64,000 nucleotides of DNA from Alcaligenaceae bacterium (GTDB lineage: Bacteria; Pseudomonadota; Gammaproteobacteria; Burkholderiales; Burkholderiaceae_B). Location of the stretch: positions 62,001 through 126,000 of the forward strand of contig JACCEO010000008.1 of NCBI GenBank assembly GCA_013416485.1, given 5' to 3'. Made by a program: the position numbers and the translations under genes. Numbering within the stretch: the stretch's first letter is position 1; every line of letters starts with the position of its first letter. Below are positions 1 through 64,000 of the stretch, one piece after another. The notes beneath the pieces are model-generated. The model was not told the origin of the DNA and searched no databases. It worked only from the letters and a program-made list of their open reading frames with translations.

Positions 1-446
1 TGACGCTCGCCACCACTAATCGCGGTATAGACACGCTGTGATAAATGCGCAATACCCATTTGCTCCAAGCTATGCATAGCGATGTCACGGTCATGGCGCG
101 CTGGGCTGGAAAAGCTACCTAACCTAGCGCTACGCCCCATTAACACGACCTCTTCTACCGTAAACGGGAATACCCCTGCGTGGGCCTGGGGTACATAAGC
201 CACCTGCTGAGCCAACTGTTTACGAGACCACTGTGATATGGCCTTGCCTTGCACCCACACCTTGCCAGACAAGGGCGGGATCAGACCCAGCATGGTTTTA
301 AACAACGTGGATTTGCCACTGCCATTAGGCCCTAGCAAACACAAGACCTCATGTGCCGCTATCGATAATGAAATGTCAGTACCTACACGCCGCCCTGCAT
401 AACCTATGTAAAGCTGATCGGTACGTATTACAGGCTGATCCATCAT
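1..446 (-). CDS. FecCD-system ABC transporter ATP-binding protein (3' part outside window)
   Basis: Cytoplasmic ATPase that would power the membrane permease encoded just upstream. About 148 residues are visible; the gene runs off the left edge. A Walker A motif GPNGSGKST lies at residues 39-47, a Q-loop follows (YVPQ), and the ABC signature ISGGERQ is reached at the edge. The start ATG overlaps the permease stop codon by four bases (ATGA), so the two are translationally coupled; the next codon is also ATG, leaving one residue of start ambiguity. Family knowledge: FecE/FhuC/BtuD-type ATPases serve iron-chelate, haem or cobalamin uptake. The substrate cannot be told from this fragment. Confidence 0.88.
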   Translation of the reverse strand, partial: MMDQPVIRTDQLYIGYAGRRVGTDISLSIAAHEVLCLLGPNGSGKSTLFKTMLGLIPPLSGKVWVQGKAISQWSRKQLAQQVAYVPQAHAGVFPFTVEEVVLMGRSARLGSFSSPARHDRDIAMHSLEQMGIAHLSQRVYTAISGGER

Positions 447-1465
447 GTTTGCCTACCACCCTTGGCCAACAGGAACAGAAAGAAAGGTGCACCCACCATA
501 GCCGTCAAGACTCCCAAAGGTAGTTCTATGCTGGTCGCGCTACGTGCCAGGGTGTCGGTGACGACCAAAAACGCACCGCCCAGCAATAAAGACGCCGGCA
601 ATAAACGGGAAAAGTCCGGCCCCACCAACAACCTGGCCATATGCGGTATGACTAAACCCACCCAGCCCACAATGCCAGTAAACGATACCGCACTGGCTGT
701 CATTAGGGTGGCAGCAACAATTAACCAGCCACGCATGCGGCCAGTATGCATACCCAATGATGTCGCCTCTTCGTCGCTTAGGCTTAATAAATTGATACGC
801 CAGCGTAACAACCACAGCGGCACTAAGCCCAGTAAGGCTGGCGGCAAGGCATACAACAAGTCGCCCATGCTGGATCCTCCCAGGCCGCCCAACAACCAAA
901 AGGTAATCGCTGGCAATTGCGTATAGGGATCGGCCAGTATTTTAATTAAGGAAATACACGCTGCTAAGAAGGCGCTTAGTGCCACACCGGCCAGCACCAA
1001 CACCAGAATCGGGTCGTGACGACGTACCATTTGTGCCACGCCATAGACCACAGCAACCGCCACCATGCCACCAGCAAACGCGAGCATTTGCACCCACGCC
1101 ATAGGCAAGCTCAAATATATTCCCATGACAGCACCCAGGCCAGCGCCTGCCGACACTCCTAGGATATCGGGCGATACCAGCGGATTACGGAACATCCCCT
1201 GATACGCTGCCCCAGCCGCTGCCAAGGTAGACCCTACCAACAACGCTGCTGCCATACGTGGCACGCGCAAGGTCCAAACTACCGTGTCAACAGTAGGATC
1301 CACGGGGCTCGTCGAACCGGGAAATAAACGGTGTTGCAATACGCTCCAGATATCGGCTAAGTTCATGGGATATTTACCCGCCAATAGACCAGCCACCAAA
1401 GACAGCAACAGCAACCCACACAGCAATACCCACACTAGGCGTTTACGCCACATAGCAGCATCCAC
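443..1465 (-). CDS. FecCD-family ABC transporter permease
   Basis: Inner-membrane permease of the iron-siderophore/cobalamin (BtuC/FecCD/FhuB) family, 340 residues, the usual length. Many hydrophobic segments span the protein and the family motif around NPLVSPDILG with the following small-residue helix is clear near residues 94-112. The start is a GTG at 1465; an in-frame ATG four codons later (1453) is equally possible because neither has a strong ribosome site. It is followed with a 4-bp overlap by its ATPase. No periplasmic binding protein is visible; the nearest upstream gene is livF of a different importer, 40 bp away. Confidence 0.88.
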   Translation of the reverse strand: MDAAMWRKRLVWVLLCGLLLLSLVAGLLAGKYPMNLADIWSVLQHRLFPGSTSPVDPTVDTVVWTLRVPRMAAALLVGSTLAAAGAAYQGMFRNPLVSPDILGVSAGAGLGAVMGIYLSLPMAWVQMLAFAGGMVAVAVVYGVAQMVRRHDPILVLVLAGVALSAFLAACISLIKILADPYTQLPAITFWLLGGLGGSSMGDLLYALPPALLGLVPLWLLRWRINLLSLSDEEATSLGMHTGRMRGWLIVAATLMTASAVSFTGIVGWVGLVIPHMARLLVGPDFSRLLPASLLLGGAFLVVTDTLARSATSIELPLGVLTAMVGAPFFLFLLAKGGRQT

Positions 1466-1505
1466 AATTTTTCATAGGCAACATAATATCGTGTTCAGCC
1501 ACCGT

Positions 1506-2219
1506 TCAAGCACTTAAGTAGCGAGTACGTAACTGGCTATTACTTTCCAGCTCAGCGGAGCACCCCGACCACGCCACCTTACCCTTTTCAACAATGTAGT
1601 GCTGATCGCATAGTTTAAGTATGGGAACTATGTTTTTATCAACCACCAAAATCGCCATACCATTTGTACGCAGCAAGGACAATGCTGTCCAAATTTCCTG
1701 GCGTACTAAGGGTGACAAGCCTTCTGTTGCCTCGTCTAGCACCAGTAGTTCAGGGTTAGTCATTAACGCCCGACCTATGGCCAGCATTTGCTGCTCGCCA
1801 CCAGACAACTGATTACCAAAGTGGCTAGATCGTTCTTGCAGGCGGGGAAATAATTGATATACCCGCTCTAGGGTCCAGCCTTGGGCACCACCGCCACGGG
1901 CATTGGCCGTAGCAATCAAATTTTCGCGCACACTAAGATTCGGAAAAACCTGACGCCCTTCGGGTACCAGACCCACTCCCGCCTTAGCAATCACATGAGG
2001 CGCACTATGCTGTATGGGTTGTCCTTTCCACAGGATTTCCCCCTTCCAGGCAGGCAATAAGCCCATAAGACTTTTAATCGTGGTCGATTTTCCCATGCCA
2101 TTACGACCCAAAAGGCTAACGCACTGCCCCTGGCGCACCGTCAGATCCATACCAAACAATACTTGGCTAGCGCCATAACCGTTTTCCAAGTGGCGAATAT
2201 TAAGTAAGTCCTTAGTCAT
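1506..2219 (-). CDS. livF: Branched-chain-type ABC transporter ATP-binding protein LivF (cluster 1)
   Basis: Second of the two cytoplasmic ATPases of a HAAT-type importer, 237 residues, standard for LivF. Walker A GRNGMGKST is at residues 38-46, the signature LSGGEQQ at about 139-145 and Walker B ends in LDEATEG. The start ATG overlaps the end of livG by 8 bp. The substrate is set by the binding protein at 4891-6063 and is not evident; members of this family carry branched-chain amino acids, amides, urea or aromatic acids. Confidence 0.9.
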   Translation of the reverse strand: MTKDLLNIRHLENGYGASQVLFGMDLTVRQGQCVSLLGRNGMGKSTTIKSLMGLLPAWKGEILWKGQPIQHSAPHVIAKAGVGLVPEGRQVFPNLSVRENLIATANARGGGAQGWTLERVYQLFPRLQERSSHFGNQLSGGEQQMLAIGRALMTNPELLVLDEATEGLSPLVRQEIWTALSLLRTNGMAILVVDKNIVPILKLCDQHYIVEKGKVAWSGCSAELESNSQLRTRYLSA

Positions 2220-2970
2220 GAAGGATTTCCTCGTCGCCCAGATACGCGGCCCTAACTAAGTCGCTTTCGCGCACTTGCTGAGGCGTACCCGTAAAGGCCA
2301 CTGCACCATGCACCAACACACTAACACGCTGAGCCAAGGCAAACACCGCCTGCATATCATGCTCTATCAGCAAGATACCGTAGTGCTGACGCAGGTCTTG
2401 CAATATGCCTGTCATATGCTCGGATTCACTAGGCCCCAAGCCTGCCATAGGCTCATCCAGTAACAATAACCGTGGTTGCATGGCCAAGGCCATCGCCAGC
2501 TCGACCTGACGTTGCTGACCATAGGACAGCGCACCAGACACCCGGTCACGCACACCTTGCAACTGTAATAGCTCTAGTGTGATTTCTGCTTGGTCCACCA
2601 ACTTGGGTATATGTATCACTGGGCGCCAAAAATACCAGTTATGTCCTGCAGCCGCTTGCACAGCTAACAATATATTTTCCAACACCGTAAATTCCGGAAT
2701 AATGGAATTGATCTGATAAGAGCGTCCCATACCAGAGCGTGCCCGACGTGCCACCGACCAGCGCGTTACGTTCACACCATCAAATCGTATTTGACCCTGA
2801 TCAGCCGGTAACTCACCTGCGATCTGATTGATCAGTGTGGTTTTCCCTGCTCCGTTAGGACCAATAACTGCATGGATTTCACCCATGAAAATATCCAGAT
2901 CGACCTGATCGGTAACCAGTAAATTGCCATAGCGTTTAACCAGCCCCTGTACCTGTAGCAATGGATTCAT
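2212..2970 (-). CDS. livG: Branched-chain-type ABC transporter ATP-binding protein LivG (cluster 1)
   Basis: First ATPase of the importer, 252 residues. Walker A GPNGAGKTT is at residues 37-45, the signature is the LivG-like LSYGQQRQ, Walker B is LLLLDEPMAG, and the C-terminus has the LivG-typical SDLVRAAYLGDEE ending. Its start overlaps the livM stop by four bases (ATGA), indicating coupled translation in the order livH-livM-livG-livF. Confidence 0.91.
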   Translation of the reverse strand: MNPLLQVQGLVKRYGNLLVTDQVDLDIFMGEIHAVIGPNGAGKTTLINQIAGELPADQGQIRFDGVNVTRWSVARRARSGMGRSYQINSIIPEFTVLENILLAVQAAAGHNWYFWRPVIHIPKLVDQAEITLELLQLQGVRDRVSGALSYGQQRQVELAMALAMQPRLLLLDEPMAGLGPSESEHMTGILQDLRQHYGILLIEHDMQAVFALAQRVSVLVHGAVAFTGTPQQVRESDLVRAAYLGDEEILHD

Positions 2971-3920
2971 TTGGCCTCCAGGGTATTTGCTGATTCTTTA
3001 TGTACGCTCAGTAAGCCCCATAAACCTTTGCGCAAGAACACCACCATCAGGACTATGGCCGGCCCCAACACTAATGGCCAATGTTCGATATGACTTTTTA
3101 GGATTTCTTCAACCAGTAATAATGCTGTCGCTCCGATCACTGGCCCAAACACCGTCCCCAACCCACCTAGCAACACCATGACGATTAGCTCGCCAGACAC
3201 CGTCCAGGCCATATAAGCAGGTGACACAAAGCCCGTTAAGTTCACTAGAAAATACCCAGCTAAAGCGCATAGCTCAGCCGAAATCACATAAGCCACAAGC
3301 CGATAGGGCAAACTAGCCGTGCCCACCGCATTGACGCGCTGCTCGTTGACCATAGTGGCGCGCAGCACCAGGCCAAAACGCGATGCTACCAAACGCGATA
3401 ACACAAGCGTTGCCACAATTACCGCAAACGCCGTAGCCCAATACAGAGCATAAGGATTCCCTGTGAGTGAACCAAAGTCGCTAGCGCTATCCAGCGTCAT
3501 ACCGTCATCACCACCAAAGTTCTCCAAGCCCATAAAAACAAAATAAAACAACTGAGCAAATGCTAGGGTGATCATGATGAAGGCAATGTTACGGGTACGC
3601 AAAGCTACCCAACCTAGCAGCGTGGCCACCACCGCGGTCACCAACAAAGTCACTAGTAAATGCAGCCAACCGGCATGCCAACCCAGTGACGACATAATCG
3701 CCACACTGTATGCTCCAAGGCCTATGTACATGGCATGCCCCAGGCTAATCATCCCGCCATATCCCAAGGCCAAATTCAAGCCCAACGCTGCCAAGGCAAA
3801 CACCAATATCCGGCCAAACAGTATCAACGCATAGGTATCACCCGACACGCTGACATAGACAGGCACCAGAATAAAGCCCACCATAATCACGCTTGCCAGA
3901 TAAATCTGCAATTTATTCAT
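2967..3920 (-). CDS. livM: Branched-chain-type ABC transporter permease LivM (cluster 1)
   Basis: Inner-membrane permease of the HAAT importer, 317 residues with about nine or ten hydrophobic helices and the LivM landmark ALGLNLALGYGGMISLGHA. The reading frame is open for 23 more codons upstream, but the ATG at 3920 (MNKLQIY) has a GGGAAG ribosome site at the right distance, so that start is chosen. It pairs with LivH to form the channel. It is followed by livG with a 4-bp overlap. Confidence 0.9.
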   Translation of the reverse strand: MNKLQIYLASVIMVGFILVPVYVSVSGDTYALILFGRILVFALAALGLNLALGYGGMISLGHAMYIGLGAYSVAIMSSLGWHAGWLHLLVTLLVTAVVATLLGWVALRTRNIAFIMITLAFAQLFYFVFMGLENFGGDDGMTLDSASDFGSLTGNPYALYWATAFAVIVATLVLSRLVASRFGLVLRATMVNEQRVNAVGTASLPYRLVAYVISAELCALAGYFLVNLTGFVSPAYMAWTVSGELIVMVLLGGLGTVFGPVIGATALLLVEEILKSHIEHWPLVLGPAIVLMVVFLRKGLWGLLSVHKESANTLEAK

Positions 3921-3960
3921 GTAATACTTCCCGTAACCCCTAGTATCGTCGTCTCGGCGT

Positions 3961-4881
3961 TTAACGCTGACGCACAGGGAACAAACCATCTGGTTTCAGC
4001 GCCAGTACTATCGCCATTAGCAAGTAAACACTGACCGATGCCAGTGACCGCCCAACGGAACTGGCCACACTGGCATCAAACAGGTGGTTTAGCAGCACAG
4101 GTATCAGCACGCGGCCTAAGGTATCGACCACCCCCACCACCAGTGCCCCAAGAAAGGCACCCCGTATCGAACCGATACCGCCGATAACAATGACCACCAG
4201 AGTCAGAATCAACACGGGTTCACCCATACCAGGTTGTATGGATAAGATGGGCCCAACCATAGCACCGGCCAAGCCTGCCAGGCCTGCGCCCAGGGCAAAC
4301 ACAAAACGATTGATCCATCCAATATTGACCCCCAAGGCCGACACCATCGTCCGATTGCTAGCGCCCGCCCGTATCAGCATGCCTATGCGAGTACGCTCGA
4401 TCAGCAAATACAGCCCCAAGGCCACAATAAGACCAGCAGAAATAATGGCAAAGCGATACGCTGGATAGTTCAAACCCAACAAACGTATGGAACCGCTAAG
4501 GCTATCGGGAGCGTCCATAAATAATGGCGCGTTACCCCAGATCACACTGACTAGTTCATTGCAAAACAACACTATGCCAAAGGTAGCTAAGACTTGTTCC
4601 AAGTGGCTACGCCTGTGCAATATGGATAAGCCCAAGGCATCGACCACTGCACCCAATACAAACATACCCCCAAAGCCGCCCACTATGGCCAGCCAAAAGG
4701 AGTCCGTCAGGCCATAGGTCATGGCGGCCAAATATGCCCCCAGCATATACAGCGAGCCATGCGCCAGATTGATAAAGCTCATGATGCCAAACACCAGCGT
4801 CAAGCCAGCAGCCATCAAAAACAGCAGAATGCCGAACTGTAAGCCGTTCAGCATTTGAGTAAGAAATAGATTGAGACTCAT
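3961..4881 (-). CDS. livH: Branched-chain-type ABC transporter permease LivH (cluster 1)
   Basis: Inner-membrane permease, 306 residues, with the LivH signature FINLAHGSLYMLGAYL near the N-terminus and the conserved VIVIGGIGSIRGAFLGAL loop near residues 230-250. It follows the binding-protein gene by 9 bp and precedes livM by 40 bp on the same strand, so the five-gene order is binding protein, livH, livM, livG, livF, the common arrangement. Confidence 0.91.
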   Translation of the reverse strand: MSLNLFLTQMLNGLQFGILLFLMAAGLTLVFGIMSFINLAHGSLYMLGAYLAAMTYGLTDSFWLAIVGGFGGMFVLGAVVDALGLSILHRRSHLEQVLATFGIVLFCNELVSVIWGNAPLFMDAPDSLSGSIRLLGLNYPAYRFAIISAGLIVALGLYLLIERTRIGMLIRAGASNRTMVSALGVNIGWINRFVFALGAGLAGLAGAMVGPILSIQPGMGEPVLILTLVVIVIGGIGSIRGAFLGALVVGVVDTLGRVLIPVLLNHLFDASVASSVGRSLASVSVYLLMAIVLALKPDGLFPVRQR

Positions 4882-4890
4882 ACAGAGGGA

Positions 4891-6063
4891 CTACAGCGGA
4901 CACTCTTTTACATAAGCATCTTGTAGTGCAGGCAAAGGCTTGGCGATGGTTTTCAACGACACTCGGCCCTTGTCGTCCTTAGCGACCTCAAAGGCGTACA
5001 TGTCTTGAATGGGGAAGCCATTATTGCCAAACACCAGCTTGCCACGGACCGAATCAAAATCAGCGGCTTTAATGGCAGCGCGCAAGGCATCTTTATTCGA
5101 TGCATCGCCACCGGTTTTGCGTAAGGCGCTGTCAATAAGCAAGGCGGAATCGTAGGCCTGGGCTGCATATTGCGAAGGAATACGATCGTATTTTGCTTCG
5201 AAGGTCTCAACGAATTTTTTGCTGGTGGGGTTGTCGAAGTCTGGGCCCCAGAAGGTGCCGGAAATTACCCCTAGCGCTGTATCTTTCAAAGCGGGCAGTG
5301 TTGTGCCGTCTACCGTAGAGGCAGTCAATAAAGGCTGTTTACCCAGCATACCGGCCTGACGGAATTGCTTGATAAAGTTCACACCCATGCCGCCAGGGTA
5401 AAACACATAGATGGCATCGGGTTCAGCCGCTTGCAATTGAGCAATTTCGGCAGAATAGTCGGGCTGATTGATTTGAGTAAAGGTTTCACCCGCTACCTTC
5501 CCTTTGTAGTAGCGTTTAAAGCCTAGCACTTGGTCTTTACCTGACTGGTAGTTAGGTGCCATCAGGTATACATTTTTATAACCTTGGTCATTGGCGTATT
5601 GGCCCATGACTTCGGCTTGGTTATCGTTCTGCCAGGAAGTAAAAAAGAAATTGGCATTGCACTGCTTACCGGCTAACGGCGCAGGACCCGCATTGGAACT
5701 AACCATTAAGGTACCGGAATCCGCAATGGGTTTTGCCATTGCCATTAATACGTTGGAAAACGTAATACCCGCGATCAGGTCAACCTTGTCTTTTTCGATA
5801 AGTTTGCGTACGGCTTGTACGCCCACATCAGGTTTCAACTGGTCGTCTTCTTTGACGATAATGGTTTCGGTACCACCCAGCTTGCCACCCAATTGTTCAA
5901 GTGCCAACATGAAACCGTCGTATTGATCTTGACCTAACGCCGCTGCCGGGCCTGACAGCGTGGCAACAAAGCCTATCTTAACGTCAGCATGCGCAACCGA
6001 AGCCCCACCCAAAGCCAGTGCTAAAGCCACTGCGCCGCCAGTATACGATAGTGTTTTTTTCAT
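4891..6063 (-). CDS. Periplasmic substrate-binding protein of Liv-type ABC importer (cluster 1)
   Basis: Type I periplasmic binding protein, 390 residues, that would deliver a small solute to LivHM. A Sec signal peptide with two basic residues and a hydrophobic core ends around VAHA-DV (residue 26-27). The mature start VKIGFVATLSGPAAALGQ is typical of the LivJ/K-like fold. The ATG at 6063 has a strong AAGGGAG ribosome site. Cluster context gives no catabolic neighbour, so the ligand stays open; the sequence looks like the broad amino-acid/aromatic-acid group rather than classical LivJ. Confidence 0.88.
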   Translation of the reverse strand: MKKTLSYTGGAVALALALGGASVAHADVKIGFVATLSGPAAALGQDQYDGFMLALEQLGGKLGGTETIIVKEDDQLKPDVGVQAVRKLIEKDKVDLIAGITFSNVLMAMAKPIADSGTLMVSSNAGPAPLAGKQCNANFFFTSWQNDNQAEVMGQYANDQGYKNVYLMAPNYQSGKDQVLGFKRYYKGKVAGETFTQINQPDYSAEIAQLQAAEPDAIYVFYPGGMGVNFIKQFRQAGMLGKQPLLTASTVDGTTLPALKDTALGVISGTFWGPDFDNPTSKKFVETFEAKYDRIPSQYAAQAYDSALLIDSALRKTGGDASNKDALRAAIKAADFDSVRGKLVFGNNGFPIQDMYAFEVAKDDKGRVSLKTIAKPLPALQDAYVKECPL

Positions 6064-6147
6064 TTAATCTCCCTTAGGTTTAAAGTACCTTACTGCAATT
6101 TACACATTTTTATTATCAGAATTAACGATAGTTATCACAAAAACAAA

Positions 6148-7053
6148 CTAGAAACATTCCATAGCATCTACGGCAACGCCTACCTGAGCCAAAACAGCCA
6201 ATGGCCCCATGCTTCGTACCGGCTCTATATGCTGAGGTTGCCTTATATATATCGTGCCACCATAAAATAGGGCATTTACGGATACATCGCCCACATGCTC
6301 GCGTACACGCGGCACCAGCAACAACCAACCTTGCTCTACCACTACATTACAGGGCGATAATAGGCCTTGGTCATCCACCACCAACCCCAGCTGATCGCAG
6401 GCCAGCGTAAACGCCTGGTACATACTAGCGGCAGATACCGCTGCATCTACCCCTAAACCACACTGCACCCTGACAAAAGCGTGCTTAAAGGCTAACAGAG
6501 GATGTCTATGCAGGCTGTGCTCTGGTGCATTACTAGGTAGGCTAGACACTAAAAACCGCAAGCTGGCATTGCCTGGTGCAGTAGGCAACCATTGCACATG
6601 CTTATGCCGCTGGCTAGCACCGGCGTCTGTGCCCCCGTTATAAAAGCCCAAGCCACCATTTGCCGACATAATGGTTGCCCACACGCTACAGTCCTCTAGT
6701 GTCAACGGTGAACGTTGTTCCTGGAACTCGTTTGTCGCTAACACAATGTGGTTGGCGCATAAAGGAAACTTATTCAATATGGCAACGTGCTGACCACCTA
6801 TTGGCCCTAATAGCAATGCAGGGTCGGGCTTCAGAAAGGGATTGAAATCAGGGTCACGCGGGCCACCAGGAATGGCAACACTTGTGCTCCCTTTGCTGGC
6901 GTCTTTAGCCGCCAGAGTCGATACCCAATGCACAGCAAAGGGCAAGCCTTGATCTTGGATATCGGTTTGCTCAGTAATAATGGGCTGTAAGTCACCACTG
7001 GCTAACGCCGCTGCACTGCGCTGTTCTACGTCCTGCATAAATGCAGTTGTCAT
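6148..7053 (-). CDS. ATP adenylyltransferase / Ap4A phosphorylase-like protein
   Basis: Cytoplasmic HIT-superfamily enzyme expected to cleave diadenosine tetraphosphate phosphorolytically to ATP and ADP (Apa1/Apa2 family). At 301 residues it is near family size. The active-site motif is HKHVQ at residues 150-154, preceded by the family block NKFPLCANHIVLAT (about 94-107) and NGG...GASQ just before the histidines. The start ATG has a GGGGGAAA ribosome site. It lies downstream of the porin on the same strand but is separated from it by a strong terminator-like hairpin at 7135-7164, so it is probably its own unit. It could act on other dinucleotides. Confidence 0.83.
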   Translation of the reverse strand: MTTAFMQDVEQRSAAALASGDLQPIITEQTDIQDQGLPFAVHWVSTLAAKDASKGSTSVAIPGGPRDPDFNPFLKPDPALLLGPIGGQHVAILNKFPLCANHIVLATNEFQEQRSPLTLEDCSVWATIMSANGGLGFYNGGTDAGASQRHKHVQWLPTAPGNASLRFLVSSLPSNAPEHSLHRHPLLAFKHAFVRVQCGLGVDAAVSAASMYQAFTLACDQLGLVVDDQGLLSPCNVVVEQGWLLLVPRVREHVGDVSVNALFYGGTIYIRQPQHIEPVRSMGPLAVLAQVGVAVDAMECF

Positions 7054-7134
7054 GTTTCCCCCACGTAGTAATTAATTTTATTGCATCTATTGTAGGGGTT
7101 AGTTAGCTGGGATTGTTGCGATAAGGCCCAAACG

Positions 7135-7164
7135 CAAACAACCACCCCTAAGGGTGGTTGTTTG
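7135..7164 (-). terminator. Terminator-like hairpin downstream of the porin
   Basis: A perfect 13-bp stem (7135-7147 with 7152-7164) and a 4-base loop, starting 82 bases past the porin stop on the minus strand. The right arm ends in GGTTGTTTG and is followed by T-rich sequence (CGTTTGG), so it is a plausible but not classical intrinsic terminator. It separates the porin from the Ap4A-phosphorylase-like gene. Confidence 0.65.
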
Positions 7165-7245
7165 TTTGCTGGCTTACGCCAGCCAGTTCTGTTGCTACCC
7201 GGCGAACCGGGTCGCATAGATGCATAGGCTAGCTATGCTATCCAA

Positions 7246-8463
7246 TTAGAACTGGTGTGTCAGACCGACGCCCAAAACTTGCGATTTGGAGTCTGGACGG
7301 AAAGCAACGTTCTTGGCGTAAGAACCCAAAGCGTACACGCTGGTGCGCTTGGACAAACCGTAAACGTAACCCAGGCTGTATGTCTGTTGTTTCTTAACAT
7401 TGTAACCAGCCACACCGTAATCAGCATCAAACTGATCTGATACGCTGCGTGGATCCATCATTTGCCAAGAAGCCATCAACTTACCGCCACCCAAAGGTGC
7501 TGTCAGACCCAGCAAGTAGGAGTTGGCCTTGAAGCCTGTACCTTGCAGTTCACGTGCATCGGTGCCAGTACCAGGGATACCGTTACCAATTTGCGTATCA
7601 GCAAAAGACGAGCCACCAACAAAAGCGTTACGTGTTTGACCGAAAGCAGCGTGGAGTTTTACAACTTCAAAGTCGTAGCTACCACCCAAGTTCCAGGCCT
7701 TGGCTGTCAAGCTTTCGCCTGCATAGCCGCCAGGAGCGTTAAAATCAACCATTTTAACTTGGTCGTAAGTCAATGCTACGCCAATAGGGCCGTTAGCATA
7801 GCGCAGACCAGTGGTGATACCACGGTTGTTTGGATTGGTTTCGTCGCTGAAGTTACCGAAGGTGCGCTTGCTGGTTTCAGCACCAGCAACGTTAAAGGAG
7901 TAACCAACGCCAAACTGGAAGCCCGAGAAGTTAGGAGTTTGGTACATGACCATGTTGTCCCAACGTGTAGTGTTCGCTGCAGTGAACGAAGCACCCATGT
8001 TGGCCATACCGAATGCTCCGCCGAAAGGATCAGCTACGCCAGGCAGGTATTTGGAAGCAATGTTGGTTTGACGACCCAGATCCAGTTGACCCCAGCTATC
8101 GCTAGCCAGACCAACAGTAGCGTGACGACCGAACAACTGACCGTTTTGGCCAGCAGTACCAGTGCCTACTTTAAAGCCGCTTTCCAATTGGAAAACAACG
8201 CGCAGACCGTCACCCAGGTCTTCAACACCTTTCAGGCCCCAGCGAGGACCCATTTGACCGAAGGTATTACCATCGACCATGCCAGTGCGTGTGTTTTTAA
8301 AGCTAGTAGCGTCTGTACGACCTTCCAAGTAGCTAATGTTACCTTTCGACTGTTGGTAACCGAGACCAGCATCAATAACACCGTAAAGGGTAACCGACGT
8401 TTCTGCCTGGGCTACGCCAGCGAAGCCGAGCGTAAGAGCAGCAGCGAGCAGAGTCTTTTTCAT
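7246..8463 (-). CDS. Gram-negative trimeric porin (Burkholderiales type)
   Basis: Outer-membrane beta-barrel porin, 405 residues, for diffusion of small hydrophilic solutes. It has a signal peptide (MKKTLLAAAL...) cut after AQA-ETSV near residue 20, and the mature start SVTLYGVIDAGLGY is the hallmark of the Burkholderia/Bordetella porin family. Alternating hydrophobic residues run throughout, and the C-terminus VGLTHQF ends in the phenylalanine needed for BAM-dependent insertion. The coding sequence is compositionally smooth, as in highly expressed genes. A short hairpin sits in the 5' leader at 8493-8528. Confidence 0.95.
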   Translation of the reverse strand: MKKTLLAAALTLGFAGVAQAETSVTLYGVIDAGLGYQQSKGNISYLEGRTDATSFKNTRTGMVDGNTFGQMGPRWGLKGVEDLGDGLRVVFQLESGFKVGTGTAGQNGQLFGRHATVGLASDSWGQLDLGRQTNIASKYLPGVADPFGGAFGMANMGASFTAANTTRWDNMVMYQTPNFSGFQFGVGYSFNVAGAETSKRTFGNFSDETNPNNRGITTGLRYANGPIGVALTYDQVKMVDFNAPGGYAGESLTAKAWNLGGSYDFEVVKLHAAFGQTRNAFVGGSSFADTQIGNGIPGTGTDARELQGTGFKANSYLLGLTAPLGGGKLMASWQMMDPRSVSDQFDADYGVAGYNVKKQQTYSLGYVYGLSKRTSVYALGSYAKNVAFRPDSKSQVLGVGLTHQF

Positions 8464-8998
8464 GTAAGAATTCTCCGTAGATTTGAGTAAACAGAGCAGC
8501 CACTACTTGAAATGTGTGCTGCTGCTCTTTCTAACTCCGCGATGGGAAGTTGGTGCTATTGCATCAAAATTCGGGCTGGCTGGCTATTATCCTGTGACTA
8601 AACCGTCAGATTTTCCCTTTTGGTGTGGGTTAATAGCAACAAACCCCTGTTTTCAACCAAAAAGCATTAGGGTTTACCCTTGGTTTGTTGTTGCTCTAAA
8701 ACCACACGATATTCCACTCGATTCAAAAACCGACTCATAGGCTTATTTTACCTAATTTATTGTTTTTAAAATGATTTTCAATAAATCATTGATACAAGGC
8801 ATCACATGAAGTTGACCTTGTTTTACATTTCAAGCAATGAATCGCCGCGTCGCTATCCATACGGACGCCAAGCATTTCAAACAACAAGCTAAGCGCTAAG
8901 GCTTTACTGGTGAATTAAACGCGTAATCAACACTAAATTGCCTGATTGGCGAGCTACCTCTACTATGGCTATTCTCTTTTTAATCACCCAGCTTCAGC
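8464..8998. promoter_or_regulatory. Intergenic region between the porin and lysR, with leader hairpin and AT-rich palindrome
   Basis: A 535-bp gap between divergent genes. On the porin side an inverted repeat AGAGCAGC (8493-8500 with 8521-8528, 20-base loop) would form a hairpin in the 5' leader about 30 bases before the start codon. Around 8745-8790 the DNA is very AT-rich and contains AATGAT/ATCATT arms (8770-8775, 8785-8790). A -10-like TAAAAT for the porin lies at about 8745-8750, but no convincing -35 was identified. No gene was recognised here. Confidence 0.4.
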
Positions 8999-9904
8999 AT
9001 GCAGGATTTAAACGACCTTTATTATTATGTGCAGGTGGTGGACTACGCGGGCTTTGCCCCAGCGGGACGCGCCCTAGGGGTACCCAAGTCCAAACTTAGC
9101 CGCCGCATCGCACTATTGGAAGAACGCCTAGGGGTACGTCTGCTGCAGCGCTCAACCCGGCGGTTTTCTGTGACTGAAATAGGGCAAACCTACTACAGCC
9201 ATTGCAAAGCCATGCTGGTTGAAGCTGCTGCTGCCCAAGAAGCTATAGACATTACCCGCTCTGATCCCCAAGGTACGGTACGTATTACCTGTCCTGTGGC
9301 ACTGTTACACGCCAATGTAGAAGTGATGCTGGCTGATTTCATGAACAACAACCCACGGGTCACTGTTCATTTAGAAGCCACCAATCGACGAGTGGATCCG
9401 ATTAGCGAAGGCATAGATATCGCCGTGCGTGTACGCCCACCGCCCATAGACAACAGCGATTTGGTCATGCGTGTGTTGGCCAACCGACGACAATGCCTGG
9501 TTGCCAGCCCCGAACTCATTAGGCAGTTTGGTGTACCCAAAGGCCCTGCCGACATATCTAATTGGCCTAGTCTGGCCTTGGGCAAGCCACAGCCTAACCA
9601 TGTATGGAATTTATATGGCCCCGACGGTGAACAAGCAAGCCTGCACCATACGCCCCGCTTTATTAGTGACGACCTGGCCGCCTTACGCACCATGACAGTC
9701 GCTGGCATTGGCATTGCACAACTGCCCCTGATGATGATAGCAGAGCAACTAGCCCAAGGTACATTGCAACCACTGTTAAAAGAATGGGCACCACGACCTG
9801 ATATTGTGCACGCCGTATTTCCCTCTAGACGCGGCCTACTACCCGCTGTGCGCACCTTGGTCGATTACCTGGCCAATCGCTTCCAAACCCTGGAAGAGGA
9901 TTAA
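8999..9904 (+). CDS. LysR-family transcriptional regulator
   Basis: DNA-binding regulator of 301 residues. Residues 1-60 form the LysR winged helix (MQDLNDLYYYVQVVDYAGFA ... SKLSRRIALLEERLGVRLLQRSTR), and the rest is the periplasmic-binding-like effector domain with the usual ITCPVALL start near residue 98. It is followed 25 bp later on the same strand by a pirin gene. LysR regulators next to pirin are common in proteobacteria, so control of pirin is the simplest inference. The inducer is unknown. Confidence 0.93.
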   Translation: MQDLNDLYYYVQVVDYAGFAPAGRALGVPKSKLSRRIALLEERLGVRLLQRSTRRFSVTEIGQTYYSHCKAMLVEAAAAQEAIDITRSDPQGTVRITCPVALLHANVEVMLADFMNNNPRVTVHLEATNRRVDPISEGIDIAVRVRPPPIDNSDLVMRVLANRRQCLVASPELIRQFGVPKGPADISNWPSLALGKPQPNHVWNLYGPDGEQASLHHTPRFISDDLAALRTMTVAGIGIAQLPLMMIAEQLAQGTLQPLLKEWAPRPDIVHAVFPSRRGLLPAVRTLVDYLANRFQTLEED

Positions 9905-9929
9905 ATTCCAATTTCTTCGGAGTAAAACT

Positions 9930-10838
9930 ATGAGCACGCCAAACACGCCGCCTACGTCACCGATACTACGGATAACATCACGCACAGCTGAGGTTGGCGG
10001 CATACCCATACATAGATTAATGCCATCACGGCAGCGCCGCATGATAGGCGCCTGGTGCTTTCTAGATCACGCAGGGCCTTCTACCTTTGAACCTGGCGCA
10101 GGCATGCGCGTGGGCCCACATCCACACATAGGACTGCAAACCTTCACATGGATGATCAAGGGTGAAGTCTTACACCGCGATAGCCTAGGCAATAAACAAA
10201 TCATACGTCCAGGACAGGTCAACTTAATGACAGCTGGCCATGGCATAGCGCATACAGAAGAGTCCCTAGCTCAGGAAGACACCCTGCACGCCACCCAACT
10301 ATGGATAGCCCTACCACCTCCGGACAGCCATTGCGCACCCGCTTTTGACCATCATCCTGAACTACCACTATGGTCCTTAAACGGCTGTCAGCTAACCCTG
10401 TTGGCAGGCAGCTATAACGGGTACACGGCACCGCCCAAACTGTATTCCCCCTTAGTGGGCATAGACTTGAACAGCACGGCTGGCAGCGCGATGACACTAC
10501 CGCTAGATTCAGAATTCGAATACGGCGTGCTGACACTAGAGGGCCAAACCATTATCAATGGTCAAGCTTTTGCAGTAGATGAATTAGCGTATCTGGGCCT
10601 GGGTCTACACGAGATCAATCTAGAATTAGCCCCAGGTGGTAGCCGCGCCATATTATTGGGCGGCCTACCTTTTTCCAGCGACGTCCTTATTTGGTGGAAT
10701 TTTGTTGGACACAACAAAACCGATATTGCACGTGCTCAACACGACTGGGAAACTGGCAGCGAACGCTTTGGCACTGTACATGGCTACGACGGGCCGCCAT
10801 TGACCGCCCCACCTTTGCCACCAGGATGGACTATTTAG
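9930..10838 (+). CDS. Pirin family protein
   Basis: Cupin-fold, metal-binding protein of 302 residues. The frame is open 42 codons farther upstream, but the ATG at 9930 (MSTPNTPP) is preceded by CGGAGTAAA and clears the lysR gene, so it is chosen. The metal-site block GPHPHIGLQTFTWM around residues 60-73 and HGIAHTEES around 105-113 match pirins, some of which are quercetin dioxygenases and others redox cofactors. It overlaps the convergent phasin gene by 8 bp. Its physiological role cannot be told from sequence. Confidence 0.92.
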   Translation: MSTPNTPPTSPILRITSRTAEVGGIPIHRLMPSRQRRMIGAWCFLDHAGPSTFEPGAGMRVGPHPHIGLQTFTWMIKGEVLHRDSLGNKQIIRPGQVNLMTAGHGIAHTEESLAQEDTLHATQLWIALPPPDSHCAPAFDHHPELPLWSLNGCQLTLLAGSYNGYTAPPKLYSPLVGIDLNSTAGSAMTLPLDSEFEYGVLTLEGQTIINGQAFAVDELAYLGLGLHEINLELAPGGSRAILLGGLPFSSDVLIWWNFVGHNKTDIARAQHDWETGSERFGTVHGYDGPPLTAPPLPPGWTI

Positions 10839-11256
10839 GCTGCATCATTTTTTTCATTTCAGCCATATGCTGGGTAGCACGCTGGCTAATACTGGCCATG
10901 GCATCCGCTTGCGATTTACGTGCAATTTCTGCCAGTTCCGTCATGTCAGACAGCGTTTTTTCGTAGGCCTTACGGATTAACTCGGTTTGTTTGGTTGTAT
11001 CAACACCACCAGCGGCCACACCTTGTATGTCTTGGACCGCCTGCCGTAACATTTCAGCCTGTTTGTTAGCCAGGGCTTGCATGCCTTCATACACTGCCTG
11101 GTTCGCCTGCACCAATGCTGCGATGTCTTGCTGCCTGGCCTGTGTCAGGGCCGCCATATCCATCCCCGGCACCTTAAACTGATCAAACATTCTGGTCAGG
11201 TCGGCAAAGGGATTTGCCCCTGCAGCACCGCTGCCATCTGCTGTATTTTTCGACAT
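10831..11256 (-). CDS. Phasin family protein
   Basis: Small helical, alanine- and glutamine-rich protein of 141 residues, resembling the PHA-granule-associated phasin family. The block NPFADLTRMFDQFKVPGMDM near residues 15-35 is typical, followed by long amphipathic helices (QANQAVYEGMQALANKQAEM) of the phasin_2 type. It would coat polyhydroxyalkanoate granules or act as a chaperone. A 3-hydroxybutyrate dehydrogenase at 47237-48019 is consistent with PHA metabolism, but no PHA synthase is present in the window. Confidence 0.85.
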   Translation of the reverse strand: MSKNTADGSGAAGANPFADLTRMFDQFKVPGMDMAALTQARQQDIAALVQANQAVYEGMQALANKQAEMLRQAVQDIQGVAAGGVDTTKQTELIRKAYEKTLSDMTELAEIARKSQADAMASISQRATQHMAEMKKMMQPK

Positions 11257-11326
11257 AGCACACTCCTAGTTATGAAGCTTGACTCTATACGGTGAGTGTG
11301 GGGCCGTCAACCCATTGAAATAGACA

Positions 11327-11363
11327 ACAAAAAACCCGTCATTCCAAATAGAATGCGGGTTTT
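11327..11363 (-). terminator. Intrinsic terminator after tRNA-Leu(GAG)
   Basis: On the minus strand, arms AAAACCCGCATTC and GAATGACGGGTTTT pair over 13 bp with one bulge around a 6-base loop and are followed by a run of six T. It lies 38 bases past the 3' end of tRNA-Leu(GAG) and so closes the tpiA-secG-tRNA-Leu transcription direction. Confidence 0.85.
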
Positions 11364-11400
11364 ATGCTGACTTAACCTAAGCAGGTTCAGAACAAATTTT

Positions 11401-11485
11401 TGGTGCCGACGGCGAGAATCGAACTCGCACAGCTTTCGCCACTACCCCCTCAAGATAGCGTGTCTACCAATTCCACCACGTCGGC
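11401..11485 (-). tRNA. tRNA-Leu (anticodon GAG)
   Basis: An 85-nt class II tRNA with encoded CCA. The acceptor arm is GCCGACG/CGTCGGC, the anticodon arm CTATC-TTGAGGG-GGTAG gives anticodon GAG, the variable arm is long, and the T-loop TTCGAAT is canonical. It sits 27 bp downstream of secG on the same strand, an arrangement known from related betaproteobacteria. Confidence 0.97.
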
Positions 11486-11512
11486 TTGCAAAGAGCGGTA
11501 TCTTAGCACAAA

Positions 11513-11974
11513 TTATTGCGCTGCCGGGGCCTCGGGTACTGCAGCAGGCGAATTTTGAGCTGGAGCAGTAGGCACGGCAGGTACAGCGGATTCGCTAGCG
11601 GCAGTATTTGGTGCTGCAGGTACTACGGTACCGGTTTCTGCACCTGGCACTGCGGGTACGGCATCGCCAGTTACTGAGGGAACTGGCGCAGGCTGAAAGC
11701 CTTGCATAATGCCACCATCAAGAATGGACGGACCTGGGTGGTGCGCCACATAGGCCAGACCTACTGTGGAAGTAAAAAAGATAATTGCAGCCCATTTAGT
11801 AGCACGCGACAGGAAGTTTGCGGCGCCTGTTGCACCAAACAAACTACCAGCCGAACCACCACCAAATGAAGAGCCCATGTCGGCGCCCTTACCCTGCTGC
11901 AACAATACCAGCACGATAACAGTTAGCGACGATATAACCTGAATTGACAACAGGACGGGGGACAACCATTGCAT
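11513..11974 (-). CDS. secG: Preprotein translocase subunit SecG
   Basis: Small inner-membrane subunit of the SecYEG channel. Residues 1-80 match SecG: one N-terminal helix (VLLSIQVISSLTVIVLVLLQQGKGADMG), the conserved GGGSAGSLFGATGAANFLSRAT loop, and a second helix. The 153-residue length is above the enteric 110 because of an alanine/proline-rich tail (about residues 85-153), a feature often seen in this bacterial group. It lies 16 bp after tpiA and before tRNA-Leu. Confidence 0.94.
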   Translation of the reverse strand: MQWLSPVLLSIQVISSLTVIVLVLLQQGKGADMGSSFGGGSAGSLFGATGAANFLSRATKWAAIIFFTSTVGLAYVAHHPGPSILDGGIMQGFQPAPVPSVTGDAVPAVPGAETGTVVPAAPNTAASESAVPAVPTAPAQNSPAAVPEAPAAQ

Positions 11975-11990
11975 GAAAGAGCTCCGAGGC

Positions 11991-12746
11991 CTAAGCGGCC
12001 GCTATACGTAAAAATTCTTCTGCCACCAGCGACGCACCACCAACCAGGGCACCGTTAATATCAGACATGGAAAACAAACTGGCTGCATTCGCTGCAGTAA
12101 CGCTGCCACCATACAAAATGCGGACCTGAGGAACACCTAACGCCACTAGGCTGGCACGTATGCTGGCATGAACTTCCTGGGCTTGCTGCGGCGTCGCGGT
12201 CTGGCCCGTACCTATAGCCCACACGGGCTCATAAGCGATCACCATTTTTGCCACTGCTTGTGCACCTAATGCCAATACCGGCTGCAGCTGTGCAGCAATA
12301 ACGGCCAAGGCCTGACCCGCATCGTGTTCCGACAAGGTTTCACCCACACAAACCACCGGAGTCAAACCAGCATCCAGCGCCGCCTGGGCTTTATCAGCCA
12401 CCAACTGGCTGGTTTCACCATGTTGACTACGCCGTTCCGAATGCCCTACCAATACCCAGGTAACACCAATATCGATCAGCATAGCCGCAGCGACTTCACC
12501 CGTATAGGCGCCGGCAGACTGGCTGCTGACATCCTGAGCGCCCAATGCAATACGCCCCGCAGGCAAGGCAGCAGCAGCCTGAGCCAAATAAGGAAACGGT
12601 ACACACACGACCAGTTCGCAAGCATCAACTGCGCTTACACCATCAACCAACCCAGCCAGCAATGTTGTATTGCTGACAAGGGTACCGTTCATTTTCCAGT
12701 TGCCTATAACCAGGCGCGTGTGGGTTTTCAAAGAACTCATGGCCAA
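11991..12746 (-). CDS. tpiA: Triosephosphate isomerase
   Basis: Glycolytic and gluconeogenic enzyme that interconverts dihydroxyacetone phosphate and glyceraldehyde 3-phosphate in the cytoplasm. At 251 residues it is normal length. The substrate-binding GNWKMNG is at residues 15-21, the catalytic histidine lies in VGHSERR and the catalytic glutamate in YEPVWAIGTG, whose IGTG begins flexible loop 6. The phosphate-binding YGGSV lies near the end. It is followed by secG after 16 bp. Confidence 0.97.
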   Translation of the reverse strand: MAMSSLKTHTRLVIGNWKMNGTLVSNTTLLAGLVDGVSAVDACELVVCVPFPYLAQAAAALPAGRIALGAQDVSSQSAGAYTGEVAAAMLIDIGVTWVLVGHSERRSQHGETSQLVADKAQAALDAGLTPVVCVGETLSEHDAGQALAVIAAQLQPVLALGAQAVAKMVIAYEPVWAIGTGQTATPQQAQEVHASIRASLVALGVPQVRILYGGSVTAANAASLFSMSDINGALVGGASLVAEEFLRIAAA

Positions 12747-12821
12747 GCCCGCCTAGCGGGCATAGAAAATCGAATAACCCGGTATTGTAGCGTGTTAGCG
12801 GCTTGGCCGGTAGATGTGTCC

Positions 12822-13802
12822 CTACATGGTTAGGATAATTTTACCAATCTGATCGCCAGCATCCATCATGGCATGAGCATCGCTAGCCTGAGCCATAGGG
12901 AAAGTCGCATGGATTATTGGGCGTATTGTGCCTGCGGCCAACAAAGGCCAAACGTGTTTTTTCAGCGAACGGGCAATATCCGCCTTGAAAGCAACAGGTC
13001 GAGGACGCAAGGTAGACCCCGTAATTTGCAAACGGCGCATGAAAATCTCACCGCAATCCACTGTGGCTTTAGCGCCACCCAACAGTGCAATAATCACGAT
13101 ACGGCCATCGTCAGCCAAACACCGAATATTGCGATTTATGTAATCGCCGGCCACCATGTCCAGCACCACATCGACACCCTTGCCGTTAGTGGCCGCCTTG
13201 ATTTCCTCGACGAAATCCTGGGTGCGGTAATTGATACCACGTACGGCGCCTAAGTCCTGCACTGCCTGTACGCGCTCATCATTGCCCACAGTGGCATATA
13301 CCGCATGCCCCATAGCCGTTGCCAATTGCACAGCCGTGGTCCCTATACCACTGGCCCCACCATGCACCAGCAAGGTCTCCTGGCCTGACAAACGGCCACG
13401 ATCAAACACATTGCTCCAGACTGTGAAGTAAGTTTCCGGCAAGCCTGCAGCCTCGATTTCGGTTAAGCCCTGGGGTATCGGCAAACACAAGCTAGCGTCA
13501 GCAACACAGTACTCAGCATAACCACCACCTGGCAGCAACGCACACACTTTGTCGCCTATGGAAAAACCACCAGCAGCAGCATCGCCACCTACAATTTCAC
13601 CCGCCACTTCCAAGCCAGGCAAATCGGATGCGCCGGGAGGTGCTGGATAAAACCCTTTACGTTGAAAAACATCAGGACGGTTGATGCCTGCAGCAGCGAC
13701 TTTAATCAGTACCTCGCCTGCCTTGGGTTCGGGCATAGGCCGATCGACCTGCACCAGGACCTCGGGACCACCAGGTTGGGAGATTTCTATGGCTTTCATC
13801 AA
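12822..13802 (-). CDS. NAD(P)H-quinone oxidoreductase (zinc-free MDR family)
   Basis: Cytoplasmic medium-chain reductase of 326 residues, close to the PIG3/Qor group. It starts MMKAIEISQPGGPEVL, has the family block AAGINRPDVFQRKG and the nucleotide-binding motif HGGASGIGTTAVQLA near residue 145-160. No structural-zinc cysteine cluster is visible, as expected for quinone reductases. The qor-tpiA-secG order is shared with Bordetella-type genomes. The preferred quinone is unknown. Confidence 0.9.
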   Translation of the reverse strand: MMKAIEISQPGGPEVLVQVDRPMPEPKAGEVLIKVAAAGINRPDVFQRKGFYPAPPGASDLPGLEVAGEIVGGDAAAGGFSIGDKVCALLPGGGYAEYCVADASLCLPIPQGLTEIEAAGLPETYFTVWSNVFDRGRLSGQETLLVHGGASGIGTTAVQLATAMGHAVYATVGNDERVQAVQDLGAVRGINYRTQDFVEEIKAATNGKGVDVVLDMVAGDYINRNIRCLADDGRIVIIALLGGAKATVDCGEIFMRRLQITGSTLRPRPVAFKADIARSLKKHVWPLLAAGTIRPIIHATFPMAQASDAHAMMDAGDQIGKIILTM

Positions 13803-13922
13803 CAGCTCCTTTGGTTATCAATAAAAGGGTATTATCGCCGTTGTGATGTTTTTTTGTAGAAACATCCTGGCAACTATCCACAAACAGCCTAATTTAAGCT
13901 AAACTAATTGGCTTCATACAGC

Positions 13923-14012
13923 GGAAGCGTGCCAGAGTGGTTGAATGGACTGGTCTTGAAAACCAGCGACGGGGTAACTCGTCCGTGAGTTCGAATCTCA
14001 CCGCTTCCGCCA
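13923..14012 (+). tRNA. tRNA-Ser (anticodon UGA)
   Basis: A 90-nt class II tRNA with encoded CCA. Acceptor GGAAGCG pairs with CGCTTCC, the anticodon arm CTGGT-CTTGAAA-ACCAG gives TGA, and the long variable arm and TTCGAAT loop are canonical. Its last 19 bases plus one more are repeated exactly at 20187-20206, so this gene looks like the attachment site of an integrated segment. Confidence 0.97.
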
Positions 14013-14013
14013 A
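13994..14013 (+). repeat. Putative attachment repeat (left), tRNA-Ser 3' end
   Basis: The 20-bp sequence AATCTCACCGCTTCCGCCAA covers the 3' end of tRNA-Ser(UGA) including CCA. An identical direct copy is at 20187-20206. The flanks of the two copies are unrelated. This is the pattern left by tyrosine-recombinase islands that use tRNA 3' ends; no integrase gene remains in between, so the mechanism is inferred. Confidence 0.75.
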
Positions 14014-14025
14014 AATTCCTAAAGC

Positions 14026-15405
14026 TTAATTTTTCTGCAGATAGTTGCGCATAAAGGCAACAAACTGTGGGCTGTCGGCATAGGCGACGTTAATACGCAA
14101 GGCAGGCTGATGGCGTCCACTTTCCTGGTCAGGAAGAAATAAAGAACCTGGCGCCAGGAAAATCTGCTCTTTGGCAGCAGCAGCGGCCAGTTTCAATTCA
14201 TCCTGGCCTGCACCCAACTCAGCCCATAGATAAAACCCGCCACCAGGGGCATAGGGTGTATTCAAACCCAAGCTTTCCATGGTACGCAAAGCATGCTGGG
14301 TAGCCCGTTCCACATGATTTTTCAGGCGACGCAAGTGTTTCAGATACTGGCCGGTGGCAATCAGTCCCAGAACGGTGCGCTCTACGAAGTCTGATGTAGT
14401 CACCAAAGTAAGCATCTTCAGGTCACAAAAAGCCGCCGTCAGAGCGGGGCTGGTCGCCAGATAGCCTACGCGTAGTCCTGCAGATAAAGTTTTAGAAAAC
14501 GTGCCTATATATATGACCCGCTCCAGTTGATCCAGCATCGCCAAGCGAGGGCTGTCTGTGGGCAGGATATCGGCAAAGGGATCGTTCTCGACGACGTAGA
14601 AGCCATATTGTGCTGCGGTTTTCAGAATGCGGTGGGCTACAGGCAAAGTCAGTGAGCCGCCTGTAGGATTGTGTGCCAGTGATTGGGTAAAGAATACTTT
14701 AGGCTTATATCTTGCGGCTTTTTCTTGCAGGTCGTCTATATCAGGGCCATTGGCCAGACGGCGTACACCGACCAGCTTTACATTCGAGAAACGCAATTTG
14801 CCAAATAGCGGGTAATACCCTGGGCTATCAACCAAGGCCACATCGCCGGGTTCCAGTAACTGACGCGCCACCATATCCAGGGCGTGATTGGCACCGTGGG
14901 TTAACAGCACCTGATCTGTGCTGGCCTGTATGCCGCGCTCGGCCAGCATCAGAGCAATACGTTTACGTAAGGGTTTCAGCCCCCAAGGATTGCCGTAGCC
15001 ATGACCTTGGGTGATGCCATCATCTATGTCAGGCAGGCTGGCGGCACGGTTCAGGTCAAACTTTTCCATCCATGCCGCAGGCGGTCTGCCATCGCCTACG
15101 CGCACGTTGTAGTGTTGCACCAGTTGTTCACGCAGCAAGGATACCGTGTCTATGGCTTGTGCTACATCACGTGAACGCTGAGGTGATGAAGCATAGCGGG
15201 TGACGGCTACGTAATAACCAGATCCTGGCCGGGCTTCCAGGTGACCCATGCCGACCAGCCTGTCGTAGGCATCAGCAACCGTGTTCTTGGAAACGCCATA
15301 TTCAGCAGCAGCGGCACGCACCGACAGCAGTCGTGTACCCGTGGATAACTGACCTGATTCTATGCGTGTGGCGATGGTGGAAACGATATGATTTATGCGG
15401 CTCAT
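14026..15405 (-). CDS. MocR-type regulator (GntR DNA-binding domain fused to aminotransferase fold)
   Basis: Transcription factor of 459 residues. Residues 1-70 form a GntR winged helix (VSTIATRIESGQLSTGTRLLSVRAAA ... VSKNTVADAYDRL); from about 110 onward it is a fold-type I aminotransferase domain with the PLP-lysine motif in TFSKTLSAGLRVGY. Such proteins use PLP and a ligand to control nearby genes. It is divergent from the TRAP transporter genes, with candidate operator repeats between them at 15441-15485. Its stop codon is only 14 bp from tRNA-Ser, just inside the putative island edge. Confidence 0.92.
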   Translation of the reverse strand: MSRINHIVSTIATRIESGQLSTGTRLLSVRAAAAEYGVSKNTVADAYDRLVGMGHLEARPGSGYYVAVTRYASSPQRSRDVAQAIDTVSLLREQLVQHYNVRVGDGRPPAAWMEKFDLNRAASLPDIDDGITQGHGYGNPWGLKPLRKRIALMLAERGIQASTDQVLLTHGANHALDMVARQLLEPGDVALVDSPGYYPLFGKLRFSNVKLVGVRRLANGPDIDDLQEKAARYKPKVFFTQSLAHNPTGGSLTLPVAHRILKTAAQYGFYVVENDPFADILPTDSPRLAMLDQLERVIYIGTFSKTLSAGLRVGYLATSPALTAAFCDLKMLTLVTTSDFVERTVLGLIATGQYLKHLRRLKNHVERATQHALRTMESLGLNTPYAPGGGFYLWAELGAGQDELKLAAAAAKEQIFLAPGSLFLPDQESGRHQPALRINVAYADSPQFVAFMRNYLQKN

Positions 15406-15440
15406 GGGGTTTATAGGATAGCTGTGCCTGTGATTTGCCT

Positions 15441-15485
15441 GGTACAGTTTAGGGGTTTTCTAAAAACTGTCCCTTGTATTGTCCC
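15441..15485. promoter_or_regulatory. Candidate MocR operator repeats
   Basis: Arms GGTACAGTTT (15441-15450) and AAACTGTCCC (15464-15473) form an inverted repeat matching at 9 of 10 positions with a 13-bp spacer. A second TGTCCC at 15480-15485 makes a direct repeat with the one at 15468-15473 at 12-bp spacing. They lie between the divergent MocR and TRAP genes, where MocR proteins usually bind. The binding is inferred, not shown. Confidence 0.45.
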
Positions 15486-15571
15486 ATATTCCTATCTACC
15501 ATCAAGTGCGTTGCGCCTTTAACCAGAATACAAAAGCGCGACCCAAATTAATTGACTACTTGGAGGAGTGT

Positions 15572-16609
15572 ATGACGATGACTAACCGCCGCTCGGTGCT
15601 TAAAGCTATGGGGTTGGGGGCTGCCGCAACGCTGGCGTATGCCGCACCTGTTCGCGCGCAGACTGTTGTTAACTGGCGTATGCAGGCATTATGGGATGGT
15701 GGCACCACTCCCCAATTGTTTGAAGAGCGCTTCGTAAAGCGTGTCGCTGAACTGACCGACAATGCCTTCCAGATAGAATTGTTTTCCGCCGGTCAACTGG
15801 TGCCTGCCAATCAGGCATTTGATGCCGTACGTGGCGGCGCTTTTCAGTTGATGAAAACCTTTGATGGCTACGAAGCCGGAAAAATTCCTGGCTTGGCTTT
15901 TACCAGCACCATCCCTTTTGGCTTCCCAGAAGCTGACCAATACGAAGCCTGGTTCTATGAATTAGGCGGCCTGGAACTGGCGCGTGAAGCCTATGCCCCA
16001 GCTGGCTTGTTCTACATTGCACCTACGGTGTACGGCCCTGAGCCCATACACTCTAAAGTGCCTTTGAAAACCATTGCCGACTTGAGCGGTAAAAAGGGCA
16101 GGTTTGTGGGGCTGGCATCTACCGTGATGGGTTCTTTGGGGGTGTCAGTAACACCTTTGCCCACGAACGAGGTGTACTCAGCACTGGACAAAGGGGTCAT
16201 AGACCTAGCCGACCGTGGTGACTTATCGGCCAACCTGGAAGCCGGTTTGGCCGAAGTGGCTAAGTACATCGTTATGCCTGGACCTCATCAACCAACCACA
16301 GCATCCAGTTACGTGGCTAACCGTGGTGCCTACGAAAAACTGCCTGCACACTTCAAAGCCGCTCTGGCTTCTGCAGCGCGTGAAACCTCTGCCGCATTAC
16401 GCCAGCATATTCTGGTCGCTGACGGAAAAGCGCTGGAAGAGTTCAAAGCCAAGGGCGTGGAAGTGACCAGTTTTTCCGCTGATGACGTGAATGAAGCACG
16501 TTTGAAGGTAATTGATGTCTGGAAGTCTGCTACCAAGAACCAGCCTAATGCCGTCAAGATCCTGGATAGCCAACTGGCCTTTATGAAGCAGCTGGGTCTG
16601 ATCGCCTGA
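15572..16609 (+). CDS. TRAP transporter solute-binding protein (DctP family)
   Basis: Periplasmic receptor of a tripartite ATP-independent transporter, 345 residues. The ATG at 15572 is chosen because of the GGAGGAG site just upstream. The N-terminus NRRSVLKAMG followed by a hydrophobic stretch and VRAQ is a twin-arginine-like signal, with cleavage near residue 30. The mature part begins VVNWRMQALWDGGTTPQ, typical of DctP receptors for carboxylates. Adjacent permease genes and HMG-CoA reductase suggest a C6 hydroxy-acid such as mevalonate as ligand; this is inference. Confidence 0.93.
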   Translation: MTMTNRRSVLKAMGLGAAATLAYAAPVRAQTVVNWRMQALWDGGTTPQLFEERFVKRVAELTDNAFQIELFSAGQLVPANQAFDAVRGGAFQLMKTFDGYEAGKIPGLAFTSTIPFGFPEADQYEAWFYELGGLELAREAYAPAGLFYIAPTVYGPEPIHSKVPLKTIADLSGKKGRFVGLASTVMGSLGVSVTPLPTNEVYSALDKGVIDLADRGDLSANLEAGLAEVAKYIVMPGPHQPTTASSYVANRGAYEKLPAHFKAALASAARETSAALRQHILVADGKALEEFKAKGVEVTSFSADDVNEARLKVIDVWKSATKNQPNAVKILDSQLAFMKQLGLIA

Positions 16610-16629
16610 TTCAGGCAATTCCCCTTAAA

Positions 16630-16657
16630 CGGGTGCTACTACGCTAGTAAGCACCCG
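16630..16657 (+). promoter_or_regulatory. Intercistronic hairpin between TRAP receptor and permease genes
   Basis: Arms CGGGTGCT and AGCACCCG pair over 8 bp around a 12-base loop, 20 bp after the receptor stop and 25 bp before the small-permease start. A short pyrimidine tract follows, not a full T-run. Such hairpins often stabilise the upstream message or partly terminate, giving more receptor than permease. Confidence 0.5.
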
Positions 16658-16682
16658 GCCTTTCTTTGAACGAAGAACGCTT

Positions 16683-17201
16683 ATGCCTACAGTCATACGT
16701 TGCTACGTTACCTGGATTACGCGGTGTAACTACCTGTTGTTCCTGGTGGCGGCAGCCCTGATGGTTATTATTGTGCCGGTGATGCTTTACGAGGTCACCA
16801 GCCGCTATGTATTTAACGCCCCTACCGTCTGGGGCATGGAATTGGCGCTGCTGCTGTTCGGCCCTTATTTTTTATTAGGTGGCCCCTATTTACTGCACAT
16901 CAAGGGGCACGTCAACCTGGACGTGGTGCGCCAGCGCTTGCCCCTGGCTCAGGGCAGGTGGCTGGATATGTTCAACCAGATCATCATTATGCTGTTTTGT
17001 GTGATCTTGTTTTATTACGCCTGGCCTCTGGCCGTGCAGGCGCTGGAGTTCCGTGAAACCTCGTTTTCGGCATGGAACCCGCCCATCTGGCCCTTTAAAT
17101 TTACGATTCCTTTGGCGGTAGTCCTGCTAGGCGCGCAAAGCCTGGCCGAGTTCCTGCGTATATTTTTTCGGGATCCTGACTATTACGGATCGCCGCTATG
17201 A
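16683..17201 (+). CDS. TRAP transporter small permease (DctQ family)
   Basis: Inner-membrane subunit of 172 residues with four hydrophobic helices, the normal DctQ topology. The conserved block YEVTSRYVFNAPTVWGMELALLLFG lies near residues 37-61. It joins the receptor and large permease genes in one plus-strand operon and overlaps the large permease by four bases (ATGA). Confidence 0.92.
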   Translation: MPTVIRCYVTWITRCNYLLFLVAAALMVIIVPVMLYEVTSRYVFNAPTVWGMELALLLFGPYFLLGGPYLLHIKGHVNLDVVRQRLPLAQGRWLDMFNQIIIMLFCVILFYYAWPLAVQALEFRETSFSAWNPPIWPFKFTIPLAVVLLGAQSLAEFLRIFFRDPDYYGSPL

Positions 17202-18514
17202 CACTATCACCTAACGCCATTCTTATCTTAATGTTTGGTGGGCTGACATTGCTCATGCTCACTGGCCTACCGATCGCCTTTGTGCTGGGCGGTTTGTCGC
17301 TATTGCTGACTGTATTCCTATGGAATGCCGATGCTGTCGTCATCATGGTATTGCAGATTTTCGATACCATGCGCTCGGAAGCCTTGCTGGGTATACCGCT
17401 GTACATACTGATGGCTGGTATCTTGCAACGCTCTGGTGTCATACAAGACTTGTATCGTGCGATGGAGCTCTGGTTCGGGCGCTTACGCGGCGGCTTAGCT
17501 ATCGGCACTGTGGTTATTTGTGTCGTCATGGCGGCCATGACAGGTGTAGTTGGCGCGGCCGTAACGGCTATGGCTGTTTTGGCCATGCCGGAAATGCTGA
17601 AGCGTGGCTATGACCCTAAGTTGGTGACTGGCACAATTTGCGCTTCGGGCACTTTAGGCATATTGATACCGCCGTCTGTGCTGACCATTGTGTATGCCGT
17701 AACCGCGCAAGTATCCATAGGCAAGATGCTGATTGCTGGACTGGTGCCAGGGTTGATACTGGCTAGCCTCTATATCTGCTACATCTTATATGTGGCTTAC
17801 ACCAAACCAGGCATGGTGCCAGCTTCCACGGCTGAGCGCGTCCCCATGTCGGTCAAGCTGAAAAGTCTGCAAGCTGTCATTTTGCCTAGTTTGCTGATCG
17901 TGATGATACTGGGATCTATTTTCCTGGGCATAGCAACCCCTACGGAAGCGGCGGCAGTGGGTGTACTGGGTGCGTTGATCGCTGGTTCCATCCGTAAAAG
18001 CCTTACATTTAAAGGGCTGGCAGCAGCATCGATAGAAACGTTAAAAGCCACGTCCATGATCCTATGGATCACCATAGGTGCTAAAGCTTATGTAGCAATT
18101 TTTACAGGACTTGGGGGAGCCAGCACTTTGATGGATTTCATCCAGAATCTGGATGTGCACCCCTATATGATCCTGGCCGCCATGATGCTGATACTAATCT
18201 TCCTGGGCACCGTCCTGGATGAAATCGGCATTATCTTGCTGACAGTACCTGTATTTCTACCCATAGTCAGGGTGCTAGGTTTTGACGAGATCTGGTTTGG
18301 CGTGTTGTATGCCATCACCATACAAACTGGCTACATCAGCCCACCCTTTGGCTACACCCTGTTTTATATCAAAGGGCCGCTACCACCCAGCATCAGCATG
18401 ACTACTGTTTACAAAGGCGTCACACCGTTCATGATGCTGCAAATCGTTGCCTTGCTGATTTGCGTAGCCTTCCCTGGTCTGGTGACCTGGCTGCCACGCT
18501 TGATGACCAACTGA
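17198..18514 (+). CDS. TRAP transporter large permease (DctM family)
   Basis: Main membrane translocation subunit of 438 residues with about twelve hydrophobic segments, the usual DctM size. It shows the family landmarks LLGIPLYILMAGILQRSGV, the GILIPPS motif near residue 151-158 (GTLGILIPPSVL) and GTVLDEIGIILLTVPVFLPI. Sodium-driven uptake is the family mechanism. It is followed 42 bp later by the HMG-CoA reductase gene on the same strand. Confidence 0.94.
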   Translation: MTLSPNAILILMFGGLTLLMLTGLPIAFVLGGLSLLLTVFLWNADAVVIMVLQIFDTMRSEALLGIPLYILMAGILQRSGVIQDLYRAMELWFGRLRGGLAIGTVVICVVMAAMTGVVGAAVTAMAVLAMPEMLKRGYDPKLVTGTICASGTLGILIPPSVLTIVYAVTAQVSIGKMLIAGLVPGLILASLYICYILYVAYTKPGMVPASTAERVPMSVKLKSLQAVILPSLLIVMILGSIFLGIATPTEAAAVGVLGALIAGSIRKSLTFKGLAAASIETLKATSMILWITIGAKAYVAIFTGLGGASTLMDFIQNLDVHPYMILAAMMLILIFLGTVLDEIGIILLTVPVFLPIVRVLGFDEIWFGVLYAITIQTGYISPPFGYTLFYIKGPLPPSISMTTVYKGVTPFMMLQIVALLICVAFPGLVTWLPRLMTN

Positions 18515-18556
18515 TAACTACTTTATTGAAATTTACCTTTGCTAGGATGACCTATT

Positions 18557-19831
18557 GTGACTGATTCAACTAAAACCTCTCGGATATCAGGCTTTCATAA
18601 ACTAAGTATCAGTGACCGCCTGGCGCGTGTGACTGAATTCGCTGGCCTGGACAGCGATGTGGTTGCACAGCTATCCAACTTGGGCAACCTGGACGGTGAA
18701 CTGGCTGACCGCCTGATAGAAAACGTAATTGGTACGATGAGCATACCTGTGGGTATTGCCACCAACATGAAAATCGACGGTCAGGATGTCTTAATTCCTA
18801 TGGCGACGGAAGAATCCTCGGTGGTGGCGGCTGTGTGTAATGCAGGCCGTCAATGCTACGATGATGGTGGTTTCATTACGTCCATGTCAGGTACGCTGAT
18901 GATTGCCCAGATTCAACTGGTGGATGTTACTAACCCAGCCAGCAGCCGTATCAGCATTCTGGAACGTAAAGACGAAATCAAAGATATCTGCGATGCCTGC
19001 GACCCTATACTGGTCAGCTTGGGTGGCGGTTTGCGTGACGTGGAAGTCCGTTTGCTGGAAACCGCCGAAGGCACCATGGTTATTACCCACCTGATCGTGG
19101 ATACTCGTGATGCTATGGGTGCGAATGCCGTGAACTCTATGGCGGAAAAACTGGCTCCCCATATTGAAGCTTGGACCGGTGGCCGTGTTTACTTACGCAT
19201 CTTGTCCAACCTAGCGGATAAGCGTTTGGCACGTGCCCGTGCTACTTGGAGCTGCGAGGCGATAGGTGGTCCAGATGTCCGTGACGGCATCATCAGTGCC
19301 TACGAGTTTGCTGCTGCTGACCCCTACCGTGCTGCCACGCATAACAAAGGCATCATGAATGGTATTTCAGCCGTAGTGCTGGCGACAGGTAACGATACCC
19401 GCGCAGTTGAAGCCGGTGCTCACGCGTTTGCGGCACAAAAAGGCTGGTATACCAGCCTGACTGACTGGGAAGTTACTGCCGAAGGCGACTTAAGTGGCAG
19501 CATAGAATTGCCTATGGCGGTGGGCCTGATCGGAGGTGCGACCAAACTGCACCCTACAGCACGTGCTTGTCTGAAGATACTGGGTGTATCTACTGCAGAT
19601 CAATTGGCACGCATGATAGCCGCTGTAGGCTTGGCACAGAACTTCTCAGCGCTTAAAGCCTTGGCAACTACGGGTGTGCAAAAAGGGCATATGTCCTTGC
19701 ACTCGCAGAATATTGCCATGATGGCAGGCGCTGTGGGTGACGAAATCGACCAGATCTCCAAGATACTGGTCGAAAAGGGCCAGGTCCGTTTGGACGTGGC
19801 CCAGGAAGAACTGAAGAAATTACGCGGGTAA
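18557..19831 (+). CDS. mvaA: Class II hydroxymethylglutaryl-CoA reductase, degradative
   Basis: Cytoplasmic enzyme of 424 residues that in class II bacteria oxidises mevalonate and CoA to HMG-CoA with NAD+. It aligns along its length with the Pseudomonas mevalonii enzyme: ENVIGT (55-60), ATEESS, HNKGIMNG (262-269), ATGND (276-280), GHMSLH (377-382). Counterparts of catalytic Glu83, Lys267, Asp283 and His381 are E86, K264, D280 and H378, and D149 matches the NAD-selecting Asp146. The start is GTG with an AGGATGA site upstream. With the TRAP genes it suggests mevalonate catabolism; no HMG-CoA lyase or thiolase is in the window. Confidence 0.93.
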   Translation: MTDSTKTSRISGFHKLSISDRLARVTEFAGLDSDVVAQLSNLGNLDGELADRLIENVIGTMSIPVGIATNMKIDGQDVLIPMATEESSVVAAVCNAGRQCYDDGGFITSMSGTLMIAQIQLVDVTNPASSRISILERKDEIKDICDACDPILVSLGGGLRDVEVRLLETAEGTMVITHLIVDTRDAMGANAVNSMAEKLAPHIEAWTGGRVYLRILSNLADKRLARARATWSCEAIGGPDVRDGIISAYEFAAADPYRAATHNKGIMNGISAVVLATGNDTRAVEAGAHAFAAQKGWYTSLTDWEVTAEGDLSGSIELPMAVGLIGGATKLHPTARACLKILGVSTADQLARMIAAVGLAQNFSALKALATTGVQKGHMSLHSQNIAMMAGAVGDEIDQISKILVEKGQVRLDVAQEELKKLRG

Positions 19832-20186
19832 TTATTTGCTGATGCTGAAAATCTGAAGCCATATAGGCTCGCGATATTATTGTTATCAAGCTTTTACTCT
19901 CAAACCTGACTCGCCTTCGAAACCTCGCATTCTTGCTATGCCCGCGAGGCTCGTCATGATACTGTCCAGAAGCTTAGGGGGCGAACGAGAGTTTGCCCCA
20001 TTTTTATATTCGCTAAAAGTACGCATAGGTACATGACTGTCAAGTTGGACTCAAGATAACTTGTACTATGCCTTCAGCATAGGTTGAAATCATCAGCTTG
20101 CATTATGTGAAGGAACTATGTCATAATACTTTGCTACAGTCCATACTAATCAATTGATTTTTTGGCTTTGTGCAAAGGTGGCTGGC

Positions 20187-20206
20187 AATCTCACCGCTTC
20201 CGCCAA
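20187..20206 (+). repeat. Putative attachment repeat (right), copy of tRNA-Ser 3' end
   Basis: Exact 20-bp direct copy of the tRNA-Ser(UGA) 3' end (13994-14013), outside any tRNA gene: the upstream sequence does not form a tRNA body. It marks the likely distal boundary of a 6.2-kb inserted segment. tRNA-Leu(UAA) begins 50 bp downstream. Confidence 0.75.
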
Positions 20207-20220
20207 GAAGTTACCCGTTA

Positions 20221-20241
20221 TAGTTTGCACCACGCAAACTA
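20221..20241. other. Short hairpin upstream of tRNA-Leu(UAA)
   Basis: Perfect 8-bp arms TAGTTTGC and GCAAACTA around a 5-base loop. It lies just past the right tRNA-Ser repeat; if the segment 14014-20206 is an insertion, this hairpin originally followed tRNA-Ser and could be its old terminator, although a T-run is lacking. Confidence 0.35.
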
Positions 20242-20255
20242 CAATGTATTTCCCC

Positions 20256-20341
20256 GCACCCATGGCGGAATAGGTAGACGCAAGAGACTTAAAATCTCTC
20301 GGCCACTGGCCGTCCCGGTTCGATTCCGGGTGGGTGCACCA
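20256..20341 (+). tRNA. tRNA-Leu (anticodon UAA)
   Basis: An 86-nt class II tRNA with encoded CCA. Acceptor GCACCC pairs with GGGTGC, the anticodon arm AGAGA-CTTAAAA-TCTCT gives TAA, with a long variable arm and canonical TTCGATT loop. It ends 22 bp before the DUF3108 gene. Confidence 0.96.
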
Positions 20342-20363
20342 CTACAATGTGGTTGTAAATACT

Positions 20364-21137
20364 ATGATATTCCAACTACTTTCCCCGCTAAGCACAGTTT
20401 TTCTTACGCTGTGCCCGCAATCCTTGCGCAAACCCATAGCGCGAACATGTGTTCTAGTCACTGCTGGGCTGCTTAGCTTACATGTAGCACAAGCCCAAAC
20501 CCTAGATTACGTAGATGCCAGCTTTTCGGTGGAATACAACGACAAGCGGACCCAGGCCGAAAATCACTTAAAAATTCAACGAGATCACGACCAGTACCAG
20601 ATCCATTTCGACTTGGATCACTGGCTGCTGTCATCAAAACAAAAAGCCACTTTTGACATGAAGCAATGCCATGTTCAACCCATGTCATATGCTGCCACGA
20701 ATAAACAACCCTTTAAAGACGAAAAACACCAAACTATTGCGTTTGATTGGGTCGATAAAAAAGCCATATTCAACAGCGAAAACGAAGAGAAAACGTTCGA
20801 CCTAGATCCGCCTTTATATGACCCTTTAAGTTTCTTTTTTGAAGCCCGCTGTGAACTAATAGCTGGTAAAAAAGACTTTATCTACCCTTTAATTTATAAA
20901 GGTAACAAAAGAACCCACCACTACAAGGTGATAGGCAATGACATGGTTCAAACTGGCCAGGGGCAGGTTGAAGCCTTGGTCGTCGAACGCGTAAGAAGTA
21001 GCACCACCCGTAAGACACGGCTGTATGTTGCCCCTAGCCTTGATTACTTACTGGTCAAATTTGAACATCAAGAAAATCGTGTGGTAAAGATTTCAGCTAC
21101 TTTGCAACATATGGATTACCGACTGTCTAATCGTTAA
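20364..21137 (+). CDS. DUF3108 domain-containing exported protein
   Basis: Uncharacterised protein of 257 residues. The ATG at 20364 (MIFQLLSP) is preferred; an in-frame ATG ten codons earlier lies inside the tRNA gene. The N-terminus has a basic/hydrophobic segment ending LSLHVAQA-QTL, a likely signal peptide with cleavage near residue 45. The mature part is beta-rich with the family pattern YxxSFSVEYN and a DPLSFFFEAR block near the middle, as in DUF3108 proteins presumed periplasmic or outer-membrane associated. No function is established. Confidence 0.8.
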   Translation: MIFQLLSPLSTVFLTLCPQSLRKPIARTCVLVTAGLLSLHVAQAQTLDYVDASFSVEYNDKRTQAENHLKIQRDHDQYQIHFDLDHWLLSSKQKATFDMKQCHVQPMSYAATNKQPFKDEKHQTIAFDWVDKKAIFNSENEEKTFDLDPPLYDPLSFFFEARCELIAGKKDFIYPLIYKGNKRTHHYKVIGNDMVQTGQGQVEALVVERVRSSTTRKTRLYVAPSLDYLLVKFEHQENRVVKISATLQHMDYRLSNR

Positions 21138-21172
21138 GCACACAACATGACTACCTTATGCGAACTTTCCGC

Positions 21173-21901
21173 TTAAGCTACTTTGGGCAATTCCTGCTTT
21201 GTGTCCGAAGACTGGCTCCAGCGCTGCATAATGGAAGTAATGTAAACCGTAAAGATCGGCAAGGTTGTCATTCCAATTACCGCAAGCACTGCGGTTGACA
21301 CCTTCCCTACAGCGGTAACAGCAATAATGTTAGAGCCCACCGTAGTTACCGTCATTGAAGCCCACCACAACACGTCGTAATAGCTTTTTATCTGCTCGTT
21401 CACCCCTGCCTCGAACACATAAAAGATCAGCGTCTGAAAATAAATCAAGGCAAAGAACAGCACAATATAAGAAATAAACAAGCTAGTAATGCTATTACGA
21501 ATCACCAAACGACTTAGCACAATTAAGGCGGCGCCCCCCCGCAATACCGGTATAAATCGTAGCAGGTAAGTCATCTCGCCCGAGAAGCTGATTGAAAACA
21601 TCTTGGATAAATAGACATAGGGAATCGACAGAAAAATAACGATGAAGTACCGCCAAAAGAATCGTTTTTTATTCTGTGATAGAAAAAGCATGACGATAAA
21701 ATCCAGCAAAAAATAGCCGCAAATCCAGAACTGTATCGTCAAGTAAATAGAGCTATCCTCATCTTCTGATGACAGCTCCCCCAAGAACGTTTCCATCGAA
21801 ATACAAATGATCAGCACCACCGTCAGAATGATGGTTAGTGCGTTCATTGCTTTCTCTAGCTCACTTAAATTCTCAGCTTTATCGTTTAGATGTAATGTCA
21901 T
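21173..21901 (-). CDS. Six-helix ion channel with non-canonical selectivity filter
   Basis: Inner-membrane protein of 242 residues with an N-terminal voltage-sensor-like bundle (helices at about 21-40, 55-75, 82-100, 112-135) and an S5-pore-S6 module (about 138-225). The pore block WWASMTVTTVGSN (179-191) is plainly that of a potassium-type channel, but the YGD after TVG is replaced by SN, so ion preference is uncertain. The putative S4 has few basic residues. Its start overlaps the amidohydrolase stop by four bases (ATGA), so both are probably translated together. AT-rich compared with neighbours. Confidence 0.82.
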   Translation of the reverse strand: MTLHLNDKAENLSELEKAMNALTIILTVVLIICISMETFLGELSSEDEDSSIYLTIQFWICGYFLLDFIVMLFLSQNKKRFFWRYFIVIFLSIPYVYLSKMFSISFSGEMTYLLRFIPVLRGGAALIVLSRLVIRNSITSLFISYIVLFFALIYFQTLIFYVFEAGVNEQIKSYYDVLWWASMTVTTVGSNIIAVTAVGKVSTAVLAVIGMTTLPIFTVYITSIMQRWSQSSDTKQELPKVA

Positions 21902-23391
21902 AGCGCGGAAAGTGTGCTTTTGTATATCTTGCCGTCTTTCATGATCAAACGCAGATTGGTCTCTGGGTCGGTCAGGAAATCAAGATTTACGGTAGGATCG
22001 CCATCGGCCACCAAGATATCAGCCAGTGAACCAGGAGCAATAGTTCCCAGCCCGCCTTCGTATGGATTACGTAAGCCAGACATCATTAATAGTTCGCCGT
22101 TCTGGCCTGTGGCCATACGCAAAAGATCCAGCGGCTGATAAAAGCGCGTCAGTTTGGCCAACATGCGCCCATGATTTGGCAGGTTTTGCGGGGTGAACAA
22201 GATGTCGGTTCCCCAGGCAGTCTGGATATTGAATTTTTGGGCCATCTCGTAGGCTTTGACAGTACCTTGAGCTACTCGCAATTGATTCGCCCTAGCTGCT
22301 GGTTCGGCTAGTTTGTTCGAGTCCTCATCGGCCAGGAAAGGCTGCAAGCTCCACCATATACCCTTGTCCGCCATCATGCGAACGACCTCTTCATCGGCTA
22401 GTTGCCCATGCTCGATAGACCTCACACCAGCCCGAACCGCACGCTCTATACCTTTGGCGGTATACACATGCACCATGACATAGGTACCCCAATCACTTGC
22501 TGCCGCAACGCCAGCTCGTAATTCCGCTTCGGTGAACTGCAAACTATCCAGGGGATCATAGGGTGAGGCCACACCACCGCCTGCCATTAGCTTAATCTGT
22601 GACGCGCCTAGCATTAGCTCTTCACGTGCGCGACGCAATACCTCGGATTCACCATCGGCAATCGATGAAACACCTGCACGCATGGTGTGAGTAATGTCGC
22701 CATCAGCACGCGGGATCTCGGAGCGCATACGGAAATCCCCATGACCCGACGTCTGCGTAATCATGGCACCCGACGGATAGATACGAGGACCGTGAACCAG
22801 ACCTTCATCGATAGCGCGTTTCAATGCAAAGCTGGGGCCACCCGCATCACGAGTGGTAGTAAAGCCGCGCATCAAGGTGCGTTGAGCTTCGTTAGCCGCC
22901 ACTAAATGAATATAAGGGACATCTGCTGTCATGGCTTGCATTTGCGTCAAACCGCACAAGGTCGAATGCCAATGTGCATCGATCAAACCCGGCATAACCA
23001 GCCGCCCGCCACAATCAATGATTTCCACGTCTCCTGGTGCCTCGCCTGCCGCCGGTAAGTCCACGACCTTATTACCTTCTATCCGTACATTCCTACCCTG
23101 CGTCACTGCACTTGTAATACCGTCGAATAAACGCAGGTTCGTCAACAATATAGGACGTGTGGATGTCTTGGGTTGTTGCGCAAAAGCACTATCTGACTTG
23201 AACCCCGTAAAAGGCAGGACCGCAGCCTCCATGCCACCTAAAGACATACGATGCATTAAGTCGGTGGATACGCGCCGATGAAACGACCGGACCACGGGGC
23301 TGGCACATTTGCAACCGCAAGTCGCCGAATGTATATGCCTGAAACGCATATAACGTTGAGACTGACCACCGCTTACATTGAGTTGTTGCAT
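21898..23391 (-). CDS. Exported amidohydrolase (binuclear metal, imidazolonepropionase/prolidase-like)
   Basis: Metal hydrolase of 497 residues from the amidohydrolase superfamily. Likely metal ligands: HxH at H140/H142 (DAHWH), lysine K267 in IKLMAGGG as carbamylated bridge, H308, H328 and D396 (WGTD). Residues 1-75 form an unusual leader with CGCKC at 25-29, the pair RR at 39-40 and a hydrophobic stretch ending SAFA-QQ, which reads as a twin-arginine export signal. The substrate (dipeptide, lactone or cyclic amide) cannot be told. It is translationally coupled to the ion channel and divergent from ytcA-mdtNOP. Confidence 0.84.
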   Translation of the reverse strand: MQQLNVSGGQSQRYMRFRHIHSATCGCKCASPVVRSFHRRVSTDLMHRMSLGGMEAAVLPFTGFKSDSAFAQQPKTSTRPILLTNLRLFDGITSAVTQGRNVRIEGNKVVDLPAAGEAPGDVEIIDCGGRLVMPGLIDAHWHSTLCGLTQMQAMTADVPYIHLVAANEAQRTLMRGFTTTRDAGGPSFALKRAIDEGLVHGPRIYPSGAMITQTSGHGDFRMRSEIPRADGDITHTMRAGVSSIADGESEVLRRAREELMLGASQIKLMAGGGVASPYDPLDSLQFTEAELRAGVAAASDWGTYVMVHVYTAKGIERAVRAGVRSIEHGQLADEEVVRMMADKGIWWSLQPFLADEDSNKLAEPAARANQLRVAQGTVKAYEMAQKFNIQTAWGTDILFTPQNLPNHGRMLAKLTRFYQPLDLLRMATGQNGELLMMSGLRNPYEGGLGTIAPGSLADILVADGDPTVNLDFLTDPETNLRLIMKDGKIYKSTLSAL

Positions 23392-23520
23392 ATTGTTCCT
23401 ATTTTTAAGAGTGTGCTGTGCGCAATATACGGTAAATAAAATGTTACATTGACGCCTACCCCACCAACCCTACCAAAAGAGCCTTACTTTTATAGGCTCG
23501 CCACCACAAGGTTTTTAATC

Positions 23521-23778
23521 ATGCCACGTATTGTTACGTCATGGTTGGTTGCAATCATACTTTCAGGATGCACAAACGCACCGTCCGTATATGCGTTCGG
23601 GTCATACTTTCCTTCGTGGCTGCTTTGCGCTGTTATAGGCATACTTGGTACGATTTTAGTACGCGTAATTTTTATCCGTCTGGGGCTAGATAATGCAATG
23701 CCGCTCCGTCTTCTGGTTTACGTGTGCATAGCACTAATCATTTCCATCAGCACGTCGCTGGCTTTCTTCGCCACCTGA
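23521..23778 (+). CDS. ytcA: YtcA-family lipoprotein
   Basis: Small membrane lipoprotein of 85 residues. The ATG at 23521 is chosen because it follows AAGG and directly begins the signal peptide; the lipobox is LSGC (cysteine at residue 18), followed by two hydrophobic helices. In Escherichia coli the homologue precedes mdtN in the mdtNOP efflux operon, and the same order is seen here, three bases before the HlyD-family gene. Its role in the pump is unknown. Confidence 0.82.
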   Translation: MPRIVTSWLVAIILSGCTNAPSVYAFGSYFPSWLLCAVIGILGTILVRVIFIRLGLDNAMPLRLLVYVCIALIISISTSLAFFAT

Positions 23779-23781
23779 ACC

Positions 23782-24831
23782 ATGAACCACTCCACACAAC
23801 CACAAAGCAACAAACGGCTTTTGACTCGTGTCATTGCAACCCTTACCATCGTGGGCGCCATTGCAATGATCGTGCTGTATCAATGGATGTCCTCTCCGCT
23901 ATCGGAAGACGCCATGTTACAAGCCGATGTCGTTCATATCAGCACCCCCGTACCGGGCCGTGTCGAAAAATTCTATGTCACCGACAATGGCAGGGTAAAA
24001 CGCGGTGATCTGCTGTTTACCCTGGATCCTACGGTGTACCGTCTGCGCGTAGAACAAGCCGACGCCGAACTCAAAGCGGCACAAGCGGCCCTAAGCGCGA
24101 AACAACGGCAGATCAATGCTGAACACTCCAATGTCGCAATCGCCAACGAACAAGTCGAACGAGCACTTTCAAATCTGAGCTTGACCGAAAAAACGCTAGC
24201 ACGGCTAGTACCACTGGGTAAGAAAGGTTATGTCACTACCCAGCAAGTCGATGATGCACGAACCTTACATCGCGATGCACAAGTCAGTCTAAAACAAGCG
24301 CAAGCACAGGCCGATGCTGCAGTGAGCTTGGTCGGCACATTAGAAGCTGCCGAAGCAGTGGTTCAGGTCAGCCACAGCGCTTTGGCCATCGCCCAGCGCG
24401 CGCTTGCCGACACCCAAGTACACGCACCTCATGACGGGCTGGTGGTGGGTTTGTCAGCCTCATCGGGTGAATATGTCGCTCCTGATCAATCACTATTCAC
24501 GCTGATAAATACCGAACAATGGTATGCCACAGCCTTCTTTCGCGAAACAGAACTTGCCCAGGTACAGCCTGGCGCTTGCGCGCTAGTCTATGCCCTTGCC
24601 AATCCCTCGGTAGCGATCAAGGGAACCGTCGACAGCATAGGCTGGGGGGTAGGCTCAACTGACCTGATCAAACTGCCTAGGACCTTACCCATCGTACAGA
24701 AATCCCTTAACTGGGTACGAGTGGCTCAACGTTTTCCCGTTAAGGTGCGCATTGAAGATGCACCAGAAAATCTGCTGCGCATCGGTGCATCCGCAGTTGT
24801 AGTCGTACAGCCGCATGGCAAAAACTGCTAA
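23782..24831 (+). CDS. mdtN: HlyD-family membrane-fusion protein, MdtN-like
   Basis: Periplasmic adaptor of a tripartite efflux pump, 349 residues. One N-terminal membrane helix (about 14-33), a split lipoyl/barrel-sandwich domain (VVHISTPVPGRVEKFYVTDNGRVKRGDLLF and VHAPHDGLVVGLSASSGEYV), and between them a helical hairpin of about residues 90-200 rich in A, Q and E. It overlaps the next gene by 17 bp and belongs to the ytcA-mdtN-mdtO-mdtP unit. E. coli MdtNOP has been linked to resistance to sulfa drugs and other compounds; the substrate here is open. Confidence 0.9.
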   Translation: MNHSTQPQSNKRLLTRVIATLTIVGAIAMIVLYQWMSSPLSEDAMLQADVVHISTPVPGRVEKFYVTDNGRVKRGDLLFTLDPTVYRLRVEQADAELKAAQAALSAKQRQINAEHSNVAIANEQVERALSNLSLTEKTLARLVPLGKKGYVTTQQVDDARTLHRDAQVSLKQAQAQADAAVSLVGTLEAAEAVVQVSHSALAIAQRALADTQVHAPHDGLVVGLSASSGEYVAPDQSLFTLINTEQWYATAFFRETELAQVQPGACALVYALANPSVAIKGTVDSIGWGVGSTDLIKLPRTLPIVQKSLNWVRVAQRFPVKVRIEDAPENLLRIGASAVVVVQPHGKNC

Positions 24832-26608
24832 GCACTTTCTGCCTATGATCCTCCGGACGGCGCGCAATGATTTGCGCCCATTCGATGGACGCTTTGCAAT
24901 GGCGTGGCGAGTGGCGGCCCAATGCTCACTGGCAAGTCTGGTGTTTATGACCTATGGGATCCCCTTGGCAGCAATAGGCTGCTACCTGATCCTGTTCTTG
25001 ATGAAACCAGACGGTGCCGAGAGCACACTGATGGCAATCGGCGTAGCCGTTCTTGTTTCACTTGTTGTCATATTGCTAATTTATCTTGCACGCTGGACTA
25101 TCGATGACCCGATGTGGCGCATGGTGGTTATCGCTGTGGGTTCCTTTACTTTCATCTACATCGGGGCGGCTAGTCTGTTGGGTCCCATCGGTAATATTCT
25201 GGCGCTGGTTGTGGGTTTTTCCATGTCCTTGCTTAGCGATGTCCCATTTGGCGAGGCCGCCACACGTGCCGTGCTCTATGCTTGGCTGATGACGGTCGCC
25301 CCGATGGGCATCATCGTGATCTTCAATCTTTTATTCGGACGCTCTGCCGTACACTTGTTGCAACAGGAATTGGCACGAAGGCTGGAAACAGCGGCACAAG
25401 CACTAGACCAAGCGGTGGTTACCGACGAATTACTTGAGCTACTGCGCACAGGGAATGAAGAATTAAAAAAACGAGCTGGCTTCATCCGTCTGCTACATCT
25501 GGCACCTTCAGCCCAAACTCAGTACTTAACGTCTGCCATCGACGATACCTATCGTTTGCTGCTTGCAGTGGCTACGCTAGCGACCTACACCCCTGAACCG
25601 CTACGCCATGAGCTTGCATCGCAAAGCCGTTTGGCGGCGCAAGCGGTGGAGGCTCACCAGCCTCTTGATACCCCCCACCAAGACAAGTACTATGATGAAG
25701 GCCCCATAGGCGAAGCCCAGCTAGCATTGGATGTGCTTCTAGGTCATAGACCAAGCACGACAGAGCAGGCCAGCAAGACACCCTTTTTCTTCAAAGATGC
25801 ATTAAGCAACCCGGATTATCCGCGATTCGCGCTTAAGACCACAGCAGCAGCAATCATCAGCTATTTGATCTACACCGCAATTGATTGGCAAGGCATACAC
25901 ACCGCAATGATCACATGCTATGTTGCTGCGCTAACCACCACTGCCGAAACGGTCCACAAGCTGACGCTACGTATTATTGGCTGCTTGATCGGCGCAGCTA
26001 TGGGAGTCGCGTCTATCCTGTTTCTTATTCCTCATATGACCAGCATCGGTGGACTGATGGTTTTGGTATTTGCCGGAATACTTGTTGCTGGATGGGTATC
26101 CTCGGGTAGCGAACGTATCGCTTATGCAGGCATCCAGATTGGTCTTGCTTTTTTACTGACCATACTGCAGGACTTTGGCCCCTCTATTGAACTATCCGCC
26201 GCCTCGGACCGTGTGATGGGCATCTTATTGGGTAACCTGGTCATGTACCTGGTCTTCACCCGTATTTGGCCGTTAAGCATTGCATCGGCAGCACACGATA
26301 AAATCAACAGCGCCCTGAATCAGCTTGCCCAGATAACCCGTTCCCAGCCTAGCCGATCTGCCACTATGGACGAGATCTCGAAAATACTTGCCACACTGCA
26401 CGAAGCCAGAGAAGGCCTTCGTTTAGCAAGGTTTGAACCTAAAAATTTGCGCCAGGATGACGAAATCATTATGCGCCTGAAGACCTTGATCTCTGATACA
26501 GAAGACCTGTGCCGAGGCCTCGCTTTTCAACCTGCCGCACAGACTTATACCCAGACTATCAGCGAAATCAATCAAATGCAGCAATTACTTAGCAAGATCA
26601 AGGGATGA
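24815..26608 (+). CDS. mdtO: FUSC-family inner-membrane transporter, MdtO-like
   Basis: Inner-membrane component of 597 residues with two clusters of about five or six hydrophobic helices (residues 28-175 and 350-500) separated by a soluble helical region, the aromatic-acid exporter/FUSC layout. The start is uncertain: ATG at 24815 lies inside mdtN, and ATG at 24845 follows its stop. It is shorter than E. coli MdtO (about 680). Gene order assigns it as the transporter between MdtN and MdtP. Confidence 0.86.
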   Translation: MAKTAKHFLPMILRTARNDLRPFDGRFAMAWRVAAQCSLASLVFMTYGIPLAAIGCYLILFLMKPDGAESTLMAIGVAVLVSLVVILLIYLARWTIDDPMWRMVVIAVGSFTFIYIGAASLLGPIGNILALVVGFSMSLLSDVPFGEAATRAVLYAWLMTVAPMGIIVIFNLLFGRSAVHLLQQELARRLETAAQALDQAVVTDELLELLRTGNEELKKRAGFIRLLHLAPSAQTQYLTSAIDDTYRLLLAVATLATYTPEPLRHELASQSRLAAQAVEAHQPLDTPHQDKYYDEGPIGEAQLALDVLLGHRPSTTEQASKTPFFFKDALSNPDYPRFALKTTAAAIISYLIYTAIDWQGIHTAMITCYVAALTTTAETVHKLTLRIIGCLIGAAMGVASILFLIPHMTSIGGLMVLVFAGILVAGWVSSGSERIAYAGIQIGLAFLLTILQDFGPSIELSAASDRVMGILLGNLVMYLVFTRIWPLSIASAAHDKINSALNQLAQITRSQPSRSATMDEISKILATLHEAREGLRLARFEPKNLRQDDEIIMRLKTLISDTEDLCRGLAFQPAAQTYTQTISEINQMQQLLSKIKG

Positions 26609-28155
26609 CTACACTGGAACGCATGCCCACCCAACCTCGTCCAGCCCAACGGGTTAGGTCCCTTGCTATAGCAATGTGTATTGCCCTGTCAGGTTGCGCA
26701 ACCCACAGCCTGACCCAGGCACCAGCCTCACCAAGTGCACCGTGGCAACCCGGACACGCAGACGCTACCTCGTCCGCAAGCAAGCCAAATGCTCTTGATA
26801 CCGGCACCGAATTCACAATACCTGCCATCCACGAAGCATCAATTTTGCCTCCGGCACCCATTATTGATAGCGAACAGCCATATAGCCTACCCGCGCTGAT
26901 TGACATCGCCCAGCGTGAAAATCCCGACACGCGCCTGGCATGGAACCGTGCACGGCAAGCAGCCCTGGCAATCGGTGTCGCCGAAGCCACGTTCTTGCCT
27001 ATGCTGTCAGCCAATGTGATTAGCGGTTGGCAAAAGACCCACACACCGCTTCCTTTGCTTCCTGGCGACCGTAGCATCGATACCGAACTACATGGCGTCG
27101 TGCCGGCGCTGGCACTGGAATGGCTGATTTTCGATTTCGGACAGCGCAGAGCCATTGTTGAAGGCATTCAGCATATGTCCTATGCAGCCAATGTGCTATT
27201 CAATGGCACCCACCAAAAAATCATTCACGACGTCACTGAGGCATATTACCAATACGGTGCGGCACGCTATCAGGTAAGCATTGCGACACAAGCGCTGAAA
27301 AATAGCCACCAGGTTGCCGACGCGGTCAAGCAACGCCACAATGCCGGCCTTGCCACTGTGGTCGAAACCGCCCTGGCCAGCCAACAAGTTGCTCAAGCCA
27401 AATTACGTCGGGTCAATTCTGAAGGTGTGGAACAGATTAGCTATCAGGCCGTTCTACGAGCGGTGGGCCTACCGCCTTCCACACGTATCACAATTAGTAA
27501 TCCACCAGAACACGCACTGCCAGATAGCAATTCCGCAGTAACCGACGAAGCCATACAGATGGCGCTTTCCCAGCGCCCCGATGTACTCGCCAGCTATGCC
27601 GCCATGAAAGCGGCCACCGCTGGTATTGCCGCTGCCGAAGCCGAGTTCATGCCCAAGGTGTATTTAGGCGCCGTAGCTGCACACAACCGTACAGATTTCC
27701 AGGTACGTGGCTTGCCCAACATACGCCAGCAAACTGGATCAACCAGCGTACTGCTTGGCGTCACGATACCGCTATTCGATGGTGGGTTGCGCTCGGCACG
27801 CTTGCGAGACGCCCAGATCGAAGCGGCCAAGACTTCCGATACTTTCCAGAAAATACAAATGGACGCCATGCGAGAAATTATCGCTCAGTCCAATCTGTTA
27901 CGTACGGCACTGGCCAGCCATCAGGCGGCATCCGAACTCGTTAAGACAGCAGAAACAACGTACGATGCAGCGCTAGAAGCCTATGGTCATGGGGTTGGTA
28001 CCCTGACAGCAGTCACCATTGCTGTTACAGCGCTACTAGATGCCCAACAAGCCCATATGGATGCACGGACGGTGTCTCAGACAGCGGCAGCGAACCTAGC
28101 ATTTGTAATGGGTGCTATGACCTCATCACGCGAAAGCTGGATCAACGCTTTGTAA
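26605..28155 (+). CDS. mdtP: Outer-membrane efflux lipoprotein, MdtP-like (TolC/OEP family)
   Basis: Outer-membrane channel of 516 residues. It has a lipoprotein signal with lipobox LSGC (cysteine about residue 31), a long Pro/Ser-rich spacer to about residue 85, and two outer-membrane-factor repeats (ALIDIAQRENPDTRLAWNRARQAAL and the second half near residue 320). The start ATG overlaps the mdtO stop by four bases. It completes the tripartite pump. The longer spacer and lipid anchor are usual in NodT/MdtP-type channels. Confidence 0.9.
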   Translation: MTTLERMPTQPRPAQRVRSLAIAMCIALSGCATHSLTQAPASPSAPWQPGHADATSSASKPNALDTGTEFTIPAIHEASILPPAPIIDSEQPYSLPALIDIAQRENPDTRLAWNRARQAALAIGVAEATFLPMLSANVISGWQKTHTPLPLLPGDRSIDTELHGVVPALALEWLIFDFGQRRAIVEGIQHMSYAANVLFNGTHQKIIHDVTEAYYQYGAARYQVSIATQALKNSHQVADAVKQRHNAGLATVVETALASQQVAQAKLRRVNSEGVEQISYQAVLRAVGLPPSTRITISNPPEHALPDSNSAVTDEAIQMALSQRPDVLASYAAMKAATAGIAAAEAEFMPKVYLGAVAAHNRTDFQVRGLPNIRQQTGSTSVLLGVTIPLFDGGLRSARLRDAQIEAAKTSDTFQKIQMDAMREIIAQSNLLRTALASHQAASELVKTAETTYDAALEAYGHGVGTLTAVTIAVTALLDAQQAHMDARTVSQTAAANLAFVMGAMTSSRESWINAL

Positions 28156-28166
28156 TTGTGCACGGT

Positions 28167-28982
28167 TCAAAACCGATACGTTAAGCCTACTATCGGGCCA
28201 CGTAAACGCGTGTCATAAACATGCCCTTTGTGATCGTAATCGACATCAAGGACTTTGTATCCAGCAGAAACGGAAAACGCGTCGGTAAAGGCATAGTTCA
28301 TCGTCGCTAGTGCTGACCAAGACAAATCAGAGCCAGCACCAAAGCCACCAATATCCGCTTGGGCCTGTAAGGAAAGTGAATCCGTCAGGCGTATGAAGGT
28401 ACGCGCACCAATCACGGGCTCGATCCAGCCAAAGTTTTCTTTGTAGCTTCGAGACAGCCCCAGCGCACTGACGTTCACCTTGTTCGAGATATGCCAGAAG
28501 CGCACGCCTCCTAGGGCGTCCAGTGTAAAGTCAGGCGTATCCAACACGCGGTAACCACCTAGCAGCGTTGCCATGAACTGCTTGCTATCGACACTACCAT
28601 GCACAACAGTTCCTGGCGGCGTTGGCCCAACGGGAGGCAGTGGGCCAGCGGCCTGGCTTTCCTTGGTATTGACATACACGATGTCACCTGACAGCACGTA
28701 GCGATCATAGCGCCCCCATATATTAATGAAGCCACCAATTTTAAGATCATCAAGTACGTCCGAAAAAGACTTGTCCACGCCTATGGTGGGTCCACGCCGA
28801 AATGGCGAGATCTTGCCATCAAGCCCCGCAGCCCATAGGTAAGGGGTAACTTGTAGTGCCCAGTCTGACTGGACCTGAGATGGCGCTGCCGCTTCCCCTG
28901 CAGCAGCCACTTGGGCAGCGTAGGTGGCGGAAGTAGTGCAAATACTTAAGGCAACTGCGATGCTATATGCGTATCTATTCAA
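28167..28982 (-). CDS. Outer-membrane beta-barrel protein of unknown role
   Basis: Protein of 271 residues with a signal peptide ending TYAAQVAA and a mature part beginning WALQVTPYLWAAGLDGKISP, the opening block of a family of small outer-membrane proteins. Alternating aromatic/hydrophobic strands continue to a C-terminal phenylalanine (VGLTYRF), as expected for an 8- to 12-strand barrel. It converges with mdtP, whose stop is 12 bp away. No function can be assigned. Confidence 0.78.
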   Translation of the reverse strand: MNRYAYSIAVALSICTTSATYAAQVAAAGEAAAPSQVQSDWALQVTPYLWAAGLDGKISPFRRGPTIGVDKSFSDVLDDLKIGGFINIWGRYDRYVLSGDIVYVNTKESQAAGPLPPVGPTPPGTVVHGSVDSKQFMATLLGGYRVLDTPDFTLDALGGVRFWHISNKVNVSALGLSRSYKENFGWIEPVIGARTFIRLTDSLSLQAQADIGGFGAGSDLSWSALATMNYAFTDAFSVSAGYKVLDVDYDHKGHVYDTRLRGPIVGLTYRF

Positions 28983-29017
28983 GAAAATCTCTTAGTAGAT
29001 TAGCGTGTCACGCTCAA

Positions 29018-29059
29018 ATAAAAAGGCCTGAGCCCGGCACAACACCGAGTTCAGACCTT
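29018..29059 (-). terminator. Intrinsic terminator after pnp
   Basis: On the minus strand AAGGTCTGAACTCGG and CCGGGCTCAGGCCTT pair over 15 positions with two mismatches around a 7-base loop and are followed by a T-rich run (TTTTTATTT). It begins 41 bases past the pnp stop. Confidence 0.85.
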
Positions 29060-29099
29060 AGACCACGGCAATAACTACCGCGGACCTGATACTTACAAT

Positions 29100-31256
29100 T
29101 TAGGCTTCAGGAGCAGCAGGTGCTGCATCTGGACCCTGAGGACCACCCTGAGCTTCAATACCACCTATGGCTTTCATGGACAGACGCAAACGACCTTTGT
29201 CGTCGGCTTCTATCACCTTGATGCGCACTACCTGACCCACTTTCAACACGTCGTTGATGTTGGCGATACGGTAGTTGGCGATTTCAGAAATGTGCAGCAA
29301 GCCATCACGGCCAGGCAGAACCTGAACAATGGCGCCAAAGTCCAACAAACGCAGCACTGGACCTTCGTATTCCTGACCCACTTCTACATCAGCGGTCAGT
29401 TCTTTAATGCGACGCTCGGCCTCGCGAGCCTTGTCCAGATCCGCACTAGAGATAGTGATCAAGCCATCGTCACCGATATCAATCTGAGTACCAGTTTCTT
29501 CGGTTAGAGCGCGTATGGTAGCGCCACCCTTACCAATGACATCACGGATTTTTTCAGGATTAATCTTGACGGTGAGCATACGTGGAGCAAATTCGGACAG
29601 TTCGGTACGCGAACCTTCGATAGCTTCCTTCATCTTTTCCAAGATGTGCAAGCGGCCTTCACGGGCTTGCGCCAATGCAACTTGCATGATGTCTTTGGTG
29701 ATGCCCTGGATTTTTATGTCCATTTGCAAAGCGGTAATACCATTTTCAGTACCAGCCACTTTGAAGTCCATGTCGCCCAGATGATCTTCGTCGCCCAAGA
29801 TATCGGTCAAGACAGCAAAACGACCGCCGTCTTTGATCAAGCCCATAGCAACACCAGCCACGTGATCCTTAACAGGCACGCCGGCATCCATCATGGCCAA
29901 AGAACCACCGCACACGGACGCCATCGAGGACGAACCGTTGGATTCGGTGATTTCCGACACCACACGTATGGTGTACTGGAAATCTTCGGGTGCAGGCAAT
30001 ACAGCAACCAGCGAACGCTTAGCTAGACGACCGTGGCCAATTTCGCGACGCTTGGTGAAACCAAAGCGACCGGTTTCACCGGTGGAGAACGGTGGGAAGT
30101 TATAGTGCAGCAAGAAACGATCACGGTATTCACCCATGATGGAATCGATGATTTGCTCGTCTTGCTTGGTGCCCAGAGTGGCAACCACGATGGCCTGGGT
30201 TTCACCACGAGTGAACAAGGCGCTACCGTGTGCACGTGGCAATATGCCTAAGCGTACGCTAATAGGACGTACGGTGCGGGTGTCGCGACCGTCAATACGG
30301 GGCTCGCCTGCCAGAATTTGACTACGAACAATATTGGCTTCCAGATCAAACAGCATGCTGTCAACCAGGACGTTATCAGGAGCGTCTTCGCCCTGAGCTT
30401 GTGCTTGCTGAGCAAGTGCTGCTTTGGCGCTGGCATAGACTTCGCGCACCTGAGTAGTACGTGCTTGCTTTTCACGCGTTTGGTAAGCAGCTTGTAGACC
30501 AGGCAATGCCGCTGCGCTAACGGCGGCGACCAGCGCTTCGTTAACGGGTGCAGGCTGCCAATCCCATTCTGGTTTGCCAGCTTCGGCCACCAGGTCGTGT
30601 ATAGCGTTGATAGCCACTTGCATTTGCTCGTGACCAAAAACCACACCACCCAGCATCACTTCTTCGGACAACTGCTGAGCTTCCGATTCCACCATGAGTA
30701 CAGCGGCTTCGGTGCCAGCAACCACCAGGTTCAACTGTGATTCAGACAGTTGGCTGGCAACAGGGTTAAGCACGTATTCGTTGTTAATGTAACCCACGCG
30801 CGCTGCGCCTATGGGACCATCAAAGGGAATACCAGAAATTGCCAAAGCCGCCGAAGCGCCTATCATGGCGGGGATATCTGGGTCCACTTCAGGGTTAACC
30901 GACAGCGTGTGTACGATCACTTGTACGTCGTTATAGAAACCTTCGGGAAACAAAGGACGCAAGGGACGATCAATTAAACGTGAGGTCAGTGTTTCTTTTT
31001 CGGAAGGCTTACCTTCGCGCTTGAAAAAACCGCCGGGTATACGACCCGCTGCATAGGTTTTTTCAACGTAGTCTACCGTTAAAGGGAAGAAGTCCTGACC
31101 AGCTTTAGCAGTTTTGTTGGCTACAACAGTAGCCAAAATTACGGTGTCGTCAACCGAAACCAGCACGGAACCCGAGGCCTGACGAGCAATCTCGCCAGTT
31201 TCCAGAACCACGGTGTGCTGGCCGTATTGAAACGACTTAGTCACTTTATTAAACAT
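29100..31256 (-). CDS. pnp: Polyribonucleotide nucleotidyltransferase (PNPase)
   Basis: Degradosome 3'-5' exoribonuclease that cleaves RNA phosphorolytically. The 718 residues carry, in order, RNase PH domain 1 (about 10-145), the all-helical linker, RNase PH domain 2 (about 310-540, with the [25 protein letters not shown] block), a KH domain ([20 protein letters not shown], about 560) and an S1 domain ([30 protein letters not shown], about 625-690). The ATG has an AAGGATA ribosome site. It follows rpsO with a 40-bp inverted repeat in between, the classical site for RNase III-dependent autoregulation. Confidence 0.98.
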
Positions 31257-31275
31257 TGTGGAATATCCTTACAAT

Positions 31276-31320
31276 AAAAAAACCGTGGACACCACGATAA
31301 TTATCGTAGTGTCCACGGTT
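31276..31320 (-). promoter_or_regulatory. Long hairpin between rpsO and pnp (terminator / RNase III processing site)
   Basis: Two 20-bp arms (31281-31300 and 31301-31320) match with one mismatch and virtually no loop, followed on the minus strand by seven T. It would end many rpsO transcripts and also form a double-stranded RNA upstream of pnp. In E. coli RNase III cuts such a stem and PNPase then represses its own translation; similar control here is inference. Confidence 0.85.
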
Positions 31321-31345
31321 GCATCGCGGGGAGCCAGCCCCAATA

Positions 31346-31615
31346 TCACTTACGTAGACCGAGCTTTTCGATCAGTGCGCGATAAGAGTCAAGATTGCGG
31401 CTCTTTAAGTAATCAAGCAATTTGCGGCGACGGCTAACCATGCGCAGCAGACCACGGCGTGAGTGGTGGTCTTTCATGTGGGCCTTGAAGTGACCTGTTA
31501 ATTCGTTGATACGTGCAGTTAACAGTGCAACCTGAACTTCAGGTGAACCTGTGTCGCCTTTGGCGCGTTGGAATTCTGCAACGATATCGGATTTTTTGAT
31601 GTCAGCAACGGACAT
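31346..31615 (-). CDS. rpsO: 30S ribosomal protein S15
   Basis: Ribosomal protein binding the central domain of 16S rRNA, 89 residues, exactly family length. Conserved features are the [15 protein letters not shown] block (22-36), the [23 protein letters not shown] stretch and the terminal LGLRK. A GAGG ribosome site precedes the ATG. It forms the usual rpsO-pnp pair. Confidence 0.98.
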
Positions 31616-31741
31616 TTGAGCCTCGTAAAAACATGCGACAGAACTGAGGGGTCCTGACGTGATGGGTGGAAAGCCAAGATTATACCGGAATGTTGAGACT
31701 GAGTGTATATTTAGTTAACAACCGCGCATTAAGAGAACAGC

Positions 31742-32266
31742 ATGCCACTAGGAAATCGACTCACCAAGACCTTGCTACCTGCACTGACCATATTTGCCTT
31801 AACCGGCTGCACCACTATGGCCGACCTGCCAGCAGGCACACCCTTGAATCAAATTCAGGCCAAATATGGCCCACCCAGCACCGTATGCCCCACCCCTGAC
31901 GGTGGACAGCGTTTGATTTGGTCTACCCAACCGAATGGGCAGTATGCCTGGGGAACCACCGTTGATGCACAAGGACAAACCGGTGCCATAGTACCCATAC
32001 TGACCGACGCCCACTTTAACGTACTGGCTCAAGGCACATGGACCGAAGATCAGGTCATATGCGAATTTGGGCAGCCGTCAATTATTGATACAGTGGGCTT
32101 ACCAGGGTCTAGTCACAAAGTATTCAGCTATCGCTACCGTCAAAGCCACGTATGGAATTCATTAATGTATGTGTACTTTGACCAATACAGCGGGCTGGTC
32201 ACACGTTTCCACGCTGGACCAGACCCTATGTATGACGACAGAAACCGTATAGGATTTATGTTTTAG
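31742..32266 (+). CDS. Lipoprotein of unknown function with two BamE-like repeats
   Basis: Exported lipoprotein of 174 residues. Signal peptide with lipobox LTGC places the lipidated cysteine at residue 21. The mature part has a first repeat AGTPLNQIQAKYGPPSTVC and a second, weaker one TEDQVICEFGQPSIID, a pattern like the SmpA/BamE fold. It overlaps convergent pssA by four bases. The role is unknown; outer-membrane location is inferred from the absence of Asp at position +2 (Cys-Thr). Confidence 0.78.
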   Translation: MPLGNRLTKTLLPALTIFALTGCTTMADLPAGTPLNQIQAKYGPPSTVCPTPDGGQRLIWSTQPNGQYAWGTTVDAQGQTGAIVPILTDAHFNVLAQGTWTEDQVICEFGQPSIIDTVGLPGSSHKVFSYRYRQSHVWNSLMYVYFDQYSGLVTRFHAGPDPMYDDRNRIGFMF

Positions 32267-33045
32267 TTATCTGTAGTGCCAGTGTCTTCGTGACGCTGGC
32301 GGGTAAGACGCTGAGCGCGACGCACACGCCAGATCATAACCACCCAGCCTGACAAGCCATACACCACAAACAAGCCAAACAAAGCAATAGGCGGGTTACT
32401 GGACACAAACACAAAGACCGCAACCAATACCAGCATGACCCAAAACGGCACGCTACGGCCTAAAGCAAAGCTTTTACCACTATAAAATGGTGCATTGGTG
32501 ACCATAGCTATGCCTGCATATACCGTAATGGAAAATGCAGTCCAAGCGATGGTGTCATCCGACATCACCAATTTATTATCTACCACCAGCCAAACAAAAC
32601 CAGCGACCAAGGCTGCTGCTGCCGGACTGGGCAAACCCTGAAAAAAACGCTTATCGACGACGGCAATATTGGTATTGAAACGAGCCAAACGCAAGGCGGC
32701 ACCCACCACATAAATAAACGCGGCCAACCACCCCCAACGACCCAAGCCCTGTAGCTGCCAAATGTACATGACCAAGGCAGGTGCCATACCGAAGGAAATC
32801 ATGTCGGACAACGAGTCGTATTGCTCACCAAATGCCGACTGAGTATTCGTTAGCCTGGCCACTCGCCCGTCCATCCCGTCAAAGACCATTGCCAAGAAAA
32901 TAGCAATAGCCGCCATTTCAAAGCGACCATTCATGGCTTGAACCACCGCGTAAAACCCAGCAAACAGATTCGCGGTGGTAAAGGCATTGGGCAGCAGGTA
33001 AATGCTGCGCCGACGGTGTTTTTCGTCAGATGTAAGGTTAGGCAT
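32263..33045 (-). CDS. pssA: CDP-diacylglycerol-serine O-phosphatidyltransferase
   Basis: Inner-membrane enzyme of 260 residues that makes phosphatidylserine from CDP-diacylglycerol and serine. The CDP-alcohol phosphotransferase motif is clear: DGMDGRVARLTNTQSAFGEQYDSLSD (about 56-81; aspartates bind metal). Several hydrophobic helices follow. It is the subclass II (membrane) type, not the enteric peripheral enzyme. It lies three bases downstream of psd, which acts next in the pathway. Confidence 0.95.
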   Translation of the reverse strand: MPNLTSDEKHRRRSIYLLPNAFTTANLFAGFYAVVQAMNGRFEMAAIAIFLAMVFDGMDGRVARLTNTQSAFGEQYDSLSDMISFGMAPALVMYIWQLQGLGRWGWLAAFIYVVGAALRLARFNTNIAVVDKRFFQGLPSPAAAALVAGFVWLVVDNKLVMSDDTIAWTAFSITVYAGIAMVTNAPFYSGKSFALGRSVPFWVMLVLVAVFVFVSSNPPIALFGLFVVYGLSGWVVMIWRVRRAQRLTRQRHEDTGTTDN

Positions 33046-33048
33046 GAA

Positions 33049-33720
33049 TTAGCTAATGACTTCTGTCGTCGGTTCAGGCAGTTCAGCCAGTACCGTACTC
33101 GTCGCACTGACTTTATCGCCTATAGCAACCCGCGGACGACTACCTAATGGCAGGTAGACATCGACTCGCGAGCCGAAGCGAATAAATCCATAACGCTGGC
33201 CTTGGTACAGCTTATCGCCTTCCTTCACATAACAAAGGATGCGTTTAGCCACCAAACCAGCCACTTGAACAGCCGTAACAACTTGCCCTTCAGGGGTGAG
33301 TATCACGGTTGCATTACGTTCATTCTGTAATGAGGCCTTATCCAAGGCGGCATTAAAAAATTTACCAGCGAAGTAGTTAACCGACTGCACAGTGCCTTTA
33401 ACAGGAACGCGGTTAGAGTGCACATTAAATACGTTCATGAACACACTGATTTTAATCGCATCGCGATCAGCGTATATATCACGGACTTCTTCAACAGCCA
33501 CGATGCGGCCATCGGCCGGGCTAAGCACGTTCAATTCGCCATCAGGTGCCACACGACCTGGATCGCGGAAAAACTGCAGCACAAAAACAGACAGTATCCA
33601 AAACGGTATGGACGCCAGACCGGACCAGAAACTGACCAACACAGAAATAAGCACGATACCTGCCAAGAATGGCCAGCCTTCGCGCGCGATTAGGGGATGA
33701 GGATAAGATGGTTTATACAT
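33049..33720 (-). CDS. psd: Phosphatidylserine decarboxylase proenzyme
   Basis: Membrane-associated pyruvoyl enzyme converting phosphatidylserine to phosphatidylethanolamine. The ATG at 33720 ([10 protein letters not shown]) gives 223 residues, normal for the short Psd class; a start ten codons earlier is less likely. The autocleavage site is the GS of [10 protein letters not shown] near residue 190. A hydrophobic segment near the N-terminus (residues 14-43) anchors the proenzyme. It forms a psd-pssA pair downstream of ilvC. Confidence 0.95.
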
Positions 33721-33772
33721 GGTAAGACGAAGAATAACCGAAATGCACAAAAATGTTTGCTTAAACGAACAA

Positions 33773-33823
33773 ACGTCCGCTATGAAGTAGCCCCTTTCAG
33801 GATGGGCTAGTCATAACGGACGT
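33773..33823 (-). terminator. Terminator-like hairpin after ilvC
   Basis: Long imperfect stem: ACGTCCG, TATGA and TAGCCC elements on one side pair with GGGCTA, TCATA and CGGACGT on the other, followed on the minus strand by TTTGTTCGTTT. It lies 58 bases beyond the ilvC stop and 53 bases before psd, separating the ilv operon from psd-pssA. Confidence 0.75.
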
Positions 33824-33880
33824 CTGTATCCAAGAGCCCAGATTAGCAAAAACCACGCTAATCCGTAGACAGAACTGTGC

Positions 33881-34915
<1,035 letters not shown>

Positions 34916-34955
34916 TCAATTATGTGTTGGGTAGCAAGCTGACGCCTGCTGGTCA

Positions 34956-35447
34956 TTACAACTTCAGTACGCGCTCGCCACGGCCTATACCAGATACGCC
35001 TGTACGAACAGTTTCCAAGATGGCAGTACGATCTAAAGCCCCAATAAAGGCTTCGATTTTATCCTGATCGCCGGTCAGTTCTATGGTGTAGGCCTTGTCG
35101 GTCACATCGATAATGCGACCACGGAAAATATCAGCCATACGCTTCATTTCTTCACGTTCTTTGCCCACGGCCCTGACCTTGATCAGCATCAGTTCACGTT
35201 CTACATGTGGCCCTTCGGACAAATCCACGACTTTAACCACATCGACCAAACGGTTCAAATGCTTGGTGATTTGCTCAATGATCTCGTCTGACCCTTTGGT
35301 AACTATGGTCATACGCGACAAGGTACTGTCTTCGGTAGGCGCTACGGTCAGGGTTTCAATGTTGTATCCACGCGCAGAAAACAAGCCAACCACTCGTGAC
35401 AACGCACCCGGTTCGTTTTCCAGAAGGATAGAAATTACATGTTTCAT
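34956..35447 (-). CDS. ilvH: Acetolactate synthase small (regulatory) subunit
   Basis: Regulatory subunit of acetohydroxyacid synthase, 163 residues. The N-terminal ACT domain begins MKHVISILLENEPGALSRVVGLFSARGYNIETL, the valine-binding region; the C-terminal domain ends in GVSGIGRGERVLKL. It follows ilvI after 11 bp. Valine feedback inhibition is expected from the family. Confidence 0.97.
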   Translation of the reverse strand: MKHVISILLENEPGALSRVVGLFSARGYNIETLTVAPTEDSTLSRMTIVTKGSDEIIEQITKHLNRLVDVVKVVDLSEGPHVERELMLIKVRAVGKEREEMKRMADIFRGRIIDVTDKAYTIELTGDQDKIEAFIGALDRTAILETVRTGVSGIGRGERVLKL

Positions 35448-35458
35448 TTCTTGCTTCC

Positions 35459-37180
35459 TTATAGGTCTTCAGAGCCGAGCAGCATCTCGGTCAGGCCAGC
35501 GCCAGCTTTCACCATAGGCCAAACGTTTTCAGTTTGATCTGTAATGAAATCCATGAAGACCAGCCGGTCTTTGTACTTAGTAAAGGCCTCGCGTATTGCG
35601 GGCTCGACATCAGCGGGATTTTCTATGCGCATACCCACATGCCCGTAACTTTCCACTAACTTAACGAAGTCCGGCAAGGCATCAACGTAAGACTCCGAAT
35701 AACGTGAACCGTATTCAATTTCCTGCCACTGACGCACCATGCCCAGATAGCGGTTATTCAAGCACAACACTTTAGGTGTCAGACGATACTGACTGCAAGT
35801 GGAGAGCTCTTGAATATTCATTTGTATGGATGCTTCGCCGGTGATGACGGCAATCTGGCTATCCGGGTTGGCCATTTGCACACCCATAGCGTAAGGCAAG
35901 CCCACACCCATAGTGCCTAACCCACCCGAGTTGATCCAGCGTCGTGGTTCATTGAAACCATAATATTGTGCCGCCCACATCTGGTGCTGGCCAACATCGG
36001 AGGTAACAAACGCGTCGCCACCCGTGACTTCCCACAGTTTCTGCACCACATACTGGGGTTTAATCACGGTATCGGAATTTTTATAAACCAGGCATTCCTT
36101 GCCGCGCCAGGTATTGATTTGCTGCCACCAATTAGCCAGCGATGGCCGTTTGGTTTTGGGCTCGGCCAAGGCCTGACGATAGAGTTCGTTAAGTTCTACC
36201 AAAACGTCCTTGACGTTACCCACAATGGGTACATCAACGCGCACACGCTTGGAGATAGACGAGGGATCAATGTCAATATGAATAATTTTTCGTGGTTGGC
36301 TGGCAAAATTCTTGGGGTTGCCGATAACGCGGTCATCGAAGCGCGAACCCACGGCAATAAGCACATCACAATGCTGCATCGCCATATTGGCTTCGTAGGT
36401 ACCATGCATGCCAGGCATACCAACATACTTGTCGTCGCTAGCCGGGTATGCACCCAAACCCATCAGGGTGGTGGTACATGGCGCGCCAGTCAGTTCGACT
36501 AACTCGCGTAATTCAGCACTGGCGTTAGACAACACCACGCCGCCACCCGAATAAATCATGGGGCGTTCGGCAGCCAGGAGCATTTGCATGGCTTTTTTGA
36601 TTTGTCCTTGGTGCCCTTTGACAACCGGCGCATAGGAACGCATTTTCACTTCACCTTTTTGGGCGGTGAATTTATGCATAGCAACGGTAATGTCTTTGGG
36701 GATATCCACCAACACAGGACCAGGACGACCAGTGGTAGCAATATAAAAAGCACGCCGCATGGTTTCGGCCAGGTCTTTGATATCGCGGACCAGGAAGTTA
36801 TGTTTTACGCAGGGTCGGGTAATACCAACCGTATCGCATTCCTGGAACGCATCCTCACCTATGGCGCGAGTAGGTACCTGCCCGCTAAGTATGACCATAG
36901 GGATAGAGTCCATATAGGCTGTGGCAATGCCAGTAACGGCATTGGTCAGGCCAGGACCGCTGGTGACCAAAGCCACGCCCACTTTATTGGACGAGCGCGA
37001 ATAGGCATCCGCTGCGTGCACAGCCGCCTGTTCGTGGCGAACCAGTATATGTTTGAAGCTGTCTTGTTTGTAGATTGCGTCGTAGATGTACAACACCGCA
37101 CCGCCGGGGTAACCAAACACGTGTTCAACACCCTGTTCAGCCAGGCAGCGCACGACGATATCTGCGCCATTGAGTTCCAT
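35459..37180 (-). CDS. ilvI: Acetolactate synthase large (catalytic) subunit
   Basis: Thiamine-diphosphate enzyme that makes acetolactate and acetohydroxybutyrate. The frame is open 40 codons upstream, but the ATG at 37180 (MELNGADIVVRCLAEQ) has a GAAAGGA site, giving 573 residues. The catalytic glutamate lies in VRHEQAAVHAAD (about 47-58). The ThDP/Mg motif reads TGEASIQMN...LNNRYLG instead of the usual GDGS; a D-to-E change is known in relatives, the extra G-to-A is less usual. Operon with ilvH and ilvC. Confidence 0.97.
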   Translation of the reverse strand: MELNGADIVVRCLAEQGVEHVFGYPGGAVLYIYDAIYKQDSFKHILVRHEQAAVHAADAYSRSSNKVGVALVTSGPGLTNAVTGIATAYMDSIPMVILSGQVPTRAIGEDAFQECDTVGITRPCVKHNFLVRDIKDLAETMRRAFYIATTGRPGPVLVDIPKDITVAMHKFTAQKGEVKMRSYAPVVKGHQGQIKKAMQMLLAAERPMIYSGGGVVLSNASAELRELVELTGAPCTTTLMGLGAYPASDDKYVGMPGMHGTYEANMAMQHCDVLIAVGSRFDDRVIGNPKNFASQPRKIIHIDIDPSSISKRVRVDVPIVGNVKDVLVELNELYRQALAEPKTKRPSLANWWQQINTWRGKECLVYKNSDTVIKPQYVVQKLWEVTGGDAFVTSDVGQHQMWAAQYYGFNEPRRWINSGGLGTMGVGLPYAMGVQMANPDSQIAVITGEASIQMNIQELSTCSQYRLTPKVLCLNNRYLGMVRQWQEIEYGSRYSESYVDALPDFVKLVESYGHVGMRIENPADVEPAIREAFTKYKDRLVFMDFITDQTENVWPMVKAGAGLTEMLLGSEDL

Positions 37181-37426
37181 AATGTATTCCTTTCGTAACC
37201 GGTACCGACATTCCAACTGACCACTATGGTCTGGGAATAGGCCGATGCCAACAACATGATCCGGCGCTTTATGACTCACGGAGCCATGCCACCCAGACAC
37301 CTTGCCGACCCGAACCGCACCCGTTGTAACGTAAGCACGAGCGTTCTATGAACGCGGGGGAGGTAGAAACGGAAGCTTTGGCAACACACGCTTGTGACGC
37401 GGCCAACAGCAAATTACTACAGGCGC
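37181..37426. promoter_or_regulatory. Upstream region of the ilv operon
   Basis: About 250 bp between the second Liv operon terminator and ilvI. It should hold the ilvIHC promoter, but no convincing -35/-10 pair was seen. A leader peptide rich in isoleucine, leucine or valine codons with an attenuator was looked for on the minus strand and not found. Confidence 0.3.
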
Positions 37427-37449
37427 AAAAAACCGGGCGGTTGGCCCGG
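37427..37449 (-). terminator. Intrinsic terminator after the second Liv operon
   Basis: On the minus strand a 6-bp GC stem CCGGGC/GCCCGG with a 5-base loop is followed by six T. It lies about 125 bases past the livF stop. A second, AT-richer hairpin ACTTTGCC/GGCAAAGT (37466-37491) lies just before it. Confidence 0.75.
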
Positions 37450-37573
37450 CATATATGCCTTATACACTTTGCCCTGGATAATAGGCAAAGTAAAGCAGTA
37501 CTTTACCGCGTTGCAGCACGCGACGCAAATCGGCCTTGTGCCGACGCACAAATACCTAAAAAATCACCAGAAC

Positions 37574-38278
37574 TTATGACACGGACAGATACCTGTGCTG
37601 CAGATCAATGTTATTGGCCAGGTCCTGACTACTGGATTCGTGCACTATGGTGCCTTTTTCCAGAATATAGGCGCGACTGGCGTGTTTGAGTGCAAAATGC
37701 ACGCTTTGGTCGGTAAATAAAATTGTCGTGGTTTTTGATAGCTGGTCTATAAGTTCGCCAATTTGCTGAACAATGACCGGCGCAAGGCCTTCGTTGGGTT
37801 CATCCAGCAAAAGTAATAAGGGTTCGCTCATTAGAGATCGCGCCACCGCCAGCATTTGCTGCTGCCCACCCGACAGCGTACTGCCATCCTGATTAGCCAA
37901 TTCAGCCAGCATAGGGTATTCATCGAATATCCGTTCTATGCTCCATTGACGACGAACTCCCGATCGGGTGTATTCGGCAATTTCCAAGTTTTCTCTGACA
38001 CTAAGACCGGGGAAAATTCGCCGATCTTCGGGCACCATCCCGATACCTTGACGGGCGATACGATAGGCCGGCTGACCGGCAATGTCTTGGCCATTAAAAA
38101 CCACCCGCCCCTTACGGGGTGCGGACCACCCGATAATGCTGCGCAAAGTAGTGCTTTTCCCTGCCCCGTTGCGGCCTAGCAAACACACGACTTCGCCCTG
38201 ATCCAGTTGCAGTGAAACCCCCTGCAAGGCGTGGCTTTCATCATAATAGGTATGGATATTATCGACTTCTAGCATCAT
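37574..38278 (-). CDS. livF: Branched-chain-type ABC transporter ATP-binding protein LivF (cluster 2)
   Basis: Second ATPase of the second HAAT importer, 234 residues. Walker A GRNGAGKST is about residues 35-43, the signature is LSGGQQQ, and Walker B LLLLDEPNEG. Start codons ATGATG overlap the livG stop. The cluster lies downstream of an acyl-CoA synthetase and a damaged binding-protein gene. Confidence 0.9.
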   Translation of the reverse strand: MMLEVDNIHTYYDESHALQGVSLQLDQGEVVCLLGRNGAGKSTTLRSIIGWSAPRKGRVVFNGQDIAGQPAYRIARQGIGMVPEDRRIFPGLSVRENLEIAEYTRSGVRRQWSIERIFDEYPMLAELANQDGSTLSGGQQQMLAVARSLMSEPLLLLLDEPNEGLAPVIVQQIGELIDQLSKTTTILFTDQSVHFALKHASRAYILEKGTIVHESSSQDLANNIDLQHRYLSVS

Positions 38279-39045
38279 GATGTGATTTCCTCCGCGGCAT
38301 CGCCCAAATACGCACGCCTGACTTCGGGGTTGATCTTGACTTCATGTGGTGTTCCCAACACCAACGTCTGACCACGATGCATCACCAAGATGCGATCAGC
38401 CACATCAAATACGACCCGCATATCATGTTCAGTGATCAGGAAGGTGTAGTCACCACTAGCAGCTAATGACTTAATCAAGTCAGTGACCCTATGGGTTTCA
38501 TCGGGCGTCATGCCTGCAGTGGGTTCATCCAGCAAGACCAGATGAGGTCGCGTTGCCAATACCATCGCGATTTCCACCAAACGTTTGTCGCCATAACTGA
38601 TCACCCCAGCCCTGCGCCCTGCCAGATCACCTAAGGCCAGACGTTCTAGCAAAGTGTCAGCCTCTTGTTGGATGGGTCGATTACGTGATGCAATATTGGC
38701 CCAGCGTCGGCTTTGACCGTGGTAAGCGGTCAAAGCAACCTCGATGTTTTCGCGCACGCTCATTTCGTTGAAGATATTATTGATTTGAAATGAACGCGAC
38801 ACCCCCAGGCGACTAATACGATGAGGCGGTAATCCGGTTATATCGCGCCCCTCGAAGAGTATTTTTCCTTCGGTGGGCATCATGCGCCCCGACAACAAGT
38901 TATAAAACGTAGTTTTACCGGCACCATTAGGACCAATAATTGCCAAGGTTTCGTGTGGAATGACGTCAAACGAAATGTTGGATACCGCGGCAACACCACC
39001 AAAACGTTTACTTAAATTATGAATGCGTAAAATTGGCTGGGTCAT
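38275..39045 (-). CDS. livG: Branched-chain-type ABC transporter ATP-binding protein LivG (cluster 2)
   Basis: First ATPase of the second importer, 256 residues. Walker A GPNGAGKTT lies near residues 37-45; the signature is the divergent ISYGDKR seen in many LivG proteins, and Walker B is LVLLDEPTAGM. Its ends overlap livM and livF by four bases each, indicating tight coupling. Confidence 0.91.
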   Translation of the reverse strand: MTQPILRIHNLSKRFGGVAAVSNISFDVIPHETLAIIGPNGAGKTTFYNLLSGRMMPTEGKILFEGRDITGLPPHRISRLGVSRSFQINNIFNEMSVRENIEVALTAYHGQSRRWANIASRNRPIQQEADTLLERLALGDLAGRRAGVISYGDKRLVEIAMVLATRPHLVLLDEPTAGMTPDETHRVTDLIKSLAASGDYTFLITEHDMRVVFDVADRILVMHRGQTLVLGTPHEVKINPEVRRAYLGDAAEEITS

Positions 39046-39986
39046 TTGCGCTCCTGCAGGCGATCAAGAAACGTGCCCAGCACGCCGCGCCGAAAAAACA
39101 TGACCATCAGGGCCAAAATGATACCCAGCACCAGCATCCAAGAGTGTGTCATGCTGGTAATCCAGGTTTCCAGTAACACAAACATACCTGCGCCAAAAAA
39201 TGGCCCAAGAAAATACCCAGTACCCCCCAATATGGACATCAGGACGGGTTCGGCCGACATGGACCAATGTACAAGTTCTGGGCTGGCAATACGCAGAAAC
39301 GGTGCCATCAAACCACCCGCCAAGCCAGCAAACGCCCCCGCAATCGTAAAAGCTGCCAGCCGGTAACTTTTGACGTTCAAGCCACAAAAAGCAACGCGCT
39401 CAGGATTTTGACGTATGGCACGTAGAATTAGCCCAAATGACGAGCGGCAGATCAGATACAACAGCGCCGTCGCAAGCAGTACTATCACCAGCACAACATA
39501 GTAATAAACACTGGGGTTACCTAAGACCAGATCAAAGCCCAAGCCCAAAGAGCCCATCTGGAATCCTGCGATACCATCGCTACCGTTGGTCACCGAGCGC
39601 CACTGGTGCACCACCGCGTACACCATCATGCCAAACGCCAGTGTCAACATGGAAAAATACACTTCATTCAATTTGACACTGAAAAAACCAATAATAAGCG
39701 CCAGGACAGCCCCGGCCACTATGGCCACCAACAAGCAGGCCAACAAAGGCCATTGCATGCTATCTAACAACATGGCGGTGGCATAAGCCCCAACGCCATA
39801 AAAAGCGGCATGCCCAAAGCTAAGCATGCCGGTATAGCCAAAAATAAGGTTGAAGCTGGCTGCGAACAGCCCCAGTATCAAAATTTCAGTAGCAATGAAA
39901 ATATAAAAATAAGGAGTAATCCAAGGCAAGGCGACCAAAGCTGCCACTATCGCGAGCAATACTACAGGGATCAGATAGTTTCTCAT
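39042..39986 (-). CDS. livM: Branched-chain-type ABC transporter permease LivM (cluster 2)
   Basis: Inner-membrane permease of 314 residues with the LivM block ASFNLIFGYTGMLSFGHAAFYGVGAY (about 43-68) and nine or so hydrophobic helices. It starts inside the livH stop (ATGA) and ends in the livG start. Partner of LivH. Confidence 0.91.
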   Translation of the reverse strand: MRNYLIPVVLLAIVAALVALPWITPYFYIFIATEILILGLFAASFNLIFGYTGMLSFGHAAFYGVGAYATAMLLDSMQWPLLACLLVAIVAGAVLALIIGFFSVKLNEVYFSMLTLAFGMMVYAVVHQWRSVTNGSDGIAGFQMGSLGLGFDLVLGNPSVYYYVVLVIVLLATALLYLICRSSFGLILRAIRQNPERVAFCGLNVKSYRLAAFTIAGAFAGLAGGLMAPFLRIASPELVHWSMSAEPVLMSILGGTGYFLGPFFGAGMFVLLETWITSMTHSWMLVLGIILALMVMFFRRGVLGTFLDRLQERK

Positions 39987-40855
39987 GAGGTGGCCTTTTT
40001 ACCCATTAGCCCGTGCGGCTTAATCAACAAGACAACCGCCATACCCAAAAACGGCAATATCAGGTTGACCTCAGGGAAGAAACGCCCGCCAAAGCCGTAA
40101 ATCAGGCCTAACACTATGGCCCCTAAAAACGTGCCTGGGAAACTACCCAAGCCACCAATCACGACCACAATAAAACTTTCGATAATGATTTTGTCACCCA
40201 TGCCTGGGTCAATGGCACGCATGGGCGCTGCCACCACTCCCCCTACAGCAGCCAACCATGCGCCAAAGGCAAACACCCCGGTAATCACCAGTTTGGTGTT
40301 AATACAAAGCGCTTGGGCCATTTCACGATCAAGTGCCGCAGCCCGCATGATTTTCCCGACTCGGGTACGGTTAAATAACAACCACAACGCACTAACAACT
40401 ACCAATCCGACAGTCACCACAAAAAGACTGTAAATAGGATAAGTAATGCCCCCTGGCAAAGTCGCTGTGCCCTGCAACAAGGCAGGGGGATCTACAACAT
40501 AGATACCTGCACCCCAAATCAGGCGCACGGATTCATTCAGAATCAGCAACAAGGCAAACGTTAATAGCAGACTGTCGGAAATTTCACGCTGATAGATAAA
40601 GCGCAACATAAGCCGGTCAATAAGCACAGCCAAGGCCGCCACCCCCAAGGGCGCAATCAACAAGGTCAACCAGAACGACATGCCCAACATAATCATGCAG
40701 GTATATGCCAGATACGCACCCAGCATATAAAGAGCACCATGAGCAAAATTAATGACGTTAAGTACGCCAAAAACTATGTTCAACCCAACGGCAATAATAA
40801 ATAGCAATAGCCCGATATCCAGGCTATTGAGCAACGCCATCCAAAAACTGCTCAT
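39983..40855 (-). CDS. livH: Branched-chain-type ABC transporter permease LivH (cluster 2)
   Basis: Inner-membrane permease of 290 residues with the LivH landmark VINFAHGALYMLGAYLA (about 33-49) and the conserved VVVIGGLGSFPGTFLGAIVLG loop near residues 230-250. It follows the binding-protein gene by 90 bp on the minus strand. Confidence 0.91.
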   Translation of the reverse strand: MSSFWMALLNSLDIGLLLFIIAVGLNIVFGVLNVINFAHGALYMLGAYLAYTCMIMLGMSFWLTLLIAPLGVAALAVLIDRLMLRFIYQREISDSLLLTFALLLILNESVRLIWGAGIYVVDPPALLQGTATLPGGITYPIYSLFVVTVGLVVVSALWLLFNRTRVGKIMRAAALDREMAQALCINTKLVITGVFAFGAWLAAVGGVVAAPMRAIDPGMGDKIIIESFIVVVIGGLGSFPGTFLGAIVLGLIYGFGGRFFPEVNLILPFLGMAVVLLIKPHGLMGKKATS

Positions 40856-40945
40856 GATGCCCTCCGTTTATTGTTCGTAGCCCCTCTGGCAAATCGGTGC
40901 CAGAGGATTGATACCAACCACTAACGAGTCAAGCGCGTGGCTTGA

Positions 40946-42166
40946 TTACATCTTGCATTCAGGGTCAACAGGTGGGGTAATTTTCTCGCCATCAAAAAAG
41001 GTTACATCGGTAAGCGAGCGGATTTTGTCCTTGGCATTCATGGCAGCCGTTTTCCCCCAGGTTGGGCCTATCAGGGCCTGGTTATCACCCTTGCGGAAAG
41101 TTAAGGTGCCGGTAGGTGCGGGTATGCTTAGCCCGGAGAGCGCCTGAATCACAGCTTTGCCATCTGTACTGCCCGCTTTTTCCATAGCTGCCTTAATGGC
41201 ATACACCGCCACATAAGCACCTTCGGCGTTATAACTAGGTGGTGTGCCATAGTTTTTTTCGTAGGACGCGACAAATTTATTATTTAATTCGTTGTCATGG
41301 GCGTCGTACCAGTAACGCGTACCTAGCCATACTCCTTCGGGCATCTGATCACCCAGAGCGGCCAGCACTTCAGTAGCGGCCCCTACAGTTAGCAAGACTT
41401 CAAAGCCTTGCTGGAAAAACCCACGGTTATTCGCCTGACGTATAAAGTTAACCAGATCCCCGCCCCACAAGGAAATTAATACACCATCAGGCTTGGATTC
41501 CATGACCCCATTAATAAATGGGGTGAAGTCTTCAGCACCAAAACGCGGGAAAGCAGTTTCGGACATTAGCACGACATCTGGGGATTTCTCTTTCAGATAT
41601 TTGCTAAAAAACTCCCAAGACTGGTGACCAAAAGCGTAGTCTGGACCTATAGTGGTCCATTTTTTGGCACCAGTTTTGGCGGCAACAGCTGCTGCACCCT
41701 CCATGTTCTGGTTGACGTTAACGCTAACCCGATAGGTATAGGCGTTACATAACCTGCCGGTGACATCAGGGGTTGCCGCGTGGGTAATAATAAAAGGCTT
41801 GCCCAGTTCGGGTAGCACAGGTACCAGGCCTTGCGCCACACCAGAGCTATCTAGCCCCATCAGGACATCGACCTTATCCTGGTAAACCAATTTTCGAGCG
41901 GCTTGTATAGCGACGGCCGCTTTACCTTGGCCATCTTCCAGAGTCAACGCCAGTTGACGATTTAACACACCACCAGCGGCATTGATTTCATTCATGGCCA
42001 GTTCTATGCCCTGCTGAGCAAACTTACCATACTATGCGGCGCTGCCCGACATGATGTAGATGGCCCCTATGCGTATGGGATCTTGGGCCGCATGCGCAGG
42101 TGCTAGCGTAAATGCCCCTGCAATTGCCAATGAGAGTAAAGGTCGTTTAGCGAAAATAGTAAACAT
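40946..42166 (-). pseudogene. Liv-type substrate-binding protein gene interrupted by an in-frame amber codon (cluster 2)
   Basis: Read through, this gene encodes a 406-residue periplasmic binding protein. The ATG at 42166 has an AAGGAG site; the signal peptide MFTIFAKRPLLSLAIAGAF ends APAHA-AQD. Codon 45 (42034-42032) is TAG, in the stretch GSAA-stop-YGKFAQQGIEL. The frame continues intact on both sides for the whole family length. The next in-frame ATG (41995) would give 349 residues without a signal peptide. A single substitution, for example from TCG serine, explains it. The alternatives are amber readthrough or a sequencing error. Without this protein the importer is probably inactive. 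Confidence 0.85.
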
Positions 42167-42192
42167 GGGTGTTTCTCCTTGAGGAACAATTT

Positions 42193-42210
42193 GCCGACAG
42201 CGTTGTCGGC
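42193..42210. other. Small perfect hairpin between acyl-CoA synthetase and binding-protein genes
   Basis: GCCGACA (42193-42199) and TGTCGGC (42204-42210) pair perfectly around a 4-base loop. No T-run follows on either strand, so it is not a clear terminator; it may act with the palindrome at 42254-42284 as an mRNA processing or stabilising element. Confidence 0.4.
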
Positions 42211-42253
42211 ATCGAATCAGGTGTTTCGAATCTGCATGTTTTCTGTATAGCTT

Positions 42254-42284
42254 GTTGGATAATGCGCTACGCGCGTCATCCGAC
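42254..42284. repeat. REP-like imperfect palindrome
   Basis: GTTGGATAATGCGC and GCGCGTCATCCGAC (14-base arms, 3-base loop) pair at most positions, with G-U or mismatched pairs at three. The core, with flanking CTACG, resembles the repetitive extragenic palindromes common in proteobacteria. It lies between the acyl-CoA synthetase and binding-protein genes, the usual kind of place. Only one copy was noticed in the window. Confidence 0.5.
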
Positions 42285-42296
42285 CTACGCAGTACA

Positions 42297-43928
42297 TCAT
42301 AGTGGTCGCGCACCCGATAATGTATCCCGCAAAATATTCTTGCGGATCTTGCCTGTGGACGTTTTCGGTAGTTCACCAAAAACGATATGCTTGGGGACCT
42401 TGAACGACGCCATATGCTGCTTGCAAAAGGCAATAAACTCCTGCTCGGTTACCGGTTGCGTATCGTCTTGCAGGGCGATAAACGCGCAAGGTACTTCACC
42501 CCATTTTTCGTCCAACATGGCCACTACTGCCGCCTCAAATACCTTGGGATGGCGGTATAGGACTTCTTCAATTTCCTGACTGGATATATTTTCGCCCCCA
42601 GAAATAATAATGTCTTTGGAGCGATCTTTAATTTCCACATAACCATCTGGATGTATCACCGCCAGATCCCCGGTATGAAACCAACCGTCCCTGAAGGCAG
42701 CCTGGGTTCCGGCCTCATTTTTCAAATACCCCATCATGAGCGTATTACCACGCAATAACAGCTCGCCTAAAGTGACACCGTCAGCGGGTACATAGCCAGA
42801 GCCATCCAGTTGCCCCACATTCACGCTGTCTATACCCAACAAACCCACACCTTGTCTGGCCATTTTTTGAGCAAGTTCATCGGGAGATAAATCTTGCCAG
42901 TCGTTTTGCCATACGCATAAGGCCGATGGCCCGTAAGATTCGGTCAAACCATATAAATGCGTAATTTGAAAGCCGATGTCTTGTGCGCGGCTAATCACCG
43001 GGCTAGGTGGTGCAGCCCCTCCCAATGCAAACTGCACCGGCGTCGCCAAGGTAAGACCTTGTTTATGGAAATCGCTTAACAACATATTCAACACTATGGG
43101 TGCGCCGCACATATGCGTTACCTGATGTGCGCTAATACGTTGTAAAACCTGATCCGCCTGAACCTTACGCAAACACACATGCGTTCCCCCCACTGCTGTC
43201 ACTGCCCAGGGATAGCACCAGCCATTGCAATGGAACATGGGCAAGGTCCACAAATAAACCGTGTCTGCCGTCATGTTGAACGCCATTGCGTTACTAAGCG
43301 CTGCCAGGTAAGCACCACGGTGGTGGTATACCACCCCCTTGGGATTGCCCGTCGTGCCCGACGTATAGTTAAGTGCAATGGCATCCCATTCGTCAGGGAC
43401 TTTGGCCCATGTGTAATTTGGATCTCCGCTGGCTAACAGGCTTTCGTAGTCCAAAGTAGTTATAGACAGCGGCTTGCCACCCTGACGTGTGACAGCAACC
43501 AACCTAGGTGGTGACGCCATAGCCGCTACCACCTGCCCAACCAGTTCTTCGAACTCAGTATCGTAGAATAAAAGACGAGATTCGCCATGCTCTAGAATAA
43601 ACGCCAAGGTGCCTGCATCCAAGCGGGTATTCAGTGCATTAAGCACAGCACCTATCATAGGAACCGAGTAGTGGCTTTCCAGCAGTTCATGTGTGTTGAA
43701 ACACAAGGCAGAAACGGTATCGCCTGCCCCTATACCTAAAGTTTGCAAAGCTGACGCCATGCTGCAACACCGGCGGTATAAGTCACGGTAGTTCAGCACC
43801 ATGTCGTCGTCAATTACTGCAGTTTTGTCTGGAAAAATATACGCGGATCGTTGCAACAAACTAATCGGCGTCAAACTAGAGTAATTGGCCGACTGCTTAT
43901 TCAAGCCAAGTTGATACTTACCGCCCAT
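42297..43928 (-). CDS. AMP-binding acyl-CoA synthetase (medium-chain/AlkK-like)
   Basis: Cytoplasmic enzyme of 543 residues forming acyl-CoA from a carboxylic acid, ATP and CoA. The phosphate-binding motif is YTSGTTGNPKGVVYHH (about 181-196); the later blocks LYGLTES, GWFHTGDL and KDIIISGGENISSQEIEE and the catalytic lysine near the C-terminus (TGKIRKN) are intact. It is closest to the AlkK/methylmercaptopropionate-CoA ligase group. It is first in a minus-strand series with the second Liv importer, suggesting that the importer brings in the acid it activates; the acid is unknown. Confidence 0.9.
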   Translation of the reverse strand: MGGKYQLGLNKQSANYSSLTPISLLQRSAYIFPDKTAVIDDDMVLNYRDLYRRCCSMASALQTLGIGAGDTVSALCFNTHELLESHYSVPMIGAVLNALNTRLDAGTLAFILEHGESRLLFYDTEFEELVGQVVAAMASPPRLVAVTRQGGKPLSITTLDYESLLASGDPNYTWAKVPDEWDAIALNYTSGTTGNPKGVVYHHRGAYLAALSNAMAFNMTADTVYLWTLPMFHCNGWCYPWAVTAVGGTHVCLRKVQADQVLQRISAHQVTHMCGAPIVLNMLLSDFHKQGLTLATPVQFALGGAAPPSPVISRAQDIGFQITHLYGLTESYGPSALCVWQNDWQDLSPDELAQKMARQGVGLLGIDSVNVGQLDGSGYVPADGVTLGELLLRGNTLMMGYLKNEAGTQAAFRDGWFHTGDLAVIHPDGYVEIKDRSKDIIISGGENISSQEIEEVLYRHPKVFEAAVVAMLDEKWGEVPCAFIALQDDTQPVTEQEFIAFCKQHMASFKVPKHIVFGELPKTSTGKIRKNILRDTLSGARPL

Positions 43929-44161
43929 GCAAACTCCTTACTGTTCCAGACATTTCGAGTTAATACAAACTAGCTTGGCCTGTATTAACAACAAAAGCAA
44001 TCCAGCAAAACCCCAGTATTGAACATGCTGGTGATTTTTATCCAGTATGCACGCCCCAGTCTCGCAAGATAGCGTCGTTATCTGTGCCAGGTGCAACGGG
44101 ACACCTACTAATATGTCTATATACTAAGTACCCAGACCGCCCTAGTTTTATTCCTGTATAC

Positions 44162-46339
44162 ATGTCCACACACATCCCACAACTGCAACGCTTCTTTCAT
44201 AGCCACTACTTTTTCAGCGGCCTGCGTCAAGCGGTGGGCGTGTTGTTACCTGCCCTGTCTCTTAGCTGGCTGTTTAACTTGTATAGCGTGGGGATAATTG
44301 CGTCCGTTGGTGCCGCTTGCGTGGCCATACTGGATCAAGCTGGTGGGCCGCGTCGCTACGGCACCAATGGCATGCTAGGTGCGATCTTGCTAGGGTCAGT
44401 CACTGCCGCTATTACTGGTCTGGCATCCTCACACCAGATCGCCATCTGGATGTTGGTACCCCTGCTGTGCTTTTTGTTCTCCATGTTTACCGTGTTTGGC
44501 AAACAGGGTGGCTTACTGGGTCTGGCCTGCTTATTGATTATGACGCTGACCATGCGTACGCCCCTGACTCCTCACGAAGTCTTCTTGCACACGCTATGGT
44601 CGTTTATGGGCGGCTTGTTCTACTTTGGCTACAGTTACTTGCTGCACAGGCTGTTCTGGCATCGCGAAGAACAACAAGCGTTGTCGGTCGCTTTATTCGC
44701 TACTGCTGATTACATAACCATCCGATCCACTTTCTACGATATGGATAGCGACCTTGAGGATAGCTACCGTCGCCTGATACCCAGTCAAGCCGTCATGACG
44801 GAAAGCCACCAAGCTGCCAGGGAAATGATACTGCGCGAACTACCGCGCGGTCAGCAGCGCTGGAAGCGGTTTCAAGTGTCAACGTTAAATGTCTTTATTG
44901 ATATGGTCGCTCTGATGGACACTATGGTTGCCACACACACAGACTACGCGACACTGCGTCGCGTATTACCTGACAGCGATGTACTGATGTTTTCACGTGA
45001 TGCTCTGCAAAAAACAGCTGACAATGTGTCTGAAATTGCCTTGACCATAGCCCGGAACCGAGTCGTCAAGCTACGCGGCGGCGTCAAGGCTGAACTGCGT
45101 GCCATTGAATACGAACTGGAAAAATACAAACGAAAAGGGTTATCGGAAACCGAGCCTGAGGTCTATGCCCTATTGGTGCAAATACTGCGCCGTCTGCGTA
45201 ACGCGGCACGCATTGTGACGCGCATGGCAACCCACACTCAAAGTGCCACAGCCACTACGCTAGTGGACGAGCGCCTAGACAATTCTTTGGGTCGTTTTTT
45301 ATCGCGCCAAGAGTTTCGCCCCGGCCTACTTACCAGTAACCTGCGTCTGGATTCACCGCACTTTCGCTACTCACTTAGGGTGGCCGCCGCAGCCATGCTG
45401 GCAATGACCTTAAGTGCTGTCTTGGCAAGTCAGAAAATTGTACAAACTTTTGTGCCTGGTATGACGTCACACACCTACTGGATCATATTGACCATAATCA
45501 TTATTATGAAACCAGGCTTTGCGCTAACGCGCCAACGTAACGGTAAACGACTAACGGGCACCCTGATAGGCTGCGGTCTGGCACTGGTGCTATTTAACGT
45601 TACAGATAACTTGGATATTTATCTGTTAATTCTAGTGGTAACCAGCATACTGGGGTACAGCCTAATCCAGTTGAACTACATGATTTCCGGGATTTTCAAT
45701 ACCTTGTTTGTGCTATTGGTGTTCCATTTTTTATCGCCGGGTTCAAACTTTGTCATTGGCGAGCGCCTGATGGACACATTTATAGGCTGCGTACTCGCCC
45801 TGCTATGCAGTTATATATTGCCGTGGTGGGAATATAACTTTATGACATCACTAGCTACTGCGGCGAAAAAGGCCAACCACGAATTCCTGAAAACTGGTTT
45901 GCACTATGCCAGTTTAAGTCGTGAAAAAACACCTGCTGACCCCGAGCTCCATGAAGCCGACATGCGTTGGCGCGTTGCCCGAAAAAATGCGTATATTGCC
46001 TTCAGTAACTTTGCCTCGGCCTTTTATCGCATGATGGATGAACCGATACGGCGCCAGCACCATGTCCCTGAACTTAACCATTTACTGATACAGAACCACG
46101 TTCTGGCTTCACAAATTACTGCCGCCGTACCTATTTTGGCCACAATACCTGACGTACCAGAAGGTATCGCCAAGTCACTGGACGCCATTGAACTGTATAT
46201 GCAAGACCAAGATGCCACACCCCCTGTGTCCATAGAGACCCAAGGCGAACTGGCTGCCCTGGCCTACCCTATACGGCAAATGGTCAAAGCGGCGCAGCTA
46301 ATACGCCAAGAAATGCGTGGCTTAGGGCAAATGAGCTGA
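44162..46339 (+). CDS. YccS/YhfK-family membrane protein (FUSC domain)
   Basis: Inner-membrane protein of 725 residues. The ATG at 44162 (MSTHIPQLQRF) is chosen over one 26 codons upstream. Two membrane clusters, about residues 20-180 and 385-520, flank and precede soluble helical regions (about 190-380 and 525-720), the layout of YccS-like putative transporters. The middle block TYWIILTIIIIMKPGFALTRQRNGKRLTGTL is typical. Export of aromatic or other acids is suggested for relatives but not established. Confidence 0.84.
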   Translation: MSTHIPQLQRFFHSHYFFSGLRQAVGVLLPALSLSWLFNLYSVGIIASVGAACVAILDQAGGPRRYGTNGMLGAILLGSVTAAITGLASSHQIAIWMLVPLLCFLFSMFTVFGKQGGLLGLACLLIMTLTMRTPLTPHEVFLHTLWSFMGGLFYFGYSYLLHRLFWHREEQQALSVALFATADYITIRSTFYDMDSDLEDSYRRLIPSQAVMTESHQAAREMILRELPRGQQRWKRFQVSTLNVFIDMVALMDTMVATHTDYATLRRVLPDSDVLMFSRDALQKTADNVSEIALTIARNRVVKLRGGVKAELRAIEYELEKYKRKGLSETEPEVYALLVQILRRLRNAARIVTRMATHTQSATATTLVDERLDNSLGRFLSRQEFRPGLLTSNLRLDSPHFRYSLRVAAAAMLAMTLSAVLASQKIVQTFVPGMTSHTYWIILTIIIIMKPGFALTRQRNGKRLTGTLIGCGLALVLFNVTDNLDIYLLILVVTSILGYSLIQLNYMISGIFNTLFVLLVFHFLSPGSNFVIGERLMDTFIGCVLALLCSYILPWWEYNFMTSLATAAKKANHEFLKTGLHYASLSREKTPADPELHEADMRWRVARKNAYIAFSNFASAFYRMMDEPIRRQHHVPELNHLLIQNHVLASQITAAVPILATIPDVPEGIAKSLDAIELYMQDQDATPPVSIETQGELAALAYPIRQMVKAAQLIRQEMRGLGQMS

Positions 46340-46344
46340 ACACC

Positions 46345-47139
46345 TTAAGCAGCAGCCAAATCCCGTCGAAACACCAGTTTTTCAGGGCTGGATTGTGTCG
46401 CCTCGAAGGCATAGCCTGCGCTATTAAATGCCTGTAAGCCTTGGGGGTCAGTAATACCATGATCAATAGCGTAGCGTGCCATCAGACCGCGCGCCCGCTT
46501 GGCATGAAAACTGATAATTTTCCAAGCACCATTTTTATAATCCTGGAATACACACTGCACTACACGCGCCTTTAACGCTTTCAAGTCTACTGCCTTGAAA
46601 TACTCTTCAGAGGCCAAATTCAAAATCACAGGCTGGCCTGATGGCGAACTGGCGGCTGACTGTAAATGCTGGTTCAGGTAGTTAGCAATGGTAGTGCCCC
46701 ACCAGCTATATAAACCCACGCCGACATCTGTAGGTAAGCGAGTACCCATTTCCAGCCGATACGGTTGCATTAGGTCCAGCGGGCGCAATACACCATACAA
46801 ACCGCTGAGTATGGCCACATGCTGTTGTGCCCATTCCAATTGCTGATCAGATAAGCCCGTGGCATCCAGACCAGCGTATACGTCGCCATTAAAGGCCAGG
46901 ATGGCCTGACGTGAATTTCTTAGGTTAAATTCAGGTACCCATGCAGAATAACGTTGTGCATTCAGTTGTGCCAGCGGTTCGCTAAGCTTCATTAGACTGG
47001 CAATTTCAGAAGCTGGCTTTTGCTTAAGCACATTAATAAGCCCTTGTGCTTGCTCAACAAACTGAGGCTGGCTGTGCAAAGTGGTACGTACCACCGAGTC
47101 ATAATCCAGTTTCTTGGCTGGTGATAACAAAATCAGCAT
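46345..47139 (-). CDS. yaaA: Peroxide stress protein YaaA
   Basis: Cytoplasmic protein of 264 residues of the UPF0246 family. The ATG at 47139 begins the invariant MLILLSPAKKLDY; an AAAGG site precedes it. Other family blocks are FNGDVYAGLDA (about 68-78), ILSGLYGVLRPLDLMQPYRLEMG and FHAKRARGLMARY. In E. coli YaaA lowers free iron and limits oxidative damage during peroxide stress. It converges on the YccS-like gene. Confidence 0.93.
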   Translation of the reverse strand: MLILLSPAKKLDYDSVVRTTLHSQPQFVEQAQGLINVLKQKPASEIASLMKLSEPLAQLNAQRYSAWVPEFNLRNSRQAILAFNGDVYAGLDATGLSDQQLEWAQQHVAILSGLYGVLRPLDLMQPYRLEMGTRLPTDVGVGLYSWWGTTIANYLNQHLQSAASSPSGQPVILNLASEEYFKAVDLKALKARVVQCVFQDYKNGAWKIISFHAKRARGLMARYAIDHGITDPQGLQAFNSAGYAFEATQSSPEKLVFRRDLAAA

Positions 47140-47166
47140 GTAATACCTTTTCAATCAACGTTATAC

Positions 47167-47204
47167 AACCCTAAGGGCAGCAAACAATTTGCGCCCCTTA
47201 AGGT
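47167..47204. terminator. Hairpin between bdhA and yaaA
   Basis: AACCCTAAGGGCAGCAAA and TTTGCGCCCCTTAAGGTT pair over about 16 positions with a few mismatches around a 3-base loop. It follows the hydroxybutyrate dehydrogenase gene by 33 bases on the minus strand. No strong T-run follows, so termination is only plausible. Confidence 0.45.
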
Positions 47205-47236
47205 TTACTTCTTGCGCCTAAAAGACGGGCTGCAAT

Positions 47237-48019
47237 TTAGCGAGCCGTCCAACCGCCATCCAATGTTAATGTAGTACCCGTCATTTGAGCAGCAGCGTCA
47301 GAAGCCAGGAATACCGCAGCACCACCCAATTGTTCGGGGGTCACGAACTGCAATGAAGGTTGCTTTTCAAGCAACAAGTCACGGGCAGCGGTTTCAACAT
47401 CGCAACCATGCTTTTCGGCCTGTGCCTTAATTTGAGCTTCGACCAAGGGTGTACGTACCCAGCCTGGACAGATCGCATTGCACGTAATACCGTTACCCGC
47501 ATTTTCCAAAGCGGTTACCTTGGTCAAACCCACTACACCATGCTTGGCTGCCACATAAGCCGACTTATTCACCGAACCCACCAAGCCATGCACCGACGCG
47601 ATATTAATAATGCGTCCCCAACCTTGCTTTTGCATATGCGGCAGGGCTGCAGCCGTACCATGAAATACCGCCGATAGGTTCAAAGCGATAATGGCATCCC
47701 AGCGATCGATAGGGAAGTCCTGTATGGGGCTGACATGTTGTATACCTGCGTTATTCACTAGAATATCTACGCTGCCCAAGGCCTGAACGGCGTCATCAAT
47801 AAACTGACGCGTCGCCTCTGCTTGCATAAGGTCGGCATTGATGTATACCGCCTTTACTGCAAACTCCAGCTCAATATTAATACGTACTTTTTCTATGGCC
47901 GCAGGATCGCCAAAGCCATTTAGCACGATGTTGGCTCCGTTAGATGCCAGTTCACGCGCAACGGCCAAGCCGATGCCACTGGTTGAGCCTGTAATGACTG
48001 CGTTTTTACCTGTAAGCAT
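47237..48019 (-). CDS. bdhA: 3-Hydroxybutyrate dehydrogenase (short-chain dehydrogenase)
   Basis: NAD-dependent enzyme of 260 residues that interconverts 3-hydroxybutyrate and acetoacetate in PHB breakdown. The dinucleotide motif TGSTSGIGLAVA is at residues 10-21, NNAG at about 88, and the catalytic triad appears as S...YVAAK (ASVHGLVGSVNKSAYVAAKHG, about 141-161). The block KQPSLQFVTPEQLGG near residue 218 is characteristic of bacterial 3HB dehydrogenases. An AAAGGAAG site precedes the ATG. It fits the phasin at 10831-11256. Confidence 0.93.
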   Translation of the reverse strand: MLTGKNAVITGSTSGIGLAVARELASNGANIVLNGFGDPAAIEKVRINIELEFAVKAVYINADLMQAEATRQFIDDAVQALGSVDILVNNAGIQHVSPIQDFPIDRWDAIIALNLSAVFHGTAAALPHMQKQGWGRIINIASVHGLVGSVNKSAYVAAKHGVVGLTKVTALENAGNGITCNAICPGWVRTPLVEAQIKAQAEKHGCDVETAARDLLLEKQPSLQFVTPEQLGGAAVFLASDAAAQMTGTTLTLDGGWTAR

Positions 48020-48245
48020 GTTCTTCCTTTCCTAGGTGGTCGAAAACTGCCAATATGGCACCACTGCCCATGACACTATTCTTATAGAGCAGCTTTGAGC
48101 TTACCTGTAGTGTACCGCCACCCTGACCACAAGGCGCCAAGATATGGATTAGGCGTTTTTTGTTTTTTTTGTTAGAATTGCGGCCTTACTTGCCCTGCGA
48201 GCCACCTTCGACCCGGTGACTCGCGTATGTAATCAGGCAGGTTCA

Positions 48246-48335
48246 GGACAGGTGGCAGAGTGGTCGAATGCGCTGGACTCGAAATCCAGTTTACGTTTAG
48301 GCGTAACGTGAGTTCGAATCTCACCCTGTCCGCCA
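48246..48335 (+). tRNA. tRNA-Ser (anticodon CGA)
   Basis: A 90-nt class II tRNA with encoded CCA. GGACAGG pairs with CCTGTCC, the anticodon arm CTGGA-CTCGAAA-TCCAG gives CGA, the variable arm is long (TTACGTTTAGGCGTAA) and the T-loop TTCGAAT is canonical. A terminator follows directly. Confidence 0.97.
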
Positions 48336-48345
48336 CAAATTATGC

Positions 48346-48380
48346 AAAACCCGCACAGCCTATGGCAGTGCGGGTTTTTT
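48346..48380 (+). terminator. Intrinsic terminator after tRNA-Ser(CGA)
   Basis: AAAACCCGCAC and GTGCGGGTTTT form a perfect 11-bp stem with an 11-base loop and end in six T on the plus strand. It begins 11 bases after the tRNA. On the minus strand it lies just past the autotransporter stop with four T, so it may serve both directions. Confidence 0.9.
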
Positions 48381-48382
48381 CT

Positions 48383-51300
48383 TTAGAATGTCCAGCGGGC
48401 ATTCACATTACCAGTTAGCGACCTTTGTCCCGCGCCATACCAGTTACCGGCCACCGAAGCACCGATGGCAAAACCATCGCCGGCTTGGTAGCTTAGCCCC
48501 CCCTTCAGCCCCATAGCATCGCGGGAAACAATACTGTTTTTGGCTTCAAAGCCCAGGTGACTATACGAACTGAAATGGGCAGTTTGAGTCAACTTGTTAT
48601 TTAGTAGCTCCCGGTCCCAACTTAATTGCAATGTAGCGTGCAGATCACCGCCACGCGCCAAAGGCAGACGGATATCGCTACCCACCCCTAAACTAGACTG
48701 CAAAGAACTAAAATGACTGGAAGCAACATCTAGACGGCTGGCATCGCGTCCAGACTCGCTTAAGCCAGGCCGCTTCAAATAGGTGTAGTCCAAACCAACC
48801 AAGGGACCCACACTAATGGCGTCGTTTAGCTTCCAGCGATACCCCACACCCGCCTGCAAAGTTCCTGACCAGCCCTGCCAATCAGACTTGTTGTGGGCAG
48901 AATAGCTATCCACGCGCAAGCGCCTATCCATTCTGCCACGCTCTAACCCTATACGAGCCTGGCTGTAAGCATGCACTCCCGCTTCAGTATTGGGTGCATA
49001 AGCAGCATGCAGACCTAAGCTGAACGCTGTTGTCCTGCCTTTAGTACCCGCAGAATCCCTAGGTTTAACGGTTTGTTCGCTGGCTGCACCATGCACGCCC
49101 AACTTCCATGCGTCACTTTGACGCTCTGCCCCTAGAACTACACCATAGCTTGACGCATCGTAGGCTACATGCCCCTTGTCCTGATTTTGCCAAGACTTGC
49201 CGCCAAATGTAGCCGCAAAGCTTTGCCAACCTGCAGTATTCGCCAAGCCAGTAGTACCTGAGTAGCGCTGGCCTTTGACGATATCGGTAATTTGTCGCTC
49301 GCGATACAGGGAGCCTGAGAACATGGTGCTATAAGCGGATGGGGACAAGTGATTCAAGGCTTGTTGCACAGTGCTGCCATCGGGGTAGGAAAAGTCCAAG
49401 GCTTGAAATAAAGGCTGCATATCCTTGCCTGCCACCGCAGAAATACCATACAAAACATTCCCCACATTACGACTGTTTTGGTTATCAGCGTATTGGCTGT
49501 AGGCATGTGCCGGTCTGCTACCCTGTAAACGATACACGTTACTGCCAACACTCATCGCCTGGAAGTCCAGGGTTGGCGAAAACTTCTGGCTAGTTACTGT
49601 GTCAAAAGCACCACTACTACTTCCTGCCTGCAACCAACTAGCCGATTGGAACTGCCAATGATTGGTATACCAGTCAGGTAATGGTGCAATTATCAGCTCC
49701 CCATCCAAGTGGGCATGATCTGTCACGACCAAGGTATCGTGTGCACCCTGGGCATCGACCTCTAACACTAGGCGACCAGTCGGACCTTGAGCATAGCTGC
49801 CCTTTACTTCAATACGGCCTAAGGAGTTCCCCGGCGCGACCGTGCCATGGTTTACAAAGCTATTGGCGCCATCCGTAATTGTGTAACTGCTACTGCCACC
49901 CAACGCCGCCCCAGGGGCCACATCAACACGGTTGACGGCGTGATCTCCATTCAACGAGGTAATCCCACCCAAAGCCGCTAAGGCAATATTGTCCCCCTGG
50001 ATGTTGCCCTGGTAGTAAAGCCTGAACGCATCATCCACTTGCTGGGTGGCTTGACCTAGTGAGTCGGCGGCTTTACCAAATGTTAAGTTAGTCAGGCGTA
50101 GCTGATTATTCCCGTCAAACTGTTTGTACTGTGAATAAATGTCTCCCTGTATCTGGGCGCCACGCATAATATTGATGTTATTAACCAAAGCATTATCGGA
50201 CATGAAAATAGCTGCTGCGCTGCCGCTTAGGCTACCTGTCAGATCAAAGCGCTCGACCAAGGCGCCATTCAATTCTTGGCTTAGTTCTGTGCTGCCATTA
50301 TGTATAAACGAGCCTCGGTAATCAGGGCCTCGATCGACAGAATCATTACCCATAGCGTTATTACCGAAATCAAAACTTACGGCAATACCGCCCTTACCGG
50401 TTGCTTGCACATCGCCACGTTGGATTAGCGTATGGTCTTTACCATACGCAAACATCACACCACGGCCATTGATGCCATTTGCATGGACTTTAATGCCAGG
50501 ATTCACGGTGATGCTGTTGGCACTGCCATCTACCCGTATGCCAGCCCCACCCACACCTACGGTCAACAAGTCTGCTTGCTGTAACAAGGCATTGTTGCTG
50601 CCATACACATGCAACCCCAGCCCCAGGGTTGATGTGTTGTACTGCCCTGGTATATAGGCTGTACCCGTAGCGTCGCGCTGGAAAAACCCATGCGTATTAA
50701 CAATAGTTTTGCCATCACCATATACGGAGTACCCATAGAAATTACGACGATCTATTCCATACCCCATGTCTTGCAACATGGCCAATTCCGCTTCAAGAAA
50801 ATTCGTGTAATTGCGATAGCTTTGATGGCTCATTAAGCTGTTTTTCAGTTCGCTATGGCTCATGGAATCGTCTAGATTATCTACCCCCCCGATACGCAGC
50901 GGTATGCCTACCATTGCACCATCCAGCACCCGCTCTACCTGTGGACCCGTAAAGTAGCCCTTGTTGTTACGCACATCAAAACTATCCGCATCATAGGGAT
51001 TACTGCAAGAAGCACACAGCACAAGCTGGTCAGGCTTGGGGGCATTGCCATTATCATCACGCATGTGAATGTCAAAGGTATTTAACTCGGAATCAAAGCG
51101 CAGCTTGTCAATGGTGCCGTCTAAGTTCATAGAGTTCAAGAAACCAAGGCCATGAGCTAATTCGTGAAATGCAACTGCGGTCGTATCGATTTCACTGCCT
51201 TGTACGCGCGGCAACTGCGAGGGCAAAATAGTGGGTAATGTATCCCAATTCATAAGTCCCATAAAAAACATACCGTGGGAATCGTAGTCCAAGGTATCAA

Positions 51301-51685
51301 TCTGATGTCCTTGCAAAATGGCCTGAATCCCTGACATGGTGATATCACCGATCTCGTAAGGGTCACTTCCCCCTGCGGCATTGCCCGGCATATCTGTGGA
51401 ACCTACATTCACCAATGCAGGAAGTTCTCCTGGTACCGGAGTAATCAGCTCAGCCCAATAGCGTAAGGCCTCTGCAATTTTTGCCTTTTGTAGCTGACTA
51501 AGATTCCAAGTGCTTTCCATGGCCGTATCGCCTACCACCGTAAAAGTCCCATCACCTACCTCATAGAAACGGATATCAAACATATGCGTTCCATCGGGAC
51601 GGTAAATTGGCTGAATTTCTATGGCTGACAAGGGATACGCGGGTAAGGCCAACGCAAGTGCAACAACTATTTTGCCGAGTTTCAT
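48383..51685 (-). CDS. Autotransporter with metzincin-like zinc protease passenger
   Basis: Type Va secreted protein of 1100 residues. A signal peptide ends about residue 20 (YPLSA-IEI). The passenger N-terminal domain (about 22-310) has a zinc-protease motif HELAHGLGFLN (174-184), the form HExxHxxGxxN, and a later LMSH (284-287) that could be a Met-turn; a CASC pair sits at 224-227. Then come beta-helix-like repeats (about 315-720) and a C-terminal beta-barrel (about 830-1100) ending NARWTF. Protease activity is inferred from the motif. Its promoter region is shared with the LacI-controlled operon. Confidence 0.88.
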   Translation of the reverse strand: MKLGKIVVALALALPAYPLSAIEIQPIYRPDGTHMFDIRFYEVGDGTFTVVGDTAMESTWNLSQLQKAKIAEALRYWAELITPVPGELPALVNVGSTDMPGNAAGGSDPYEIGDITMSGIQAILQGHQIDTLDYDSHGMFFMGLMNWDTLPTILPSQLPRVQGSEIDTTAVAFHELAHGLGFLNSMNLDGTIDKLRFDSELNTFDIHMRDDNGNAPKPDQLVLCASCSNPYDADSFDVRNNKGYFTGPQVERVLDGAMVGIPLRIGGVDNLDDSMSHSELKNSLMSHQSYRNYTNFLEAELAMLQDMGYGIDRRNFYGYSVYGDGKTIVNTHGFFQRDATGTAYIPGQYNTSTLGLGLHVYGSNNALLQQADLLTVGVGGAGIRVDGSANSITVNPGIKVHANGINGRGVMFAYGKDHTLIQRGDVQATGKGGIAVSFDFGNNAMGNDSVDRGPDYRGSFIHNGSTELSQELNGALVERFDLTGSLSGSAAAIFMSDNALVNNINIMRGAQIQGDIYSQYKQFDGNNQLRLTNLTFGKAADSLGQATQQVDDAFRLYYQGNIQGDNIALAALGGITSLNGDHAVNRVDVAPGAALGGSSSYTITDGANSFVNHGTVAPGNSLGRIEVKGSYAQGPTGRLVLEVDAQGAHDTLVVTDHAHLDGELIIAPLPDWYTNHWQFQSASWLQAGSSSGAFDTVTSQKFSPTLDFQAMSVGSNVYRLQGSRPAHAYSQYADNQNSRNVGNVLYGISAVAGKDMQPLFQALDFSYPDGSTVQQALNHLSPSAYSTMFSGSLYRERQITDIVKGQRYSGTTGLANTAGWQSFAATFGGKSWQNQDKGHVAYDASSYGVVLGAERQSDAWKLGVHGAASEQTVKPRDSAGTKGRTTAFSLGLHAAYAPNTEAGVHAYSQARIGLERGRMDRRLRVDSYSAHNKSDWQGWSGTLQAGVGYRWKLNDAISVGPLVGLDYTYLKRPGLSESGRDASRLDVASSHFSSLQSSLGVGSDIRLPLARGGDLHATLQLSWDRELLNNKLTQTAHFSSYSHLGFEAKNSIVSRDAMGLKGGLSYQAGDGFAIGASVAGNWYGAGQRSLTGNVNARWTF

Positions 51686-51785
51686 AATTAAGGTAATCCT
51701 ATGTGTGCTGCACTTGCAATAACAAGCACCAAAAATCGTAATAACGCTTTGATAAAAGCCAGAGCAAAAATATAAACTATTTCTG

Positions 51786-51813
51786 TATATATGTTACTAG
51801 TTATTAATTTCAA
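51786..51813 (-). promoter_or_regulatory. Predicted promoter of the autotransporter gene
   Basis: On the minus strand TTGAAA (51813-51808) and TATATA (51791-51786) are separated by 16 bp. The region is AT-rich and about 100 bp upstream of the start codon. The LacI-type operator at 51820-51835 abuts its upstream side. Prediction from consensus only. Confidence 0.45.
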
Positions 51814-51819
51814 TATGAC

Positions 51820-51835
51820 TTGCAAGCGCTTGCAA
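51820..51835. promoter_or_regulatory. LacI-family operator O1
   Basis: Perfect 16-bp palindrome TTGCAAGCGCTTGCAA with the central CG that LacI/PurR-family proteins recognise. An identical copy lies exactly 60 bp downstream. O1 overlaps the predicted -35 of the HisD-like gene. The cognate repressor is very probably the LacI-family protein encoded at 53238-54257. Confidence 0.85.
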
Positions 51836-51858
51836 TATCATCGTATGCTTTAACTAAT
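51830..51858 (+). promoter_or_regulatory. Predicted promoter of the HisD-like gene
   Basis: TTGCAA (51830-51835, inside O1) as -35 and ACTAAT (51853-51858) as -10, spacer 17 bp. The start point would fall near 51866, between the two operators. The -10 is weak, so this is tentative. Confidence 0.4.
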
Positions 51859-51879
51859 TCAGTCCCGCTACACATGGAC

Positions 51880-51895
51880 TTGCAAGCGCTTGCAA
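51880..51895. promoter_or_regulatory. LacI-family operator O2
   Basis: Second perfect TTGCAAGCGCTTGCAA palindrome, 17 bp before the start codon of the HisD-like gene and 60 bp centre to centre from O1. Its position just downstream of the predicted start point suits roadblock repression or a short repression loop with O1. Confidence 0.85.
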
Positions 51896-51912
51896 ACATC
51901 TAAGGAACCCTA

Positions 51913-53238
51913 ATGACTATCCGATACCTAAAACAGGGCAAAGACGCCCTTGCCATTGCCGAGGCAGACGCTAAAGTGCGCGCCACGGTAGAAACCATAC
52001 TGAATGATATTGAAAAGCGCGGTGACGACGCCGTGCGCGAGCTATCTCAGAAATTCGACAACTGGTCTCCGTCGCAGTTTCAGTTGAGTCAGGCAGATAT
52101 TGAAAAAGCCATTAAACAACTGTCACCACGTGAAATCGAAGACATACAGTTCGCTCAGACTCAAGTCAGGCGCTTTGCTGAAATTCAGCGTAAGTCCATG
52201 CAAGATGTAGAAGTCGAAACCATACCCGGCGTCGTCTTGGGGCATAAACACATACCCGTAAATGCTGTGGGTTGCTATGTGCCTGGCGGAAAGTACCCGA
52301 TGATCGCATCAGCACACATGAGCGTACTGACTTCGAAAGTGGCTGGCGTCAAGCGCATAGTCTCCACCGCGCCACCCTTTCAGGGCTCACCCCATCCTGC
52401 CATCGTCGCTGCCATGCATTTTGCTGGTGCCAATGAAATCCTGGTGTTAGGTGGTATTCAAGCCGTTGGCGCTATGGCACTGGGCACAGAGTCCATTGCA
52501 GCTGTCGATATGCTGGTGGGTCCAGGCAATATGTTCGTCGCAGAGGCAAAGCGACAGCTATTTGGACGTGTCGGCATCGACTTATTTGCAGGCCCTACCG
52601 AAACACTGGTAATTGCCGACAGCACTGCCGACGCCGAAATGTGCGCCATTGACCTACTGGGACAAGCCGAACACGGCCCCACCTCACCCGCCATATTACT
52701 GACCAACGACGAAGAACTAGGTCGTGCCACACTGATGGAAATAGAGCGCCAGCTTACTATATTGCCCACTGCTGACATTGCCCGCGTCGCTTGGGCCGAC
52801 TATGGTGCGGTCATCGTCTGCGACACCATAGACGAAATGATAGAAAAGGCCGATGAACTAGCCTTTGAACACGTTCAAGTGCTGACCGAGAACCCTGATA
52901 TTTTCTTGGACCGTATGACGAACTATGGTGCCCTATTCCTGGGCCCCCGCACCAATGTATCGTTTGGCGATAAAGTCATAGGCACCAACCACACCCTGCC
53001 TACCAAACGCAGTGCACGCTACACAGGCGGTCTGTGGGTCGGGAAATTTCTGAAAACTTGTACGTATCAGCGGATCACCACCGATGAGGCTGCCGTGCAA
53101 ATGGGTGAATATGGTTCACGCCTATGTCACATGGAAAACTTTGCTGGCCACGGTGAACAAGCCAATCTACGTATTCGCCGCTATGGCAACCGCCCCGACT
53201 TGCCCTGGTATCAACCCGTTGTAGACACCACCGCTTAA
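51913..53238 (+). CDS. HisD-family dehydrogenase, probably catabolic (sulfopropanediol dehydrogenase-like)
   Basis: NAD-dependent alcohol dehydrogenase of 441 residues in the histidinol dehydrogenase family. Zinc ligands and catalytic residues are all present: Q251, H254 (QAEHG), E319-H320 (FEHVQV), D353 (GDKVIGTNH) and H413 (GHGEQ). It is not in a his operon; a LacI repressor, an APC permease and a molybdoenzyme surround it, which argues for a catabolic paralogue such as HpsN, which oxidises 2,3-dihydroxypropane-1-sulfonate. The rest of the hps pathway is absent, so the substrate is open. It overlaps the regulator gene by one base (TAATG). Confidence 0.85.
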
Positions 53239-54257
53239 TGAGTAAAAGCACCCCCACCCTGTCCGATGTTGCTGCCCTGGCAGGGGTCAGCACATCGGCC
53301 GTTAGTCGAACGTTTACTCCTGGTGCCAGTGCCAGTCAGGAAACTCGCCGCCGCGTACTTGCTGCAGCAGAACAATTAAGCTATCGGCCCAATGCCGTTG
53401 CGCGCACCTTATCGACCCGTAAATCACGCATGATCGCCGTGGTCGTTTCTTATCTGGAAAATCAGTTCTACCCTAGTGTCATACAAGCCTTGGCACAACA
53501 ATTACAAGCTCACGGCTACCATCTTTTGCTATTCATCAGTGATGACCACACAAGCAAAGACAACGACACCGACGCCTTACTGCTAGATATTTTGCAATAC
53601 CAAGTCGATGGCATCGTTTTGGCCAGCACTACACTATCATCCGGATTAGCAGCACGCTGCCACGCTGCTGGCATTCCTGTAGTGCTATTTAACCGGACCG
53701 CAAATGTCGCTGACGTTAGTACCGTGACATCAGATAACTATCAGGGCGGAAAGCAAGCTGCGCGGTTACTACTGGAAGGCGGTGCACGCCGCATCAGCTA
53801 TATTGCTGGTCTGGAAGACTCGTCCACCAGCCAACAACGGGAAGCCGGCATGTTGGCCGAACTTGAAGCACAGGGTACCATCTTATACCAGCGTGCTTCA
53901 GGCGAATACCAGCTTGAATCCGCTGCCCAGGCCACTAGAAAGTTGTTTGACACCAGTAGTAACGACCGGCCCGATGCCGTGTTCGTGGGCAATGACCATA
54001 TGGCGTTTGCCGTCATGGATGTATTGCGTAACGAACTGGGCTTACGCATCCCCCAAGACGTTCAAGTCGTGGGCTTTGACGACGTACCTCAAGCCAGTTG
54101 GGGCGGCTACCAACTAAGTACCATCGCACAAGATGCCACCGCCATGATACTGGCCACTGTAACAACACTACTCGATCAAATTACGTCACCGCCACCCACG
54201 TCACCACGCCACGTGGTTACCCCCATCACGGTCATCAAACGCGCTACAACCCATTAA
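53238..54257 (+). CDS. LacI-family transcriptional repressor
   Basis: Regulator of 339 residues. The LacI helix-turn-helix is at residues 7-30 (LSDVAALAGVSTSAVSRTF), followed by the hinge helix region (LSYRPNAVARTLST) and a periplasmic-binding-like effector domain (VVVSYLENQFYPSVIQAL ... VGFDDVPQASW). Its start overlaps the HisD-like stop codon. The two palindromes upstream of the operon are the obvious target, making this autoregulated. The inducer is probably the imported substrate or its product. Confidence 0.94.
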   Translation: MSKSTPTLSDVAALAGVSTSAVSRTFTPGASASQETRRRVLAAAEQLSYRPNAVARTLSTRKSRMIAVVVSYLENQFYPSVIQALAQQLQAHGYHLLLFISDDHTSKDNDTDALLLDILQYQVDGIVLASTTLSSGLAARCHAAGIPVVLFNRTANVADVSTVTSDNYQGGKQAARLLLEGGARRISYIAGLEDSSTSQQREAGMLAELEAQGTILYQRASGEYQLESAAQATRKLFDTSSNDRPDAVFVGNDHMAFAVMDVLRNELGLRIPQDVQVVGFDDVPQASWGGYQLSTIAQDATAMILATVTTLLDQITSPPPTSPRHVVTPITVIKRATTH

Positions 54258-54273
54258 GTACTAACACTATGTG

Positions 54274-54333
54274 TTGACACGCCCCTCCTCTAGGCAATAC
54301 CATGCTTGTAGCCATAAGAAAGAACGATGTTCT
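54274..54333 (+). promoter_or_regulatory. Predicted promoter and palindrome upstream of the APC permease gene
   Basis: TTGACA (54274-54279) and TACCAT (54298-54303) with an 18-bp spacer form a plausible promoter. Downstream lies a short palindrome AGAACGATGTTCT (54321-54333). No TTGCAAGCGCTTGCAA site is present here, so the permease and molybdoenzyme genes may be controlled differently from the HisD-like gene or by readthrough. Confidence 0.4.
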
Positions 54334-54437
54334 GAATTATGAAACGGTAATATTTTATAAAAAAGCAAATTAAAAATGATCAGCTATACCCATGGATAGG
54401 GTAGGAATTGATTTTTGCAGCACCGTAGGAGACAAAA

Positions 54438-55862
54438 ATGTCCAATCTTAAAAAAGCAATTAGCCCAGCCGCACTGATATCCATTGGTGCAGCAGGTGTT
54501 ATCGGTTCAAGCTGGTTATATCTAGGCAGTTCATTTTTTGCCGAATTTGGGGCTGGGGGCACCATACTGGGGTTTGCGGTAGCCACCATACTGGCATCCT
54601 TTGTAGCCATGTCGTATAGCTGGTTCGCCTCGCAGTTTCCTAGGGCAGGTGGTGAAGTCGTTTACGTGTTTGTCGCCGGGAATCGGCTGCTAGGGTATAC
54701 CGTTGGCTGGCTGCTAATTGGCACCTTCACCGCCTTAGCCGCGTTTTACTTTACTGCCACGGCAAGGCTGCTTAGTACCGTTTGGCCACAACTGAACTCG
54801 TTCCCGATGTATTCCATAGGGGGATCCGATGTTTACCTGCCAGCTATTATTATTGGACTAGCCCTTAGCCTATTCATTTTTTTCGTGAACTGGCTGGGCG
54901 CAGCCATTAGCGCTAAAACCGAATTGCTTTTGTTTGCCGCTATGGTGGTATTGGCTGGTTTTGTTGTGGTTGCTGGTTTTTCCAGCGGCAGCGTAGAAAA
55001 CTTTTGGCCGCTATTTGACGCTGAACTAACCGGACGCGGCAATGTGTCCAACATCTTAAGCTTTGTATTACCCGCAATGGCGTTTATGACAGGCTTCAGT
55101 GTGGTTGCCATCATGGCTGAAGAAGCCACCAGTTCACCACGACGCATAGGTCAAATCATTGTTTGGTCGGTGGTCATCGCGGGTTTGTTTTATATTATTG
55201 TCTTAACCGCTACAGCGTGGGTGCTACCTTGGCAAGATATTGCCAAAATGACCAATGGCACCATAGAAGCCTTTGACGTGGCTGGCATGCCCATCATTTC
55301 AACGGCTGCCTTTGTTATTGGGGTTTTAGGTTTATTTACTACCTTTATCGCCGTGTTTTCGGCGTCTGCGCGCATCATGGTCGCCTTGGCCAGAATTGAA
55401 CTCTTCCCCAAAGTATTTGCCACCGTCGACAAAAAAAGTGGCGCTCCTCGTGCCGCATTAACATTCACCCTGATAATTGGTATTGCTTTAGGGTTGTTAG
55501 GTCCAGGCGCCTTGGTTTGGTTTCTTAACACTATGGGTGTTTACATTGGCATAGTCTGGGCCATCAGTATCTGGTCATACTACCGTATGCCTATCATCAA
55601 CAAAACACTAAAAGATGGCTCATCCACACCAAAACGCAGTATTTTCCCTGCCATAGGTGGTATTGCCGCCATTGCCATCGTATTGGCTGCTTTGCTGCCT
55701 TTCAGTCCAACCGCACTTACCTCGCCCTATGAGTACCTAATCGTGCTTGGGTGGTTTGGATTGGGCTTACTGATTTATCTGTTTTCACCTAAGAAAATGA
55801 CTCGTAAAGAATCATTAAAAGCATTGCTAGGTGAGTTCTATGACGAAGAGCATATAAAGTAG
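54438..55862 (+). CDS. APC-family amino acid/amine permease
   Basis: Inner-membrane transporter of 474 residues with twelve hydrophobic segments. The N-terminal block SPAALISIGAAGVIGSSWLYLG (9-30) is the APC helix-1 substrate/ion site, and FPRAGGEVVYV (67-77) is the characteristic loop. A GGAG site precedes the ATG. It is followed 13 bp later by the molybdoenzyme on the same strand, so it probably imports that enzyme's substrate, for example an amino acid or amine derivative. Inference from context only. Confidence 0.9.
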   Translation: MSNLKKAISPAALISIGAAGVIGSSWLYLGSSFFAEFGAGGTILGFAVATILASFVAMSYSWFASQFPRAGGEVVYVFVAGNRLLGYTVGWLLIGTFTALAAFYFTATARLLSTVWPQLNSFPMYSIGGSDVYLPAIIIGLALSLFIFFVNWLGAAISAKTELLLFAAMVVLAGFVVVAGFSSGSVENFWPLFDAELTGRGNVSNILSFVLPAMAFMTGFSVVAIMAEEATSSPRRIGQIIVWSVVIAGLFYIIVLTATAWVLPWQDIAKMTNGTIEAFDVAGMPIISTAAFVIGVLGLFTTFIAVFSASARIMVALARIELFPKVFATVDKKSGAPRAALTFTLIIGIALGLLGPGALVWFLNTMGVYIGIVWAISIWSYYRMPIINKTLKDGSSTPKRSIFPAIGGIAAIAIVLAALLPFSPTALTSPYEYLIVLGWFGLGLLIYLFSPKKMTRKESLKALLGEFYDEEHIK

Positions 55863-55875
55863 GCCCCCCTTATCT

Positions 55876-60981
<5,106 letters not shown>

Positions 60982-60984
60982 GTC

Positions 60985-61617
60985 TTACATCTGGACCACA
61001 TCCACGCCGGGCGGAGGTGTAAACGTGAATTCGCTAGCCGATAAGGTCGGGTTGACCACTATATTATTCAAGGTGATACGGGTGGTTTGCCCAAAGGAGT
61101 CCAATAAATCCAGACGTACCGGCAAACCCTGCTGGAAACTGATATCCACATAACTGAAACCCGCGTCCGCGTTACGTGGTGTAGCGCGCATATGGTCCAA
61201 ACCGTCTTTAGTGGGCAGATCAACCAAAGTAAAGGCATCTTCCAACACCCCAGAACCAAACAAGATAGCTGCTGGCGAGGCCCCTATCGATTGGTCAACT
61301 GGACGCTGAGTAACTTGGGCCAAGTCAGGATCGTATTGATAAACCTGCTTGCCATCTGACAAGATCAATTGTTCATAAGGTTTTTTCACATCCCAGCGAA
61401 ACTGCCCTGGACGCTTAAAAGCAAACGTGCCGTTTTGCCCATTCTGGGCGGCATCGGGCGTAGCCAAGCGTTGCTGCTGAAACTGCCCCGTCGCTGCTGG
61501 CACTTTGCTAATAAACTGCCGTAGCTGTTCAGTGGCGCTAGCGGACCACGCCAACGCTGGACTGCTAGCCAGCAAGACCGCGACCAAGCCGTATTTAACT
61601 TTTATAAGTAATTGCAT
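60985..61617 (-). CDS. lolA: Outer-membrane lipoprotein carrier protein LolA
   Basis: Periplasmic chaperone of 210 residues moving lipoproteins from LolCDE to LolB. The signal peptide ends near residue 25 (LAWSA-SAT). Family blocks are the QFQQQR strand, [35 protein letters not shown] (about 65-99) and the [10 protein letters not shown] strand. It lies 39 bp after ftsK and 3 bp before rarA. Confidence 0.94.
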
Positions 61618-61656
61618 CTGTGTACACCTTGCTATGGCAATTTATAAAGCACGTGC

Positions 61657-64000
61657 CTAATCGGCATCAGCGGTATTGCCGACAGGCACCAATATTTCAC
61701 GGTTGCCATTGGACTGCATGGGAGAGACCACACCAGACTGTTCCATTTGCTCTAGCAAACGGGCAGCCCGGTTATAGCCCACACGTAAATAACGTTGTAC
61801 TGACGATATAGAAGACCGTCGATTTTTTAAAACAAAATCTACAGCCTGGTCATATAAAGGGTCAGATTCCGCATCGGCAAAGCCAGTTACCCCACCCACA
61901 CCATCGCCAGTTTCACCTTCAACCGTGCCATCCAGCAGGCCTTCAACATAGTTGGGTTCGCCCTGTAATTTCAGGGCGTCTACTACGCGGTGAACCTCGT
62001 CGTCGTGCACAAAAGCGCCATGCACCCGGTTAGGTAGACCTGAACCCGGTGGCATGTACAGCATATCGCCCTGGCCCAGCAACGTTTCTGCGCCCATTTG
62101 ATCCAAAATTGTGCGTGAGTCAATTTTTGACGAGACCTGAAAAGCAATACGTGTCGGTATATTTGCCTTGATCAAGCCAGTAATGACATCCACGCTAGGG
62201 CGCTGGGTAGCTAGTATCAGGTGTATGCCTGCTGCCCTGGCTTTTTGTGCCAAGCGAGCAATCAACTCTTCAATTTTCTTACCTACCACCATCATCAGGT
62301 CGGCCAATTCATCAATAACGACGACAATTTTAGGTAATGTTGTCAAGGGCTCTGGCGCATCGGGGGTCAATGAAAATGGGTTCGGTATGGGCTGCTCGTT
62401 TTTGATGGCTTCGCGAATTTTAGCGTTATAGCCAGCCAGATTACGGACCCCCATCTTACTTAGCAAACGATAGCGTTTTTCCATTTCAGCCACGCACCAG
62501 TTCAGGGCATTAGCCGCGTGACGCATATCGGTTACCACAGGTGCCAGCAAATGCGGTATGCCTTCGTAAACGCTCATTTCAAGCATTTTTGGGTCGATAA
62601 GTATTAAACGCACCTGATTGGCATCTGCCTTGTAGAGCAAGGACAGAATCATGGCGTTGATACCCACGGACTTACCCGATCCAGTAGTACCCGCTACCAG
62701 CAAGTGTGGCATTTTTGCCAGATCGGCCACGACAGGATTACCTGCAATGTCTTTGCCTAGCGCCATCGTTAGCATGGACGAGCTGGCATGGTAGGTTTGC
62801 GAACCTATGATCTCTGACAGGTTCACCATTTGACGCCTGGGGTTAGGTAGTTCCAACCCCATCAGATTTTTACCTGGTATGGTTTCTACCACCCGTATGC
62901 TAACCAAGCTAAGCGCCCTAGCCAGATCCTTGGCCAGGTTCACGATTTGGCTGCCCTTAACACCGGTAGCCGGTTCGATTTCATAACGTGTAATAACTGG
63001 CCCTGCCTGGGCTGCCACCACGGTTACCTTGACACCAAAGTCAGATAGCTTTTTTTCGATCAGGCGCGAGGTAAATTCTATGGTTTCTGCCGATACGGTT
63101 TCAGGCCGTTCACCCGGCATGTCCAATAAACTGATCGCGGGCAGGTCTCCTGAGCTGCCTGAATCTATGGGTGCAGTAAATAGTATTTGTTGACGCTCTT
63201 TTTCAACCCTGGCCGATTTAGGCACTACAGTCACCGCGGGTTCTATGCGTACAGGCTGGTCGTGGACCAGCGCTTCTTGTTTGGCAACTACCGTGACATC
63301 GCGCTTGGCTTTACTAAGTTGACCAACCTTACGGTCTTCGTAAGCTGCTTTTAGTTCCAATGCTCGCTTCAAGGATTTTTCAAGAAACGTACCTACCCGT
63401 TCCGAAACATTTAGCCAGGAAAAACGGAAAAACAAGCTAGCACCTACAGCCACCAACACCAAGAGCAGCAAGGTACAACCTGCCGTGCCCAAAGCGGCTT
63501 CCAGGAAGTCAGCCAGCAAATGCCCTAGCTGCCCACCCGCGCCAGCTGGCAGCCCAGCTGCCATGCCTGTTTGTTTGAACCGTAAGGCTTCCAAGCCCAT
63601 AACGCCTAAAAACAACAAGAAAAACCCTATGCCCACTTCCCAGTGGACGCGCGGCAAGGTTTGTTCCTTAGTCTTGGGCAGCAGCAAACTGGTCAGGCGA
63701 TAAAAGCCCAGAACGACGCGCTGCACCAGCAGAACCACCCATAACCAAGCAGAAAAGCCGAACAGAAACAGCAGGAAGTCGGAAATATGTGCCCCCAGCG
63801 TTCCCCCGCGATTCAAGGTCGAGGCCGCTTCGACGGAATGGGACCACGCCGGATCGACTGGGTTCCAGCTGACCAGCACTAAGGTCAACCATGCTGCCAA
63901 TGCAGCGAACAGTATCCAGCGTGCTTCCCGAAGTAAACCCGACAGCTTTGACTGCAAGGGCGAAGGTCCGTTTCGCACGTTTCGTGAGGACCGTGGAGAT
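61657..64000 (-). CDS. ftsK: DNA translocase FtsK (N-terminus probably beyond the window)
   Basis: Septal DNA pump that aligns dif sites for XerCD recombination. At least 773 residues: four N-terminal membrane helices (about 18-195), a short linker, the alpha-beta motor with Walker [16 protein letters not shown] (near 430) and Walker B ([12 protein letters not shown]), and the gamma winged helix binding KOPS ([27 protein letters not shown]). A GTG at 63978 could start it, but the frame stays open to the edge with arginine/serine-rich codons typical of this family, so the true start is likely just outside. The linker is short compared with E. coli FtsK, as in other betaproteobacteria. Confidence 0.95.

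Follow-up and report, generated by a model that had tools for sequence, protein, structure and literature searches.

A probable 6.2-kb genomic island at tRNA-Ser(UGA) with a predicted mevalonate-use cargo and no detected integrase

Through analysis of a 64,000-nt window (the whole stretch of DNA studied, taken from an assembly of 2.78 Mb), the segment 14014-20206 has been identified as, very probably, a 6.2-kb genomic island inserted by a tyrosine recombinase at tRNA-Ser(UGA) and carrying a cargo for mevalonate use. The observations behind the island are; (i) an exact repeat at its ends; (ii) an empty site in G001, the genome of a sister species; (iii) a widespread older tRNA pair; (iv) cargo genes with open frames; (v) no recognisable integrase. 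Most likely, circular DNA bearing a 20-bp copy of the tRNA-Ser(UGA) 3' end was joined to the tRNA gene of the host, an event that would have left the tRNA whole and moved its original 3' end to position 20187. The recombinase would have been of the tyrosine type, the intermediate circular, and the integrase either supplied from outside or lost without trace. The features of the region are collected in Table 1.

Table 1. Features of the tRNA-Ser(UGA) region, in window coordinates
Feature	Position	Strand	Character or proposed role	Evidence
tRNA-Ser(UGA)	13923..14012	+	proposed insertion target, gene still complete	ARAGORN; neighbour to tRNA-Leu(UAA) in G001 and elsewhere in the family too
Left 20-bp core (attL)	13994..14013	+	T-loop to CCA plus one base	exact repeat
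MocR/GntR-type PLP-dependent regulator, 459 aa	14026..15405	-	divergent to the transport-catabolic operon	PF00392 and PF00155
DctP, TRAP substrate-binding protein	15572..16609	+		PF03480; NF037995 above cut-off
DctQ, TRAP small permease	16683..17201	+		PF04290
DctM, TRAP large permease	17198..18514	+		PF06808, TIGR00786
Class II degradative HMG-CoA reductase (mvaA type)	18557..19831	+		TIGR00532, 480 bits against a cut-off of 260
Non-coding right end of island, 355 bp	19832..20186	.	without detected integrase or excisionase remnant	
Right 20-bp core (attR)	20187..20206	+		exact repeat; G001 alignment restarts at 20187
tRNA-Leu(UAA)	20256..20341	+	apparently ancestral neighbour of tRNA-Ser(UGA)	ARAGORN; family comparison

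The first-pass annotation of this DNA had claimed that a 20-mer recurs exactly outside any tRNA gene, between unrelated flanks, and this was borne out. The core, AATCTCACCGCTTCCGCCAA, is present at the 3' end of tRNA-Ser(UGA) and again 6193 bp away (start to start), its identity breaks off sharply at either side, and the right copy lies inside no tRNA gene called by ARAGORN. Just these two copies exist in the entire assembly at up to 2 mismatches; no further match was found in the window at up to 3 mismatches, where 0 were expected (100 shuffles). Nineteen of the 20 core bases belong to the tRNA, and the final A is the first base past it. The right core is read as the displaced original 3' end of the tRNA, after which host DNA leads on to tRNA-Leu. 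Integrases classically target the 3' portion of a tRNA gene that begins at the T-loop. Many phage-type integrases need arm sites; the 12 bases between the left core and the MocR stop codon leave little room for such sites, which counts against the preferred explanation. From the tRNA gene itself this stop codon is separated by 13 bases, so the closeness of the regulator to the tRNA stands with the gap corrected from the 14 first given.

An empty site in a relative had been set beforehand as the decisive check, and it was found in G001; the contrary outcome, in which all relatives are filled, was not seen. The comparison set contains one genome per species, and the genus is represented by the window genome (G000) and G001 only. 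In the latter, tRNA-Ser(UGA) (3069-3158) and tRNA-Leu(UAA) (3205-3290) have 46 bp between them. Positions 471-3159 of this locus (L033) align to window positions 11322-14013 and positions 3140-3291 to 20187-20342, the island being missing between the two alignments. No HMG-CoA reductase match was obtained in G001; the enzyme is present in 12 of 81 genomes, with the window genome counted in. Among 22 family loci examined (window genome left out), 12 have the two tRNA genes next to each other, with gaps of 8-200 bp, and the empty state therefore looks ancestral and the window state derived. All but one of these 12 pairs (11) come from outside the genus. The empty site and the apparently derived state of the window support the earlier proposal that the MocR, TRAP and HMG-CoA reductase genes entered as one unit.

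The core is present in 145 of the 268 family genomes searched, and two cores on one contig were found in the window genome only. Four other genomes with two cores each (G189, G266, G296 and G298) were considered as island carriers and rejected, because every copy (8 of 8) is a complete tRNA gene and the copies lie on separate contigs. In three further genomes (G042, G009 and G010) the tRNA-Ser and tRNA-Leu genes are 1.9-4.5 kb apart without a core repeat, and nothing in these insertions matches the final 40 tRNA bases over more than 9 nt. The idea of a second island, one at tRNA-Leu(UAA), was likewise rejected, no repeat of its 3' end of at least 12 nt being present within the window. The stretch 20343-29071 of the window is missing from the G001 region.

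All five genes located between the cores keep open frames. The regulator is matched by MocR-like NCBIfam models, none of them above its own cut-off among the matches listed. The solved chain nearest to DctP is 2zzv, followed by fusion constructs of the lactate-binding protein TTHA0766 (7e9y, 8zmz). For the HMG-CoA reductase the best solved relative is 1qax, with which it shares THNKGIMNG, ATGND, GHM and the paired E of ATEES, stretches that presumably contain the catalytic residues.

Mevalonate uptake and catabolism is the likely function of the insert, because the host genome encodes, elsewhere, HMG-CoA lyase (three matches, two of the three above the cut-off) and a subunit of a scoA/pcaI-family CoA-transferase. 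The TRAP system DctPQM would probably import mevalonate, the reductase would act in the oxidative direction to yield HMG-CoA, and the HMG-CoA lyase of the host, probably together with the CoA-transferase, would convert HMG-CoA to acetyl-CoA and acetoacetate. The operon is probably regulated by MocR. Both the TRAP substrate (mevalonate) and the oxidative direction of the reductase are predicted from family and context only. The mvaA gene of Pseudomonas mevalonii is a mevalonate catabolism gene that forms part of an operon, and the insert resembles it in carrying a degradative HMG-CoA reductase. In some other HMG-CoA reductase loci the lyase gene adjoins the reductase gene, whereas here it lies outside the cassette. 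Among the papers listed, neither mevalonate genes located on genomic islands nor TRAP systems for mevalonate came up in titles and abstract openings.

The initial observation that the segment has no integrase was upheld by gene calls and a six-frame Pfam scan, which revealed none as an ORF or as a remnant. No integrase is present among the five genes between the cores, and neither are relaxase or conjugation genes such as would mark an ICE or IME. Wholly internal ORFs of the non-coding right end do not exceed 46 aa; the six-frame Pfam scan of this part gave nothing at an E limit of 10 (above about 0.1, few matches pass the HMMER filters), and no DNA relative was found in 267 other family genomes or in phage records. 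In the right intergenic region, tRNA-Leu alone exceeded the Rfam gathering score and the single-strand fold had a z of -1.25. An integrase remnant in this region was rejected on the basis of Pfam, phage records, family DNA, Rfam and fold. The overall G+C of the insert matches that of the host, so that composition offers hardly any independent indication of arrival. Only DctQ (0.68) and DctM (0.59) stand out, their third-position G+C exceeding that of the nine host genes used for comparison (0.45-0.54), which is no more than a weak sign.

The gene order MocR-DctPQM-HMG-CoA reductase is also found at 11 other loci, namely in G012, G002 and G044 and at eight named loci (Bordetella, Allopusillimonas, Acidovorax, Marinobacter, Comamonas and others); no tRNA was called at these 11 loci in the stretch compared. 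Related DNA is carried by 28 plasmid records, and no relatives of DctM were found in viral contigs.

Two accounts of the absent integrase are sub-cases of the preferred explanation, and their probabilities therefore sum to its own. According to the first, which falls slightly short of an even chance, the insert is what remains of a larger island at tRNA-Ser(UGA) that once had an integrase; deletions removed this and other genes and left only the useful cassette between the att copies. This is suggested by the Comamonas cassette, which has a tyrosine integrase, a pair of HipAB-like ORFs and an att-like tRNA-Thr 3' half about 2 kb away; the last of these is a 49-bp copy of the tRNA-Thr(CGT) 3' half, recognised by exact identity with the complete gene, for which Rfam gave no tRNA call at E up to 1. 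It is suggested also by viral contigs with partial copies of the tRNA-Ser core, four of eight adjoining tyrosine integrases. The eight viral partial cores not at a contig end comprise at least 29 bases of the tRNA 3' end compared to 19 here, which counts against the preferred explanation as a whole. Against the remnant account, neither the left 12 bases nor the right 355 bp yielded any trace of an integrase or other mobile gene, and the loss would have had to be clean at both sides with both cores staying exact.

According to the second account, which is plausible and carries a smaller share of the probability, the cassette is non-autonomous, never had an integrase of its own and was integrated in trans by that of another element. 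The ends fit tightly around one complete operon, tRNA-inserted cassettes ended by tRNA repeats are known as additive flexible genomic islands (PMC7771536, PMC4119200, as far as their passages go), and the host genome has nine PF00589 matches outside the window. Against this, identity between the host integrases and three viral ones (L085, L090 and L128) does not exceed 31%, and the same right end occurs in no other unit among the 267 other family genomes. A resident helper sharing the core was rejected, as the genome holds no second element with it at up to 2 mismatches.

Capture through the 20-bp microhomology, by transformation or from a circular fragment and without a site-specific recombinase, would agree with the shortness of the identity and with the absence of an integrase, but it is unlikely given that the breakpoint coincides with the tRNA 3' end, T-loop onwards, and that the tRNA is kept whole. 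Deletion between the direct repeats in G001, from a cassette older than the G000/G001 split, would produce the same empty site, yet it is highly improbable in view of the family-wide tRNA pair, adjacent mostly outside the genus, and of the two cores on one contig in no other family genome. A gain in the ancestor of the genus, with a later loss confined to G001, might still have occurred.

The insert is a real, clean island, of a type with tRNA repeats at the ends of the gene block that had been described before. As an insertion at tRNA-Ser(UGA) it offers a very clean natural case of one-step catabolic gain, with both ends, the empty site and sister cargo loci visible, in which the cassette would supply uptake and the first enzyme to a host with the downstream enzymes elsewhere in its genome. 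A more tentative proposal, possible though doubtful, is that the insert represents a minimal cassette, one complete operon of regulator, importer and enzyme without a mobility gene, which travels from one bacterium to another and is integrated in trans by a helper recombinase using the 20-bp 3' end of tRNA-Ser(UGA). If so, integrative elements would have a metabolic hitcher in a lineage other than the marine and freshwater ones for which tRNA-ended additive cassettes have been described. Small operons could then spread without mobility genes and would escape island finders keyed to integrases or odd composition, the overall composition here being that of the host.

Compared to known tRNA-targeted islands, a repeat of the tRNA 3' end and an empty site in a relative are both present, and the internal integrase of autonomous islands is absent. 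The insert shares its target, direct repeat and preserved tRNA with integrase-bearing islands, ICEs and prophages at tRNA 3' ends, but contains no integrase, transfer, relaxase or phage genes. Tycheposons, described in the passages concerned as having a tRNA at the border and the tyrosine recombinase xerD (PMC10872708), are similar in the tRNA-linked insertion of metabolic cargo and differ in their recombinase, none being found in the insert. In form the insert resembles the additive flexible genomic islands, cassettes located at a tRNA, bounded by a direct repeat of a segment of that tRNA and carrying metabolic cargo, which the passages on them describe for Alteromonas, 'Ca. Actinomarinales' and 'Ca. 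Methylopumilus'. Examples are the island of Alteromonas australica, with a 52-nt repeat, methanol/ethanol dehydrogenase and pqq genes, and fGI-2 of Methylopumilus, whose repeat is the last 20 nt of tRNA-Lys (PMC4119200, PMC7771536, PMC10872708). In view of these metabolic cassettes with tRNA 3'-end repeats, the first-pass description of a compact metabolic cargo as unusual was somewhat overstated. The insert has no integrase, a point on which the passages on the published cassettes are silent. What it has in common with them is a metabolic cassette ended by a tRNA-fragment repeat and present or absent between relatives; in contrast to their arrays, a single cassette is found here, in a proteobacterium of another family and with a cargo predicted for mevalonate use.

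The 20-bp core AATCTCACCGCTTCCGCCAA occurs exactly at 13994-14013 (attL) and 20187-20206 (attR), with a start-to-start distance of 6193 bp. Nineteen of its 20 bases belong to tRNA-Ser(UGA), from the T-loop to the CCA, and 12 bases separate the MocR stop codon from the left copy. The window holds no third copy at up to three mismatches (shuffled sequence yields none), and the full assembly (48 contigs, 2.78 Mb, completeness listed as 99.99%) contains only these two at up to two mismatches; the exact repeat at 20187-20206 claimed in the first-pass annotation is real. The 19-bp core is present in 145 of 268 family genomes, among which only the window genome has two cores on one contig. Four further family genomes with two cores were set aside: the copies lie on separate contigs and all eight are complete tRNA genes.

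Genes of the insert and the tRNA genes on either side
Feature	Position	Strand	Identified by
tRNA-Ser(UGA)	13923-14012		ARAGORN
MocR	14026-15405	-	Pfam, NCBIfam
DctP	15572-16609		Pfam, NCBIfam
DctQ	16683-17201		Pfam, NCBIfam
DctM	17198-18514		Pfam, NCBIfam
Degradative class II HMG-CoA reductase (HMGR)	18557-19831		Pfam, NCBIfam
tRNA-Leu(UAA)	20256-20341		ARAGORN

The predicted empty site was found in G001, the sole other genome of the genus in the relatives set as well as in the family set. There, tRNA-Ser(UGA) and tRNA-Leu(UAA) stand 46 bp apart on a single contig, and the quinone oxidoreductase adjoining the tRNA is 93% identical to that of the window. The G001 DNA aligns with both flanks of the insert, 11322-14013 (85% identity) and 20187-20342 (93%), and on the G001 side the two aligned ranges share 20 bases, which are the core. 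G001 is also one of 69 genomes out of 81 in which a match to HMGR is absent.

The best 30 tRNA loci of the relatives set (up to 3.1 kb each) are the window's own and 29 others, of which 22 are family members, counting G001. In 12 of these 22, tRNA-Leu(UAA) lies 8-200 bp downstream of tRNA-Ser(UGA); in a thirteenth (L014) the pair is uncalled and seems adjacent by eye. Downstream extension in nine family genomes gave gaps of 1.9, 2.4 and 4.5 kb in three, while tRNA-Leu(UAA) was uncalled within the extended stretch in six. None of the nine stretches contains an 18-nt repeat of the tRNA-Ser 3' end, or an integrase when queried with seven of nine own-genome integrase loci. The three gapped loci (L056, L061, L068) individually lack a core repeat and an integrase match. 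Since the pair is adjacent in 12 of the 22 family loci and the larger gaps lack a core repeat, the adjacent arrangement looks older and the window state derived.

Further variable segments occur nearby. Directly after tRNA-Leu(UAA), 20343-29071 encodes a DUF3108 protein, an ion channel, an amidohydrolase and a HlyD/FUSC/outer-membrane efflux-like set; in G001 its place is taken by roughly 1 kb that includes a gene for a HigB toxin. No repeat of the tRNA-Leu 3' end was found in the window. A further 6.2 kb of G001 (L033:8959-15188), with ORFs resembling haem uptake genes by eye, is missing from the window between bases matching 33758 and 33829.

The absence of an integrase, as first annotated, was upheld: Pfam and NCBIfam identify none among the five genes, all with open reading frames. 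The 355 non-coding bases right of the reductase gave no Pfam match in a six-frame scan, and no relatives in phage records or in 267 other family genomes. G+C is 0.51-0.54 in the insert genes, similar to the 0.51-0.55 of eight host genes nearby; a ninth neighbour, DUF3108, has 0.43. At third positions, the G+C of DctQ (0.68) and DctM (0.59) exceeds that of all nine (0.45-0.54).

The best reading is that a circle was inserted through the core by a tyrosine recombinase now absent from the insert. The circle would have been joined to the chromosome via the 20 bp by an enzyme encoded outside the insert, or formerly inside it. In the latter case, the recombinase gene would have been lost cleanly. 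The Comamonas jiangduensis locus (L213) bears on this point: a tyrosine integrase (PF00589 and PF13356) lies about 2 kb from the same cassette, with two ORFs in between that resemble HipB and HipA by eye. Next to the integrase, a 49-bp stretch exactly repeats the 3' half of tRNA-Thr(CGT), whose complete gene lies elsewhere in that genome; 48 of these bases belong to the tRNA. ARAGORN calls no complete tRNA at the locus, and the half goes unreported as tRNA by Rfam. This cargo can thus occur close to an integrase and a tRNA fragment, and the stretch may represent the att site of an element containing the cassette. The integrase of this region (L213:1915-6820) has an arm-binding domain, and a short motif near it recurs by eye just past the complete tRNA-Thr, on another contig.

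Alternatively, the recombinase may have acted in trans. The core occurs in at least 120 viral contig stretches; among 120 listed, it lies within a complete tRNA in 109 and outside one in 11. In three of the 11 it is at most 40 bases from an end of the stretch, and in four of the remaining eight (L085, L165, L172, L183) a tyrosine integrase ORF is no more than about 0.7 kb away, so integrases adjoining this target exist. Beyond the window, the genome yields nine matches to PF00589, at least two XerC/D-like by eye. The integrases of the core-bearing viral contigs L085, L090 and L128 share at most 31% identity with the window genome's own, and that genome has no second core-bearing element (up to two mismatches), so these comparisons reveal no resident helper. 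On the window's contig, tRNA-Gly(GCC) is also followed, about 0.4 kb downstream, by a tyrosine integrase ORF (L062, G000:C46:151051-152420); the 13 kb covered there contain no repeat of that tRNA's 3' end of 12 nt or more.

The cargo probably confers mevalonate import and its oxidation to HMG-CoA. Among solved structures, the reductase is closest to the 1qax/4i4b sequence, with which it shares catalytic stretches. An excerpt of PMC12292504 gives 4i4b as the Pseudomonas mevalonii enzyme. The nearest solved chain to DctP is 2zzv, followed by lactate-binding protein fusion constructs, which makes a hydroxy acid substrate plausible; gene context points to mevalonate. Elsewhere the genome encodes HMG-CoA lyase (two matches above cut-off) and a scoA/pcaI-type CoA-transferase subunit.

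The complete cassette, in identical order, is found in three other genomes, G012, G002 and G044 (58-80% identity per protein). Among the 80 named loci retained out of 585 relatives, seven have the five genes in this order (Bordetella genomosp. 7, Allopusillimonas ginsengisoli, two Acidovorax, a Methylocystaceae MAG, Marinobacter lutaoensis and Thalassospira alkalitolerans); C. jiangduensis is an eighth with all five, a contig end cutting the reductase, and in two others the MocR match alone is missing. No tRNA was called in these 11 full loci within the stretch examined. Related DNA occurs in 28 plasmid records; among 20 listed, the five genes are annotated under the match on Tistrella, Nitratireductor and Ruegeria pomeroyi plasmids. 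In a tree of DctP, DctM and HMGR (LG+G4, 14 loci), the window and Bordetella genomosp. 7 split from the others with support 79, followed under midpoint rooting by Allopusillimonas, G002, G044 and G012. A donor within the window's own family, taken as Alcaligenaceae, is plausible.

Comparable islands appear in excerpts of published work. That of Alteromonas australica carries methanol/ethanol dehydrogenase and pqq genes by tRNA-Leu with a 52-nt repeat (PMC4119200), and in Methylopumilus, repeats of the final 20 nt of tRNA-Lys precede the islands (PMC10872708). Integron cassette arrays that lack an integrase and are mobilised in trans are among the subjects of a review on helper-dependent elements (PMC11389934). 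With a probable mevalonate-use cargo for which literature searches found no earlier report in a tRNA-repeat-ended island, the window island is filed as joining this known kind, fitting the Alteromonas and Methylopumilus cases as far as those excerpts describe them.
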